The notes under the pieces are model-generated. The model was not told the DNA's origin. It saw only the letters and a program-made list of their open reading frames with translations, and searched no databases. This document shows positions 1 through 40,107 of a stretch of 40,107 nucleotides of DNA, in pieces. Source of the DNA: a virus; the IMG/VR virus record IMGVR_UViG_3300049255_000036, positions 1-40,107 of that record; one strand, written 5' to 3'. The position numbers and the translations under genes are program-made. Positions within the stretch are counted from its first letter, which is position 1. Each line of letters opens with the position of its first letter.

Positions 1-23
1 GTCGGTTACAATATAATAAGCAT

Positions 24-182
24 ATGCTCAATGAACGGCTCAAACGTGTTGCCAAGCTTATACATCACGGGTTAGATCATTCGTGTATAGCCGAGGCGCT
101 TCATATAAGGCCAGATACTGTAAAGAAGTACCGCCGAATGCTGAAGGACAAAGAACGTGCTGAAAGTCGACCTGAACAATAA
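24..182 (+). CDS. Small helix-turn-helix-like protein (52 aa, possibly cut at N-terminus)
   Basis: ATG at 24 opens a 52-codon frame ending at the TAA at 180-182. Residues about 15-40 (IAEALHIRPDTVKKYRRML within them) read like a helix-turn-helix of the sigma/LuxR type: an alanine-rich first helix, a turn at HIRP and a basic recognition helix. The frame stays open upstream to base 3, so the real start may lie before the window. It overlaps the next gene by 26 nt. A DNA-binding role is inferred from the pattern only. Confidence 0.45.
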   Translation: MLNERLKRVAKLIHHGLDHSCIAEALHIRPDTVKKYRRMLKDKERAESRPEQ

Positions 183-702
183 TACGGCGCGCAGCAGTCA
201 AGGCGAAGTCGAACTGGCACCGCGTCAAGCAGAGTTTGCCTACGTGCTAGGCGTCCAGCACCCAAATCCGGTTAAGATTGCGGAGATGATCCGCAAAATT
301 TACGGCAGAACGCCGCAGCCGCCGCTGGTCGACGCAAAAATCAACGAAATTGCTGACGCAACACGAGAAAGACTTCACAGTATCGGTGTCGACCTAGTCG
401 GTTCGCCGGTCGGCGGCTGGTCGCTGCGGCCGCGCGAAGCGTTCGACTTTGTAGCGCACATTAATCGAACTGCAGAGCGGTCGCTAGAATTGTATGGCAA
501 AGGCAGGCGGGTTGTCACCACGCTGAACAAGATCCGCAAGGCGGCCGATGCCGTCGAGGGATCGCACTATGACCAAATTGAGCACTGGGTCGCTATCATA
601 AACGCAGCGCTGGACGGTGCCACTAGGTGCGGTTTTGCACCGGCAGAGATAATTGCGAACCTCGGAGTGGAGCAGACCAATGTCCGACGTCACGCTTTTT
701 GA
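157..702 (+). CDS. OmpR/PhoB-like winged-helix DNA-binding protein without receiver domain
   Basis: The GTG start at 157 follows AAGGA at 144-148. Residues about 15-92 follow the C-terminal effector domain of OmpR/PhoB response regulators: GEVELAPRQAEF matches the strand and first helix, VKIAEMIRKIYG the second helix, DAKINEIADATRERL the recognition helix, and GVDLVGSPVGGWSL the wing hairpin. There is no phospho-acceptor receiver domain; residues 93-181 form a helical tail of unknown role. It is probably a transcription regulator acting with the small HTH protein that overlaps its start. The fold call rests on pattern and the target is unknown. Confidence 0.72.
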   Translation: MLKVDLNNNTARSSQGEVELAPRQAEFAYVLGVQHPNPVKIAEMIRKIYGRTPQPPLVDAKINEIADATRERLHSIGVDLVGSPVGGWSLRPREAFDFVAHINRTAERSLELYGKGRRVVTTLNKIRKAADAVEGSHYDQIEHWVAIINAALDGATRCGFAPAEIIANLGVEQTNVRRHAF

Positions 703-1168
703 TAGCCGCGAGGAGGCTCGCCGACACAAGGTGCTGGTCGCCAAGTACCTTCACATGTTTTGCGACGTGCTCGTGCAGCGCGCCGGCGTGCACGACGACA
801 GCAAGTGGATGCCGGAAGAATACGAGCTGCGCGACAAATATATACCCGAGTTGCGTGCCACAGAGTACGGCTCTAAAGAATACGATGAGGTGCTGAAAAA
901 GCTGCGAAAGGCAGCGGATCACCATCACCGCTGGAACAGTCATCACCCGGAGCACTACAAGCGCGGCGTTAACGGGATGACTCTGTTCGACGTAGTCGAG
1001 ATGTTCTGTGACTGGTGCGCCGTCATGGATATGAAAGGCGAACCAATACACACATTGCGTGGCGCCGAGAGGTTTCAGTTTGATCCGCAGCTGCGCGACA
1101 TTTTCCAAAACACCGAGTCGGCTGCGGAGGCAGTTCGACAAGCTCCAGAAGAGTACCGGAATGAGTGA
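680..1168 (+). CDS. DUF5662 family protein
   Basis: Start ATG 680 has TGGAG seven bases upstream and overlaps the preceding gene by 23 nt; the longer frame from 653 begins inside that gene without a good SD. The 162-aa product has the hallmarks of DUF5662: GVHDDSKW near residue 35, a YGSKEYDEVLKKL segment, the histidine cluster HHHRWNSHHPEHY, then MTLFDVVEMFCDW. The conserved His and Asp residues could bind metal, but no reaction is established for the family to my knowledge. It is common in phages. Confidence 0.85.
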   Translation: MSDVTLFDSREEARRHKVLVAKYLHMFCDVLVQRAGVHDDSKWMPEEYELRDKYIPELRATEYGSKEYDEVLKKLRKAADHHHRWNSHHPEHYKRGVNGMTLFDVVEMFCDWCAVMDMKGEPIHTLRGAERFQFDPQLRDIFQNTESAAEAVRQAPEEYRNE

Positions 1169-1210
1169 GAGCGCACATCCCAGCAGTGAGCATAAAAAGG
1201 ATATCTTGGA

Positions 1211-1504
1211 ATGAGCCACAAAGACGAAAAACCATGCCTGCACTGCGCGCTCGTCGAGGCCATGCTCGCGTATTTCGAAAAGCATGGCGGTAAACGGAAC
1301 GCGGCCGGCAAGCTTGGCATCGATGCGAACGCTGTGATCGAAGCGACCATGACTCTTCAGGCCGAACTCATGGCAGCACTGCCGACGGCTGAGCTGCGCG
1401 ACAAGTTTATTTTACGTATTGCTGCGGCGCTTTACAGACAAGTCAAGTCGCGCGTTGCGGCAGGTACTCGCCTCGAAACCGTTATCGACCAGCTGGCCAA
1501 TTAA
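1211..1504 (+). CDS. Hypothetical protein (97 aa)
   Basis: ATG 1211 follows AAGGAT about ten bases upstream. The product starts with an MSHKDEKPCLHC segment containing a CxxC pair, followed by a mostly helical, alanine-rich body (residues 10-97). I do not recognise the family. The stop TAA at 1502-1504 abuts the ATG of the next gene, so the two are probably co-translated. Confidence 0.68.
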   Translation: MSHKDEKPCLHCALVEAMLAYFEKHGGKRNAAGKLGIDANAVIEATMTLQAELMAALPTAELRDKFILRIAAALYRQVKSRVAAGTRLETVIDQLAN

Positions 1505-2395
1505 ATGGCCAGGGTCTCGTACTGCTCCGATTTGCACCTTGAGATGCAGTTTCCACCGACTTTACCAGGCGGCGACATATTGCTGCTGGCCGGCGATATT
1601 TTTACCTCGGCGTGCATTCGATCACGCAGCGGCGAGTTTTATGCGGGGTCGGTTTACTTCTGCAAAGAAGAGCTGAGCAAGTACGCGCGCGTGCTGTACG
1701 TAAAAGGCAATCACGAGGCATACAACGACATATTTGAAGAAAGCAGCGCAGTGCTTGATGCTTTTTTGGCGCAGCATGCTCCCAATGTAACTCGTCTCGA
1801 AAACGATGCGGTCGAGATTGACGGCGTGTTGTTTCTCGGCTGCACACTGTGGACGCCAGCCGGGACCGATAAAGGGTTGGCGAGCGTTGTACAGAACGGC
1901 ATGAACGACTTTCGCGTAGTCTACACTCGGGAAAGGTTTCAAACCGGCCACCTGCGACGGTTCAGTCCGTGGGACGCCGCGGACATTCATAGTGAATCAC
2001 GGTTGTGGCTGGCTGACCGGCTCGCTGACTCCAAAGCGCAACGACTGCCGACCGTTGTGGTAACCCACCATGCGCCGTCGCTTGTAAGCAAAGACGGCAA
2101 TACACGGCTGAAAGAGTTTCGCAACGAACTGGACGGCGCCTACTACTCGCGCTGTGATCTGCTGATTAAAAGCAACCCGCAGATCGGATTGTGGGTGCAC
2201 GGACATACCCATCACACATGCAGTTACAAGATTGGCAAGACGACCGTTGCCTCGAACCAGCGTGGCTACATCGCGCACGAACGAAGCGCCGCGCATTTCG
2301 ATCCGTCGCTTGGCGACTTCGAGCTTGAGACGTTTAAGCGCGAGATTACAGAGCGCTTGTCTAGGACCAAGAAAGCAAAAATGGAGGCGACGTGA
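1505..2395 (+). CDS. Calcineurin-like metallophosphoesterase
   Basis: The 296-aa protein carries the metallophosphoesterase metal-binding motifs in order: SDLHLE at 8-13 (DxH), GDIF at 30-33, GNHE at 68-71, THHAPS near 183 and GHTHH near 235. These coordinate two metal ions in the family. The substrate cannot be read from sequence; relatives include nucleic-acid phosphoesterases, cyclic-nucleotide phosphodiesterases and protein phosphatases. Start ATG 1505 directly follows the stop of the upstream gene, consistent with translational coupling. The length is typical of a single-domain enzyme. Confidence 0.87.
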   Translation: MARVSYCSDLHLEMQFPPTLPGGDILLLAGDIFTSACIRSRSGEFYAGSVYFCKEELSKYARVLYVKGNHEAYNDIFEESSAVLDAFLAQHAPNVTRLENDAVEIDGVLFLGCTLWTPAGTDKGLASVVQNGMNDFRVVYTRERFQTGHLRRFSPWDAADIHSESRLWLADRLADSKAQRLPTVVVTHHAPSLVSKDGNTRLKEFRNELDGAYYSRCDLLIKSNPQIGLWVHGHTHHTCSYKIGKTTVASNQRGYIAHERSAAHFDPSLGDFELETFKREITERLSRTKKAKMEAT

Positions 2396-2538
2396 TTGTG
2401 CTTGAAAGTGCTTTGAAAGCCTGCAGCGTAACGCTGCTGCTCGCGCTATTTCTTGAGCTGCTTGGCGTGCCACCTAACTACGGGACGGTCTTCGGGGTGC
2501 TGTTTGGCGCGTACTTGGCTCAAGGGCTGGGGTTGTGA
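2392..2538 (+). CDS. Small membrane protein (48 aa)
   Basis: GTG 2392 has a strong GGAGG at 2383-2387 and overlaps the phosphoesterase stop by 4 nt (GTGA). The peptide has two hydrophobic stretches, about residues 12-25 (VTLLLALFLELLGV) and 32-47 (TVFGVLFGAYLAQGLG), separated by PPNYG. It therefore looks like a two-helix inner-membrane miniprotein. A role in lysis or host takeover is possible but not supported further. Confidence 0.6.
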   Translation: MIVLESALKACSVTLLLALFLELLGVPPNYGTVFGVLFGAYLAQGLGL

Positions 2539-2554
2539 GAGGCTACGCCGCCAT

Positions 2555-3613
2555 ATGAGAGTGCTGTCGATCTGCAGCGGCATCGAAGCGTGCACGGTAG
2601 CGTGGCAGCCGCTAGGCTGGTCATTTGCTGCGTATGCCGAGATCGACAAATTTGCCAGCGCGGTGCTTGCGCATCGCCACCCACAGGTACCCAACCTTGG
2701 CGACTTTACAAAAATCCAACCGGCAGACATCGACGGACCAATTGACGTTCTCGTCGGAGGAACTCCTTGCCAGAGTTTCTCGATTGCAGGTTTGCGCGGC
2801 GGACTGGATGACGACCGTGGCAACCTGGCGCTTGAGTTTCTTCGACTTGCTCAAAGAATACAGCCACGCTGGTTACTCTGGGAAAATGTCCCTGGCGTCT
2901 TGTCATCGAGCCGAGGACGGGATTTTGGCTCCATCATCACGGCGATGGCTGAACTCGGGTATGGCGTCGCCTACCGAGTGCTGGACGCTCAATACTGGGG
3001 ACTGGCACAGCGCCGCAAGCGTGTGTTTGTTGTCGGATATTCTGGAGATTGGCGACGTGCCGTTGCGGTACTTTTTGAGCGCGAAAGCCTGTCTCGGGAC
3101 ACTGCGCCGCGCCGCAAAGCGCGGGAGGACCTTGCACCCACAATTGTCGCGCGCTCTACGGGAGGTGGCGGACTCGGAACCAACTTCGACCTCGACGGAG
3201 GATTGATCGCGCGACCATTGCTTGCCGGCGGTCACGCAAATAATCCGCTTGATGAAAACGCCATTGCTGGCGTGTACGATAAGAGTCACGCAAACGGCGG
3301 TGTGCAGGTCGCTGTCGCGCAAGCAATCGGTGTTCGGCGGCTGACACCGCGCGAGTGCGAGCGATTGCAGGGGTTTCCCGACGATTATACGCGCATACCC
3401 GTGAGAACCTATAAAAATCCGCCGCGCGGCAAGCACCGGCAGAAATACCCGGAGCTTTACGAAGTCAACGCTGACGGCAGTTGCACGCGTTTCGCTGCGG
3501 ACCGTCCTCGGTACCGCGTGCTCGGTAATTCGATGCCTGTGCCGATTATGCGCTGGATTGGCGAGCGCATACAGCAGGTGGACACAATTCAAGAAGGGAA
3601 GCTAGCGGCATGA
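2555..3613 (+). CDS. DNA (cytosine-5-)-methyltransferase
   Basis: Transfers a methyl group from S-adenosylmethionine to C5 of cytosine in a specific DNA site. The 352-aa product shows the C5-MTase motif order: SICSGIEA at 5-12 (motif I, SAM binding), GGTPCQSFS at 68-76 (motif IV, catalytic Cys72), ENVPG at 110-114 (motif VI), QRRKRVFVVG near 150 (motif VIII), a variable recognition region, then RECERLQGFPDDY and LGNSM (motifs IX-X). Start ATG 2555 is chosen because the protein then begins right at motif I; the longer frame from 2453 runs through the upstream membrane gene. No cognate endonuclease lies beside it, so it is probably an orphan enzyme masking phage DNA from host restriction. The target site is not readable. 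Confidence 0.95.
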   Translation: MRVLSICSGIEACTVAWQPLGWSFAAYAEIDKFASAVLAHRHPQVPNLGDFTKIQPADIDGPIDVLVGGTPCQSFSIAGLRGGLDDDRGNLALEFLRLAQRIQPRWLLWENVPGVLSSSRGRDFGSIITAMAELGYGVAYRVLDAQYWGLAQRRKRVFVVGYSGDWRRAVAVLFERESLSRDTAPRRKAREDLAPTIVARSTGGGGLGTNFDLDGGLIARPLLAGGHANNPLDENAIAGVYDKSHANGGVQVAVAQAIGVRRLTPRECERLQGFPDDYTRIPVRTYKNPPRGKHRQKYPELYEVNADGSCTRFAADRPRYRVLGNSMPVPIMRWIGERIQQVDTIQEGKLAA

Positions 3614-3879
3614 GTGAAACATTCACGGATCTTAAGGTTGGAGATCGTGTCATTAGGATGTTTGGAGGCACTCCGATGACGATGGTTGTTTCCGCCGTGA
3701 AAGACCAAACGCTGATTTGCGATGCGGTTGAAGAAGACGGCTCCATTTTTGTAGGTGGCTGGGAGTTTGACCGAAAGACCGGCGCAGAGGAAGACGAATA
3801 CCTCGGCTGGGGTGTAAAGCACGGTGTGACAGGGTCGTATCTTACGAAGCTGACAGAGGTCGCGAAACCAAATGGCTGA
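3610..3879 (+). CDS. Conserved hypothetical protein (89 aa)
   Basis: ATG 3610 overlaps the methyltransferase stop as ATGA and has GAAGGGAAG upstream. The product begins with a small beta-rich segment (KVGDRVIRMFGGTPMTMVV, then DQTLICDAV) and contains a GGWEFDRKTGAEEDEYLGW motif. It resembles small phage and bacterial proteins of unknown function with an SH3-like beta-barrel look. No catalytic residues are evident. Confidence 0.8.
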   Translation: MSETFTDLKVGDRVIRMFGGTPMTMVVSAVKDQTLICDAVEEDGSIFVGGWEFDRKTGAEEDEYLGWGVKHGVTGSYLTKLTEVAKPNG

Positions 3880-4213
3880 GTGCAAAGCTTGCACCCACCT
3901 AGTTGGCCGGTTGTCGGCGGCGCTTGCTGAGGTCGAGCGGCTTAAGGCGCGCCAAACTAACATCCGCGAGTACGAGTTTGTCAATCCCGAAGGTGGAGTC
4001 ATTTCGGTTGCGCGCGTTGACGCCAACTGGCTAGTGCGGAAAGGTTTGAAAGGCGACCAAATTTTGGCGACTGGCGGCACTTGGTTGTATGAGCCGACCT
4101 CAATCAAGGACGTGGCTTATTTCAAAAGAACTCGCCACAGCCACGAGAAAGCGCTGGAACTAGCCAGCAAGGAAGTTGAGAAAAGGAAAGCACTCGGTGA
4201 GCGTAAAAAGTAA
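3872..4213 (+). CDS. Hypothetical protein (113 aa)
   Basis: ATG 3872 lies inside the last codons of the preceding gene, with GAGGT about ten bases upstream. The N-terminus has one CxxC (ECKACTH) and a helix that could form a coiled coil (LVGRLSAALAEVERLKARQ). The middle is beta-like and the C-terminus is a charged helix rich in Lys and Glu. I do not recognise the family. Confidence 0.73.
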   Translation: MAECKACTHLVGRLSAALAEVERLKARQTNIREYEFVNPEGGVISVARVDANWLVRKGLKGDQILATGGTWLYEPTSIKDVAYFKRTRHSHEKALELASKEVEKRKALGERKK

Positions 4214-4595
4214 GCAGGCGGTCACGGCGATCGAGGCGGCGGAGCTGTTCGAGGCTATCGCGCAAGGCGAGCCAAATCTGAAGCTGGCTGTGCCGGTGAA
4301 AGTTTTGCACGGCGCGGTCGGCGCTACGCCGGTCGTGTGGGTCAAAAGCATCGTGCGCGGCATAGACTGGGACCGCGGGGTGGTTATGCTTGCCACCGAC
4401 CAGCCTGTGCACGCCGCCGGCGATGCCTTTGAAGCGGAACGCAAGGCCGCGCGCTCGGCCGCCGAGTGTATCGGCTGGGTCGCTATAACCCTCAAGGATT
4501 CAATGCTTACGGACGCGCAAAAGCTGGCGACCATAGCCAGGCACTTGGACCGAAAGCGGGAACGTGAAGCACCACCTGCCAAGAAAGCGAGCTAA
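4197..4595 (+). CDS. Hypothetical protein (132 aa)
   Basis: GTG 4197 is chosen because AAAAGGAAAG lies 8-17 bases upstream; an in-frame TTG at 4176 would add seven residues without a good SD. It overlaps the preceding gene by 17 nt. The protein has a helical N-terminus (AVTAIEAAELFEAIAQG), a central beta-rich segment and a basic C-terminal tail (DRKREREAPPAKKAS). Function unknown. Confidence 0.72.
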   Translation: MSVKSKQAVTAIEAAELFEAIAQGEPNLKLAVPVKVLHGAVGATPVVWVKSIVRGIDWDRGVVMLATDQPVHAAGDAFEAERKAARSAAECIGWVAITLKDSMLTDAQKLATIARHLDRKREREAPPAKKAS

Positions 4596-4598
4596 CGC

Positions 4599-5252
4599 AT
4601 GGATGACCAAGACAACATCGAACACGCCGTGGATGTATCGCGCGCGCATTATCGCGAACAGCTGATGACGTCAATGAACATGAATCCCGGCATCTACATG
4701 TCCGCAACCAGCGTGGCGTTGGCGGTGGTGTTTAAGACGGCCGCCGCAATCGGGGCACCGGAAAAAGACCTCGACGAATTCATCGAAATGATGAAAGGCG
4801 CCTGGGGCGTTGCCGAGTGTGAAATCAAGGAGGCGCAGCACGTTCGCGAGTTAAGTGGCCTGACGCCTGACGAGGCCATGGAAAAGATTAAGGAGGCCGA
4901 CATAAAGCCGATTGGCAGCCAACAGAGTAGAGTAGGTTTCCGGCCGGAACATATGTCCGATGATGAGTACACCGAGTTTCAAAAAGAGGCCGCTGAAATA
5001 TTTCAGGAGCAACTCGACAGCGCAAAAGGCACCCCAGTCAATACGTGGTTAAGCGGCACCATTAGCGCGCTGATGGCAATACACCTCACGTGCCACAAGT
5101 CCACAGACCCGACCGATCCGAACGGCAAAAACTACCTGCTGGCGCTTATAAGCGAAGCATTTGACCGAATGAAGCTGGCGTACGACCGCGGCATTCTGGT
5201 TGCGGTGACTTCGACGATGGCCGAGTCGACCCCTAAAATTATGATGCACTGA
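4599..5252 (+). CDS. Hypothetical protein (217 aa)
   Basis: ATG 4599 begins three bases after the previous stop. The acidic, largely helical product has no signal peptide or clear membrane span and no motif I can name. It sits directly upstream of the SSB gene, which suggests an early or replication-linked role, but that is position only. Confidence 0.78.
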   Translation: MDDQDNIEHAVDVSRAHYREQLMTSMNMNPGIYMSATSVALAVVFKTAAAIGAPEKDLDEFIEMMKGAWGVAECEIKEAQHVRELSGLTPDEAMEKIKEADIKPIGSQQSRVGFRPEHMSDDEYTEFQKEAAEIFQEQLDSAKGTPVNTWLSGTISALMAIHLTCHKSTDPTDPNGKNYLLALISEAFDRMKLAYDRGILVAVTSTMAESTPKIMMH

Positions 5253-5259
5253 GCGCGCT

Positions 5260-5820
5260 ATGAAGGGAATTCATTGCGCGTTTGTGGGGTTTGCAACGGA
5301 TGCCGAGATCAAGCCGCGTAAAAGCAAAACCGGAACCGAGTACCTAGTCCTTTCCGTGTATCGCGCAGGCGATGAGACCGAAGACCGCGAGCTGATTTGG
5401 GTGCGCACGTGGCAAAACGTCGATCAGCTCGTGCAGACGGTAAAACCGTCGTGCCAGCTGTACATCGAAGGCATCGTCACCATAGCGCGCTGGACGGATA
5501 AGCACGGCGCGGACCGATCTGCGTTGTCGGTCAATGCTTCTAAGATCGAGGTGTTTCCGGTGCGCGAGGCCGTCGTGATGGCTGCGGCGCCAAAAGCTAC
5601 AAAGGCGAAAAAAGCAGCGGACAGCACGCCAGCTTTGAGCGAGCAGCCGCCGGCCGCGCGACCAGCCACACCAACACCGGCGGATAACACGGCCGCCGTC
5701 GAGCCAACGACGGCGGCCGCAGCGGCGGAGAAACCAGTGCCGAGCTTATACACCATGCCTGCAAAGCCACAGTCGGGAAAAAAGTATGACCGACCGTTCG
5801 ACGATGCGTTGCCGTTTTAA
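5260..5820 (+). CDS. ssb: Single-stranded DNA-binding protein
   Basis: The 186-aa protein matches bacterial-type SSB: an N-terminal OB-fold region (about residues 1-110, beginning MKGIHCAFVGFATDAEIKP, with YLVLSVYRAG, WVRTWQNVDQLV and LYIEGIV), a long Ala/Pro/Thr-rich linker (about 115-165), and a C-terminal acidic tip ending DRPFDDALPF. In bacterial SSBs this tip recruits replication proteins. It would coat single-stranded phage DNA during replication and fits with the primase-helicase downstream. The OB fold is divergent at sequence level. Confidence 0.9.
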   Translation: MKGIHCAFVGFATDAEIKPRKSKTGTEYLVLSVYRAGDETEDRELIWVRTWQNVDQLVQTVKPSCQLYIEGIVTIARWTDKHGADRSALSVNASKIEVFPVREAVVMAAAPKATKAKKAADSTPALSEQPPAARPATPTPADNTAAVEPTTAAAAAEKPVPSLYTMPAKPQSGKKYDRPFDDALPF

Positions 5821-5825
5821 TTAAC

Positions 5826-5844
5826 CGGCGTGTATTATACGCCG
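5826..5844. promoter_or_regulatory. Inverted repeat, possible promoter/operator upstream of 5876
   Basis: CGGCGT at 5826-5831 pairs with ACGCCG at 5839-5844 around GTATTAT. On the plus strand TTGCCG (5811-5816) and TATTAT (5833-5838) are 16 bp apart, a plausible sigma70-type promoter overlapping the repeat. No T-run follows, so a terminator is unlikely. The word TGTATTATAC (5831-5840) recurs at 12626. Confidence 0.4.
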
Positions 5845-5875
5845 CCTTAAGTATAACTTGAGAAAGGAAAACACG

Positions 5876-6376
5876 ATGAGGCAAGACCTTGCGACCTTCC
5901 AGCGCAACGTGGGAAACTATGAGCTGGCTAAAGAGGCGTCTAACCAAATTATTGCGCAATTCGAACAGGCAAGCTTCGATAACAAGGACGCATGCCGGAT
6001 CTATTTGAGGCAGATCATTACGGTTCATGTGTTCGAGCTGCTCAACCGGACCGGCGCGTCAATACTGCAAGCGACTGCTGCCGAGAGATCCCTTATGAGT
6101 CGCGCGGACCCCATTGTGCACGTGGTCGAGGACGCGGATTTGATTGGCAGCACGGACTCTGCGGCGCGGCCGGCTACACGGTACAAGAAAAAGCGGCCAC
6201 CGATGTCGGCCGAGGCGAGAGCCGCGATCGGCCGCGCAACCAAGGCACGCTGGGAAAGGGCAAAGAAGGAAGGCCGTCCCTATAGAGGCGACTATACAGC
6301 AAAGGGTAAAGCCACCCGCTTGGCGCTTGGCCTCAGAGGCAACGCCAGCCGAGCTACCCTTAACGGGTCTCACTAA
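5876..6376 (+). CDS. Hypothetical basic-tailed protein (166 aa)
   Basis: ATG 5876 has GAGAAAGGAAAA immediately upstream, so it is preferred over the in-frame TTG at 5858. The N-terminal half is helical. The C-terminal third is strongly basic, with a pattern (MSAEARAAIGRATKARWERA) seen at the ends of various DNA-associated bacterial proteins. Nucleic-acid binding is therefore possible. It is separated from the next gene by a long hairpin (6383-6432). Confidence 0.75.
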   Translation: MRQDLATFQRNVGNYELAKEASNQIIAQFEQASFDNKDACRIYLRQIITVHVFELLNRTGASILQATAAERSLMSRADPIVHVVEDADLIGSTDSAARPATRYKKKRPPMSAEARAAIGRATKARWERAKKEGRPYRGDYTAKGKATRLALGLRGNASRATLNGSH

Positions 6377-6382
6377 GACCCT

Positions 6383-6432
6383 TATAGCAGGTTGATCTCG
6401 GCACTACTTACGGTCTGAGATAACCTGCTATA
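6383..6432. repeat. Long inverted repeat (16-bp stem with one bulge)
   Basis: TATAGCAGGTT (6383-6393) is perfectly complementary to AACCTGCTATA (6422-6432). After a single bulged G6394, ATCTC (6395-6399) pairs with GAGAT (6417-6421), leaving a 17-nt loop. It fills the gap between two plus-strand genes and stops just before the SD (GAGG 6436-6439) of the gene at 6445. There is no T-run on either side, so an RNA-processing site, operator or cruciform is more likely than an intrinsic terminator. Confidence 0.65.
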
Positions 6433-6444
6433 CACGAGGTATGT

Positions 6445-7035
6445 ATGAATTCGACTGCGCAAAGCGCAGAGACTAAAACAGCGGCCAAACGAAACGGTGT
6501 CGAGGCACCGATAAACGGTTGGTTTAGAGATAACCCCGCGCTCGATAGCCGTACAATGCGGGTGACCGGTACCGACGTAGACATGCTGTGGCACATGTTT
6601 TCGCGCGCCGATCTGTTAGCGGCAGGCGACGTCGATCTCGATAGGATTATGCTCATTGAGTTTAAGTGCCACCGTCGCCAGCCGGACGCACCGTATCAAG
6701 GCGGTGTAAAAACCTACGCGCAGGACGACACGTTCGACATTATGCGCCAGATCGACGAACAGCTATTGGAGCTGCCGAACGGCAAGCGGCGTGTATTTCT
6801 AGTGCGAGACAACCGGCGCAATAAGGTCAATTTTGGCGGACAGAGATATGTCGTTCACTACGGTCTGCACGTTTGGACCATGTCGGGGTCGACGCCGGAG
6901 AATAGCAAGCACATGTGGTGGGACGGCAAGCCGGTCGATCTCGACACCATGACGCGGGTGCTTCTTTACCAAGTCGACCCGCACGCACTGCGACCCATTG
7001 AATACGAGAATTTGCATTGGCCGCTGAGCAGCTGA
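6445..7035 (+). CDS. Hypothetical protein, candidate PD-(D/E)xK nuclease fold
   Basis: ATG 6445 follows GAGG at 6436-6439. Around residues 40-75 the protein has VTGTDVDML followed about 25 residues later by MLIEFKC: an Asp and an ExK on successive strands as in the restriction-endonuclease fold. Several phage proteins of unknown role show this arrangement. A conserved-looking VHYGLHVWTMSGSTP segment follows. Its place between the SSB and primase-helicase genes suits a recombination, repair or end-processing role. Catalysis is inference from motif spacing. Confidence 0.72.
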   Translation: MNSTAQSAETKTAAKRNGVEAPINGWFRDNPALDSRTMRVTGTDVDMLWHMFSRADLLAAGDVDLDRIMLIEFKCHRRQPDAPYQGGVKTYAQDDTFDIMRQIDEQLLELPNGKRRVFLVRDNRRNKVNFGGQRYVVHYGLHVWTMSGSTPENSKHMWWDGKPVDLDTMTRVLLYQVDPHALRPIEYENLHWPLSS

Positions 7036-7036
7036 C

Positions 7037-7186
7037 GTGGTCACCGTGAAGCGGCACCAGCACATAGACGCGGAGAATAGGCGCTTTGATAAACAGCTGG
7101 CCGAGATTATTGGCTGGCTTCAAAAAAACAATTTGCGCGCCGTGATCCCGATACGGGGTCCGGCGCGATTTGAAAAAACCAGTTGA
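7037..7186 (+). CDS. Short hypothetical protein (49 aa)
   Basis: GTG 7037 begins just after the stop of the preceding gene and the frame ends at TGA 7184-7186. The peptide is basic (starting MVTVKRHQHIDAENRRF, with QLAEIIGWLQKNN further on) and ends shortly before the primase start. The SD is weak. Support comes from gapless packing and composition like its neighbours, so this is a moderate call. Confidence 0.45.
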   Translation: MVTVKRHQHIDAENRRFDKQLAEIIGWLQKNNLRAVIPIRGPARFEKTS

Positions 7187-7202
7187 GAGGTACCCATGCT
7201 CT

Positions 7203-9476
7203 ATGCAAGCACAAGCCATTATAAACGGCCGGCAGCTGCAGGTACTAGCAGCGCTTGGCATCCACTGGCGGCAAAGCTCTAAACACATACGCTGTCCATT
7301 TCCCGACCATGACGACCACAATCCGTCATGGCGGTGGGATGATGCGTCCGGCAAATGGTTCTGCACCTGTGGAAACGGCGACGTGCTCGACGCGGTTCAG
7401 CGCATGCGCGGAGTTGCCTTTAAGGCGGCGGTGGCTTTTGTTGAGCAGGTTGTCGGCGGCACAGCTGCGCCGGCAGCCGCGGTTGCAGAAAAGCCAGCAG
7501 TGAAACGGGGTAAGCAGGCACCGGCGGCAGCTAACGGCAGCGCGGTGGCCACCGCGCTGCCGACACGGCAGCAAATGAGGCTGGCAGACTACGGCGAGCC
7601 TGTGCAGTTCTGGGTCTACCACAACGCCGCCAGGCAAATCGTGGAGGTGCGCGCTAGGTACGAATACCTAAACGGAGGCACCGAACGCAAGAAGGTCGTG
7701 CTGCCGTGGACGTGGAACGGCAAGCGCTGGGTCAATAAGGCCGCGCCGGAGCCGCGGCCACTTTACATGCTGCCGCTGCTGCTCGGCGAGCCACAGCACA
7801 CCGTGCTGCTGGTCGAAGGCGAGAAGTCGGCCGATGCTGCGGCCGAGCTTTTTCCGGCGTACTGCGTTACCACCACGGCAGGCGGGTGTAAGGCGGCCAA
7901 GGGTACCGACTACGCGCCGCTGCGCGAGCGTGACGTTATCATATGGCCGGACAACGACGAGCCTGGCCGCAAGTACGCCGAGACGGTTGCAGCGCTGTGC
8001 AAGCAAGCCAGCGCGGCGTCGGTGCGTATCGTTGACGTGCCACAAGACTGGCCCGCAGGGTGGGACTTAGCCGATACGGTGCCTGAAGGAGCGGAGCCGG
8101 ATCTCGGCGCCTATCTGGAAGAGGCGTACCTGTGGCCACCGAGCGCCGGCGGAAAGGAGGGAAACACCGGCACCGGGAGCGATCACGACTCCGCTAACGG
8201 TAATGTGGTGCAGTTTCCAAAACGCGGCAAGAGGTCAAAACCGTTCAGGGCAAAGGCATCGGCCGAGCAGCTCGAAGGGTTTAACAAGGACGAGGACAGC
8301 GGCTGGCTCTACAAGGACGTCGACAACGTTCTGATAGCCATCGAAAAGCTGGACGTGCAGATCGGCTACGACGACTTTTCACACAAGTACACGGTGTCGG
8401 GTCTCGATGGATACGGCAATGTATTGGACGACGACGCGCTGGCCGAGCTGTACCTACGGATCTGGAGGCAGTTCGGCTTAAAGCTGTCAAAAAGCGAGAC
8501 AGACCTGATAGTGCTGGCCGAAGCGAGGCGGCGGCGCTCGCACCCCGTCAAGGCATACCTCAACGGCATCGAGTGGGACGGGGTCGAGCGCATCGACGAA
8601 TGGCTGTCGACGTACCTGGGAGCCGAAAACAACGACGTCAACCGCGCGGTCGGTCGCGCCGTGCTTATCGCCGCCGTGCGCCGGGTGCGCAAACCAGGCT
8701 GCAAGTTTGACCCGATGATGGTTCTGGAGGGTCCGCAAGGGTGCGGGAAGTCAAGCGCGATCGCCGCGCTGGTGCCAGACCCAGACTGGTTTACCGATAG
8801 CGTTACCCTGCAAATGGATCGCAAGGAGGTCATGGAGCAAACCGGCGGCAAGTGGCTTGTCGAATTCAGCGAGCTAACCGGCATGCGACGGGCGGATCTT
8901 GAACACGTCAAAGCGCTCGTGAGCCGGCAATTTGACGAGGCGCGACTCAGCTACGCGCGGTTTTCTACGAGGCGGCCCCGGCAGTGTGTGTTTATCGGCA
9001 CCACCAACGAATCTCAGTATCTGATCGACGATACCGGCAACAGGAGGTTTCTGCCGGTGCGCGTCGGCACCGTCGATTTGGCCGCTCTTGTGCGCGACCG
9101 AGATCAACTCTGGGGTGAGGCCGCACACTTCGAAGCGCTTGGAGAGTCGCTGGAATTTACGGCCGACATACGCGAAAAACTGGCCGTCGCACAGGCCGAT
9201 CGAGAGGCTCACGACGAGTGGGAATTCGTCGTCCGGGACTGGCTCAACGAGCACCATCCGCCGCCGGATTTGGCCTACACAGGTAGTGCACTAGTACCTG
9301 TCGTCACTATGGGTTTAGTAGCCGAAGGCGCGCTGAAAATCGAAAAAGGCCGGCTAGACGCTGTTTCGCAGAAGCGACTGATGCGCGCCATGAAAAAAGC
9401 CGGCTGGTATAAGGCGCATGCCTCAAACGGCAAAAACCTGTGGAAAAGGCGCGAAAACGGCGATTTAGTGCTCTAA
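7203..9476 (+). CDS. Primase-helicase: CHC2 zinc finger, Toprim and VapE/VirE ATPase
   Basis: A 757-aa fusion. Residues 31-60 hold a CHC2-type zinc site (CPFPDH, then FCTCGNGD) as in DnaG/gp4 primases. A Toprim-like part follows with EGEK at 205-208 and WPDNDEPG near 248-255. After a linker (about 320-350) comes a virulence-associated-E ATPase with Walker A GPQGCGKSS at 510-518, LVEFSEL as likely Walker B, and the TNESQYLIDDTGNRRF sensor region typical of VapE. It probably primes and unwinds phage DNA. ATG 7203 is preferred, with GAGAGG about 12 nt upstream; the frame extends to a TTG at 7170. No DNA polymerase is found in the window. Confidence 0.94.
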   Translation: MQAQAIINGRQLQVLAALGIHWRQSSKHIRCPFPDHDDHNPSWRWDDASGKWFCTCGNGDVLDAVQRMRGVAFKAAVAFVEQVVGGTAAPAAAVAEKPAVKRGKQAPAAANGSAVATALPTRQQMRLADYGEPVQFWVYHNAARQIVEVRARYEYLNGGTERKKVVLPWTWNGKRWVNKAAPEPRPLYMLPLLLGEPQHTVLLVEGEKSADAAAELFPAYCVTTTAGGCKAAKGTDYAPLRERDVIIWPDNDEPGRKYAETVAALCKQASAASVRIVDVPQDWPAGWDLADTVPEGAEPDLGAYLEEAYLWPPSAGGKEGNTGTGSDHDSANGNVVQFPKRGKRSKPFRAKASAEQLEGFNKDEDSGWLYKDVDNVLIAIEKLDVQIGYDDFSHKYTVSGLDGYGNVLDDDALAELYLRIWRQFGLKLSKSETDLIVLAEARRRRSHPVKAYLNGIEWDGVERIDEWLSTYLGAENNDVNRAVGRAVLIAAVRRVRKPGCKFDPMMVLEGPQGCGKSSAIAALVPDPDWFTDSVTLQMDRKEVMEQTGGKWLVEFSELTGMRRADLEHVKALVSRQFDEARLSYARFSTRRPRQCVFIGTTNESQYLIDDTGNRRFLPVRVGTVDLAALVRDRDQLWGEAAHFEALGESLEFTADIREKLAVAQADREAHDEWEFVVRDWLNEHHPPPDLAYTGSALVPVVTMGLVAEGALKIEKGRLDAVSQKRLMRAMKKAGWYKAHASNGKNLWKRRENGDLVL

Positions 9477-9667
9477 CTGCACCGCCACTGCACTTGCCAG
9501 CGAACTTTCCGCAAGTCATTGATTTTGCTATGCCAAAGCAGGGTCTAAGTCCTTATAGTGTAGTAAGTGTAGTAAGATATGAAGATCATATATATAAGGG
9601 AACATAGGGACAGCGCGTCGGAGCGGACGCGCACACGGCGCACGGTGAGCGAACGCAAAACGAGCGC

Positions 9668-9696
9668 TCTATACACTCTGTAGGGTCTTTTGGCAA
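9668..9696 (-). promoter_or_regulatory. Candidate sigma70-type promoter pointing left
   Basis: Read on the minus strand, TTGCCA (9696-9691) and TATAGA (9673-9668) are separated by exactly 17 bp. It would start transcription near 9661 into the non-coding region and antisense to the end of the primase gene. The -10 lies within one of the recurrent GTGTATAG words. Confidence 0.4.
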
Positions 9697-9766
9697 ACTA
9701 ACCGCTCTTACTGCACTAGGGTTAATTTTCGGTTTAATATTGCAATAAGCGAATGTTTTGAGGCAC

Positions 9767-9791
9767 AAAAAAAGGTGGCCTTTTGACCACC
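9767..9791 (-). terminator. Rho-independent terminator of the minus-strand operon
   Basis: On the minus strand GGTGG pairs with CCACC around an 8-nt loop and is followed by seven T (the A-run at 9767-9773 on the plus strand). It lies 24 bp beyond the stop of the last minus-strand gene, exactly where the operon terminator is expected. Confidence 0.8.
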
Positions 9792-9814
9792 GTTTAGAGG
9801 GTGTTTTGGGTGCC

Positions 9815-10234
9815 TTACGCGGCCACGCTGTACCGGCCGTCATCGTCCTTTGCGAGCACACCTTTAGCGTGTAGGCGCCTCAACGCTGTGTAGACGTTGG
9901 CCTTTACGATGTCGCCTCGATAGCCGACGTCGACCAGCGTATCAAGCACGGCACTCGCGGCCGCAGGTTGGCCGATCTTGTTTAGAGCGGCCACCGCAGC
10001 GTCTGACAAGGACAGCTCGGTCGTGACGCCTTCTGTGGCGTTGCCGGTAGCCTTGCGCTTCGGGGGTGCCTTGGTATCGGCCACTCCGTTGATATAGCGC
10101 TCCAGCGCCTTCGTGCGCGCCAAGATGCGGGTCAGCCGCGCAATGGTCTCGGCGGCCTGCTTCTTGGCCAGCTGTGCCTCTTGCAGCTCGGCCTCCCAGG
10201 CTTGGATCTGGTCGGGTGTGATGCTGATGGTCAT
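9815..10234 (-). CDS. Winged-helix protein with N-terminal coiled coil (139 aa)
   Basis: The start at 10234 (minus) has a strong AAGGAGA about seven bases upstream and overlaps the preceding gene as ATGA; the longer frame to 10387 lies inside that gene. Residues 5-45 form a helix likely to be a coiled coil (QAWEAELQEAQLAKKQAAET). Residues about 75-139 read as a winged helix: SDAAVAALNKIGQP, SAVLDTLVDVGY, NVYTALRRLHAKGVLAKDD, GRYSV. It is probably a sequence-specific regulator, the last gene of the minus-strand operon. Direct targets are unknown. Confidence 0.75.
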   Translation of the reverse strand: MTISITPDQIQAWEAELQEAQLAKKQAAETIARLTRILARTKALERYINGVADTKAPPKRKATGNATEGVTTELSLSDAAVAALNKIGQPAAASAVLDTLVDVGYRGDIVKANVYTALRRLHAKGVLAKDDDGRYSVAA

Positions 10235-10443
10235 GCTGAGTCTCCTTGTTTGGTCACGTATTCCATGGCGACGCTGCGCTCGACCTTGATAATCCGGAAG
10301 CGGTCCCACTCGTGATCGAGCCGGCGCTCCATCGCGGTGGAGATGGCGTGGTCGTAATCGACGTAGATACCGGCGCTGGTCTTCCACAAATCAACACTAT
10401 CGCGCTGGTATTCGATAACGTATTGCGGCTTGAATGTGCTCAT
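10231..10443 (-). CDS. Hypothetical protein (70 aa)
   Basis: Starts at 10443 (minus) with GAGG about eight bases upstream. Its stop overlaps the start of the winged-helix gene by 4 nt, so the two are probably translationally coupled. The product has alternating beta and helix segments (PQYVIEYQRDSVDLW, SAGIYVDYDHAISTAMERRL) and no known motif. Confidence 0.68.
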   Translation of the reverse strand: MSTFKPQYVIEYQRDSVDLWKTSAGIYVDYDHAISTAMERRLDHEWDRFRIIKVERSVAMEYVTKQGDSA

Positions 10444-10453
10444 GGTGGGTGCC

Positions 10454-10810
10454 TCAATTGGGGAAAGCGAACCGTTCAGAAATTTTAGGCGTGTCCGTTT
10501 CGCCTAAAAGGTATTCGACGTCGACGACGTCGCCGTCGTTAATTTCATCGAAGTGCTGCTCAATCCATCTGTGCGCCTCCGGCCACGTGCGCGCACCGCC
10601 TTCCCAGCTGTACGGATCGTACGTGGCCGCGCCGCCGCGCATCGGCAGCAGCATCACAAGCGGATAGCCACTAACCCCTTTGCCGGGGTTACGGCCATAG
10701 CCGGTGCGCGATAGCAGGTATCTCTCGGCTTCCGAGCTGGCGACCATTTTGATTGCGATCGCCGGCATGAAGGTATCCCTGTCGCGAGTCTCAATCGCTT
10801 TGATAATCAT
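10454..10810 (-). CDS. Conserved hypothetical protein (118 aa)
   Basis: The start at 10810 has an excellent SD, AAGGAGGT, seven bases upstream on the minus strand. The protein has the phrases RDRDTFMPAIAIKM, RYLLSRTGYG, DPYSW, RTWPEAHRWIEQHF and DVVDVEYLLGETDTPK. This pattern resembles uncharacterised proteins of proteobacteria and their phages. The SD strength suggests high expression. Function unknown. Confidence 0.8.
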   Translation of the reverse strand: MIIKAIETRDRDTFMPAIAIKMVASSEAERYLLSRTGYGRNPGKGVSGYPLVMLLPMRGGAATYDPYSWEGGARTWPEAHRWIEQHFDEINDGDVVDVEYLLGETDTPKISERFAFPN

Positions 10811-10821
10811 AATGACCTCCT

Positions 10822-10992
10822 TCAGTGAAGCTTGCCTGATGGCAGTGACTGCCGGTCCATGCCGGCGTTCGCGTGTTTGCTCAGATCAAAAAGCCGATCA
10901 AACACGCGCTTGCGTTCGGACGGAGTCATCTCGGCAAGCAGCTTGAGTCGTCCGTCCTCGTGCCGTGGCCATGTGCGTTTGTTCTCTGTCAT
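10822..10992 (-). CDS. Hypothetical protein (56 aa), first gene of minus-strand operon
   Basis: The start at 10992 (minus) is preceded by AAGGAGACTCACC, almost identical to the SD region of the winged-helix gene. The peptide is charged and helical (RLKLLAEMTPSERKRVFDRL). It is the first gene of the four-gene leftward operon and diverges from the ribbon-helix-helix gene at 11148. Confidence 0.65.
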   Translation of the reverse strand: MTENKRTWPRHEDGRLKLLAEMTPSERKRVFDRLFDLSKHANAGMDRQSLPSGKLH

Positions 10993-11087
10993 GGTGAGTC
11001 TCCTTGGCACCTCTTAAGCTCTTGGTCCTCTGAATTCACGCTTAAAGCCTCCATGTGTTGTACACCGCGCCACCGTACTCCTGTGTA

Positions 11088-11110
11088 TAGACATGTCAAG
11101 ACATGTCTAG
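11088..11110. promoter_or_regulatory. Tandem palindromic operator between divergent genes
   Basis: AGACATGTCA (11089-11098) is followed directly by AGACATGTCT (11099-11108); each contains the palindrome GACATGTC. TTGACA lies across the site on the minus strand (11098-11093). It lies in the 155-bp gap between the leftward operon and the rightward ribbon-helix-helix gene. Tandem palindromes at 10-bp spacing are typical of Arc/Mnt/CopG operators. Confidence 0.55.
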
Positions 11111-11147
11111 CCTTGCAAGCGCGCTTTTTTGTGGCTATTTGTTTGGC

Positions 11148-11330
11148 ATGGCGAACGAACGGCAGCAGATAAACGTACGCGTGGACGACGATTGGCTGGA
11201 GGCGCTCGATGCGTGGATCGCCGCGCAGCCGGTGCCGCCGTCGCGGAGCCAGGTGGTGATGACGGCGGTACGGCGGTTTATCGAGGACAACCCGCCGCCA
11301 GTGCCAAAGGCGCCGAGATCCGCCAAATAG
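11148..11330 (+). CDS. Ribbon-helix-helix (CopG/Arc-type) regulator (60 aa)
   Basis: The protein from ATG 11148 has the ribbon-helix-helix pattern: strand QQINVRV (residues 6-12), helix DDDWLEALDAWIAAQ, then turn and helix PPSRSQVVMTAVRRFIED. The longer frame from 11103 would put the operator inside the gene and lacks an SD. The SD for 11148 is itself weak, suggesting low expression. It probably binds the tandem palindromes about 40 bp upstream and controls itself and the divergent operon, as Arc and Mnt do in P22. Confidence 0.75.
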   Translation: MANERQQINVRVDDDWLEALDAWIAAQPVPPSRSQVVMTAVRRFIEDNPPPVPKAPRSAK

Positions 11331-11417
11331 GTTGCTATGCAATATCGGGACGCCATTTAATTATGTATACACCAGTGTGCAATCGCGCGCCACACACGAA
11401 AGATCTACATCGGTTTT

Positions 11418-12029
11418 ATGAAGCGTAACAGTCCGAAGAAAAAGAAGCCGCTGAACATCGAGGCGGCGCTCACCGAGCAGCAACGTTTAGCACTTATCCC
11501 TACGGGTCCGGTGACGCCGGCGCGAAGTGCACACGGCGACATCGAGGTCGAGATTGCGGCGTCGACCGAGCGCGGCGAGGCAATCGTGATGCGCCAGCGC
11601 TCGGTGTCTGCGGTGCATAAACTATTAGACCAAGGACTAATAACGCTACATGAGGCTTCGGCGGCACACCATTTCCAAATCGACCACGATGGTGCTTATA
11701 CATCTAGCGCAAATGTATTGGCTGCTATACGCATAGATAATGCGGGGTCTGGCGAGGGTGCCGCTTTGCGACGGGTCGAGCAGGGCGCTCGGTTCCGCGG
11801 TGCTCTCGCCTATCTGCGCGATGAGCTTGGTCGCGTGGCGCTGAATGGGATCTGCGGATCGGTCGACCAGCGCGTTGCCGGGGTTTATCAGTCCATCGGT
11901 GAGGACATCCTTCCGACGTGCTCAGCCTCGGAACAACGCGCCGCCGGCAAGGGTGCGCTCATTTTAGCAATACGCGGACTGGCTCGGTACTACGGCGACA
12001 AATATAGCCGTTATCACAGTAGGCACTGA
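11418..12029 (+). CDS. DUF6456-like protein (203 aa)
   Basis: A basic N-terminus (MKRNSPKKKKPL) is followed by an insert and then a helical core that resembles alphaproteobacterial DUF6456 proteins: VHKLLDQGLITLHEASAAHHF, ALAYLRDELGRVALNGICG, and the terminal KGALILAIRGLARYYG. In relatives the core is found in small regulators. The similarity is from memory of the family layout and is moderate. The SD is weak. Confidence 0.65.
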   Translation: MKRNSPKKKKPLNIEAALTEQQRLALIPTGPVTPARSAHGDIEVEIAASTERGEAIVMRQRSVSAVHKLLDQGLITLHEASAAHHFQIDHDGAYTSSANVLAAIRIDNAGSGEGAALRRVEQGARFRGALAYLRDELGRVALNGICGSVDQRVAGVYQSIGEDILPTCSASEQRAAGKGALILAIRGLARYYGDKYSRYHSRH

Positions 12030-12043
12030 GAAGGACGTTGCAA

Positions 12044-12409
12044 ATGAGCGATAGAACAGATCAAGACAAAATGCCGCGTTTGATTTGGTTGGAGTCCAAG
12101 GGTTGCTGGATTGACCCTCAAGCTATTGCGATGCTTATGAGTATGGCCAACGCGCAAGGTCACAAGGTCGGCACCAAGACTTACAACGCGCATTTACACA
12201 TCGAGACGCGCGCCGGAACTATACTAAAGGTGCCTTGTATCGATGTTAACGGCGCAAACCAGCTGCGCGATACGCTCGGCCGACTCGCAAACTACCGCCA
12301 CGCAAAACCAAAGGTAAGCGCCAGCGTCAATTGGCACGGCACGCCGCAGCCGGGTGACGCCGGTTACGAAGAATTCCGGGACCGTCAGCGCGAGCGGCTG
12401 CACCCGTAA
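12044..12409 (+). CDS. Hypothetical protein (121 aa)
   Basis: ATG 12044 has AAGGAC about eight bases upstream and is preferred over an in-frame TTG at 12038. The product has an alternating beta/alpha layout (LIWLESKGCWIDPQAIAML, NAHLHIETRAGTILKVP) and a charged C-terminus. The family is not recognised. It is the last gene before the candidate structured RNA. Confidence 0.72.
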   Translation: MSDRTDQDKMPRLIWLESKGCWIDPQAIAMLMSMANAQGHKVGTKTYNAHLHIETRAGTILKVPCIDVNGANQLRDTLGRLANYRHAKPKVSASVNWHGTPQPGDAGYEEFRDRQRERLHP

Positions 12410-12420
12410 GTCTTTTTTTG

Positions 12421-12449
12421 TTGAGTGGTAGCAATACACGGTGTATAGA
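12421..12449 (+). promoter_or_regulatory. Sigma70-type promoter of the candidate small RNA
   Basis: TTGAGT (12421-12426) and TATAGA (12444-12449) are separated by exactly 17 bp, placing the start near 12456, at the foot of the first hairpin of the RNA. The spacer and -10 contain the inverted repeat ATACAC-G-GTGTAT (12434-12446), which could be an operator. Confidence 0.55.
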
Positions 12450-12452
12450 TTC

Positions 12453-12602
12453 GCTTGAGGCCGAGAACCGCGCGGCCTCAAGCCGGAAACGACCCCGTCG
12501 TTGACTGTTGCAAGCAAGGATGGTCGACGGGGTCGTTTTCACATCCCTCCATGTGGTCTTGCACGTCTTGTGCGACCCGCGCTTAACGGCGCGGGTTTTT
12601 TT
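12453..12602 (+). ncRNA. Candidate structured small RNA (about 150 nt)
   Basis: No credible ORF, yet nearly every base can pair. Hairpin 1: 12453-12463 with 12473-12483 (11 bp, 9-nt loop). Hairpin 2: 12485-12500 with 12525-12540 (16 bp with one G-U, 24-nt loop). Hairpin 3: ACAT/ATGT (12541-12554). Hairpin 4: GCAC/GTGC (12561-12573), extended by GTC/GAC. Hairpin 5 is an intrinsic terminator with seven T. A promoter fits just upstream. I do not recognise it as a known family. It could act as an antisense or protein-binding RNA. Confidence 0.55.
12575..12602 (+). terminator. Rho-independent terminator
   Basis: CCCGCGC (12576-12582) pairs with GCGCGGG (12589-12595) around TTAACG, extended by an A-T pair, and is followed by seven T (12596-12602). 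A textbook intrinsic terminator on the plus strand. Confidence 0.88.
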
Positions 12603-12629
12603 CTACCTAGCTATCTTGCTTCGGTTGTA

Positions 12630-12653
12630 TTATACATGCCTAACCATGTATAA
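12630..12653. promoter_or_regulatory. 9-bp inverted repeat upstream of 12669
   Basis: TTATACATG (12630-12638) and CATGTATAA (12645-12653) form a perfect repeat around CCTAAC. It lies 15 bp before the start codon at 12669 and overlaps the recurrent TGTATTATAC word (12626-12635). Its symmetry and place suggest an operator controlling the gene at 12669. Confidence 0.5.
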
Positions 12654-12668
12654 CAGCTGGAGTCGGCC

Positions 12669-12980
12669 ATGGAACTAATGCAACGGCTTGAACAGGATCT
12701 GCTGCGTGAGCGTTTGCGTCTTTGTGATTCGAAGCTCAACGCGGCTCAGCAAGAGATACTGCGCTTGGAGCGGTGCTTGGCGGCGACCCGTGTAGCGGAC
12801 AAATATGTAACCCCGTTCCTGGCGGTGGCTCGCACCTTCAGGAATGCCGAGCCGCGCACCATTATTTTGGAGCGCTACGACGGCCAGCCGCATGCGCTTG
12901 AGGTGCTGGACTTTCAGCGACTGCTTCACGCCTTCGAAACCAAGGACCAAGAATGTGGACCGGAATCGCATACATCTTGA
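12669..12980 (+). CDS. Hypothetical protein with coiled-coil N-terminus (103 aa)
   Basis: ATG 12669 has CTGGAG at a good distance. Residues 1-40 are a long amphipathic helix (MELMQRLEQDLLRERLRLCD and on), likely a coiled coil. The rest has no known motif. Its 3' end overlaps the small membrane protein gene at 12953 by 28 nt. Confidence 0.68.
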   Translation: MELMQRLEQDLLRERLRLCDSKLNAAQQEILRLERCLAATRVADKYVTPFLAVARTFRNAEPRTIILERYDGQPHALEVLDFQRLLHAFETKDQECGPESHTS

Positions 12981-13096
12981 TCGGTATAGCCGTGGCGATA
13001 CTAGCGCTCGGCATGGCGAGTGATCGCCATCGCTATAACCCCTGCACGACGGCACCGCTGCGTCAAGACTGCCGGTTTGCTGTAAACCTCCCTTGA
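12953..13096 (+). CDS. Small single-span membrane protein (47 aa)
   Basis: ATG 12953 has AAGGA seven bases upstream inside the preceding gene. The peptide has one hydrophobic helix (residues 4-22, GIAYILIGIAVAILALGMA), then a polar C-terminal part with two cysteines (C31 and C40) that could form a disulfide outside the membrane. The short length and topology recall spanin or holin accessory proteins, but no lysis genes are seen nearby. Confidence 0.58.
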   Translation: MWTGIAYILIGIAVAILALGMASDRHRYNPCTTAPLRQDCRFAVNLP

Positions 13097-13149
13097 CACA
13101 CGCCGCGTCAACACCCATGTCAAGATTATGTCAACAACTACGAGTTGAC
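13093..13149. promoter_or_regulatory. Cluster of five GTTGAC/GTCAAC half-sites upstream of the tRNA
   Basis: TTGAC (13093-13097), GTCAAC (13107-13112), GTCAAG (13119-13124), GTCAAC (13130-13135) and GTTGAC (13144-13149) lie within 57 bp. The last two form an inverted pair. The array ends 10 bp before the tRNA and may be an operator or multi-site enhancer for its transcription. Confidence 0.45.
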
Positions 13150-13159
13150 GACCGGTTTT

Positions 13160-13234
13160 TGCGGAATGGAGCAGTAGCAGCTCGCCAGGCTCATAACCTG
13201 GAGGTCGCAGGTGCGAGTCCTGCTTCCGCACCCA
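13160..13234 (+). tRNA. tRNA with CAT anticodon (initiator-like Met)
   Basis: A full cloverleaf can be drawn: acceptor TGCGGAA (13160-13166) with TTCCGCA (13224-13230); D-stem GAGC/GCTC; anticodon stem CCAGG/CCTGG with loop CTCATAA (anticodon CAT at 13192-13194); variable AGGTC; T-stem GCAGG/CCTGC with loop TGCGAGT; discriminator C13231 and encoded CCA (13232-13234). The A11-T24 pair and overall similarity are like bacterial initiator tRNA-fMet. Position 1-72 is a T-A pair, the D-loop is short without the usual GG, and position 73 is C, all unusual. tRNA-Ile2 with lysidine is an alternative. Confidence 0.85.
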
Positions 13235-13332
13235 ATTGCAGTGTGGCTTAAAGCAAAGCGCGTGGCCTTTTTGCGAGGAGTTGGTGCAAAGCCAGCCACT
13301 GCAGCCATTTTCACTCAAGGCAATCATCACAT

Positions 13333-13433
13333 ATGACCTCCACGAAAGACGGCGACAAGAACGGCAAAGCCGACAAAAAAACATGAAAAAGAAGGTCGAC
13401 CGCAAGGAAGAGCGCAAGGAAGGCAAAAAGTAA
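13333..13433 (+). other. Two overlapping lysine-rich short ORFs (17 and 16 aa)
   Basis: ATG 13333 encodes a 17-aa peptide (MTSTKDGDKNGKADKKT) ending at 13386. It overlaps, as ATGA, ATG 13383, which encodes a 16-aa peptide (MKKKVDRKEERKEGKK) ending at 13433. Both are very basic and lie between the tRNA and the gene at 13437. Alternatively a 49-aa frame from GTG 13284 covers the second. Either could be real; evidence is only composition and tight spacing. Confidence 0.3.
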
Positions 13434-13436
13434 CCG

Positions 13437-13691
13437 ATGCCGGCCGTCAGCAAGGCGCAGGCCGCTTTCATGGCAATGTCCGAGTCGCCAAAAGGTCGCG
13501 CCAAGCTCAAGTCCTCAGGTAAAAAGCCAGCACCAACCGCAGTCGCCAGAGACTTCGTCGCAGCCGACAAGGGTAAAACCAAGTCATTACCTAAGCGTGC
13601 TCCAAAGCGCAAAAAGCCTGCAAGTAACAAACTATCTAATATTAAGACTAAACGCATTAAACCCGCACCGGACACAGACAACAGCGAATGA
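13437..13691 (+). CDS. DUF3008-like small basic protein (84 aa)
   Basis: The N-terminus MPAVSKAQAAFMAMSESPKG matches the start of small phage/bacterial proteins of the DUF3008 type (MPxxSKAQQ...). ARDFVAADKGKTKSLPKR then follows a recurring phage pattern. The C-terminal half is lysine/proline-rich and probably unfolded. Its stop overlaps the next start as ATGA. Function unknown; nucleic-acid binding is possible given the charge. Confidence 0.75.
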   Translation: MPAVSKAQAAFMAMSESPKGRAKLKSSGKKPAPTAVARDFVAADKGKTKSLPKRAPKRKKPASNKLSNIKTKRIKPAPDTDNSE

Positions 13692-14140
13692 GTATTCAGA
13701 TGGTGGACGATGTGAAGACCGTTACACCATCTGCACCGGTCGCACAGCTTGCAGTTACAACCGAAAAGAAACCGCCTCACCGTTTCCAGCCCGGTCAGTC
13801 AGGAAACCCCGCCGGACGGCCTAAAGGAGCGCGAAGCAAGCTAGGCGAGGCATTTCTTGAGGCGATGCTCAAGTCCTTTGAAGAGGGCGGCGCTGACGCA
13901 ATTATGCGCGTTAGGGACCGGCAACCTGAGAAATACTTATCTGCTCTCGTTTCTATTTTGCCTAAGCAAGTTGAGATCGACGGCGACGTGCAGGTAAAGG
14001 TTACCAGCGCGGTCGACAGCCTCGTAGCAAAGCTCGCGGCTCTCAACGCGCGCGAAAAGGAATATGAAGCGGATCGCACGGAGGCCGGCATGAAGACGAT
14101 TGAGCATCAGCCGCTTACTGTTGAGAAGGTCAGCACGTGA
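13688..14140 (+). CDS. DUF5681-containing protein, candidate small terminase subunit
   Basis: Residues about 30-50 contain FQPGQSGNPAGRPKGARSKL, the signature of DUF5681, a domain often found at the N-terminus of phage TerS-like proteins. The rest is helical (GEAFLEAMLKSFEEGG, SAVDSLVAKLAALNAREKEY). TerS recognises viral DNA and loads TerL. TerL lies 4.1 kb downstream, an unusually long separation, so the role is likely but not certain. The ATG overlaps the upstream stop. Confidence 0.75.
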   Translation: MSIQMVDDVKTVTPSAPVAQLAVTTEKKPPHRFQPGQSGNPAGRPKGARSKLGEAFLEAMLKSFEEGGADAIMRVRDRQPEKYLSALVSILPKQVEIDGDVQVKVTSAVDSLVAKLAALNAREKEYEADRTEAGMKTIEHQPLTVEKVST

Positions 14141-14211
14141 CGCTGGCTGTTTTCCTGTGGCTTGTGTGGCTGGTCATTGTAGCGGCTGCTACATCGGATC
14201 GGAAAAGGTAA
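14137..14211 (+). CDS. Single-span membrane microprotein (24 aa)
   Basis: GTG 14137 overlaps the stop of the DUF5681 gene by 4 nt (GTGA) and has GAGAAGG about eight bases upstream. The product is one hydrophobic helix (LAVFLWLVWLVIVAAA) with a basic tail (DRKR), giving an N-out/C-in single span by the positive-inside rule. The SD and overlap argue for translation. Function unknown. Confidence 0.45.
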   Translation: MTLAVFLWLVWLVIVAAATSDRKR

Positions 14212-14625
14212 CACGCATAAGATGGCAGCTGTGTAACTTTGCGTTTCGAGTTTTCGGCCGGACAAGGATCAGGACCTCGCCTCGGACTGCTTATTTGGCG
14301 CCAAAACCCTAGCCTCACGCTCGCGCTATATAAATCTACAGCCGCCGCGGTCGTCACAGTTCGACCATAATTTGACCGCATAGAGACCACATTCGGATCG
14401 AGCGTCTTCTCCTGTATTAGATGCTCCCATACAATAAAGCCTTATGTATCAATGGTTTATGATACAAAGCATGCTTTAGGCGGACGCTAAGGCGGACGAT
14501 ACGCCGCCGGTTGACTCACCCTCTACTTGTGACCACCCGGCCCAGGAAAACGGGACACCGTATCGCGCTAATTCACTGGTGCGCAGGAATTTTTGAAAAT
14601 CCGGATTTGAGTGTGTTTTTAGTGC
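14212..14625. other. Non-coding region with palindromes
   Basis: No credible ORF. Notable are the inverted repeat TGTATCA-N8-TGATACA (14445-14466), the perfect 12-bp palindrome AAAGCATGCTTT (14466-14477), a GGCGGACG doublet (14479-14498) and the first copy of a 45-bp direct repeat. The palindromes touch each other, suggesting an operator or recombination site just upstream of the repeat-flanked cassette. Confidence 0.5.
14496..14540 (+). repeat. 45-bp perfect direct repeat, left copy
   Basis: Identical in all 45 positions to 15201-15245; begins ACGATACGCCGCC and ends GACCACCCGG. It carries the imperfect palindrome GGTTGACTCACC. Sequence outside the copies is unrelated on both sides. Together they enclose a promoter and two small genes. 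Confidence 0.9.
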
Positions 14626-14654
14626 TTGACAACTACGCGCAATGAGCGTATATA
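14626..14654 (+). promoter_or_regulatory. Strong sigma70-type promoter
   Basis: TTGACA (14626-14631), perfect for -35, and TATATA (14649-14654) are 17 bp apart. Transcription would start about 14661, 58 nt before the start codon of the gene at 14719. This is the best promoter match in the window and gives the cassette its own transcription. Confidence 0.7.
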
Positions 14655-14718
14655 TCAAGTCATGGTTAGCACGTCGCTAACCGGCGCGCCTCGGCAAATC
14701 AGGGGCTTGGAGATGAAG

Positions 14719-14961
14719 ATGAGCAACTACAACGACCTGTCCCTTTACCTTGTGTCCGAAGGCGAGGTAAAGCCTGCTACTGTTGATACCAAGTACGACG
14801 GCGCCAACTCCATCCTGGTCGCCGCCACTTCGGAGGACGGCGCGATGAAGGTCGCTGCTGCCTACGACGAGGGACTTGCGCAAGCCGACAACATCTTTTG
14901 GGGCGGCGCGACTATAGCCGCTGTCACGCTGCGCGACCGCGACACAGGTCTTTATGCCTAA
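14719..14961 (+). CDS. Hypothetical cassette protein (80 aa)
   Basis: ATG 14719 is chosen because GGAG (14708-14711) is seven bases upstream; ATG 14713 would be too close and the frame start at 14626 precedes the promoter. The product begins MSNYNDLSLYLVSEGEVKPA and is acidic with alternating beta and alpha elements. Its family is not recognised. First gene of the two-gene module between the 45-bp repeats; overlaps the second by 8 nt. Confidence 0.65.
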   Translation: MSNYNDLSLYLVSEGEVKPATVDTKYDGANSILVAATSEDGAMKVAAAYDEGLAQADNIFWGGATIAAVTLRDRDTGLYA

Positions 14962-15184
14962 CCACCCTAACCGAGGCCCGAAAGGGCCTCGTTCCAATCC
15001 TGCGTCCGCAGACATCATTGCAGGCCGAGAGGCCGCTGGTTTGACGCAGACGCAGGCCGCTGGCCTGGTGTATAGCTCTCTGCGGACATGGCAGCAATGG
15101 GAGGCCGGAGACAGGCGGATGCACGCCGGGCTGTGGGAGCTTTTTAGGCTAAAGACTGAGCTCATTGAGCGCCCCGCGAAGTAG
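14954..15184 (+). CDS. Xre-type helix-turn-helix protein (76 aa)
   Basis: Residues about 18-65 form a lambda-repressor-like HTH: ADIIAGREAAGLTQTQAAGL, YSSLRTWQQWEAGDRRM, then LWELFRLKTEL. The N-terminal 17 residues are a Pro/Gly/Arg-rich arm encoded over a GAAA-capped hairpin (14972-14991). It overlaps the preceding gene by 8 nt. It may regulate the promoter at 14626 or act on phage/host genes. Confidence 0.82.
   Translation: MPNHPNRGPKGPRSNPASADIIAGREAAGLTQTQAAGLVYSSLRTWQQWEAGDRRMHAGLWELFRLKTELIERPAK
14972..14991 (+). other. GNRA-capped hairpin at start of the Xre gene
   Basis: CGAGGCCC pairs with GGGCCTCG around GAAA, an 8-bp stem with a stable tetraloop, only 18 nt after the start codon of the Xre-type gene and 11 nt after the stop of the previous one. 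Only two T follow, so termination would be weak; translational damping is an alternative. Confidence 0.5.
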
Positions 15185-15200
15185 TCGTTCCCACACTCAA

Positions 15201-15245
15201 ACGATACGCCGCCGGTTGACTCACCCTCTACTTGTGACCACCCGG
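15201..15245 (+). repeat. 45-bp perfect direct repeat, right copy
   Basis: Second copy of the 14496-14540 repeat, 705 bp downstream and 16 bp after the Xre-type gene. It is followed by a CCCGG/CCGGG hairpin with a T-rich loop (15241-15258). Confidence 0.9.
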
Positions 15246-15300
15246 TTTTTCTACCGGGGGTAGGTAGGTGCCACCCCCCCCTCAATAGGATTTCTTTTGT

Positions 15301-15510
15301 TTAGCCTAGTAGCGGACTCGCAGGCGATTCCAATTTTAAAGTAATTAAAAAGTTATAAATCAGGGATTGTTGCGCGCTCCCAGCGAGTCTCGCCAAGCTG
15401 CAGGCTTTTAGCCGTTCCCAAATTTTAAAAAAATAAATTTTAAAACGGTCGTAACCCTGTCCGCACTTTGCGCACTTCGCTTGCTTGCCACTCGGCGACC
15501 ACTCGCACAT
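15301..15510 (-). CDS. Possible small zinc-finger-like protein (69 aa)
   Basis: The minus-strand frame from ATG 15510 has C2, C13, C16 and C37 in an order (MCEWSPSGKQAKC, AKCG, then AC) like small phage zinc-binding proteins. The second half is encoded by an AT-rich island and looks less protein-like. There is no SD next to the ATG. The rest of 15246-15518 otherwise holds only the AT-rich island with two copies of AAATTTTAAAA. Could be a decayed gene or chance. Confidence 0.33.
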   Translation of the reverse strand: MCEWSPSGKQAKCAKCGQGYDRFKIYFFKIWERLKACSLARLAGSAQQSLIYNFLITLKLESPASPLLG

Positions 15511-15518
15511 TATACGCC

Positions 15519-15620
15519 GTGTATAGACGTTCTGCTCCCCCGAACGGCACGCCATCTATACACCCCCGGATAGGTGCTGCGTCCGTCGCTTATCCTATGC
15601 TTGCGACATCCTATCCGGGG
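15519..15620. repeat. Double hairpin / back-to-back inverted repeats
   Basis: Two inverted repeats abut exactly. First: GTGTATAGA (15519-15527) with TCTATACAC (15555-15563), and inside it CGTTC/GAACG (15528-15546). Second: CCCCGGATAGG (15564-15574) with CCTATCCGGGG (15610-15620), and inside it GTCGC/GCGAC (15585-15607). It lies between an AT-rich island and the J-domain gene. Possible uses are origin, cruciform, or structured RNA leader. Confidence 0.7.
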
Positions 15621-15646
15621 TCCGCTAATTTGTAAAAGGCTCGACC

Positions 15647-16267
15647 ATGCAAGATGCCGACCTTTACGCTGTGCTGGATGTGCCTCGCGAGGCAACAACC
15701 GCCGAAATACGGCGCGCATACCGTCGCAAAGCCAAAAAAGCGCACCCAGACAACGGCGGCACTGCTCATGAGTTTGACGCGCTCAACAAAGCGCACCGCG
15801 TGCTAAGCGACGACACCACTCGCGCACGCTACGATCAGACCGGCGAAGCAGAGGCACCGCAGCCGGACGATCTACAAACCGCCGCTCTCGAAATGATAAG
15901 CCAGTCCCTTTCAAGATACCTGCTGGCCGAAGAAGACATCGCCGAGCGCGACCTTGTTACGGAGATGGCGACCTGCTTTAGCCTAGAGCGGCGGAACGTG
16001 CAAAAAGAGCTGCGCACCTTGCAGTCAGCAAAAGCCAAAGCAGAAAAAGCAGCCGAGCTGTTCGAAAAGAAAAGCGAAGGCGACAATGTGATGCTTCGCA
16101 TCGCAAACTGGCACATTAAGACGATCGTCCAAAACATTGCCAGCGGCGAGCGCGTGCTGAGCCGCTACGACCGCACGTTAGAAATTCTCAGCGACTACAA
16201 ATACAACTGCCGCAGCCAACGGTACGCGACACTACCGCCGCCTCTCGGCGCAGGAGGTCTGTGGTAA
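15647..16267 (+). CDS. DnaJ-like J-domain protein
   Basis: Residues 1-63 are a clear J domain: YAVLDVPREATTAEIRRAYR, the HPD motif at 33-35, and FDALNKAHRVLSDDTTRARYD. J domains stimulate the ATPase of DnaK/Hsp70. The C-terminal 140 residues are helical with a likely coiled coil (LEMISQSLSRYLL, RTLQSAKAKAEKAAELFEKK) and are not a known DnaJ client domain; there is no Gly/Phe or zinc region. It would recruit host DnaK to a phage process such as replication-complex remodelling or assembly. Start ATG 15647 has AAAGG about ten bases upstream. Confidence 0.9.
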   Translation: MQDADLYAVLDVPREATTAEIRRAYRRKAKKAHPDNGGTAHEFDALNKAHRVLSDDTTRARYDQTGEAEAPQPDDLQTAALEMISQSLSRYLLAEEDIAERDLVTEMATCFSLERRNVQKELRTLQSAKAKAEKAAELFEKKSEGDNVMLRIANWHIKTIVQNIASGERVLSRYDRTLEILSDYKYNCRSQRYATLPPPLGAGGLW

Positions 16268-16650
16268 TGCCTTCTGTTTATGACATCGTTTGCGTTCCGG
16301 TTGTGTACGTCGCATCAAATTCTATAAAATACGTAAGCGCATCTGGACAGCTAGTAGACGACCCAATGCTGAGTCTTTGGGTTGACGGCCACCGCCTTGT
16401 ACCGTTCATCCACTCGCTCATGGCAGCAAACCCACAACTAAAACCAGTCCTAGAAAATTTCACCGTACTGCCGGTCTTTATTGTTGAGCAGCTAGCCGAG
16501 AACACAACTAGTTTTAGAAGCAAGCTCGAATCTCGCATCGCGGAACTCGAAACCGAAGTCGCAAGACTAAACATTTTCGACGGCCTAAAAGCCGAGCTGC
16601 GCTGCGCGTTACGCGAACTAAAACGCCTACAAAACTCAGAACCAAGGTGA
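16267..16650 (+). CDS. Hypothetical protein (127 aa)
   Basis: ATG 16267 has AGGAGGT nine bases upstream and shares one base with the J-domain stop codon. GTG 16261 would be too near the SD. The N-terminal half is beta-rich, and residues 80-122 form a helix likely to be a coiled coil (SKLESRIAELETEVARL, ELRCALRELKRL). It may work with the J-domain protein, judging only by coupling. Confidence 0.72.
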   Translation: MPSVYDIVCVPVVYVASNSIKYVSASGQLVDDPMLSLWVDGHRLVPFIHSLMAANPQLKPVLENFTVLPVFIVEQLAENTTSFRSKLESRIAELETEVARLNIFDGLKAELRCALRELKRLQNSEPR

Positions 16651-16655
16651 ACACT

Positions 16656-16907
16656 ATGATTGAGATCGAAGGACTCGTCCGCAAAATAGAGCACGGCTTC
16701 CCGTACGAGCGCACCGGCACTGGCGAGGATCGCAAGTGGTCTTATAACATGGAGAAACCTCAGACCGTCATCTCGGTTCAAGTAGAGCATAAGAAAAACT
16801 ATCTCCACTTGGACGAAGACGACATTACAGTTCGCCTTCCTGTAGACGGTCACGAGACCCCGTTCAAGGGCGGCCAGCGCGTAAAGATCACAATCGCGGC
16901 AGCATAA
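16656..16907 (+). CDS. Hypothetical small beta-rich protein (83 aa)
   Basis: ATG 16656 has AAGG about eight bases upstream and is preferred to the in-frame GTG at 16647. The sequence (MIEIEGLVRKIEHG, TVISVQVEHKKNYLHL, ITVRLPVDG, GQRVKITIAAA) reads as a small beta-barrel, perhaps OB- or SH3-like. No family is recognised. Confidence 0.72.
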   Translation: MIEIEGLVRKIEHGFPYERTGTGEDRKWSYNMEKPQTVISVQVEHKKNYLHLDEDDITVRLPVDGHETPFKGGQRVKITIAAA

Positions 16908-16909
16908 CC

Positions 16910-17395
16910 ATGTCGCGGGTCTTCCTGAAGGTCAAAATAAAGAGCCTTGCCGAAGAGGCTCGCATTATACGCCACGAGGAACACCGTTCTAAGTGGCGCA
17001 TGCACAAAGACGAAGAGACCGCGATAACCGCACTTGAGTGGGGTCGCGTCCACAGCGAAGACCTGCGCCGCGAGCTGCACCTGCATCGTGTGTGCGATGT
17101 GCGCCAAGAAGCGCGCGCCGCGCAGCTTGCTTACGGCTACGTGCGTGGTCGCAAATACGACGAACTGGAACAAAACCCCAAGTGGCGGCGCAGTGAAGCG
17201 GCCGAACCAAATTGGCACCGCGTTCGCGATCTCGTATGGAAGTACGGCGACTTCAGCGAAAAGGAACGATCAATCAAAGGTCGGCGAGACAGCCTGCTCT
17301 TTGAAATCAAGGCATGGAAGCATGATCCCGCTACCTTTATACCCGCCGCCGCAGAACCAGTAAATCAACCGGCGCAAGAGCTGGTCGATGCCTGA
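16910..17395 (+). CDS. Hypothetical charged helical protein (161 aa)
   Basis: ATG 16910 lies two bases after the previous stop. The product is rich in Arg, Glu and His (IRHEEHRSKWRMHKDEE, RRELHLHRVCDVRQEARAAQ) and mostly helical, with no membrane span. The reading RGRKYDELEQNPKWRR shows many basic residues that could touch nucleic acid. Family unknown. Confidence 0.75.
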   Translation: MSRVFLKVKIKSLAEEARIIRHEEHRSKWRMHKDEETAITALEWGRVHSEDLRRELHLHRVCDVRQEARAAQLAYGYVRGRKYDELEQNPKWRRSEAAEPNWHRVRDLVWKYGDFSEKERSIKGRRDSLLFEIKAWKHDPATFIPAAAEPVNQPAQELVDA

Positions 17396-17413
17396 AAACG
17401 TAAAGGGTTACTC

Positions 17414-17635
17414 ATGAGCATCCACACCTTCTGCGCCGTATCAAATGTTGCAATCCTGTGCTGCATAGCCGTTTGCAGCATCGGAATTGCGCACGTGACC
17501 CACACCCCTTGGGGTCTTATCAGTCTTGTGCTTGCGTATTTCCTTCACACGGTTGAAGAGGTCACCGAGTACGACGAAGCCGGCGGCGCCGGCGAAGACC
17601 TCGACCACGACCACCACCAGCTAAGTCGTCAATAA
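17414..17635 (+). CDS. Two-span small membrane protein (73 aa)
   Basis: ATG 17414 has AAAGGG upstream. Residues about 8-28 (AVSNVAILCCIAVCSIGIAHV) in part, and 33-46 (WGLISLVLAYFLHT), are hydrophobic; the C-terminal third is acidic with a His/Asp cluster (DLDHDHHQ). The layout, two spans plus charged tail, is shared by many small holins, but no endolysin is adjacent so that role is speculative. Confidence 0.65.
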   Translation: MSIHTFCAVSNVAILCCIAVCSIGIAHVTHTPWGLISLVLAYFLHTVEEVTEYDEAGGAGEDLDHDHHQLSRQ

Positions 17636-17636
17636 C

Positions 17637-17849
17637 ATGACGCTCGCGGAGGCAAAAAAGCTAGCGGAGCTGGCGCGTACCGTAGGTGGCGGATGCATCT
17701 ATTGTGCCGAAGCATTTATCAACAGGCTCAACGAAGCGAGGTGGTGCTTGCGGTCCGGCGATCTCCTGAAATGCGACTTCACCATTTCCCAGTGGAACTG
17801 GCACCCCGATCCAAGCAAAACCTGGCACGCAAAGAAGGAGGCCGCATGA
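17637..17849 (+). CDS. Hypothetical protein (70 aa)
   Basis: ATG 17637 starts two bases after the upstream stop. It has a CIYC pair at residues 20-23 and two further cysteines, so a small metal-bound fold is possible. The Trp-rich C-terminus (ISQWNWHPDPSKTW) is distinctive. Not recognised. Its stop overlaps the next ATG by 4 nt. Confidence 0.62.
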   Translation: MTLAEAKKLAELARTVGGGCIYCAEAFINRLNEARWCLRSGDLLKCDFTISQWNWHPDPSKTWHAKKEAA

Positions 17850-17920
17850 CTGAGGTGGATGTAGCCGCGTGCTGCGTTTATCTCGCGCTGTACTTGGCCA
17901 TCATGCTGGCAATCTTCTGA
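17846..17920 (+). CDS. Single-span membrane microprotein (24 aa)
   Basis: ATG 17846 has a near-perfect AAGGAGG five bases upstream and overlaps the previous stop as ATGA. The peptide is acidic at the start (MTEVDV) then one hydrophobic helix (ACCVYLALYLAIMLAIF). Strong SD and tight overlap on both sides support translation despite its size. Confidence 0.55.
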   Translation: MTEVDVAACCVYLALYLAIMLAIF

Positions 17921-18096
17921 TGCGCCGCGGTCGACAGCAAACTGCACGCATCATGCTCGAAGTGCACCGCATGCGTAACCCCCATGCTCTCGCGCCGGCA
18001 AAAACTGCCTTTCGTCAGCGCGTAGTAAAAGACAAGCGTCGTCGGTCAGCCGACAAATTTGCCGCCGAGCAAACGCGTCAAGCAAAGGAGTTGTAA
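17920..18096 (+). CDS. Small very basic protein (58 aa)
   Basis: ATG 17920 shares its A with the preceding TGA. The peptide is rich in Arg and Lys (MRRGRQQTARIMLEVHRM, FRQRVVKDKRRRSADKF), suggesting nucleic-acid binding. The longer frame from 17869 lies within the membrane microprotein gene. The family is unknown. Confidence 0.6.
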   Translation: MRRGRQQTARIMLEVHRMRNPHALAPAKTAFRQRVVKDKRRRSADKFAAEQTRQAKEL

Positions 18097-18219
18097 ATGC
18101 CATTTCTAAAACTAAGCCGGTACTAAGCAGCTATCAATGTCGCTGCTGCATTGTTTTTGGCCTACAACCTTTGGGATCTTGTGAAGACGTATCGGCTCAG
18201 CGACAAAGCCGCACTATGA
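18097..18219 (+). pseudogene. Small membrane protein frame interrupted by in-frame TAA
   Basis: ATG 18097 has AAGGAG seven bases upstream. The frame reads nine codons (MPFLKLSRY), a TAA at 18124-18126, then stays open for 30 codons with a hydrophobic stretch (AAINVAAALFLAYNLWDLV) and a charged end, closing at TGA 18217-18219. The intact 40-codon frame would be another one-span miniprotein like its neighbours. A nonsense mutation, readthrough or reading error are all possible. Confidence 0.5.
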
Positions 18220-18248
18220 TCTGCTCGGATTTTGATAAGCCGGACTAA

Positions 18249-19649
18249 TTGACCTCACTAGCCGAGCGCTTGAGTCTTCTACCGGAAGACCAGCGCGCTG
18301 CGATGCTTGCCGAGCTTGGGGAAGACGGCGCTGAAGCACTGCTTTACAAATGGGAATTTTGGGGTCGGCCGGAGCAGTTGCCGCCGCCGGGTGACTGGAA
18401 TACTTGGCTCGTGCTTGCCGGTCGCGGGTTCGGCAAAACACGCATCGCGACCGAGTGGGTGCGCTCTATCGTTTGCGGCGATACCCCGCTGGCAAAAGGG
18501 ACGTGCAGCCGCATTGCCATCGTCGGTGAAACGACGTCAGACTGCCGCGACGTTCTGGTTGAGGGTGTGTCCGGCATATTAGCCGTACATCCGAAGGACT
18601 TCAGGCCATTATACGAGCCATCGAAGCGAAGACTCACCTGGCCGAACGGAGCGGTGGCAACCCTTTTCAATGCAACCGAACCGGACCAGCTACGCGGTCC
18701 GCAGCATGACGCGGCAATCTGCGACGAGCTGGCCAAGTGGCAGTTTCTCGAAGAGACATGGGATATGCTGCAATTCGGCTTGCGGCTTGGAGACCACCCG
18801 CGTCAGGTCATCACCACAACCCCGCGGCCACTGCCAAAAATCAAGGAGATCATGAACGACCCCGGCACGGTCGTCACGCGCGGCTCGACGTTCGATAACC
18901 GGCTGAACCTGCCGCCGAAGTTCATCAAGACCATTGCCGAGCGCTACGAAGGTACTAGGCTCGGCCGGCAGGAACTTTACGGCGAGATCTGCGACGACGT
19001 ACCCGGCGCACTTTGGACCCGCGCTATGCTCGATGGTTGCAAGCTTGGCAAACGAGACGAGCTTCCGGCCATGACCCGCGTCATTGTGGCGATCGACCCC
19101 GCCAACAAAGCAAGCGCTGACAAAGACGACACGGCCGAGACCGGCATCGTTGCTGTAGGCATAGGCACAGACGGCAAAGGGTACCTCATACACGATGCAA
19201 GCTGCCGACTAAACCCCGAAGGCTGGTCGCGCACCGCGCTAGCGGTGTACGACCGTTTCGACGCCGACGCGATAGTCGCCGAGGTCAATCAAGGCGGCGA
19301 CATGGTCGAGAGCGTTATCAAGTCGCAGCGCCGTGACGTAAAAGTCATCAAGGTCCGCGCCAGCCGTGGCAAGGTAACACGAGCCGAGCCAATTAGCGCG
19401 CTTTATGCGCAGGACAAGATACGCCACATCGGCAGTTTTCCGGTGCTTGAGGACCAGATGGTGCTCTTTACCCCGTTCGGCATTGTAGGAAACAGCACCG
19501 CAGACCGCGTCGACGCATTGGTCTGGGGCTTTAGCGAACTTTTTCCGCGACTAATAAAGCGCGCTGAATGGGATGAATACGAAGAAGAGTACGAGCCTTC
19601 ACCCATAACACACCGCTTTAGCGGTCGTTCTAGGTATACGGGTTACTAA
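18249..19649 (+). CDS. terL: Terminase large subunit (TerL)
   Basis: ATP-driven DNA packaging motor and nuclease. The 466-aa protein has Walker A AGRGFGKTR at 57-65, Walker B AAICDE at 155-160, a likely coupling TTTPRP near 190, then an RNase-H-like nuclease region with AIDPA near 279, AEVNQGGDMVES near 345 and DRVDALVWG near 424. It resembles the TerL of gene transfer agents and related alphaproteobacterial phages. The start is TTG 18249: the codon just before is an in-frame TAA and the next Met is 19 codons later. The SD is weak. Confidence 0.95.
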   Translation: MTSLAERLSLLPEDQRAAMLAELGEDGAEALLYKWEFWGRPEQLPPPGDWNTWLVLAGRGFGKTRIATEWVRSIVCGDTPLAKGTCSRIAIVGETTSDCRDVLVEGVSGILAVHPKDFRPLYEPSKRRLTWPNGAVATLFNATEPDQLRGPQHDAAICDELAKWQFLEETWDMLQFGLRLGDHPRQVITTTPRPLPKIKEIMNDPGTVVTRGSTFDNRLNLPPKFIKTIAERYEGTRLGRQELYGEICDDVPGALWTRAMLDGCKLGKRDELPAMTRVIVAIDPANKASADKDDTAETGIVAVGIGTDGKGYLIHDASCRLNPEGWSRTALAVYDRFDADAIVAEVNQGGDMVESVIKSQRRDVKVIKVRASRGKVTRAEPISALYAQDKIRHIGSFPVLEDQMVLFTPFGIVGNSTADRVDALVWGFSELFPRLIKRAEWDEYEEEYEPSPITHRFSGRSRYTGY

Positions 19650-19768
19650 TTTTCTGTCTAATATACTCCAATGCGCCTTGATTGAATCCATTCTTTCTCC
19701 GGCTCCCGCTGGTGAACGTGATTAAGACCCTCGTTCGCGAGCCTTGCTGCACAAGCTAAGATAGCCGT

Positions 19769-19909
19769 TTAGCATAACCCGAAAAGCACCACGTAAAGCG
19801 CAAACCCTGCGCAGGCTACAGCTAAAACAGCCACTTGAAAACCGCGTACCAGCTGGCCATTCCAATAAGCGAAATTGACCACCATGCAACTAGCTCGACC
19901 GGCTTCATA
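19769..19909 (-). CDS. Possible antisense small membrane protein (46 aa)
   Basis: The minus-strand frame from ATG 19909 begins MKPVELVAWWSISLIGNG and continues with a hydrophobic segment (VAVLAVACAGFALYVVLFG). It looks like a two-span miniprotein. A G-rich stretch (GGGGGC) sits upstream in SD position. It is on the strand opposite to all neighbours, in the TerL-19944 gap, whose remaining part (19650-19768) holds nothing I can identify. Hydrophobic composition and start fit a real gene but chance is possible. Confidence 0.38.
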   Translation of the reverse strand, partial: YEAGRASCMVVNFAYWNGQLVRGFQVAVLAVACAGFALYVVLFGLC

Positions 19910-19943
19910 CATGCCCCCATGGTTCATACATTACGTATAATAC

Positions 19944-20132
19944 ATGCAAAAACCTAAACTCAACATTAAAAAGGCGATCAAGCGGCCTGGTGCTCTGCAC
20001 AAAAAGCTTGGGGTGGCCAAGAGTAAAAAAATACCTGAGGCGAAGCTCAAGAAAGCGGAGCACTCGAAAAACAAACTCTTGGCGCAAGAGGCACGTTTTG
20101 CGGAGACCTTGAAAAAGGTTCGCCGCAAATAA
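19944..20132 (+). CDS. Small basic phage protein (62 aa)
   Basis: Lysine-rich helical peptide beginning MQKPKLNIKKAIKRPGALHK, then LGVAKSKKIPEAKLKKAEHS. The KKAIKRPGAL phrase recurs in small proteins near phage head genes. There is no SD; a TATAAT (19936-19941) lies too close to the ATG to drive it. It may be a minor DNA-associated virion protein. Confidence 0.68.
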   Translation: MQKPKLNIKKAIKRPGALHKKLGVAKSKKIPEAKLKKAEHSKNKLLAQEARFAETLKKVRRK

Positions 20133-20213
20133 GTCGCGGCCGCCGATGTCGACTTGTCCGGCTACAGAACGGGGGTCGCCGCGGCCGCACCCATTCAACC
20201 ATCGGAAGGTCTA

Positions 20214-20441
20214 ATGGCACGATACACGACTAAAACGCCGCGCGCGTGGATTGGCGTCACCGAGGAAGGCGTAGAGCTGGCAAGCAATGCCGAGCCTATG
20301 CTACCCGGACAAGTTGTTATCGAAGAAGAATACTCGCCGAGCTGGACCGGACTGATCGATGTCCACGGAAATCGCATTTATCGCCTGCCTGAGCGTCGGC
20401 GCATTGGTTTTATAACGAAGGATTTAGACGATGAAGACTGA
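20214..20441 (+). CDS. Hypothetical protein (75 aa)
   Basis: ATG 20214 has GGAAGG about six bases upstream; the longer frame from 20154 has no SD. The protein (MARYTTKTPRAWIGVTEEGV, LIDVHGNRIYRLPERRRIGF) looks beta-rich. Small proteins of this type are often found just before phage portal genes. Overlaps the next gene by 11 nt. Confidence 0.68.
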   Translation: MARYTTKTPRAWIGVTEEGVELASNAEPMLPGQVVIEEEYSPSWTGLIDVHGNRIYRLPERRRIGFITKDLDDED

Positions 20442-20601
20442 CCGCAAGCGTAGCCGCGAAAAAGACGCCGCAAGCTTGGCTGAAAAGGCATTTCAGATCG
20501 AATCGACCGAGCTTGTTAACAAGCGCTTGGCCATGTCGATCGCAATGTGTCCCGAGTGCGCCATGCCGGCACCCCGCAAAGGCGGCGTCGAGCGCTCGTA
20601 A
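20431..20601 (+). CDS. Small basic protein with CxxC (56 aa)
   Basis: ATG 20431 has AAGGA eight bases upstream inside the preceding gene. The peptide is charged (MKTDRKRSREKDAASLAEKA) and ends with a single CPEC pair and a basic tail. A dimeric zinc site is conceivable. It fills the gap before the portal gene; function unknown. Confidence 0.6.
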   Translation: MKTDRKRSREKDAASLAEKAFQIESTELVNKRLAMSIAMCPECAMPAPRKGGVERS

Positions 20602-20606
20602 CCTAG

Positions 20607-22628
20607 ATGCTGCCGCCTTTCGCTGCGGCACCCGGTCCTGCACCTGCGGCACCCGGTACGCCGCTCGGTGCGCCACAAGCACCTACACAGCCTCAACAGC
20701 CGCCGCCGCCTGCCGCTAATCCGCTAGCCGCGCCGCGGCCGGTAGAGCCGCCACAAAGCAACGTCACGCAATTTCCACGGCCGTTTATCATTCGGCTACC
20801 GGAGCCGCTCAATAAGCTGTTCCGCTGGTCGGAGATGCTGAACGTGGCAGAGGCAACCGACATTGAGCAGCGGAATCTCGACGATCTGGCGCGCAGGGTG
20901 CTGGAAGGCTACGAAATTGACGAGCGCAGCCGGCAAGAATGGTATGAAATGGCGGAGCGCGCGGTCGATGCCGCCGAACAAAAGCGCGAGCCTAAAAATT
21001 ACCCGTTTCCGAACAGCGCCAACGTAAAATACCCGCTGCTTGCCGAAGCCGCGCTGCAATTTAATGCGCGCGCATATCCAGCTATCGTTCAAGGCCGCAA
21101 CATTTGCAAGGCGCGGGTCGGCGGCGCGGACCCGGATGGCACAAAGGCGGCTCGTGCACAGCGGGTGTCAAGCTTCTTGAACCACCAGATCCTCGATGGC
21201 ATGCCGGCATGGCAAAGCGACATGGACTCGTTGCTCATGCAGTTGCCGGTTATCGGCTCCAGTTTTAAAAAGAGCTTTTGGGACTTTGAAACCGGTCGAC
21301 CGCAGACCATGTGGGTTAGCGCCTTTGACTTGGTGGTTAACCAGCGCACCAAGCATCTGGCAACGTGTCCGCGCATTTCGCACGTTTTCGAGCTGTACCC
21401 ATACGAGGTCGAAGATCGGCAGCGCGCCGGCACGTTTTTGGACGTCGACCTTGACGCGGAGATCAACGGCGGCGGCATAGACGAGCAGTCGCCACTGACC
21501 TTTGTTGAGCAGCATTGCTTTTACGATCTCGATGGCGACGGTTTTGTTGAACCTTGGATCGTGACCATACAAGAAAGCAGCGGTAAGTTACTGCGCATTC
21601 GGCCTGGTTTTGACCCGCAAGACATCCGGTACGACCAAGACAAGATCATAAGCATCCCGCGCGATAACTATTTCACGCACTTTCGCTTTCTGCCGAACAT
21701 TCGCGGCGGCTTCTATGGCATGGGATTCGGCCAGCTGCTGGAGTCGATCAACGAGGTGGTCGACACCGCGTTTAACGAAATGCTGGACGCTGGCCACCTG
21801 CAAAACGCCGGCGGCGGCTTCATTGGCAGCGAGCTGAATTTTAAGACGTCTGAATTCCGGTTCGAGCCTGGCAAATATTACACGGTCGACGTACCCGGCG
21901 GCACCGTTCGCGACAACATCGTGGACAAAAACTTTGCCGGACCAAGTACTGTACTCTTCCAGCTGCTCGGCGCGGTCAAGGAGGACGCGCGCCAGATGGT
22001 GGCAATCCAAGACATTTTGACCGGCGCTACCACGTCGGCCGACATCCAGCCGACCACGCTTATGGCGCTGATCGACCAAGGCATGAAAGTCTTTACGGCC
22101 ATCTACAAGCGCATCTTCGTGGCGCTGGCCGACGAGTTCCGGTGCCAGTACGAGCTAAATCGCCGGTACTTGGACGACAAAGCCTATCAGATGTATTTAG
22201 GAGGCAACAATCTGGCGCCGGTTGCGCAGGACTTTGCCAACGACGATTTTATCGTGACCCCGGTCGCCGACCCAGGCGAAGTCACCGAGACGCAGCGCAT
22301 AACCAAGGCGCAGTTTTTAAGCTCGCTCATTTTGCAGCCGGCTTTCCAAGGTCTGCTAGAGCCGATGCCGATCCTTATGCGCGTGCTAAACGCCGCCGAG
22401 ATCGACAACGTGCAGGAAGTTATCAAAAAACCCGGACCTCCGACGACGGAAGACCAGTTGAAGCTGCAAGCCGCGCAGGCGCAGATCGAAATGACGCAGA
22501 GCACGGCCATACACAACAAGGCTCTGGCCGCCAAGGAAATGGCGCAAGCCGACCACTATAGCGCCAAGGCAGCCTCTGAGATTGCCGGTCCTCGGCCGGA
22601 TTTCTTTAAAAATCCGATCCAGCCGTGA
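20607..22628 (+). CDS. Portal protein
   Basis: The 673-aa product fits a podovirus portal, the dodecameric ring at the head vertex through which DNA passes. The N-terminal 45 residues are Pro/Ala-rich. The core has EQKREPKNYPFPNSANVKYP with LLAEAALQFNARAYPAIV after it, a region typical of these portals. Further on are RRYLDDKAYQMYLGG and a C-terminal helical, Gln/Ala-rich crown (LKLQAAQAQIEMTQSTAIHN). The length is within the P22-type range. Position after TerL supports the call. The SD is weak. Confidence 0.88.
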   Translation: MLPPFAAAPGPAPAAPGTPLGAPQAPTQPQQPPPPAANPLAAPRPVEPPQSNVTQFPRPFIIRLPEPLNKLFRWSEMLNVAEATDIEQRNLDDLARRVLEGYEIDERSRQEWYEMAERAVDAAEQKREPKNYPFPNSANVKYPLLAEAALQFNARAYPAIVQGRNICKARVGGADPDGTKAARAQRVSSFLNHQILDGMPAWQSDMDSLLMQLPVIGSSFKKSFWDFETGRPQTMWVSAFDLVVNQRTKHLATCPRISHVFELYPYEVEDRQRAGTFLDVDLDAEINGGGIDEQSPLTFVEQHCFYDLDGDGFVEPWIVTIQESSGKLLRIRPGFDPQDIRYDQDKIISIPRDNYFTHFRFLPNIRGGFYGMGFGQLLESINEVVDTAFNEMLDAGHLQNAGGGFIGSELNFKTSEFRFEPGKYYTVDVPGGTVRDNIVDKNFAGPSTVLFQLLGAVKEDARQMVAIQDILTGATTSADIQPTTLMALIDQGMKVFTAIYKRIFVALADEFRCQYELNRRYLDDKAYQMYLGGNNLAPVAQDFANDDFIVTPVADPGEVTETQRITKAQFLSSLILQPAFQGLLEPMPILMRVLNAAEIDNVQEVIKKPGPPTTEDQLKLQAAQAQIEMTQSTAIHNKALAAKEMAQADHYSAKAASEIAGPRPDFFKNPIQP

Positions 22629-23065
22629 GCGCCGAATCAGAACTGAGAGCGGCCGAAGCCGCAGCTCCAAGCCACCCCCTTGTGAATACCACTGACCAGT
22701 GGACTTCGACCCTTCTGCGCCGTGCGTTAGCGCATGCTGTAAACTCAGACGCTGACTACATTAGCATCCCGTCCGGTCAGACTGTGCTTGGCTACAACCC
22801 CGGCAAAGAGATCGGCATGCTAAAGTATTACAACGAGATCGCGCCGCGCAATTTGAGCAAGGTGCTTGAAAAAATTGACCCAGACGCCGCAAAGCCGGAA
22901 TGGGTTGACAAGCTGCGCACACCGAGAGGTCCAAAAGGCAGCGGGTTCAAGCTTTTTCCGCTGACCGACAAAATCAAAGAGCACATCCGCAAAAACGGAC
23001 TGCCGTTATTCGGCCTAGCGCCGCTGCTGTATTCAGCAGGCGCGCAAGACAACGAGAACGAGTAA
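22625..23065 (+). CDS. Stand-alone domain resembling the end of phage polyvalent proteins (146 aa)
   Basis: GTG 22625 overlaps the portal stop by 4 nt. The segment WTSTLLRRALAHAVNSDADY, then ISIPSGQTVLGYNPG and GMLKYYNEIAPRNLSKVL, follows a pattern seen near the C-terminus of very large phage polyvalent/ejected proteins. Here it is a single small gene between portal and scaffold. It could be a remnant or a separate subunit. Similarity is from memory and moderate. Confidence 0.72.
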   Translation: MSAESELRAAEAAAPSHPLVNTTDQWTSTLLRRALAHAVNSDADYISIPSGQTVLGYNPGKEIGMLKYYNEIAPRNLSKVLEKIDPDAAKPEWVDKLRTPRGPKGSGFKLFPLTDKIKEHIRKNGLPLFGLAPLLYSAGAQDNENE

Positions 23066-23068
23066 CCC

Positions 23069-23323
23069 CTGAAGATAGAAAAACCCGATTTCGAGGCATG
23101 GATCAACGACCCGTGCACGAAAGCATTGTTTCGCAAGCTCGAAAAAATTGCGGACAATGCACAGAAAAAATGGCTCGATATGTCATTTTCTCCGAGTAAA
23201 CCGGTGCAGGATATCGATTTGATACTTCTCACTAAGCTACGAACTCACAACAGTTTATGCCGACAGATACTTGGCATGGAGTATGAAGATTTAATACATG
23301 AACAAGACGACCAGCGAAGTTGA
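23069..23323 (+). CDS. Hypothetical head-region protein, apparent CTG start (84 aa)
   Basis: The frame is closed upstream by the previous gene's TAA (23063-23065). From CTG 23069 it reads LKIEKPDFEAWINDPCTKAL and on, a natural protein start. No ATG, GTG or in-frame alternative occurs until TTG 23126, which would cut off the conserved-looking acidic/aromatic N-terminus. Product is helical. It overlaps the GroES-like gene by 26 nt. The start choice is inference. Confidence 0.6.
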   Translation: MKIEKPDFEAWINDPCTKALFRKLEKIADNAQKKWLDMSFSPSKPVQDIDLILLTKLRTHNSLCRQILGMEYEDLIHEQDDQRS

Positions 23324-23651
23324 AAAGATACCTTCGCAAGAAGAAATTGGCATCTGGCTTTTGGATTATAAGGTTCTTATAGAGCTGGATGACCCTGTAG
23401 CGCGGATCGGTAGCATTCTTATACCGGAATCGGCGCGCGAAGACGTCACCACCGGCACTTTTATTGCGTGCTCGTTTAATGCTTGGGATTACCTCGACGG
23501 CGTACCGGCCGAAGACCTCCCGCAGCCTGGCGATCGTGTTTTTTGCACGAAATACGCCGGCCGCGACGTGAAAGCCAAGAACGGCAAGACGTACAGGCTC
23601 ATGAACGATAAAGACATTTTTGCAATTCTCGATTTCCCTAAGCAGCAATGA
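23298..23651 (+). CDS. GroES-like co-chaperonin
   Basis: The 117-aa product follows the GroES fold: YKVLIELDDPVARIGSILIP (first strands), EDVTTGTFIA (after the mobile-loop region), PQPGDRVFCTKYAG, and a KNGKTYRLMNDKDIFAIL end. GroES caps the GroEL chamber; phage versions such as T4 gp31 adapt host GroEL for folding capsid protein. Its place between the portal and scaffold/capsid genes fits that role. The mobile loop is short, so GroEL contact is likely but unproven. Confidence 0.85.
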   Translation: MNKTTSEVEKIPSQEEIGIWLLDYKVLIELDDPVARIGSILIPESAREDVTTGTFIACSFNAWDYLDGVPAEDLPQPGDRVFCTKYAGRDVKAKNGKTYRLMNDKDIFAILDFPKQQ

Positions 23652-24634
23652 TTGACGACGACAACACCGAACCACACGTCGAAAACACAGCCGATGACGC
23701 CGACGTAAAAGAAGCACTGAGCATGGGGTGGTCGCCGCGCGAAAAATGGCGCGGCGACCCTGACAGCTGGGTTGACGCTAAAGAATACCGCCGCCGCGCC
23801 AAGGAGCACCTGCCTATCGTGCAGGGTCTGCTCAAGCGCGAGCAGGAAGCTCGCCAGCGCGAGCGCGACCAGGCTAAGCGTGAGATTGAGGCCATTCGGC
23901 AAGACTTTGACCGGCGCCTTAAGGTCACCGGCAGCGTCGCCGAGGATGCCATTCGCAAGCTTCGCGAACAGCACCTCACGGAGCTGGAACTCGAACGGCG
24001 CCGCATTGCCACCTCGCCGGCCACGCCGGAGCAGCGCGCGCAGCAGTTCGAGGACGTAACCCGCGCCGAGCAACAGCTTTTGGAGCGCTTTCGCAGAGAA
24101 GACGAGGATCGGCAGGAGCAGCAGCGCCAAGCGCGCGTCACGCAGCCAAATGTGCCGCCGGAAGTTCTGGACTGGGGGTCTCGCAATCCTTGGTTTTACG
24201 CACTGAAGCAAAGCGGCTCGCCGATCGCGCAAGAGGCCGAGGCAATCCATATGATGCTCAACGCGCAAGGCATGCCGCTGGCCGAGAACCTCGACGAGGT
24301 GACCCGCAGGATCGGCGAACGCTACCCGCATATTGTATACCCAGCCGACACCCAGCGCGCGACACCGGCGCAGGAGACCGACGACGGTGACTCTGTGCCG
24401 ACGCGCCGCGAGCCTGCTCGCCGACCTAGCTCCGTTGAAGGCCAAAGCAACGGCCGCGCAACCGCCAAAAACACAGGCGCGAAGGGATGGCGCGATATAC
24501 CGGCCGCAGAGCGCGAGCTTATGACGACCAGCTTTATCAACAACGGCTTGTATGGCGACCCGACAAAAGATGGTCTGGCCAAGGTGCAGGCCAAAGCCGC
24601 TGAGGCGTATTGGTCTCAGTATCCAGAAGGCTAA
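23648..24634 (+). CDS. Probable scaffolding protein
   Basis: The 328-aa protein is highly charged and mainly helical with long coiled-coil-like stretches (residues about 55-170, rich in Arg, Glu, Gln). It has an acidic N-terminus and a conserved-looking C-terminal end (KGWRDIPAAERELMTTSFIN, then DGLAKVQAKAAEAYW). Scaffolds of podoviruses share this composition and lie just upstream of capsid genes as here. The ATG overlaps the GroES-like stop. Confidence 0.75.
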   Translation: MIDDDNTEPHVENTADDADVKEALSMGWSPREKWRGDPDSWVDAKEYRRRAKEHLPIVQGLLKREQEARQRERDQAKREIEAIRQDFDRRLKVTGSVAEDAIRKLREQHLTELELERRRIATSPATPEQRAQQFEDVTRAEQQLLERFRREDEDRQEQQRQARVTQPNVPPEVLDWGSRNPWFYALKQSGSPIAQEAEAIHMMLNAQGMPLAENLDEVTRRIGERYPHIVYPADTQRATPAQETDDGDSVPTRREPARRPSSVEGQSNGRATAKNTGAKGWRDIPAAERELMTTSFINNGLYGDPTKDGLAKVQAKAAEAYWSQYPEG

Positions 24635-24640
24635 TTCATT

Positions 24641-25153
24641 TTGACCGAGAAATCATTGCCAGAGCGCGCAAAAGAAGCTCGCTCCGAACGCCGCCGTCGC
24701 ATTAACGACGATCCGTTGAACGGCGTACAATTTCATCTAGGAGTCCCGCCACATATTAAAGAGGGTGAAAACTCCGAAGATTACTATGCATATTACTGGG
24801 CTAACGACGACAAGGGTCGTCTCCAATATTTGACCGAGCAAGACGACTGGGACTTCGTCGAGGACCGCAACGCCGACAAGGACAGCCGCAACAAAGGTGG
24901 CGGCACCAGACTTGAGCGAACCGTTGGCCGCGGCCGCGACGGAAACCCAATTAGAGCAGTGCTTCTTCGCAAGAAGCGTCAATATTACGACGAAGATCAG
25001 GCGCGGCTTCTATCAAAGCTAGACGCTCGCCGCAAGCGGCTGCGTGAAACGCAAGACGACGGCAGCGGCGCGGGAATTATGAGCGGTGACCCGCAGCATG
25101 GGTACATACCGCGCGAAATCGACACAAGCATGCCTCGCATACGCAGAGCGTAA
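24641..25153 (+). CDS. Conserved phage head-module protein (170 aa)
   Basis: TTG 24641 with AGAAGG about ten bases upstream. Recognisable phrases are LPERAKEARSERRRRIND, HLGVPPH, DDWDFVEDRN and AVLLRKKRQYYDEDQARLL. This pattern recurs in uncharacterised proteins next to scaffold and capsid genes of related phages. It is charged with no membrane span. Possibly a head-assembly factor. Confidence 0.72.
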   Translation: MTEKSLPERAKEARSERRRRINDDPLNGVQFHLGVPPHIKEGENSEDYYAYYWANDDKGRLQYLTEQDDWDFVEDRNADKDSRNKGGGTRLERTVGRGRDGNPIRAVLLRKKRQYYDEDQARLLSKLDARRKRLRETQDDGSGAGIMSGDPQHGYIPREIDTSMPRIRRA

Positions 25154-25192
25154 GCCGGCCAAATTCCTTTTTAAACTAGGACTATTTCATCC

Positions 25193-25801
25193 ATGGCAAA
25201 TCCTAATGCGCCGTTTGGGTTGCGGCCGGTGCGGCATCGCAACGGCGCTCCTTTCAGCGGCGGCGGCAACCTTTACTGGGTGCCTAGCTCTCTGGCCAGC
25301 TCGCTCTTCATTGGCGACCCAGTGACGCTTCTCGGCGGTGCAAACAGTGCGACTTATGAAGGGTTCGCACCCGGCACCCTGCCGTCCGTAACGACGATCA
25401 CAACCGGCGACGGCAACCCGGTGCTTGGGTCTGTAATCAGCTTTTTCCCTGAGCAGGCAACCAGCACCATCTACAGCCTACCCTCCACCGGTCGCGGCGT
25501 TTACATTGCCGACGACCCGAATCTCGAATTCGAGATCATGGACGACGGCGTAGCAACGCTGACCACTGCTGCGGTTGGTCGCAACGCAAACTTTAACACA
25601 TCCACGTTTAGCGGCAGCACTACAGACGGCGTCAGCGGAGCGACCATGAGCACCACGCTCAGCTCCACGAGCGGTACGACCGGTCAGTTGCATATTCTTG
25701 GCCTTGTTATGCAACCGAATATTTCGGTCGGCCAGTACGGCGTCTGGCGCGTGATGATCAATAATCACTCCTTCCGGCTGGCCAACGCGCAGAACGTATA
25801 A
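25193..25801 (+). CDS. Virion structural protein, likely capsid decoration (202 aa)
   Basis: Begins MANPNAPFGLRPVRHRNGAP, a start shared by a family of phage structural proteins encoded beside the major capsid gene. The sequence is beta-rich and Ser/Thr/Gly-rich. Location directly upstream of the major capsid gene supports a decoration or minor head role. Confidence 0.72.
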   Translation: MANPNAPFGLRPVRHRNGAPFSGGGNLYWVPSSLASSLFIGDPVTLLGGANSATYEGFAPGTLPSVTTITTGDGNPVLGSVISFFPEQATSTIYSLPSTGRGVYIADDPNLEFEIMDDGVATLTTAAVGRNANFNTSTFSGSTTDGVSGATMSTTLSSTSGTTGQLHILGLVMQPNISVGQYGVWRVMINNHSFRLANAQNV

Positions 25802-25824
25802 TTTCAGACCAGAGTATATTTTAA

Positions 25825-26736
25825 ATGGTTATTAATACTGGTTCACACCCAAAGGCTTTGTGGCCTGGGGTGTACACTTTCTTCGGCAACGAATATGAGC
25901 GGCTGCCGAAAGAATACCCAATGCTGTACGAGGAAAACACCTCGGATCTTGCTTATGAGGAAATGGTAGAGTCTACCGCTTTTGGTCTTGCGCAGGCAAA
26001 GCCACAAGGCGCTGGCTTCTACTATGACAGTCACCAGCAAGGGTACATCAGCCGCGGGTACCACACGCTCTGGGGTCTTGGCTATATCGTCACCTACGAG
26101 GAGACGCAGGATAACAAGTACCTCAAAAAGAGCTTCGACCGCGCCAAGATGCTGGCGTACTCGCTGCACATCACCAAGGAAACCAACGGTGCGGCGCTGT
26201 TCAACTATGCGTTTGACTCGACCGGCCACCCCTTTGCAGATGGTGCCGCGCTGTGTAGCGCCTCGCACCCAACGGTGAGCGGTAACCAGAGCAATATCGC
26301 GGCCAACGCCGCCGACATTAGCGAGGCTAGCGTTGAAGACCTGCTGATTCAGATCAGCTTGACCACGGACAACCGCGGCAACCGCATTGCAAACCCGCCT
26401 AAGTGCGTGGTTGTGAGTGCGCAGGACCAGTTCAATATCGCTCGTATCTTGCACTCGCCGCTGCAGTCCGGCACCGGCAACAACGATATCAACGCCATGC
26501 GGCACCTTAAGGCGTTTCCGCGTGACTACATCGTAAATCACTACCTCAACACAGCTCCTCCGAGCTGGTTTATCCTCACCGAACTGCCGAACGGCATGAC
26601 GCTTTTCCAGCGCGAAAAGTACAAGTTCATGCAGGACAACGACGGCGATACCCTCAACGCCAAAGCCAAGGCATTCGAGCGCTACATCTTTATGTGCGGC
26701 GAATGGCGGCAGATTTTCGGTAACCAAGGCGTATAA
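25825..26736 (+). CDS. Major capsid protein
   Basis: The 303-aa protein has a mixed alpha/beta layout with AKMLAYSLHITKETNGAALF as a spine-helix-like region, HPTVSGNQSN, a nucleotide-poor polar middle, and a C-terminal EKYKFMQDNDGDTLNAKAKA followed by FERYIFMCGEWRQIFG. Size, place after scaffold and decoration genes, and the hairpin after its stop are typical of a major capsid gene of the HK97-fold class. The SD is poor but the leader is AT-rich. Confidence 0.78.
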   Translation: MVINTGSHPKALWPGVYTFFGNEYERLPKEYPMLYEENTSDLAYEEMVESTAFGLAQAKPQGAGFYYDSHQQGYISRGYHTLWGLGYIVTYEETQDNKYLKKSFDRAKMLAYSLHITKETNGAALFNYAFDSTGHPFADGAALCSASHPTVSGNQSNIAANAADISEASVEDLLIQISLTTDNRGNRIANPPKCVVVSAQDQFNIARILHSPLQSGTGNNDINAMRHLKAFPRDYIVNHYLNTAPPSWFILTELPNGMTLFQREKYKFMQDNDGDTLNAKAKAFERYIFMCGEWRQIFGNQGV

Positions 26737-26748
26737 TTTTGACGCGCA

Positions 26749-26775
26749 GCGCCACCGGCGTTGAGCCGGTGGCGC
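26749..26775 (+). other. Strong GC hairpin after the capsid gene
   Basis: GCGCCACCGGC (26749-26759) pairs perfectly with GCCGGTGGCGC (26765-26775) around GTTGA. No T-run follows, so it is not a standard terminator. It may act as an RNA-stability element protecting the capsid message. Confidence 0.65.
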
Positions 26776-26799
26776 GGAATTAGCTCCAACGAGACCTCT

Positions 26800-26833
26800 A
26801 AAGGACCGCAGCGGCCTGCGGTAATTCTTATTT
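26800..26833 (+). promoter_or_regulatory. Structured ribosome-binding region of the beta-helix gene
   Basis: AAAGGA (26800-26805) lies 28 nt before the ATG at 26834, too far when unfolded. CCGCAG (26806-26811) and CTGCGG (26816-26821) directly after it form a hairpin that would shorten the distance to 12 nt. This resembles known hairpin-bridged SD sites in phage genes such as T4 gene 25. Confidence 0.5.
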
Positions 26834-28093
26834 ATGACTCTTCTACCCGTTACAAATTTTCCCGGTGGCTTTCTTAACGGGGTCACCATCCGCAACGTGC
26901 CGGTGCTCAATACCTACAGTGGCCAAGTCTACTGGGTCGACAGCAACGGTCCCGGCGGTACGTACAAAGGTACGTATAATCGTCCGTTTCTAACCGTGGC
27001 AGCCGCGCTGGCCGCAATTCCGAGCACGGCGACCAACGCCATCATCATGGTCAAGGCCGGCCATACAGAGACCATCTCCGCAGCTGGCGGCTGGACCATT
27101 AGCAATACCGGCGTGCGCATTCAGGGTCTCGGCGTCAACAGCGAGCGACCGCAGATTACGTTCGGCACGTCGACGGGTGCCAGCATCCTCGTAAGCTCTG
27201 CTGGGTTTACGCTCGACAACGTGATTTGTCTGACCGGCATTAACGCGCTGACCAATCCGATCAACATTCAGGCTAGCGACGCCACTATCAACGTGGAGTG
27301 GCGCGATGCGTCGACCTTGGAGGCGGTGCGCGCGATCCTTGGCAATTCCAGCGCCAACAACCTCAACATCAACCTGAAATATGTTGGCTTAACCGGCAGC
27401 TCAACCAACGTCAACGCCATCCGGCTCAACGGCTCCAAAAACGCGCGCATCAACCTCGACTATTACGGCAGCGCTACCACCGCAGCAGTCGAGTTTGTAA
27501 CAGCGGCGTGCTCCAACGTAGCGGTGCTGGGGTTGGTCAACAATACGGCCGGCGCGGCGACGAGCTACATTGTCACCGACACCATCGGCGGATCTAGCTA
27601 CAGCGTCGACGTCCAGAACTTGGTCAACGGCAGCTGGTCAAGCTACAGCGGCGGCGTCCCAAACACAACCGCGTGGAACTTTATCAGCGTTACCGCAACG
27701 CTGACCAGCTCGACTTGGAATACCACGGCCTTTCACCGCATTTTGCAGGTCACCGGCCTTAACGAGATCTACATCACGCCGTACGTGACCACCACGGTGG
27801 TCGGCGCGAGCGGCACCTATGTGCTCGGTGATACGACCACAGCCAATAGCATTCTTGCAAGCACGGCGGTCGCTGGTCTCGCGGCAGGCACCATCTGGTC
27901 TGCAACCACGCCAGTATCGACGTACAGCGGTCAGAACTCTCTTGGCGTGCTGCACGCGATCAATAATGGCCTGAATATCGGCTACACGATCGGCACCACG
28001 GCGGCTTCGGCCGGCGTGATTGTATTTGCCTGCTACTGGCGGCCTCTCGCGACAGGTGCTTCCGTGGCGGCTGGCGCGGGCCAGAGCAGCTAA
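26834..28093 (+). CDS. Virion protein with right-handed beta-helix (419 aa)
   Basis: The sequence is rich in short strands with Asn/Ser/Thr turns. It has the pectate-lyase-like start YWVDSNGPGGTYKGTYNRPF followed by TVAAALAAIP, then strings such as VRIQGLGVNS, FTLDNVICLTGIN, NLNINLKYVGLTGSS and ARINLDYYGS, typical of a parallel beta-helix. The C-terminal third is a separate beta-rich part. It may be a head fibre, decoration protein or tailspike-like receptor binder. No catalytic residues are evident. Confidence 0.8.
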   Translation: MTLLPVTNFPGGFLNGVTIRNVPVLNTYSGQVYWVDSNGPGGTYKGTYNRPFLTVAAALAAIPSTATNAIIMVKAGHTETISAAGGWTISNTGVRIQGLGVNSERPQITFGTSTGASILVSSAGFTLDNVICLTGINALTNPINIQASDATINVEWRDASTLEAVRAILGNSSANNLNINLKYVGLTGSSTNVNAIRLNGSKNARINLDYYGSATTAAVEFVTAACSNVAVLGLVNNTAGAATSYIVTDTIGGSSYSVDVQNLVNGSWSSYSGGVPNTTAWNFISVTATLTSSTWNTTAFHRILQVTGLNEIYITPYVTTTVVGASGTYVLGDTTTANSILASTAVAGLAAGTIWSATTPVSTYSGQNSLGVLHAINNGLNIGYTIGTTAASAGVIVFACYWRPLATGASVAAGAGQSS

Positions 28094-28111
28094 TTCTTAG
28101 AGCATAAGCAA

Positions 28112-28537
28112 ATGACCGTTACAGCTAACGTACAAAAATTGGTCGACGGACCGCGCAACTATGTTGTGCGGCTGTCGGCCACGATGGCAAACACTGACTC
28201 GGAGTCCTTGGTCAAGAAAGTCGATATTACAACACTTAGCTCCGATAGCGGCAGCGGTCCTCTTGCACAAGCGCCTATGCGTCTCAAATTGCTGCGCACC
28301 GTCTACAGCACGCAGAATCTGATTGTGACCCTGTTTTGGGGTGGTACCCCAAATCTGCTGTTTGAAGTGCTGCCGCCAAACCACATGGGGGTCAAAGAGC
28401 ACTTTATGTACGGCGGTATCGAGGATAGTGCGAGCAGCTACACCGGCAACGTGTTTTTGACGACCGAGAGCTTCGGCTCCAGCATCTCGGACGCGCAGTA
28501 TGACGTGACGCTGTTTTTTTGTAAAAAGTACAGCTAA
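28112..28537 (+). CDS. Hypothetical structural protein (141 aa)
   Basis: Beta-rich protein (MTVTANVQKLVDGPRNYVVR, NLIVTLFWGGTPNLLFEVLP) between two virion genes. No family recognised. Its stop shares one base with the next ATG (TAATG), so expression is coupled with the tail protein downstream. Confidence 0.75.
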   Translation: MTVTANVQKLVDGPRNYVVRLSATMANTDSESLVKKVDITTLSSDSGSGPLAQAPMRLKLLRTVYSTQNLIVTLFWGGTPNLLFEVLPPNHMGVKEHFMYGGIEDSASSYTGNVFLTTESFGSSISDAQYDVTLFFCKKYS

Positions 28538-29532
28538 TGAATACACCACGCGACCGCGCTAAACGGTTCGGCCAGTGGTACGCGCCAGGCGAATGGAACG
28601 TCTGGTGTCAGCGCTGCGGCCGGAAAATAAAATCGAGTGCCGCGCGCAAAGAGTGGGATGGCCTGTGGCTGTGCCAAGAGTGTTATGACGAGCGCCAGCC
28701 ACAGGATCTGGTGCGCGGCGTACCGGACCGGCAAGCCACCTCGTTTTCGGCACCAGAGTCACCGGACGCGATCATACCACTTTACGATCTGCCGGTCACC
28801 GGCCTTACGCTCAACACGTTTACGTCCGGTCCAGAAGACCTCTGGGACGGCGTCAACACCATACAAGTGCAGGTAAGCGGCGGTGCTTTGGCCAGCACCA
28901 CGGATCTAGGTGTTCTTAATGGTGCCAACATGTGCGCCGTCATGAACAGCGCCAGCCAGTGGGAGATCATTCAATTTGTTAACGCCACTATGACCGGCGT
29001 TAACACCTACGCTTTATCGCGCCTGCTGCGCGCTCGCGTTGGAACCGAGCAGGCAATGTACGGCACATTTCCGGTTAACTCGCCGTTTGTGTATCTTGGT
29101 CAGTCGTCGCAAGCCGTATATGACCAGCTGCAGCAATATTTCAGCGTCGACGTCTTTCCTTTTTCGCCGTGCTACGTGAGTTTTTATACTGACGCCGACG
29201 GTGACCTTATTATCGATTGGATTCGACGATCAAAAATACCACGCATAGATCAAGACGATTTCGATCCGACACTAGGCGATCCAGTCGGCGAGATCGACGA
29301 ACGGTACCAAGTCGATATCCTAAACAGCTCCGGCTCGGTGGTCAGAACGCTCTATGTGGTCGGTCCGCCTGGCGTAACTTACACGTACGGCGCACAGATT
29401 GCGGACTTCGGTGCCGTACAAACCTCCTACACCGTAAACGTCTACCAAGTATCGCTGGACCAATACACCATTAACGAAGGACGCAGCTCACCGCGTCAAG
29501 CAACAGCGATCATAAGCCAGCTTCAGCCGTGA
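28537..29532 (+). CDS. Zinc-ribbon plus GTA hub-like tail protein (331 aa)
   Basis: Residues 24-49 hold two CxxC pairs (WCQRCG, LCQEC) forming a probable zinc ribbon. From about residue 90 the protein resembles the C-terminal part of GTA/lambda-J-like tail host-specificity proteins: NTIQVQVSGGALASTT, WEIIQFVNATMTGVNTYALS followed by RLLRARVGTE, then GEIDERYQVDILNSS. It would be part of the short tail or adsorption apparatus. The zinc ribbon on such a protein is unusual. Confidence 0.72.
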   Translation: MNTPRDRAKRFGQWYAPGEWNVWCQRCGRKIKSSAARKEWDGLWLCQECYDERQPQDLVRGVPDRQATSFSAPESPDAIIPLYDLPVTGLTLNTFTSGPEDLWDGVNTIQVQVSGGALASTTDLGVLNGANMCAVMNSASQWEIIQFVNATMTGVNTYALSRLLRARVGTEQAMYGTFPVNSPFVYLGQSSQAVYDQLQQYFSVDVFPFSPCYVSFYTDADGDLIIDWIRRSKIPRIDQDDFDPTLGDPVGEIDERYQVDILNSSGSVVRTLYVVGPPGVTYTYGAQIADFGAVQTSYTVNVYQVSLDQYTINEGRSSPRQATAIISQLQP

Positions 29533-30212
29533 CAAATACCACCAAATTACTGTTGCTGCCTTTGCTTTATAGCAGCCAGGCGCAAAAAGACGTCACCGTA
29601 AACCAAGCGCTAACTCAGCTCGACGCCGTTGCTCAACTATCGATTATTTCTCGGACGTTGACCACACCCCCGGTAAGTCCAAACAACGAAGACTGCTATA
29701 TCGTGCCGTCAGGCGCGACCGGCGTGTGGAGTGGCCAGACCAACAATATTGCAATTTGGTTGACCATGCAAAACGAGTGGGTGTTTCTGCCGCCGCAGCT
29801 CGGCTGGCGTGCTTGGAGCCAGCCGGATAGCACCACGGTGGTTTATACCAGTTTCGGCTGGACGACGCTGCCGGCGTCGCCGTACGTGGTCAATCAGGCG
29901 ATCACCGCCGCCACGGCGGCGCTAAGCATCAACATGGCAAACGGCTGGGACGTTAGCCTAACGGTTGGCACAAATATAACATCGGTTACCGTAACTAATT
30001 GGCCTCCTGCCGGTCAGGTCGGCCGCTTACTGATCGAAACGACAAACACCGGACCTTACAACATTTCCGGCTGGCCGGGGACCACCCGCTGGCCAAATGG
30101 TTTAGCGCCAACCCTCACACCTGGCGCTAATGCACGAGACACTTTGTTGCTCACGTCGAGCGACGGCGGCTCGACGTTCCGTGGGTATGTTCCCGCGCAG
30201 AACCTTCTTTAA
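29529..30212 (+). CDS. DUF2793 family tail-associated protein
   Basis: GTG 29529 overlaps the upstream stop. The start LLLLPLLYSSQAQKDVTVNQ, then ALTQLDAV, CYIVPSGATGVWSG and PPQLGWRAW, matches DUF2793, a family found with GTA-like and alphaproteobacterial prophage tail genes. The remaining C-terminal part is beta-rich. Probably a tail or adsorption component. Confidence 0.82.
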   Translation: MTNTTKLLLLPLLYSSQAQKDVTVNQALTQLDAVAQLSIISRTLTTPPVSPNNEDCYIVPSGATGVWSGQTNNIAIWLTMQNEWVFLPPQLGWRAWSQPDSTTVVYTSFGWTTLPASPYVVNQAITAATAALSINMANGWDVSLTVGTNITSVTVTNWPPAGQVGRLLIETTNTGPYNISGWPGTTRWPNGLAPTLTPGANARDTLLLTSSDGGSTFRGYVPAQNLL

Positions 30213-30240
30213 TATCTAGCATTATTTAGAGACCTATTAT

Positions 30241-30714
30241 ATGGCAGTTTATTCTGTTCAAGGTGCGCAAAGCACCGTCAGCACCACTTACAAGACGGCA
30301 CTTATTATCACTGCGGCTTCAAGCGGCACCATTCGGCGCGGTAAAATCTTCGATATTAACGTCGCAGCGCAGAGCGCGCCGGCATCCACGGACACGAACC
30401 TGCAATTCGACCTTTCGCGGCAGACTGCGGCCGGGACGACCACCTCGTATACGCCGGTCGCAAACGATCCAGCTGATGCAGCGTTTTCTGGGTTGGCCGG
30501 CGTCAATGCGAGCGCTGAAGGCACTATCACCAGCAACAGCTCGGTATTCAATATCGCGCTCAACCAGCGTGCGCCGTATCGTTGGCAGACCTATCTGGGG
30601 TCCGGCGGCGAGCTTGTATACCCGGCCTCCGCCTCTAACGGCTTTGCACTTCGCACACTTAGTGCCGGGTATACCGGCGCGGCCGGCGGCACGGTGTACG
30701 TACAAGAGCAGTAA
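30241..30714 (+). CDS. Hypothetical virion protein (157 aa)
   Basis: A beta-rich, Ser/Thr/Ala-rich protein (MAVYSVQGAQSTVSTTYKTA, GEGTI-like turns absent, AGGTVYVQEQ end) in the tail gene run. No family recognised. The leader is AT-rich with a weak SD. A structural role follows from composition and place. Confidence 0.72.
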   Translation: MAVYSVQGAQSTVSTTYKTALIITAASSGTIRRGKIFDINVAAQSAPASTDTNLQFDLSRQTAAGTTTSYTPVANDPADAAFSGLAGVNASAEGTITSNSSVFNIALNQRAPYRWQTYLGSGGELVYPASASNGFALRTLSAGYTGAAGGTVYVQEQ

Positions 30715-30717
30715 GAC

Positions 30718-30981
30718 GTGCGCAACCCTACGGGGTACTTGCAGGTCTTCGGACCGAATGCGACGTCAGAGTGTGACACGTTTACGTGTCACCACTGCAA
30801 TAAAGTCGTGTTTGTCAAACCGAAAGCAGATCCGGCTGATCTAGGCGGACTCTGCAAAACTTGCATGAAGCTTATTTGTCCGAAATGCGTGGACAAAGCC
30901 AAATGCGACCCTCACGAAGAAAAACTAAAGCGCGCTGAAGCGCGCTATCACTTTCGCCGCGACGCAGGTTTGACGGTCTAA
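30718..30981 (+). CDS. Cysteine-rich zinc-binding protein (87 aa)
   Basis: GTG 30718. Cysteines at 19, 24, 27, 46, 49, 54, 57 and 63 in CxxC pairs (CHHC, CKTC, CPKC) suggest two zinc sites. The block GGLCKTCMKLICPKCVDKAK is a recurrent phage pattern. Found among virion genes, so it may be a small structural or assembly factor. Confidence 0.78.
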   Translation: MRNPTGYLQVFGPNATSECDTFTCHHCNKVVFVKPKADPADLGGLCKTCMKLICPKCVDKAKCDPHEEKLKRAEARYHFRRDAGLTV

Positions 30982-30985
30982 CGTC

Positions 30986-32587
30986 GTGGTAGCCACCGTC
31001 GTCTTTTTTACCACCACAGGTGCACAGACTTGGACTGTGCCGGCCAACGTAACCTCAATCCAAATTGAGGGCATTGGCGGCGGCCAAGGCGGTCACGGTA
31101 GCCTCGTTGCCACTGGAACGGCTAATCCCATTGGCGGCGCGTATGCAACTTCTACGTTAACCGTTTCTCCTGGCAATACTGTTTATTTGTCGATTGGATC
31201 AGCGGGAAGCGGTTCTAGCGGAACATCTGTTGGCGGCACAGGTGGCGACACATGGGTTAACATTTCTACCAATGCCGCACCGTCAAGTGCATCCAACGGC
31301 GTTCTGGCAACAGGTGGAAACAGCTCCAGCACAAGCGTAGGCACGACGATTAATGCTGGCGGCGCAGGCGGCACTGTCCAAGCCTATTACGGTAAGTCTG
31401 GAGGCGGAGGCGCGGGCGGCCCTTCTGGTGCTGGATCTGCCGGTTCAAACGGAACTTCATATTCTACTGGTGGCGCAGGTGGAGCTGCTAACGGCGGTTC
31501 CCCATCAGGAGGAGCAGGCGGCAATGGCAGCATCGGCACGGCCGGGTCAGCAAATGCCGTCTGGACGCAAACGAGCAATTCGGCGACGGCTGGTCCTGGG
31601 TCCGGCGGCGGCGGCGGCGGAGGCACTTCAAACGGCACCGCGGGTTATAACGGAGGCGCTGGCGCTAATTATGGCGGCGCAGGCGGCGGCGGCGGTTATG
31701 GCTCATACATAAAAGGCATCGGCGCAAATGGTGGCCAAGGCATCGTCATCATCACTTATACAACCACAACCCAGACCGATGCCGGTTTATTTCAACCATC
31801 CGAACTTTTAAAACATTCAACCCACCTCGATACAAACCAAGCGTTTGTTTACAACCCACCGGCTGCCGCACCGACCGGTTGGTACGTGCAGCCGCAGGAT
31901 TTGCTTCGGCACCCGCCGCACCTCGACACTAACCAAAGCTTTGTGTACTTACCGCCTGCTGGGTACCCGACGCCAAGCGCGTTTTGGTATATTCAGCCGC
32001 CGGATCTGTTGTGGCATCCGCCGACCTTAGACACTCGGCAGCAGTTTGTTTACGCAGCACCCGCTGCGGCACCGAATGGATGGTATATTCAGCCGCCGGA
32101 TCTGTTGTGGCATCCGCCGACCTTAGACACTCGGCAGCAGTTTGTTTACGCAGCACCCGCTGCGGCACCGAATGGATGGTACACTCAGCCGCCGGATCTG
32201 CTGCGCCACTCACCACAGCTTGATACCAACCAGCTTGGCTTTTTGCCAGCGCCGGGTGTTCAAACTCCTACTATCTATTTCTGGTCGCAACCGCCGGATC
32301 TGCTGCGACATCCGACCGGTATTGATACACGGCAGCCGTTTGCTTACAACCCACCGACCCCGCCACCAAACGGGTGGTTTAAGCAGCCGCCGGATATACT
32401 AAAGCATCCACTGCACCTCGACACTAACCAAAGCTTTGTCTATAACGCGCTTAACGTTCCAAGCCACGGCTGGTACGTGCAGCCGCCAGACCTTTTGAAC
32501 CACCCAAGACAGCTTGATACCAACCAACCGTTCAGGTCAATTGCCGGTACCATCACCCCGCCGTCGCCATCAATTCTAGTTTTCTAA
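30986..32587 (+). CDS. Glycine-rich protein with C-terminal 32-residue repeats (533 aa)
   Basis: GTG 30986. Residues 1-40 form a small beta-rich head (TTTGAQTWTVPANVTSIQIE). Residues about 30-255 are a glycine/serine-rich region as in many tail-fibre tips and adhesins. From about 265 to 515 there are eight copies of a unit with WYxQPPDLL, then a His-Pro pair, then LDTxQxFVY and a Pro-rich link. Two neighbouring copies are identical at DNA level. Likely an extended fibre or head-surface protein that varies by repeat number. Confidence 0.8.
   Translation: MVATVVFFTTTGAQTWTVPANVTSIQIEGIGGGQGGHGSLVATGTANPIGGAYATSTLTVSPGNTVYLSIGSAGSGSSGTSVGGTGGDTWVNISTNAAPSSASNGVLATGGNSSSTSVGTTINAGGAGGTVQAYYGKSGGGGAGGPSGAGSAGSNGTSYSTGGAGGAANGGSPSGGAGGNGSIGTAGSANAVWTQTSNSATAGPGSGGGGGGGTSNGTAGYNGGAGANYGGAGGGGGYGSYIKGIGANGGQGIVIITYTTTTQTDAGLFQPSELLKHSTHLDTNQAFVYNPPAAAPTGWYVQPQDLLRHPPHLDTNQSFVYLPPAGYPTPSAFWYIQPPDLLWHPPTLDTRQQFVYAAPAAAPNGWYIQPPDLLWHPPTLDTRQQFVYAAPAAAPNGWYTQPPDLLRHSPQLDTNQLGFLPAPGVQTPTIYFWSQPPDLLRHPTGIDTRQPFAYNPPTPPPNGWFKQPPDILKHPLHLDTNQSFVYNALNVPSHGWYVQPPDLLNHPRQLDTNQPFRSIAGTITPPSPSILVF
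31985..32176 (+). repeat. Perfect 96-bp tandem duplication
   Basis: 31985-32080 and 32081-32176 are identical, 96 bp (32 codons) each, beginning TGGTATATTCAGCCGCC. The following unit has diverged. This is a recent in-frame duplication in the repeat protein gene. Confidence 0.93.
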
Positions 32588-32597
32588 AGAGATTTTT

Positions 32598-33284
32598 TTG
32601 ACAACTTCAGGCATCACGTCGCTCCCTTTAGTGGCGCAGGACGTTATAAATTTTGCGCTTCGAAAGCTAGGCGTGGTGCCACTTGGCCAGAGCGCCAGCG
32701 TCAATGAAGTCACCCCGCTGCTGACTGACCTAAACTTGATGTTAAAGGGGTGGGAGACTAGCGGTCCGCACCTGTGGCGCAAGACGTTTAGCTCTGTGTC
32801 GGTCACGCCGCTCACTCAAAGCTATTCGCTCGCAACCGACAACCCGCTACGTCTTGAAGAAGTGCGATTCCAGTACTCAGACGGTCATCAGATGCCGATG
32901 ATCGAAATGTCGCGAATCCAATACATTACGCTGCCGCTTAAAAACTCTCAAGGCTTCAGCACGCAGTGGTATTTTGACCCGCAAGAGGCCAGCCAGACGC
33001 TGTACGTATGGCCGATCCTTGCCAACCCGACCACAGAGCAGATTTGTTACACGTTTCAGCGGCGTTTTCAAATGTGCCAGAAGCTGACCGATAGTATCGA
33101 TATTACCCAAGAGTGGCTGCTGTGTATTGGGTACAGCTTCGCCGAAATGTTACTGCCGAATTACGGCATCGACGGCGAAGCGGCCGCGCGCATTGAAAAA
33201 GCAGCGCAAATGCTTCGGGCATCGGCCAAGACTTTCGACCGCGAGACCTTCGTCCAGTTTATGCCAGAGTATCGGTACCGCTAA
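32598..33284 (+). CDS. P22 gp4-like tail accessory / head completion protein
   Basis: TTG 32598 with AAAGAGA about eight bases upstream. The start VAQDVINFALRKLGVVPLGQ, then LLTDLNLMLKGWETSGPHLW and later EWLLCIGYSFAEML matches the gp4 family, which forms a ring below the portal and stabilises packaged DNA. Length (228 aa) is a little above P22 gp4 (166 aa). Adjacent to the gp10-like gene, the usual order. Confidence 0.87.
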   Translation: MTTSGITSLPLVAQDVINFALRKLGVVPLGQSASVNEVTPLLTDLNLMLKGWETSGPHLWRKTFSSVSVTPLTQSYSLATDNPLRLEEVRFQYSDGHQMPMIEMSRIQYITLPLKNSQGFSTQWYFDPQEASQTLYVWPILANPTTEQICYTFQRRFQMCQKLTDSIDITQEWLLCIGYSFAEMLLPNYGIDGEAAARIEKAAQMLRASAKTFDRETFVQFMPEYRYR

Positions 33285-33286
33285 CC

Positions 33287-34726
33287 GTGCAGACCATACC
33301 GCTGCGACTGCCGACCGAAGGTACGATCGGTCGTGACGGTCAAGAAGCCAACACTCGGCTTATAAATGCCTACGCGGAGCTTTTAGGCGAAGACCAAGAC
33401 GGCAAGGTCAAATATACGACCTATCCAGTGCCTGGGTTGACGCGGTGGTCCACCAACAGCTTTTCCGGCGCAGAGCGCGGACTTATACTGCTTGACGATA
33501 GCGACCTCATAGCAGTGCTCGGCACGCAAATCGTCGATTTCAACACGAGCGGCACCGGCACGGCGGTCGCCAACTTAACCGGCACCGACCGCCTTACGAT
33601 GGCTCGTAATCTGAACGCGACGCCGCAGATCGGGATCGTCAACTCGCTGGGTCAATATTACTATTTGCAAGGTGGCACGCTTTACCAGCCGGCCGAAGCC
33701 AACCTGCCGGCACCGAACAGCATAACGTACCTTGGCGGCTACTTCGTATTTGGCATTGGCGACGGCACAAATCGAATTTTTCACACGCCGCCGCTAGACC
33801 AAGCCACCGGCATCAGCGCGCTGGCATTCGGTTACGCAAGCAGTAGCTCTGACACTATTGTGCGTGTGTACGCTCATGCAGGATACCTGTACGTTTTCAA
33901 ATCGAAGAGCCTCGAAGTCTGGCAAAACGCTGGGACCGCGCCGTTCGCGTTCGCGCCGGTGCAGCAATATATACCGCTCGGACTTGCTGCCAAGTTCTCA
34001 CTTGCCGAGAATGAGCGCGGCATGTTTTGGCTCGATCAAAAAGGTGTCGTGCGTTACGGTCGAGACAACGCCGCGCTTCGCATAAGCACCCACACGGTCG
34101 AGCGCGCGATCGAAAGCCTGTCGGTCAGTGACCGCAGCAACATTATTGGCCACGTACTGACGTGGCAAGGCCACGAGTGCTACCAAATTAGCGCGCCGTC
34201 GCAGTGGACGTGGTGCTACGACATCGCGATGCGCCGCTGGTTTCAGCGGCAAAGTTACGGAAATGATCGCTGGATCGGAAACAATGCCATCAATTTTGCC
34301 GGGTACTACATCGTCTCAAACACGATGAATGGCAATCTTTACTATCTCGACAGCAGCAACGAAAGCGAGGACGGCGCCGAGATGGTTTTGGAGCTGTGGT
34401 GCCAAAACGGCTTTGATTTTCCAAATGGCCTTATCACAGACCGTCTCGACGTGGACGTCATCAGCGGCCAAGGGTTGGCGACTTCCTCGCTGCCAGACGA
34501 TATTGACCCGATGATAGCCGTCGACTACTCAGACGACGGCGGCAAGGTGTTCCAAGGCGAGCGAACTGCCGCGCTCGGTCAAACCGGCCAATATAACCAG
34601 ATGGTGCGGCTTAACAACTGGGGTCGCAGCTCACAAAAGGGGCGGATTTGGCGTTTCCGCGCATCGCCTCGCGTCATGCGTGGCATCCTGCAGGCAACCT
34701 TAACCGTGCGGCTAGCTAACGCATGA
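33287..34726 (+). CDS. P22 gp10-like packaged-DNA stabilisation protein
   Basis: GTG 33287, three bases after the gp4-like stop. The 479-aa product begins MQTIPLRLPTEGTIGRDGQE and continues NTRLINAYAE. It has the repetitive beta architecture of P22 gp10 (RGLILLDDSDLIAVLGTQIV, YLYVFKSKSLEVWQNAG, YDIAMRRWFQRQS), consistent with the beta-propeller part of this tail-hub protein. It would sit below gp4 and carry spikes. Confidence 0.88.
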   Translation: MQTIPLRLPTEGTIGRDGQEANTRLINAYAELLGEDQDGKVKYTTYPVPGLTRWSTNSFSGAERGLILLDDSDLIAVLGTQIVDFNTSGTGTAVANLTGTDRLTMARNLNATPQIGIVNSLGQYYYLQGGTLYQPAEANLPAPNSITYLGGYFVFGIGDGTNRIFHTPPLDQATGISALAFGYASSSSDTIVRVYAHAGYLYVFKSKSLEVWQNAGTAPFAFAPVQQYIPLGLAAKFSLAENERGMFWLDQKGVVRYGRDNAALRISTHTVERAIESLSVSDRSNIIGHVLTWQGHECYQISAPSQWTWCYDIAMRRWFQRQSYGNDRWIGNNAINFAGYYIVSNTMNGNLYYLDSSNESEDGAEMVLELWCQNGFDFPNGLITDRLDVDVISGQGLATSSLPDDIDPMIAVDYSDDGGKVFQGERTAALGQTGQYNQMVRLNNWGRSSQKGRIWRFRASPRVMRGILQATLTVRLANA

Positions 34727-35073
34727 CCATTACAAGGCCGGCCAACAAAGCCATAATTGACCCAACTAGCGGCCAGCTCACGTTGGGGTGGGACACGTTC
34801 TTTAATAACCTGCAGGTCGCGATAAACAATCTGCAGACCACCGGCTCATTTACCCTCAGCGCTGCGGCTTCTACGACTGTGACTGATGCGCGGGTTACGG
34901 CAAAATCTATCATCTCGTGCATACCGACAAACGCCGCCGCCGCTACGTTGGAGGGAGGTGCCAAGGCTTTATACGTGTCGGCGAGAACCGCTGGGGTCAG
35001 CTTCATGGTCTCTACCGCAAACGGCGCGTCGGCAGCTGGTACCGAAACATTTGCATACTCAATAATCGGATGA
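34723..35073 (+). CDS. Hypothetical virion protein (116 aa)
   Basis: ATG 34723 overlaps the gp10-like stop. The N-terminus (PTSGQLTLGWDTFFNNLQVA) is a pattern seen in small proteins near podovirus tail genes. The rest is Ala/Thr-rich and beta-like. It overlaps the acetyltransferase gene by 4 nt, so they are coupled. Confidence 0.72.
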   Translation: MTITRPANKAIIDPTSGQLTLGWDTFFNNLQVAINNLQTTGSFTLSAAASTTVTDARVTAKSIISCIPTNAAAATLEGGAKALYVSARTAGVSFMVSTANGASAAGTETFAYSIIG

Positions 35074-35501
35074 TCCGCAAAGCCACCATCGCTGACATAC
35101 CGGCGATCATAGCATTGATCCGCCTTCACTTGCCTAAACTCAAAAACAAAAACGCTGTTTTTGACGAAGCGACGTTCACAGAGTTTGCCACCCACTTCAT
35201 GATCGCTGCAACCAGCGTTGCGGCTTGGGTCAACGAACGCGACGGCAAGCTTGCAGCTTTTATCTTTGTCGGTGTTTATAAGCATTTTTTGAGCGGCGAA
35301 ACGGTCGGAAGTAAAATCCTATGGGATGCCTACCCGCAGTTCGCCGGCGCCGGCGTCGCGTTACTTTACAAGGCCGAAGCATGGTGGAAAGAGCAAGGTG
35401 CCAAGCGCTTTTTGCTGACTTGTTTTGACGAGCGCACCGAGCGCCTTTTGGCGCACGCTGGGTACCGTGAAACCGAAAAGCATTTTGAAAAGGTAATTTA
35501 A
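35070..35501 (+). CDS. GNAT-family N-acetyltransferase (143 aa)
   Basis: ATG 35070 overlaps the previous stop (ATGA). MIRKATIADIPAIIALIRLH is the classical GNAT first strand and helix. WVNERDGKLAAFIFVGVYKH gives the central strands, and ALLYKAEAWWKEQGAKRFLL with HAGYRETEKHFEK gives the C-terminal half. The acetyl-CoA loop is not sharply conserved. Phage GNATs of this kind occur between tail and ejection genes. The substrate is unknown. Confidence 0.8.
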   Translation: MIRKATIADIPAIIALIRLHLPKLKNKNAVFDEATFTEFATHFMIAATSVAAWVNERDGKLAAFIFVGVYKHFLSGETVGSKILWDAYPQFAGAGVALLYKAEAWWKEQGAKRFLLTCFDERTERLLAHAGYRETEKHFEKVI

Positions 35502-35505
35502 TCGA

Positions 35506-36222
35506 ATGGGTGTCGATCCTATCTCGCTCGGCCTCATAGGAGGCGGGTTAGCTAGCGGAGCTGGTTCTTTTTTTGGTTCGCAGTCACAAGCATCTGCACA
35601 GAAGCAGGCCGCTGCGCTGCAGCTGCAGATGTACAATAATAACAAGGCAATCCTGCAGCCGTTTATTAATAACGGCACCAACGCAGACAACCTTTACGCA
35701 AACATCAGCGGCGTGAACGGCAACCAAGCGCAGTCGACGGCAATTAACAACTTGGCCACCGACCCGTTCATATCGAGTATCTCGAAGTTTGCCACAGACC
35801 AAACGCTTGCTGCAGCCGGTCGCGGCGGAGCCGGAGTCAGCGGCAACGCACTGAGCGCGCTGTATAACAACGCCGCCAACCAATACGACAGCTATCTTAA
35901 TCAGCAGGTCGGCTATATCAATAACGCCGCCAACCGCGGCGCAACCGCCGCAAGCTCACTGGTTAACGCTGGAGCGAACGCAGCCAACAGCGCCGGCAAT
36001 TTCACGGCCGGTGCCGGCGCAAGTATCGGGTCTGGCATTGCCGGTGTAGGCAATGCGCTCGGCAACTCGCTCAATAATCTGGGATTGATTAGCTACCTGC
36101 AGAATCCGTCTATCAACGTCGGCGCCAATGGCGGCATCAACCAATATACCAATCTAAATACCTACGGCGGTTTAAACTACTCTGACCCATATGCCGGTAT
36201 CGGCAACGCACCGGCATACTAA
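35506..36222 (+). CDS. Internal virion / DNA ejection protein (238 aa)
   Basis: A Gly/Ala/Asn-rich protein: LGLIGGGLASGAGSFFGSQS at the start, a helix with QASAQKQAAALQLQMYNNNK, and an Ala/Asn-rich middle. It resembles T7 gp14 / P22 gp7-type ejection proteins, which leave the head and form part of a channel through the cell envelope. First of three ejection genes in a row, as in those phages. Confidence 0.75.
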   Translation: MGVDPISLGLIGGGLASGAGSFFGSQSQASAQKQAAALQLQMYNNNKAILQPFINNGTNADNLYANISGVNGNQAQSTAINNLATDPFISSISKFATDQTLAAAGRGGAGVSGNALSALYNNAANQYDSYLNQQVGYINNAANRGATAASSLVNAGANAANSAGNFTAGAGASIGSGIAGVGNALGNSLNNLGLISYLQNPSINVGANGGINQYTNLNTYGGLNYSDPYAGIGNAPAY

Positions 36223-37688
36223 TGGCTGACTACTCCCAACCTTACATGCCGAGCGTCTTGAACGACGCAAACGCGCTGGCGACCATGCAGTCGCTGATGC
36301 AGCGGCAAAGCCAGAACCAAGCAGCCATGAGTGCCAGCGCGTTGCTGGCAAACGGCGATTATGACACAGCCGAGCAGTTGTACCGCAGCGTCGGCATGGA
36401 CGACCTGGCAAACCAAGCGCGCCTGCGCGGTGTCAGCATTAAAGCTGGCAACGCTGCGGCAAACGGCGACTATCAAGGCGCCGCCGACCACCTGCTGCGC
36501 AGTGGTTACCTTGACCAAGCGCAGACCCTCAAAAAAGAGCACCTCGAAGACGTCAACCGTTTATTCGGCATCGGCGCACAGATCGCGCAACTGCCGGACC
36601 TTACGCCGTTGCAGTGGAAACAGTTTCTTGGCCAAGCCAAGCAGGACGGCTTCGATACTTCCCAATTCGAGGATTTTAAGACAGGTCCGCAGCTGCTCAC
36701 TGCCTATGCAGGCAAAGTCATGGACGTTAATAAGCAGCGGCTGGAGCAGCTTAAAGCGTTTCCGCCGCATTCAGCCACTATGGCTGGCCAAGACGGAAAC
36801 CCAGACACAGAAGGTCTAGCGGTCTATAACCCGAACAAAAACGCTTATGACTTTACACCCGGCACGCCGGGATTGACCGTAGATGCCAAGGCGATCAACG
36901 GCAAGGCCGGCAGCGATAGCTCGACACAGATCGAGCGCGTTGCTACAGCCTACCAAGACGACTGGAAAAAGACCCATCCAAATGGTCCAGAGCTTGGTCG
37001 CAAGGAGGCGCTCAACGCGGCCAGCATCGCCATTCGCAATAACAGCGGCACCGGTATAGATTTTGAACTCGGACCGGACGGACAACCGCGCCTCAAGACA
37101 TCCGGTCAGCAAGGCACCACAGGTTACGCTCGAACGGAACAGGGTGCGTATAACCTTGCCGCGAACAGAGAGGCTGCCAAGTTCGATATCGGCACCATGG
37201 CGCGCAAGACCTTGGGTAACGTGATACAAGAGCATAGCGAAATGCTCGACCCGTTGACGCAGCGTCCCGACTTCGAGGAGGCCATGCGCTTCCTGCACAC
37301 CCCGGATGGTGTGCGCTTTTGGGGCGGCGAAGCGTTGCCGCTTGGAACGGTGCCGCAGACCGCAAACGATATTGTCATGACCGTAAAAAGCTTGGCGCAC
37401 GAGTACGGAAACTTTGTTGCGGCCGGCCACAAGGGTGCTATGTCCGAGCGCGAAGGTCGCGACCTTGAGAACATTGTCGGCCAGCTTGAGAACGCACCCA
37501 CCGGCGAGGCATTTCGCCATAATCTTGAGACGCTTCGCGGCCTAGCCAACGCATTTCAACACGTGCCGACGCTTGGGTCGCAGGGTGTCTCAAAACCGTC
37601 GTCAGCATCAAACCCGACCGATAAGAAGACCATCGACGGGGTCACCTATGAAAAGCGGTCTGACGGCAACTGGTATCGCGTACAGTAA
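36222..37688 (+). CDS. DNA ejection protein (488 aa)
   Basis: Shares its first base with the upstream stop. Large, mostly helical, with two repeated ALLANGDYDTAEQL-like units in the first 100 residues (also AAANGDYQGAADHLL). It lies between gp7-like and the giant last gene. Best read as a P22 gp20-type internal protein by position, size and composition; no motif proves it. It has a positively charged C-terminus (YEKRSDGNWYRVQ). Confidence 0.68.
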   Translation: MADYSQPYMPSVLNDANALATMQSLMQRQSQNQAAMSASALLANGDYDTAEQLYRSVGMDDLANQARLRGVSIKAGNAAANGDYQGAADHLLRSGYLDQAQTLKKEHLEDVNRLFGIGAQIAQLPDLTPLQWKQFLGQAKQDGFDTSQFEDFKTGPQLLTAYAGKVMDVNKQRLEQLKAFPPHSATMAGQDGNPDTEGLAVYNPNKNAYDFTPGTPGLTVDAKAINGKAGSDSSTQIERVATAYQDDWKKTHPNGPELGRKEALNAASIAIRNNSGTGIDFELGPDGQPRLKTSGQQGTTGYARTEQGAYNLAANREAAKFDIGTMARKTLGNVIQEHSEMLDPLTQRPDFEEAMRFLHTPDGVRFWGGEALPLGTVPQTANDIVMTVKSLAHEYGNFVAAGHKGAMSEREGRDLENIVGQLENAPTGEAFRHNLETLRGLANAFQHVPTLGSQGVSKPSSASNPTDKKTIDGVTYEKRSDGNWYRVQ

Positions 37689-40107
37689 TGGCTGACCCCG
37701 TAACCGACCCAGACCTGCTCGCAAAGCTTGAAGGCACGGCACCGCCGCGCGTTGCAGCGCCGACCGCCGCAGCATCGCCGGTCACCGACCCGGACCTTAT
37801 TGCAAGACTTGAGGCGCAGGACGCCAATCCGCCGGAAAAACTGCCGGCACCCAGCGGCCTATCGGAAGACGAGTTTTTACGCTGGGTCGAAGAGCGCGGC
37901 AAAGGCGGCAAGTGGATCGACGGCGCTTATCATTCGCCTATCACGGACGAAGACTTTTCTCGGTACAGCAAGATCAAGGCTGGCCGCGCTCGCGGCGCTG
38001 AATCGTATCAGGACGAAGACGGCCTCACGCACGCCGCACGCAGCTACCTACACGGTGCCACATTCGGCTGGGGTCCGCAGTTAACCGGCTTTTTGGCCAA
38101 GCACCTGTATGGCTACGACCCGACCGAAGTCACGGCCGAGGAAAACCAAAAGGCCGCGCAGTTCGGAAGCGATCACCCGACTGCCAACTTTTTGTCCGGC
38201 CTTGCTGGAGGCATTCCAAGCATTGCGATTGGCGGCGAAGCGGTCTCTGCGGCGCCTTACGTCGGACCCGCTGTAGACAGTGCGCTGTCCTACCTTGGCA
38301 ATCCATGGTTTCGCAGCGCAGGCATAGGCTTGGCATCAGGCATACCGATCGGTATATCGCAGGAGGTTGCCAATCGCGGTTTGACCCCCGGCGCAGTAGC
38401 CGTAGGAGCGGCCAAAGGCGGCGGCGAAGGCATGGTACTGGGACCGGCTTCTTACGGCGTACTGCGCGGCGGACTCGGCCTATATCGCGGCGTCCGCGAC
38501 GCCATTTGGCCGATGGAGGCCAGCCTGCGCAAAACAGCCGAGGAGCTGGATCGCACCGGCGTAACCGTCGACCAGATCCGCAACGAGGTTATGCCGGACA
38601 CGAGTTCGAACTTGCGCGCTCGTGGCTTTACGCCGGAAATAATGACCGACATCGTCAGCCGCGGACTCCGGGGTGAGCCGGCCGCGCAGATCGCGTCAGA
38701 TTACGCGCACCTTACCGACAGCCAAGGTCGCAGCCTAACCGCGCAGACGGTACAAAACTACGTCTCGCGCTATCGCGACATGCACCCGACGCCGCTGAAC
38801 GTCGTCGACGTCACCAAGCAGCTTGCCGGCGAGGGTGGCGCGGAGCCGGTAACAAGGCTCGCACGAGCCGCAAGCGGCATCAGCGGCTCGCCTGTGGCCG
38901 CACAGCGCTTGCAGGGTAGGCAGCTTGAACAGCCAGGCCGCGCGGTCAACATTATCGAGCGCGCCAACCCCGGCGCGCAGGATTACGAGACCACCATTGA
39001 TCGTCTTAATCATCAAGCAGCGGCTGAGGCAAATCGCAATTATACGGCGCTTCATCAGCAGCCAGACGTGGTCGTAAACGAGGATTTGGGTCGATTGCTG
39101 GCCTCGCCGCTCGCCAGAGCGCAGTGGGAAAAAGCACGCGTTTTGGCCGAAAGTGAAGGCCAAGAGATCCCAACCTATGACGAGCTGGCGCGCACGTTCG
39201 GCATTCGACCGCGCGGCGGTCTGGGTCTCAACCCAGAAACCGGTGTGCAGGAGCCGCCAGCGCAATACCCGCAACTGCTTGGTCCAACATTGCCGCCAAA
39301 TGCGGCCGCTGCCGCGCAGCCAAGCGCCGGCTTGCCGCCAGCTCCGGCCGCCGTTGTCCCGGTGCGCGCGCTTGATTATTTTCAGCGTGCGTTGCGCCTA
39401 AGCGGCGATAGCTCCATGAACAGTGACGCGGCGACAGGCATTGCGTTGCACAACACACGTCGACGGCTGCTTGATATATTGGACCCGGCTGCGCCGCCTG
39501 CCGGCCAACAGCCGACGCAGCCAACATTAGTACCGGGATTCCGCCAGACGCTAGCGTCCTATCGCACCGGCCGCGCCGGACCAGAGGCAATGGAAGCCGG
39601 CCGCGCTATGACCACCAAGCTCGGTGCGCCGGTGAACCGCGAGACGTTGCGGGAATTTGACCGCATGACCCCAGCACAGCGCCAGCTGTTCCGCATCGGT
39701 TTTGCGCAAAGCTTGATCGACAAGGTCGGCGATCGCCGATTTGGCGCGGATGCCGTATCGCAGTTCAACACGCCAAACACACAAGCCATGATACGGCGCA
39801 TCTGGCCGGACAACGAGGCACCCGGCATCGCCGAGCGGCTTATCCACGAGCTGCAGACGGAAGGCATCACCACGCGCACCCGCAACGAAAAGCGACATGG
39901 ACCACATGATGGAGGGGGCAAACATGGTCGCCGATTTGGCGACCGGCAACCCGCTCGGTCTGAGGAAGACGCTAATGAAACGGCTTGCTTACCACATCGG
40001 TCGCCGTCAAGCCGGCGCGATAGCCGACGTCACCAGCGAAACCGACCCAGCCAACATGCTGGCAAATCTCAACGAGATGTCCAGTTTGGGTGCCTACAAT
40101 CGCGGTC
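37688..40107 (+). CDS. Large DNA ejection protein, partial, with apparent +1 frame change
   Basis: ATG 37688 shares a base with the previous stop; the gene runs off the window. The start has two copies of VTDPDLxAxLE in 35 residues. Residues about 120-270 are Gly/Ala-rich (GGIPSIAIGGEAVSAAPYVG, GIPIGISQEVANRGLTPGAV). The frame is convincing to about residue 735 (RTRNEKR). Beyond 39896 its own frame turns into basic low-quality sequence, while the +1 frame from about 39891 reads SDMDHMMEGANMVADLATGN and continues well to the window end. A P22 gp16-type role is inferred by position. Confidence 0.78.
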   Translation, partial: MADPVTDPDLLAKLEGTAPPRVAAPTAAASPVTDPDLIARLEAQDANPPEKLPAPSGLSEDEFLRWVEERGKGGKWIDGAYHSPITDEDFSRYSKIKAGRARGAESYQDEDGLTHAARSYLHGATFGWGPQLTGFLAKHLYGYDPTEVTAEENQKAAQFGSDHPTANFLSGLAGGIPSIAIGGEAVSAAPYVGPAVDSALSYLGNPWFRSAGIGLASGIPIGISQEVANRGLTPGAVAVGAAKGGGEGMVLGPASYGVLRGGLGLYRGVRDAIWPMEASLRKTAEELDRTGVTVDQIRNEVMPDTSSNLRARGFTPEIMTDIVSRGLRGEPAAQIASDYAHLTDSQGRSLTAQTVQNYVSRYRDMHPTPLNVVDVTKQLAGEGGAEPVTRLARAASGISGSPVAAQRLQGRQLEQPGRAVNIIERANPGAQDYETTIDRLNHQAAAEANRNYTALHQQPDVVVNEDLGRLLASPLARAQWEKARVLAESEGQEIPTYDELARTFGIRPRGGLGLNPETGVQEPPAQYPQLLGPTLPPNAAAAAQPSAGLPPAPAAVVPVRALDYFQRALRLSGDSSMNSDAATGIALHNTRRRLLDILDPAAPPAGQQPTQPTLVPGFRQTLASYRTGRAGPEAMEAGRAMTTKLGAPVNRETLREFDRMTPAQRQLFRIGFAQSLIDKVGDRRFGADAVSQFNTPNTQAMIRRIWPDNEAPGIAERLIHELQTEGITTRTRNEKRHGPHDGGGKHGRRFGDRQPARSEEDANETACLPHRSPSSRRDSRRHQRNRPSQHAGKSQRDVQFGCLQSR

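What the first reader, a model, noticed from the sequence alone, without database searches (positions are those of the whole stretch)
12421..12602. Candidate phage small RNA with promoter, four consecutive stem-loops and terminator
Seen: a 17-bp-spaced TTGAGT/TATAGA promoter, then 150 nt with no gene in which almost every base pairs (11-bp and 16-bp stems, two small hairpins), then a textbook intrinsic terminator with seven T. Known: this architecture is that of independently transcribed regulatory RNAs. Inference: a phage-encoded sRNA, possibly controlled by the ATACAC-G-GTGTAT repeat within its promoter. It does not look like any RNA family I know.
Basis: partly seen in the sequence, partly recalled or inferred. 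Interest (0 to 1): 0.82.

Follow-up and report, generated by a model that had tools for sequence, protein, structure and literature searches.

The report
Orphan phage small-RNA gene with own controls
An uncultured phage carries a short stretch with no protein gene that very probably makes a tightly folded ~145-letter RNA switched by one of the phage's own control sites; it matches no known RNA family, has no detectable relatives, and its job is unproven.

Summary
12450-12605 folds to -79.3 kcal/mol (shuffles -54.1, z -5.4, 0 of 200) and is the most over-folded of 1998 windows of this phage and of 14,270 windows from 26 phage records. Two long stems and the seven-T terminator each beat all shuffles; the two small hairpins do not. 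The promoter is only 8/12, but its -10 lies in a palindrome (CTATACACNNNGTAT) found exactly at three intergenic places of this genome (about 0.005 expected), so control by a phage regulator is credible. No Rfam family reaches threshold. No homologue was found in about 250 related loci or 385 alphaproteobacterial genomes; the nearest relative's contig stops about 1 kb short, so covariation is untestable. Best reading: a new, orphan, operator-controlled phage sRNA. Its most exposed hexamer is CCCUCC, an anti-Shine-Dalgarno sequence, so silencing of Shine-Dalgarno-led mRNAs is the mechanism I favour, weakly. Main rivals: a terminated late-operon leader (lambda pR'-tR' type), or a structured 3' end of the upstream operon. 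In passing: this phage's late genes lack Shine-Dalgarno sequences (0/20 against 12/20 early).

The parts
12421..12449 (+). sigma-70-like promoter TTGAGT-17-TATAGA (8/12)
   Evidence: weak by itself (8/12 matches with spacing 16-18 occur 3.6 times per kb per strand)
12434..12448 (.). palindromic operator CTATACACNNNGTAT (minus strand), overlapping spacer and -10
   Evidence: exact copies at 6428+, 12434-, 15512-; within 2 mismatches 7 matches against 1.1 in shuffles, 0 of 100 shuffles reach 7
12456..12602 (+). predicted non-coding transcript of about 145 nt (start inferred from the -10)
   Evidence: z -5.4, 0 of 200 shuffles (on 12450-12605); top of 1998 windows
12453..12483 (+). stem-loop 1, 11 perfect bp, 9-nt loop; the predicted start lies 3 nt inside it
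   Evidence: z -4.75; perfect arms
12485..12540 (+). stem-loop 2, 14 perfect bp (16 in all) plus inner 7-bp stem, loop GCAAGCAAG
   Evidence: z -5.2; the only 14-bp perfect stem with a spacer of about 30 nt or less in the window
12540..12555 (+). stem-loop 3, CACAU-CCCUCC-AUGUG, anti-Shine-Dalgarno sequence in the loop
   Evidence: most accessible hexamer of the RNA, P(open) 0.84; the hairpin itself is only z -1.8
12561..12573 (+). small stem-loop 4
   Evidence: not significant alone
12574..12602 (+). intrinsic terminator, 10-bp stem, 4-nt loop, seven T
   Evidence: best plus-strand terminator of 9-19 kb; z -4.9
12412..12419 (+). T-run just after the stop codon of the upstream gene, no good hairpin before it
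   Evidence: fold z +0.3, so not a convincing terminator
12625..12654 (+). promoter-like TTGTAT-18-TATAAC with inverted repeat TATACATG-N6-CATGTATA, likely separate promoter/operator of gene 12669-12980

Best explanation
12421-12602 is a self-contained phage small-RNA gene. Host RNA polymerase starts near 12456 at a promoter whose -10 region is a palindromic operator read by a phage-encoded DNA-binding protein that also controls at least two other intergenic sites; it stops at the terminator near 12602 and releases a stable non-coding RNA of about 145 nt (these steps are inferred from sequence; the fold and the operator are statistically supported). The long stems 1 and 2 would protect and display it, and the loops act: the exposed CCCUCC of hairpin 3, and secondarily GCAAGCAAG of stem-loop 2, pair with mRNAs. 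I think the most likely action is blocking ribosome binding on Shine-Dalgarno-led mRNAs of the host or of the phage's own early genes (inference, weakly supported; about one third of the probability given to the sRNA reading).
For: Folding z -5.4, 0 of 200 shuffles; rank 1 of 1998 windows and of 14,270 windows of 26 phage records. Strong terminator. Operator shared exactly with 6428 and 15512, near copy at 9669; half-site GTGTATAG 8 against 0.48 expected, 0 of 100 shuffles reach 8, all 8 outside the genes called by script and all left of 15.6 kb (one, 15068, lies in the small HTH ORF 14954-15184 that the script did not call). The phage encodes two small candidate regulators: ribbon-helix-helix-like 11148-11327 (PHROG repressor E 0.006, Pfam RHH_1 E 0.04) and HTH 14954-15181 (HTH_31 E 2e-5). 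The gene after the RNA has its own promoter-like site and inverted repeat. Blocking the terminator hairpin costs about 9 kcal/mol, so it is not a switching attenuator on its own. CCCUCC is the most accessible hexamer of the 12456-12602 RNA (0.84) and stays open (0.79-0.88) with starts at 12410, 12450 or 12458.
Against: No transcript data. Promoter hexamers weak. No homologue, hence no covariation. The anti-SD loop sits in a hairpin not significant by itself; anti-SD loops before terminators are not enriched in related phages; target prediction against this phage's own start regions gives nothing convincing. Related phages carry NusG-like antiterminators upstream of their late genes, which favours the leader rival.
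Confidence: 0.5

Rival explanations
1. Late-operon leader, like lambda pR'-tR': the promoter is a late (or delayed) promoter; by default RNA polymerase stops at 12602 and leaves a short structured by-product; a phage antiterminator lets it read on into 12669, the tRNA, the DUF5681 gene, terminase and the structural genes, all on the plus strand.
For: Called genes from 12669 to about 38 kb read rightward; DUF5681, which lies beside terminase in relatives, is at 13688. Relatives L181, L182 and L179 have a NusG-like protein (the L181 one hits PF02357, E 5.6e-10) upstream of the late genes, and in L181 a folded stretch with a terminator follows it directly. Lambda pR' with its tR' terminator is the model (PMC4604602).
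Against: No NusG-like or Q-like protein found in the window. No -10-like pause element seen in the first transcribed bases. Genes 12669 and 15647 have promoter-like sites of their own. In L182 the next gene follows its NusG-like gene with no structured gap.
Confidence: 0.25
2. Structured 3' end of the upstream operon (11148-12409): the hairpins protect or end that mRNA, possibly releasing a processed 3'-UTR sRNA; the promoter match is accidental.
For: The T-run at 12412 has no good hairpin, so the upstream operon probably ends at 12602; the promoter is only 8/12.
Against: A three-fold exact operator coincides with this promoter; four hairpins are more than an operon end needs.
Confidence: 0.15
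3. DNA-level element (protein-binding inverted repeats, packaging or replication site) rather than an RNA.
For: Arms are near-perfect and both strands fold well; some relatives have a huge palindrome or iterons upstream of the terminase (L014, L019).
Against: G.U pairs make the plus strand better by about 7 kcal/mol, and only it ends in a T-run; no iterons in the region.
Confidence: 0.06

Closest known systems
Independently transcribed phage sRNAs (e.g. VpdS of VP882, PreS and OOP of lambda; review PMC12197685)
   Same: phage-encoded and short; like OOP, made from its own promoter; the seven-U terminator tail is of the kind Hfq-dependent sRNAs have (own knowledge)
   Different: no sequence or structure relation tested or seen; no expression or target data here
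Rfam RF02837 anti-hemB (Burkholderia RNA 7)
   Same: CCUCCCU/CCCUCC C-rich stretch followed by a GC-rich terminator (E 0.005)
   Different: 21.7 bits against a gathering score of 49.5; the match is mostly terminator; 5' half unrelated
Alphaproteobacterial anti-SD hairpin sRNAs with CCUCCUCCC loops (SmelA075/SmelA099, PMC3927594; 'cuckoo' RNAs)
   Same: serial hairpins and an anti-SD loop sequence
   Different: those carry CCUCCUCCC in every one of three or four loops; here a single loop has CCCUCC
Lambda late leader (6S) RNA, pR' to tR' (PMC4604602)
   Same: short terminated transcript with a control site inside the promoter, upstream of the late genes
   Different: no Q gene or pause element identified; genes downstream have their own promoter-like sites

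Membership tests
Independent (intergenic) bacterial/phage sRNA | own promoter | tested here: inconclusive
   8/12 hexamers, weak, but overlapped by a three-fold exact operator
Independent (intergenic) bacterial/phage sRNA | stable structure beyond chance | tested here: met
Independent (intergenic) bacterial/phage sRNA | intrinsic terminator with U-tail | tested here: met
Independent (intergenic) bacterial/phage sRNA | non-coding | tested here: met
   only 28-56-codon plus-strand ORFs with TTG starts and no SD
Independent (intergenic) bacterial/phage sRNA | detected transcript of the right size | not testable with these tools
   no expression data for an uncultured phage
Independent (intergenic) bacterial/phage sRNA | conservation with compensatory changes | not testable with these tools
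   no homologue found; nearest relative's contig ends short of the locus
RF02837 anti-hemB | score at or above the gathering threshold | tested here: not met
   21.7 against 49.5 bits
'cuckoo'/SmelA075-type anti-SD RNAs | CCUCCUCCC loop in each of several hairpins | tested here: not met
   one CCCUCC loop only (definition from PMC3927594)
Lambda-type late leader (pR'-tR') | antiterminator gene (Q- or NusG-like) in the phage | tested here: not met
   no Pfam, NCBIfam or PHROG match for the upstream genes; no tblastn match to relatives' NusG-like proteins; an unknown antiterminator is not excluded
Lambda-type late leader (pR'-tR') | terminator between promoter and a long co-directional late cluster | tested here: met
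HK022 put-type antitermination RNA | two conserved hairpins at the 5' end that suppress downstream terminators | not tested
   two 5' hairpins are present; sequence match to put and activity not tested

The most novel reading that the evidence does not exclude
The RNA is a phage translation switch: made under a phage operator, its exposed anti-Shine-Dalgarno loop masks SD-led mRNAs (host and phage early genes), while the phage's late genes, which have no SD (0 of 20 against 12 of 20 early), escape and take over the ribosomes.
Probability: 0.05. Interest if true: 0.88.

Novelty: new member of a known kind. Interest (0 to 1): 0.5.

Why it matters
Phage-encoded sRNAs outside enterobacterial phages are little catalogued. 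This one has unusually clear anatomy and no known relatives. If the anti-SD loop acts as suggested, it would tie an sRNA to the striking early/late difference in Shine-Dalgarno use of the same phage, a directly testable way for a virus to retune translation.

Tried and rejected
Coding gene: only ORFs without SD or ATG. Riboswitch-like attenuator: the alternative without the terminator hairpin is about 9 kcal/mol worse. CRISPR-repeat mimic: one weak minus-strand match, E 0.23, on the terminator. Replication origin: no iterons; the origin-like palindrome and iterons of L014 and L019 are not homologous. Rfam near-misses are mostly terminator matches; two control stretches of the same length from this phage gave best E-values of 3.1 and 0.86 against 0.005 for anti-hemB, which remains a hint only. 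Covariance-model hits L162 and L163 are GC-rich stretches without a T-run at the end and were taken as chance. Searches with the three neighbouring proteins and the primase found no relatives in IMG/VR. Terminase and portal searches found relatives, none with the locus. Anti-SD loops before terminators: 4 cases against 0-4 for control motifs, no enrichment; the L181 case does not fold into the anti-SD hairpin in its minimum-energy structure. Folded upstream proteins were too uncertain (pLDDT 59 and 37) to search with.

Full report
What the window is. The window is a 40,107-base IMG/VR virus record of a tailed phage: C5 methyltransferase, VapE-like primase/helicase, terminase and an SU10-like portal. 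Terminase relatives are mostly in alphaproteobacterial genomes at up to 58% identity and in viral contigs at up to 65%. The closest relative found, L164 (portal 80%, terminase 87% identical), covers the late genes only and ends about 1 kb short of the locus.

The observation. All the elements described are present at the stated positions. The folding is far better than chance (z -5.4), the most extreme of both strands of the window after GC correction and of 26 phage records. The two long stems and the terminator carry the signal (each 0 of 200 shuffles); the two small hairpins do not. Both strands fold well because the arms are near-perfect inverted repeats, but wobble pairs and the T-run favour the plus strand.

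Transcription signals. TTGAGT-17-TATAGA is 8 of 12; such matches occur 3.6 times per kb per strand for spacings 16-18, so the promoter is weak evidence alone. The most over-represented 9-mer of the window, against an order-2 background, is GTGTATAGA (5 against 0.09), and one copy is this -10. Its core GTGTATAG occurs 8 times against 0.48, only at 83-15563. Extended, the site is a palindrome CTATACACNNNGTAT, exact at 6428, 12434 and 15512 and one mismatch off at 9669. The pattern was derived from these sites, so the counts are descriptive, but the excess is large; the figure of 0.005 exact matches expected is a simple 4^-12 estimate of mine. I infer a phage operator over the promoter. Candidate binders are an RHH-like protein (11148-11327) and an HTH protein (14954-15181), both weak family matches; which one binds is unknown.

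Boundaries. Upstream, the T-run after the 12044 gene lacks a hairpin, so upstream transcripts may run through. Downstream, gene 12669 has its own promoter-like site with an inverted repeat. The terminator is strong and not in competition with another structure.

What it does. Pairing sRNAs act through exposed loops. The most exposed hexamer is CCCUCC (P 0.84), the next region GCAAGCAA. CCUCC is the ribosomal anti-SD core. Known sRNAs use such loops to block ribosome binding sites, and alphaproteobacteria have families with CCUCCUCCC loops (PMC3927594). The weak Rfam match to anti-hemB covers this loop and the terminator. Against it: hairpin 3 is not significant alone, such loops are not enriched in relatives, and the phage's own start regions give no clear target.

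A related fact. With curated starts, 12 of 20 early genes pair with the anti-SD at -4.5 kcal/mol or better and 0 of 20 late genes do (Fisher p 4.5e-5). By a uniform first-ATG rule 1 of 17 late genes passes -5, against 48% of 290 genes of control phages (p 6e-4). My gene caller prefers starts with an SD, so the late result is not produced by it. Most late-gene homologues in L164 and L165 also lack one, while two other relatives (L175, L180) are SD-poor as well, so this may be a group or host trait unrelated to the RNA. Joining the two gives the novel case, for which I give 5%.

Rivals. The phage's late cluster (DUF5681, terminase, portal and on) follows in the same direction. Relatives have NusG-like antiterminators before their late genes, in L181 followed by a structured stretch with a terminator. 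A lambda-like late leader is therefore the strongest rival; no antiterminator was recognised in the window. A 3'-UTR structure and a DNA-level element are less likely.

Verdict. A real, very probably transcribed, structured non-coding element; an orphan candidate sRNA under a phage operator; function unproven. Shown: structure, terminator, repeated operator, absence of known family. Inferred: start site, regulator, trans action, anti-SD mechanism.

Noticed in passing
window 157-12669 against 18249-36222: Early genes carry Shine-Dalgarno sequences (12/20), late structural genes none (0/20), with AT-rich leaders; mostly also in the relative L164/L165.
   Followed up: partly
window 6428, 9669, 12434, 15512 (half-sites also 83, 11083, 15068, 15556): Shared palindromic operator CTATACACNNNGTAT, a likely phage regulon, only in the left 15.6 kb.
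   Followed up: partly
window 11088-11109 and 12631-12652: A second inverted-repeat type, TA(G/T)ACATG-N6-CATGT(C/A)TA, in front of the RHH-like gene and of gene 12669; 2 matches against 0.04 expected.
   Followed up: no
window 14496-14540 and 15201-15245: Identical 45-bp direct repeat, 705 bp apart; the second copy lies at the start of a 460-bp AT-rich non-coding stretch (15185-15646) that could be an origin or control region.
   Followed up: no
window 15563-15621: Long leader hairpin CCCCGGATAGG...CCTATCCGGGG between the 15512 operator and the DnaJ-domain gene 15647.
   Followed up: no
window 6383-6393 and 6422-6432: 11-bp inverted repeat TATAGCAGGTT...AACCTGCTATA overlapping the 6428 operator.
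   Followed up: no
L014 8150-8335; L019 1540-1670: Very large palindrome (z -13) right after the primase in L014, and GTGCACC iterons in L019: likely replication origins.
   Followed up: partly
L181 66-614, L182 1200-1742, L179 4217-4735: NusG-like proteins upstream of the late genes of related phages (PF02357 hit for the L181 one); in L181 directly followed by a structured intergenic stretch with a terminator.
   Followed up: partly
L008 1571-1636: Two interleaved inverted repeats (pseudoknot-like) just upstream of the tRNA-Met gene of a distant relative.
   Followed up: no
window 13160-13234: Phage tRNA-Met (CAT), also present in L008.
   Followed up: no

Follow-up and report, generated by a model that had tools for sequence, protein, structure and literature searches.

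Aca10 proteins repress acr operons (PMC9410881, PMC9410906), and the published 19-bp Aca10 operator reads ATACGCTCATTGAGCGTAT (PMC9410881). Among the closest described systems is acrIC7-acrIC6-aca10 of Pseudomonas citronellolis (PMC7913775, PMC9410881; PDB 7XI5); like the locus analysed here, this operon has an Aca10-family last gene with the DNA-binding Arg, a palindromic operator in the promoter, and one or more small upstream genes. Mobile insertion cassettes are a recognised kind of element, for which PMC6542083 cites MIC231 of Bacillus cereus.

The DNA analysed (hereafter, the window) is a 40,107-bp virus record of IMG/VR encoding a large terminase subunit, an SU10-like portal and a VapE-type primase/helicase. 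A C5-type DNA methyltransferase gene with PADLOC type II MTase matches is located at 2453-3613. The module studied has a DUF5681 gene (13688-14140) on its left and a DnaJ-domain gene (15647-16267) on its right. Its best explanation, with a probability of about 0.8, is that positions 14595-15209 are a non-autonomous ISL3-type cassette carrying an acr-aca10-type operon. The features of the site are:

14496..14540, + strand: 45-bp repeat, copy 1; external to the cassette, whose left inverted repeat starts 54 bp further on; unmatched in relatives
14587..14594, + strand: presumed left target-site sequence GAATTTTT; AT-rich like the duplications of the relatives, no match on the right
14595..15209, + strand: proposed transposase-less ISL3-type mobile insertion cassette, 615 bp, delimited by relatives
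14595..14618, + strand: left terminal inverted repeat GAAAATCCGGATTTGAGTGTGTTT (L215 end, GGGTATCCGGATTTGAGTGTGTTT); outer tip degenerate
14626..14654, + strand: sigma-70-type promoter TTGACA-17-TATATA, conserved in L176
14633..14651, + strand: putative Aca10-type operator CTACGCGCAATGAGCGTAT, over the -10 element; 3 mismatches in 19 to the published site
14663..14683, + strand: hairpin in the leader RNA, for which relatives show compensatory changes
14713..14961, + strand: P0001, 82 aa; candidate protein against CRISPR-Cas or another defence; L176 and L131 have homologs
14954..15184, + strand: P0002, 76 aa, predicted Aca10-family HTH autorepressor; R54 corresponds to Aca10 R44
15191..15209, - strand: right terminal inverted repeat, damaged, CCACACTCAAACGATACGC; relatives have CACACTCAAATCCGGATACCC, L087 has CACACTCAAATCCGATACC
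15201..15245, + strand: 45-bp repeat, copy 2; shares ~9 nt at its start with the right inverted repeat

Ends, relatives and parent transposon of the cassette

The conserved unit 14595-15209 is framed by terminal inverted repeats (GGGTATCCGGATTTGAGTGTG) located inside the 45-bp repeats. Compared with L176, a locus in a Hyphomicrobiales MAG, the window DNA was ~80% identical from ATCCGGATTTGAGTGTG to CACACYCAAA/CACACTCAAA, with no similarity outside, and the similarity to L086 and L087 ended at the same limits. The sequence at one limit recurs in inverted orientation at the other. The 45-bp repeats, taken as the cassette ends in a previous sequence-only reading, were given up in this role, since similarity to all three relatives is bounded by the terminal inverted repeats inside them.

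No transposase-like or sufficiently long ORF was present in 14595-15209, where the genes are P0001 and P0002. An autonomous ISL3-family transposon has a transposase between its ends; the window unit is without one, and the term mobile insertion cassette was therefore chosen. ISL3-matching ends (the right one partial), the lack of a transposase and the presence of passengers agree with this class. The 8-bp target-site duplication was absent, GAATTTTT and CGCCGGTT beside the ends differing except at 2/8 positions, and because of this the label is based on the ends and on what the relatives show. Mobility was read from the ends and target duplications of the relatives, and for the window we infer it. 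The window copy is probably immobile now, both tips being damaged and no target duplication being present. Its right end is not attC-like, which sets it apart from integron gene cassettes.

The 15-bp end was found as inverted pairs in 2/399 genomes (G542, G299), in the order of Variovorax (Burkholderiales). The 2.9-kb element L215 (G299:C65) encodes a 473-aa transposase with PF01610 (E=8.8e-63), HTH_Tnp_ISL3 and Zn_ribbon_ISL3, and one of its ends is identical to the left end of the window unit at 21/24 positions, the outer tip alone differing. The related element L214 has an inverted end pair and a transposase split into shorter ORFs. In L217, a single such end adjoins an ISL3 transposase gene (PF01610, E=2.3e-59). 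ISL3 elements create 8-bp duplications, and one is seen in L215. The passengers of L215, L214 and L217 include a HepT/nucleotidyltransferase (HEPN-MNT) pair, checked against Pfam in L215 only. The IS1595 transposase of record G004 was dropped as a candidate parent, no matching ends being found around it. An IS1595-family transposase adjoining a protease-like ORF was also seen in viral contigs (L205:1-888, L201:4117-5217).

Further units were found in viral contigs by an inverted-repeat search (L171, L219 and the short L220 and L221). Besides the window, the comparison took in eleven units whose ends are of this type or a variant of it (L087, L091, L102, L103, L171, L176, L214, L215, L219, L220 and L221). 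Perfect 8-bp target-site duplications were present in 8/11 (AAAAAATA, GGAAATTG, GATTTTTC, CTTTTTCG, GAAATACT, GTCGAAAC, CTAAATTT, GAAATAAT); the other three were without a perfect duplication, a ninth unit matching at 7/8 positions. Non-self pairings of flanks gave 8/8 matches in 0/110 cases, permutations reached eight in 0/20,000, and the signal was lost at an offset of 1. That one end length fits eight duplications is not expected by chance, though the test was unblinded, the end positions having been set by eye after the flanks had been viewed. An inverted-repeat search across the order of the L176 genome returned, apart from the copy already known, no more than one weak single match, and such ends were absent from the homologs examined on Klebsiella and Xanthomonas plasmids.

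The cargo of these units varies. At L171:7051-7627 (577 bp), a phage-type DNA methyltransferase (PHROG 954) lies alone between the same ends, with the duplication GAAATACT. At L219:860-1861 (1002 bp), the same ends and an 8-bp duplication (CTAAATTT) enclose a different two-gene operon with its own promoter and inverted repeat, which encodes a 104-aa acidic protein and a 133-aa regulator-like protein whose C-terminus resembles, by eye, a ribbon-helix-helix domain; this is a candidate new anti-defence operon. Variant ends (GGATATCCGTAAT) with 8-bp duplications surround multi-gene aca10-type operons in L102 and L103, in which the first and last genes are common to both and the middle differs. Aca10-type operons were also observed as integron gene cassettes (L092, L106 and L145 by strict assignment; L088, L098, L101 and L161 by eye), with attC-like ends and a complementary cassette start.

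The acr-aca10-type operon

The promoter and the two genes that had been placed between the repeat copies were confirmed (TTGACA-17-TATATA, an 82-aa ORF and a 76-aa HTH ORF). The promoter had been overlooked by an automatic scan because the final base of the -10 element is not T, and it is kept in relatives. The published Aca10 operator is matched with 3 mismatches in the promoter, this being a sequence match; the next-best match in the window has 5. The operator is perfect in L176, L166 and L181. It is this separate 19-bp palindrome, and not the 45-bp repeat proposed earlier, that would serve as the operator. A GCTCATTGAGCG sequence resembling an operator lies near 15160-15172, at the 3' end of the HTH gene and close to the right cassette end; sequences of this type also occur at the 3' ends of the HTH genes in L087, L091 and L175, and are possibly a second Aca10 site.

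P0002 matched Aca10 (PDB 7XI5) with E=1.4e-23 over residues 15-71, which covers the HTH core. Its R54, equivalent to Arg44 of Aca10, was invariant in 9 aligned sequences, the position in Aca10 being taken from L181 and PMC9410881. The relatives of P0002 comprised the best 80 of 85 in viral contigs and 11 in bacterial genomes. Judged by sequence, P0002 is an Aca10-family repressor.

Homologs of P0001 were confined, among the loci compared, to L176 (80% identical) and L131 (54%), and an aca10-type gene follows in both; L176 thus has both genes, its P0002 homolog being 83% identical. A search of viral contigs with P0001 peptide patterns found none, and the L131 homolog surfaced beside an aca10-type gene. 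Comparison of P0001 with protein families, solved structures and folds gave nothing significant, and no relation to described Acrs was detectable. Its predicted fold is beta-beta-beta-alpha-beta-beta (mean pLDDT 72), without a PDB match at E <0.001. The first genes of the L087, L091 and L102 cassettes encode different proteins. P0001 was regarded as an acr candidate because it is small, first in its operon, varies between cassettes and stands ahead of an aca10-type gene; its anti-CRISPR activity is thus a candidate function proposed from guilt by association.

The leader was compared in ten sequences (L176, L131, L091, L087, L177, L181, L102, L104, L098 and the window). The hairpin, which lies between the operator and the start codon, is kept in all ten, with 84% of cells paired and five pairs changed on both sides, and its covariation exceeded all 500 shuffles and every slid version. 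A second conserved hairpin, GCGCCTCGG...AGGGGC, was seen in the leader, the two spanning window positions 14663-14706. Aca2 represses translation too, through stem-loops in the leader. The conserved pairing suggests RNA-level control of aca10-type operons through leader hairpins.

Origin of the 45-bp repeats and rival explanations

Two exact copies of the 45-bp sequence ACGATACGCCGCCGGTTGACTCACCCTCTACTTGTGACCACCCGG were confirmed at 14496-14540 and 15201-15245, spaced by 705 bp and with differing flanks. In 30 first-order Markov simulations the longest direct repeat of a window was 14-17 bp, so the 45-bp repeat is far beyond chance. The only other exact repeats of at least 18 bp in the window fall, at 31.9-32.5 kb, in an ORF with repetitive coding sequence. 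This ORF (30986-32587) contains long exact coding repeats (~97 bp) at 31918-32526, built from WYIQPPDLLWHPPTLDTRQQFVY units. The 45-bp repeat was also considered as a site-specific recombination core or terminator and rejected: its internal symmetry is imperfect, and its hairpin is no better than chance (19% of shuffles fold equally well; z=0.19 for the wider stretch).

The BLAST alignment with L087 extends to window position 15207 with a 2-nt gap and covers the seven first bases of copy 2. Copy 2 therefore begins in the right inverted repeat and extends from there into the flank; its first ~7-9 nt align with the right inverted repeat of the relatives. Copy 1, left of the cassette, carries the same tip-plus-flank sequence.

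According to the sequence-only reading, a moron-like cassette was gained, or is excised, by recombination at the 45-bp repeats, one copy being ancestral and the second having come with the cassette. The perfect identity of the copies, one on each side, would fit this, as would the nearest viral relative, which is without the cassette. However, relatives have the cassette without the repeat, the similarity ends 54 bp inside copy 1, and copy 2 starts in the right inverted repeat. Searched as an exact pattern in sampled collections of viral and genome contigs, the repeat was found nowhere else, nor at the loci of the relatives, which also speaks against its use as a recombination site. Gain by this route is rather unlikely. 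The remainder of that proposal held, namely that the cassette is acquired, self-contained and autonomously expressed. Acquisition is indicated by the ~80% identical copy in the unrelated bacterial context of L176 and by L003/L084, the viral relative that comes nearest (portal 80% identical), in whose incomplete 29.5-kb record both P0001 and P0002 are absent. With extra genes, their own promoter and absence from L003/L084, the unit also conforms to a moron. L003/L084 is too divergent at the module site for a clean empty site to be recognised, and a search for phage records with DNA similarity found none.

The repeats are probably a rearrangement scar that arose later than the insertion and not the cassette ends. 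A refinement compatible with the ISL3-type cassette, and one that we consider fairly probable, is that they are a by-product of a rearrangement, either mediated by an element or of the replication-template kind, in which the right end was damaged, through a tandem or circular intermediate, an adjacent deletion or a template switch. The start of copy 2 in the right inverted repeat and the missing target duplication are consistent with this, and the perfect identity of the copies suggests recency. Against it, the intermediate state was found in no sister phage genome, and the shared CGATAC may be micro-homology or coincidence; the order of events is one that we infer. An assembly artefact at the repeats is highly improbable: the contig is metagenomic and exact direct repeats can mark misjoins, but the cassette is contiguous in L176 with conserved order. 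Nor is 45 bp known as a k-mer length in common use by assemblers, which counts against an artefact as well.

The gene pair itself could be read as a toxin-antitoxin system with P0001 as small toxin and P0002 as HTH antitoxin-repressor, given two overlapping genes with the HTH gene second, weak MqsA/HigA-like HTH matches, and the toxin-antitoxin passengers of the parent transposon L215. P0002 is much closer to Aca10 (E=1.4e-23 versus 0.16 for HigA-2), an Aca10 operator is present, and the first genes are unrelated across cassettes, as in acr-aca loci, which makes a toxin-antitoxin pair improbable. It is scarcely credible that P0002 is a VC1465/XafT-type factor that activates Xer recombination for an element relying on it. 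The best NCBIfam match was NF040522 (E=2.6e-10) and a TLC-phage match was also obtained, but the family score of 40.3 bits lies below the cut-off of 70, the match is limited to HTH residues 24-67, no dif-like sequence was seen by eye in the repeats, and Aca10 fits far better.

Proposed mechanism and comparison with known systems

For the ISL3-type cassette, the following course is proposed. The ISL3 transposase of another element would act on the inverted repeats and insert the cassette at AT-rich 8-bp sites, here between the DUF5681 gene and the DnaJ-domain gene. Later, both tips would have decayed, and a rearrangement may have placed a copy of the right tip, together with 36 bp of the flank on that side, to the left of the cassette (or the reverse), leaving the 45-bp repeats. 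By analogy with the Aca10 literature, the strong promoter would make P0001 on infection, inhibiting CRISPR-Cas or another defence; P0002 would accumulate as a dimer, bind the palindrome over the -10 element and switch the operon off.

More broadly, and at somewhat short of even odds, transposase-less ISL3-type cassettes may be a dedicated trade route for counter-defence genes between unrelated phages, in which ISL3 transposons of the host act in trans on a single set of ends. The cargo would comprise acr-aca10-type operons, an operon of an acidic protein and a predicted ribbon-helix-helix protein, and a DNA methyltransferase; aca10-type operons would travel as integron cassettes too, and Aca10 may also control mRNA through the leader hairpin. 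The same repressor recurs with different acr genes in unrelated phages and plasmids, and the movement of such small operons is mostly unexplained. Here a vehicle is visible: its ends are inverted, target sites are duplicated over 8 bp, and the parent transposase family can be identified. The match of these ends to a bacterial transposon family suggests that phages acquire counter-defence genes in the form of very small transposons that travel with them. The spread of acr genes thereby becomes testable by a transposition assay. The ends (inverted pairs of GGGNATCCGGATTT) provide a search handle for anti-defence genes that is independent of known Acr and Aca sequences, and have already yielded the methyltransferase unit and the new two-gene operon.

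The combination of an acr-aca operon with a mobile insertion cassette, with several cargoes and in viral contigs, appears to be undescribed; no description was found in the literature searched, which covered few subscription papers. In contrast to acrIC7-acrIC6-aca10, whose locus in P. citronellolis was examined and has no ISL3-type ends, the window unit has ISL3-type inverted repeats, and P0001 shows no detectable similarity to described Acrs. ISL3 transposons with passengers (the ISPpu12 isoform, PMC4133298; L215, L214) resemble the cassettes in their inverted repeats and AT-rich 8-bp duplications, whereas the window unit is without transposase, measures 615 bp, and has acr-aca-type cargo instead of HEPN/MNT. 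Mobile insertion cassettes such as MIC231 and MITEs share with the window unit transposon ends without a transposase and, as proposed for that unit, movement in trans, the window unit having passengers; the units described here differ in their location in phage contigs, their counter-defence-type cargo and their ISL3-type ends. The integron gene cassettes of L092, L106 and L145 share the repressor family with the window, but are bounded by attC-type sites and not by inverted repeats. Finally, AcrIC6* and AcrIC8* near Tn3-family transposases (PMC7913775) are likewise acr genes associated with transposons; they adjoin a full transposon, whereas the inverted repeats of the window exactly frame one operon.

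Follow-up and report, generated by a model that had tools for sequence, protein, structure and literature searches.

Genes of the window and features of the gap upstream of the J-domain gene

The window analysed here (40,107 bases) comprises an entire IMG/VR virus record. Its right end is incomplete, as a gene that starts at 37688 continues past it. Small early genes are present to the left of a J-domain protein gene, and portal and structural genes are also encoded. The genes needed for what follows are:

7203-9476, primase-helicase gene, accompanied by an SSB-like protein gene
9815-10992, minus strand, operon
11148-11330, ribbon-helix-helix-like gene
15647-16267, plus strand, J-domain (DnaJ-like) protein gene, 206 aa, HPD motif intact (Pfam PF00226, E 3e-18)
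18249-19649, terminase gene

The window also carries a tRNA-Met gene (13160-13234) and, among the head genes, a GroES-like (Cpn10) protein (23298-23651), which together with the J-domain protein makes two host-chaperone partners in one phage. Immediately 5' of the J-domain gene lies a non-coding gap of 462 bp (15185-15646), in which the following were located:

15328-15443, AT-rich tract, 35% GC, lower than any other 116-bp stretch in the record
15420-15430 and 15435-15445, two copies of AAATTTTAAAA, 15 bp apart, the sole two in the window
15485-15513, plus strand, candidate sigma-70-type promoter TTGCCA-17-CATTAT (9/12 consensus match), start expected near 15520
15519-15563, inverted repeat 1, GTGTATAGA (15519-15527) and TCTATACAC (15555-15563), 9-bp arms, 27-nt loop, inner CGTTC/GAACG
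15564-15620, inverted repeat 2, CCCCGGATAGG (15564-15574) and CCTATCCGGGG (15610-15620), 11-bp arms, 35-nt loop, inner GTCGC/GCGAC

The ribosome-binding site sits 3' of inverted repeat 2, before the J-domain gene. The initial annotation had placed an AT-rich segment at 15330-15445 with two AAATTTTAAAA copies, and both observations were confirmed (GC 0.353; copies at 15420 and 15435 and nowhere else in the window). With 35% GC over 116 bp against a mean of 57%, the tract is a modest outlier, since it ranks 2nd to about 7th at other window lengths. The two inverted repeats had been described as touching at 15563/15564, which is correct to the base, and the arms of both are perfectly complementary with zero G-U pairs. 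The window has 10 perfect inverted repeats with arms of at least 11 bp and loops of at most 60 nt, where dinucleotide shuffles give 0.68 +/- 0.75, while abutting pairs with arms of at least 8 and at least 9 bp arose in 2 of 100 shuffles; the outer arms and the abutment of both repeats are thus beyond chance. The 5-bp repeats inside them do exist as described, although equally good inner stems turn up on shuffling the loops (8.5% and 12% of cases) and in stretches drawn at random from the window (14% and 29%). They are thus within chance, and the nesting is no evidence of design. Inverted repeat 2 was also considered as a terminator and rejected, as no T run follows it. This phage has many inverted repeats in its intergenic DNA.

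A repeated word in the early intergenic gaps

The word GTGTATAG occurs eight times in the window when 0.48 copies are expected, and all eight copies lie within the first 15.6 kb. Seven of them are intergenic, where the intergenic gaps make up about 10% of the sequence. The other viral loci that we fetched hold eight copies in 1.42 Mb, or about 0.23 per 40 kb. Two of the eight copies are the outer arms of inverted repeat 1, so that the overlap of repeat and word seen in the initial annotation is confirmed. Five others lie at distant intergenic sites:

83-90, plus strand, 5' of the gene at 157-702
6428-6435, minus strand, overlapping an 11-bp inverted repeat (6383-6393/6422-6432) just 5' of the ribosome-binding site of gene 6445
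9669-9676, minus strand, in the gap separating convergent operons
11083-11090, plus strand, overlapping a 22-bp palindrome, TAGACATGTC/GACATGTCTA, 5' of the ribbon-helix-helix-like gene
12441-12448, plus strand, in the gap 12410-12668, ahead of two inverted repeats and a hairpin resembling an intrinsic terminator

The remaining copy, at 15068, is in the coding sequence of what is probably a horizontally acquired cassette and is also present in a 97%-identical relative (L084); it may be coincidental. Two of the surroundings deserve description of their own. The inverted repeat before gene 6445 (6383-6432) consists of TATAGCAGGTT/AACCTGCTATA with an inner ATCTC/GAGAT and adjoins the ribosome-binding site. 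The gene-free array at 12441-12604 combines GTGTATAG with a pair of perfect inverted repeats, of 11 and 14 bp, and with the terminator-like hairpin and its T run, and is a possible small RNA.

Most copies of GTGTATAG are single, have no pairing partner and occur in both orientations relative to the genes, and therefore a DNA site fits better than an RNA stem. The distribution points to the site of a phage-specific regulator. Probable protein binding at these words, which had been suggested from their overlap with the repeats, likewise gains support from the enrichment, the intergenic bias and the restriction to this phage. We also tested GTGTATAG as a -10 box, which was unconvincing: a good -35 element at 17 bp is found for only two of the eight sites (P about 0.07 for the set). 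Another word, CGTATAAT, is likewise enriched and was dropped, being mostly within genes.

A candidate promoter and operator leader

We give about even chances to the likeliest reading, in which the stretch is an ordinary promoter/operator leader of an operon starting with the J-domain gene. Under this reading, 15246-15646 would be the leader, and the operon would start at the J-domain gene (15647) and run on into the genes for the terminase and structural proteins. GTGTATAG(A) would be the DNA half-site of a phage-encoded regulator acting at several intergenic sites of the early region. In the gap, two such putative half-sites face each other 27 bp apart, directly 3' of the candidate promoter at 15485-15513, and a regulator binding both would control the start of the J-domain operon. 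The candidate regulator is the ribbon-helix-helix-like protein (11148-11330), which has a site in its own upstream gap, or another small early protein. A secondary effect on mRNA stability is plausible as well, since transcripts from the candidate promoter would carry both hairpins at their 5' end. The arms free of G-U pairs and the equal fold scores of the two strands also favour this reading, as does the location in the 462-bp gap directly 5' of the J-domain gene. The repeats, the enrichment of the word and its placement in the intergenic DNA of the early half are observed; the promoter, the identity of the regulator, its binding and the J-domain-to-terminase operon are inferred.

Several observations weigh on the other side. 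The candidate promoter is weak, because three such sites occur in 3 kb against 1.8 in shuffles. The site at 9669 is flanked by the ends of convergent genes, not a place where one would expect a promoter operator, and relatives of the ribbon-helix-helix protein do not have GTGTATAG upstream, though these relatives are distant. The search for relatives of the leader used DNA similarity among phages, the J-domain protein (against viral contigs and phage records), the primase, the neighbouring gene 16910 and the exact pattern of inverted repeat 1, and none of these routes led to a relative with a comparable leader. The sole J-domain relatives are at most 44% identical and have no comparable leader, with a different gene order in one of them (L083), and terminase relatives have the packaging gene alone in common with the window. 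The combination GTGTATAGA..TCTATACAC was found in six unrelated contigs with zero genes in common with the window, consistent with chance plus ordinary hairpins. As no leader relative was found, there is no site conserved across phages, which counts against the operator reading.

The arrangement resembles the early operator sets of phages (lambdoid repressor operators; the ribbon-helix-helix operators of Arc and Mnt) in that a short word is repeated across the intergenic DNA of the early half, in part as inverted half-sites near a gene for a small DNA-binding protein. It differs from them in that the regulator is only a candidate, the facing half-sites are widely spaced, at 27 bp, and one site falls in the gap of two convergent operons. 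A bolder version, which we hold to be rather unlikely, is that GTGTATAG(A) is the element of an undescribed phage regulator that would co-ordinate the early intergenic sites and, via the pair at 15519-15563, switch the J-domain/packaging operon, the arms doubling as 5' mRNA hairpins.

The two hairpins as a possible structured leader RNA

The two adjoining hairpins might instead act on the mRNA, by protecting its 5' end, directing RNase III-type processing or binding a regulatory protein, rather than as DNA sites. Their position suits such a role, as the inverted repeats lie 26-128 nt 5' of the J-domain ATG and leave the ribosome-binding site free; gene 6445 is preceded by a similar two-level hairpin, and the frequency of intergenic inverted repeats in this phage bears in the same direction. 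The RNA fold of the leader also beats 197 of 200 shuffles. However, the fold of 15446-15650 is equally good on the opposite strand (z -2.58 on the plus strand, -2.75 on the minus strand, against shuffles), and therefore it cannot separate RNA from DNA function. Moreover, the outer arm of inverted repeat 1 is a word that is mostly unpaired elsewhere, and an Rfam search gave no family match for the leader. The structured leader of the J-domain gene put forward in the initial annotation thus stands as regards position and a better-than-shuffle fold, and fails as regards strand specificity; it is possible, and we put its chance at something like one half of that of the operator leader.

Hairpins processed by RNase III in T7-like phages are alike in being intergenic, in lying 5' of coding sequence and in their lower stem, internal loop and upper stem. 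The upper stems here differ in being weak and not significant, and no conserved counterpart of the present hairpins was found.

The stretch as a proposed replication origin

The initial annotation had also raised a replication origin, made of an AT-rich unwinding element with a cruciform or initiator sites. An AT-rich tract does adjoin the inverted repeats, and there is a real turn in GC skew 1.0-1.3 kb upstream: third-codon-position skew shifts sharply between 14.1 and 14.7 kb, from +0.017 to -0.158 over about 14140-14720 (best break 14724; none of 1000 block permutations), and the cumulative skew peaks at 14273, near the candidate origin. The absence of a skew turn, which the initial annotation had named among the results that would refute an origin, is therefore not what was seen. 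However, this extreme is a cumulative maximum, with the polarity of a terminus, where an origin would be expected at the minimum; it may just reflect the passage from early to late gene modules, and it was read on a fragment, in which gene 37688 runs off the end, and not on a full genome. Neither a DnaA-like box (at most one mismatch to TTATNCACA) nor an iteron array was found in the region, and the replication genes (SSB, primase-helicase) are 6-10 kb distant. Folded as single-stranded DNA the stretch is unremarkable (z -1.28). Cruciform extrusion is unlikely with loops of 27 and 35 nt. The origin with its cruciform is therefore not supported, and we regard it as very improbable. Theta-type phage origins such as lambda ori share with this region an AT-rich tract near inverted repeats; unlike them, the region has no iterons, no adjoining initiator gene and the opposite skew polarity.

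A neighbouring acr-aca10-type cassette and its leader RNA

Upstream of the repeats lies a segment with its own relatives and features:

14496-14540 and 15201-15245, 45-bp perfect direct repeat
14599-15201, acr-aca10-type operon
14626-14654, promoter TTGACA-17-TATATA, containing CTACGCGCAATGAGCGTAT
14664-14712, conserved leader RNA: hairpin (14664-14682), then the near-invariant CGCGCCTCGG-N-CAGGGGC, then a ribosome-binding site
14719-14961, 80-aa gene, candidate anti-defence gene
14954-15184, gene for an Aca10-like HTH protein (match to solved chain 7xi5_A, E 1.4e-23)

Other viral contigs are homologous over 14599-14727 and 14960-15207, and the similarity ends at 15201-15207. This end point and the 45-bp direct repeat indicate that the segment between the repeats is probably an acquired cassette. 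The same two features suggest that the stretch downstream is a recombination border, and thus that its inverted repeats might be an inert, incidental product of recombination at the end of the cassette (15201), beside the 45-bp repeat. We consider this improbable, as the inverted repeats begin 270 bp past the cassette border and GTGTATAG is common to distant intergenic sites of the same genome. The flanking direct repeat was found in none of the other cassette relatives. The cassette ends in three of these (L084, L085, L089) resemble terminal inverted repeats, while several related HTH cassettes (L090, L099, L104, L159) have at their borders sequences that, by eye only, resemble the attC ends of integrons (TCTAAC...GCGTTAG); the acr-aca10-type operon may thus also travel as a gene cassette.

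The accession 7xi5_A occurs in the Aca10 paper (PMC9410881). The published Aca10 operator, AATACGCTCATTGAGCGTATT, is present in a Pseudomonas citronellolis locus (L181) whose protein shares 64% identity over 66 residues with the HTH protein. In the window, CTACGCGCAATGAGCGTAT (14633-14651) matches 16 of the 19 bases of the published minimal Aca10 operator. The position of the 80-aa gene is held by unrelated small genes in most relatives, which is the acr-aca pattern and makes it a candidate anti-defence gene.

The CGCGCCTCGG-N-CAGGGGC leader is shared by 28 of the 78 viral relatives and occurs in genome loci L176-L178 too. Its hairpin was scored over 18 distinct stems, and the mean pairing score is 3.41 for a stem's own arms against -0.98 for swapped arms, with no more than 0.8 in 200 swaps; this strongly supports covariation of the arms and a real pairing. 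Rfam gave no family match for this leader in the window or in four relatives, and a limited literature search found no published description of it.

Implications

The practical gain is that the region upstream of the J-domain gene is no longer annotated as an origin. If the operator reading is true, an uncultured phage would have a compact regulatory code, readable from sequence alone, by which early control is kept apart from the late operon. The cassette and its conserved leader RNA matter more than the stretch that had been proposed as an origin, and they suggest that anti-defence operons of the acr-aca10 family may carry an RNA-level element beyond the known Aca10 DNA operator.
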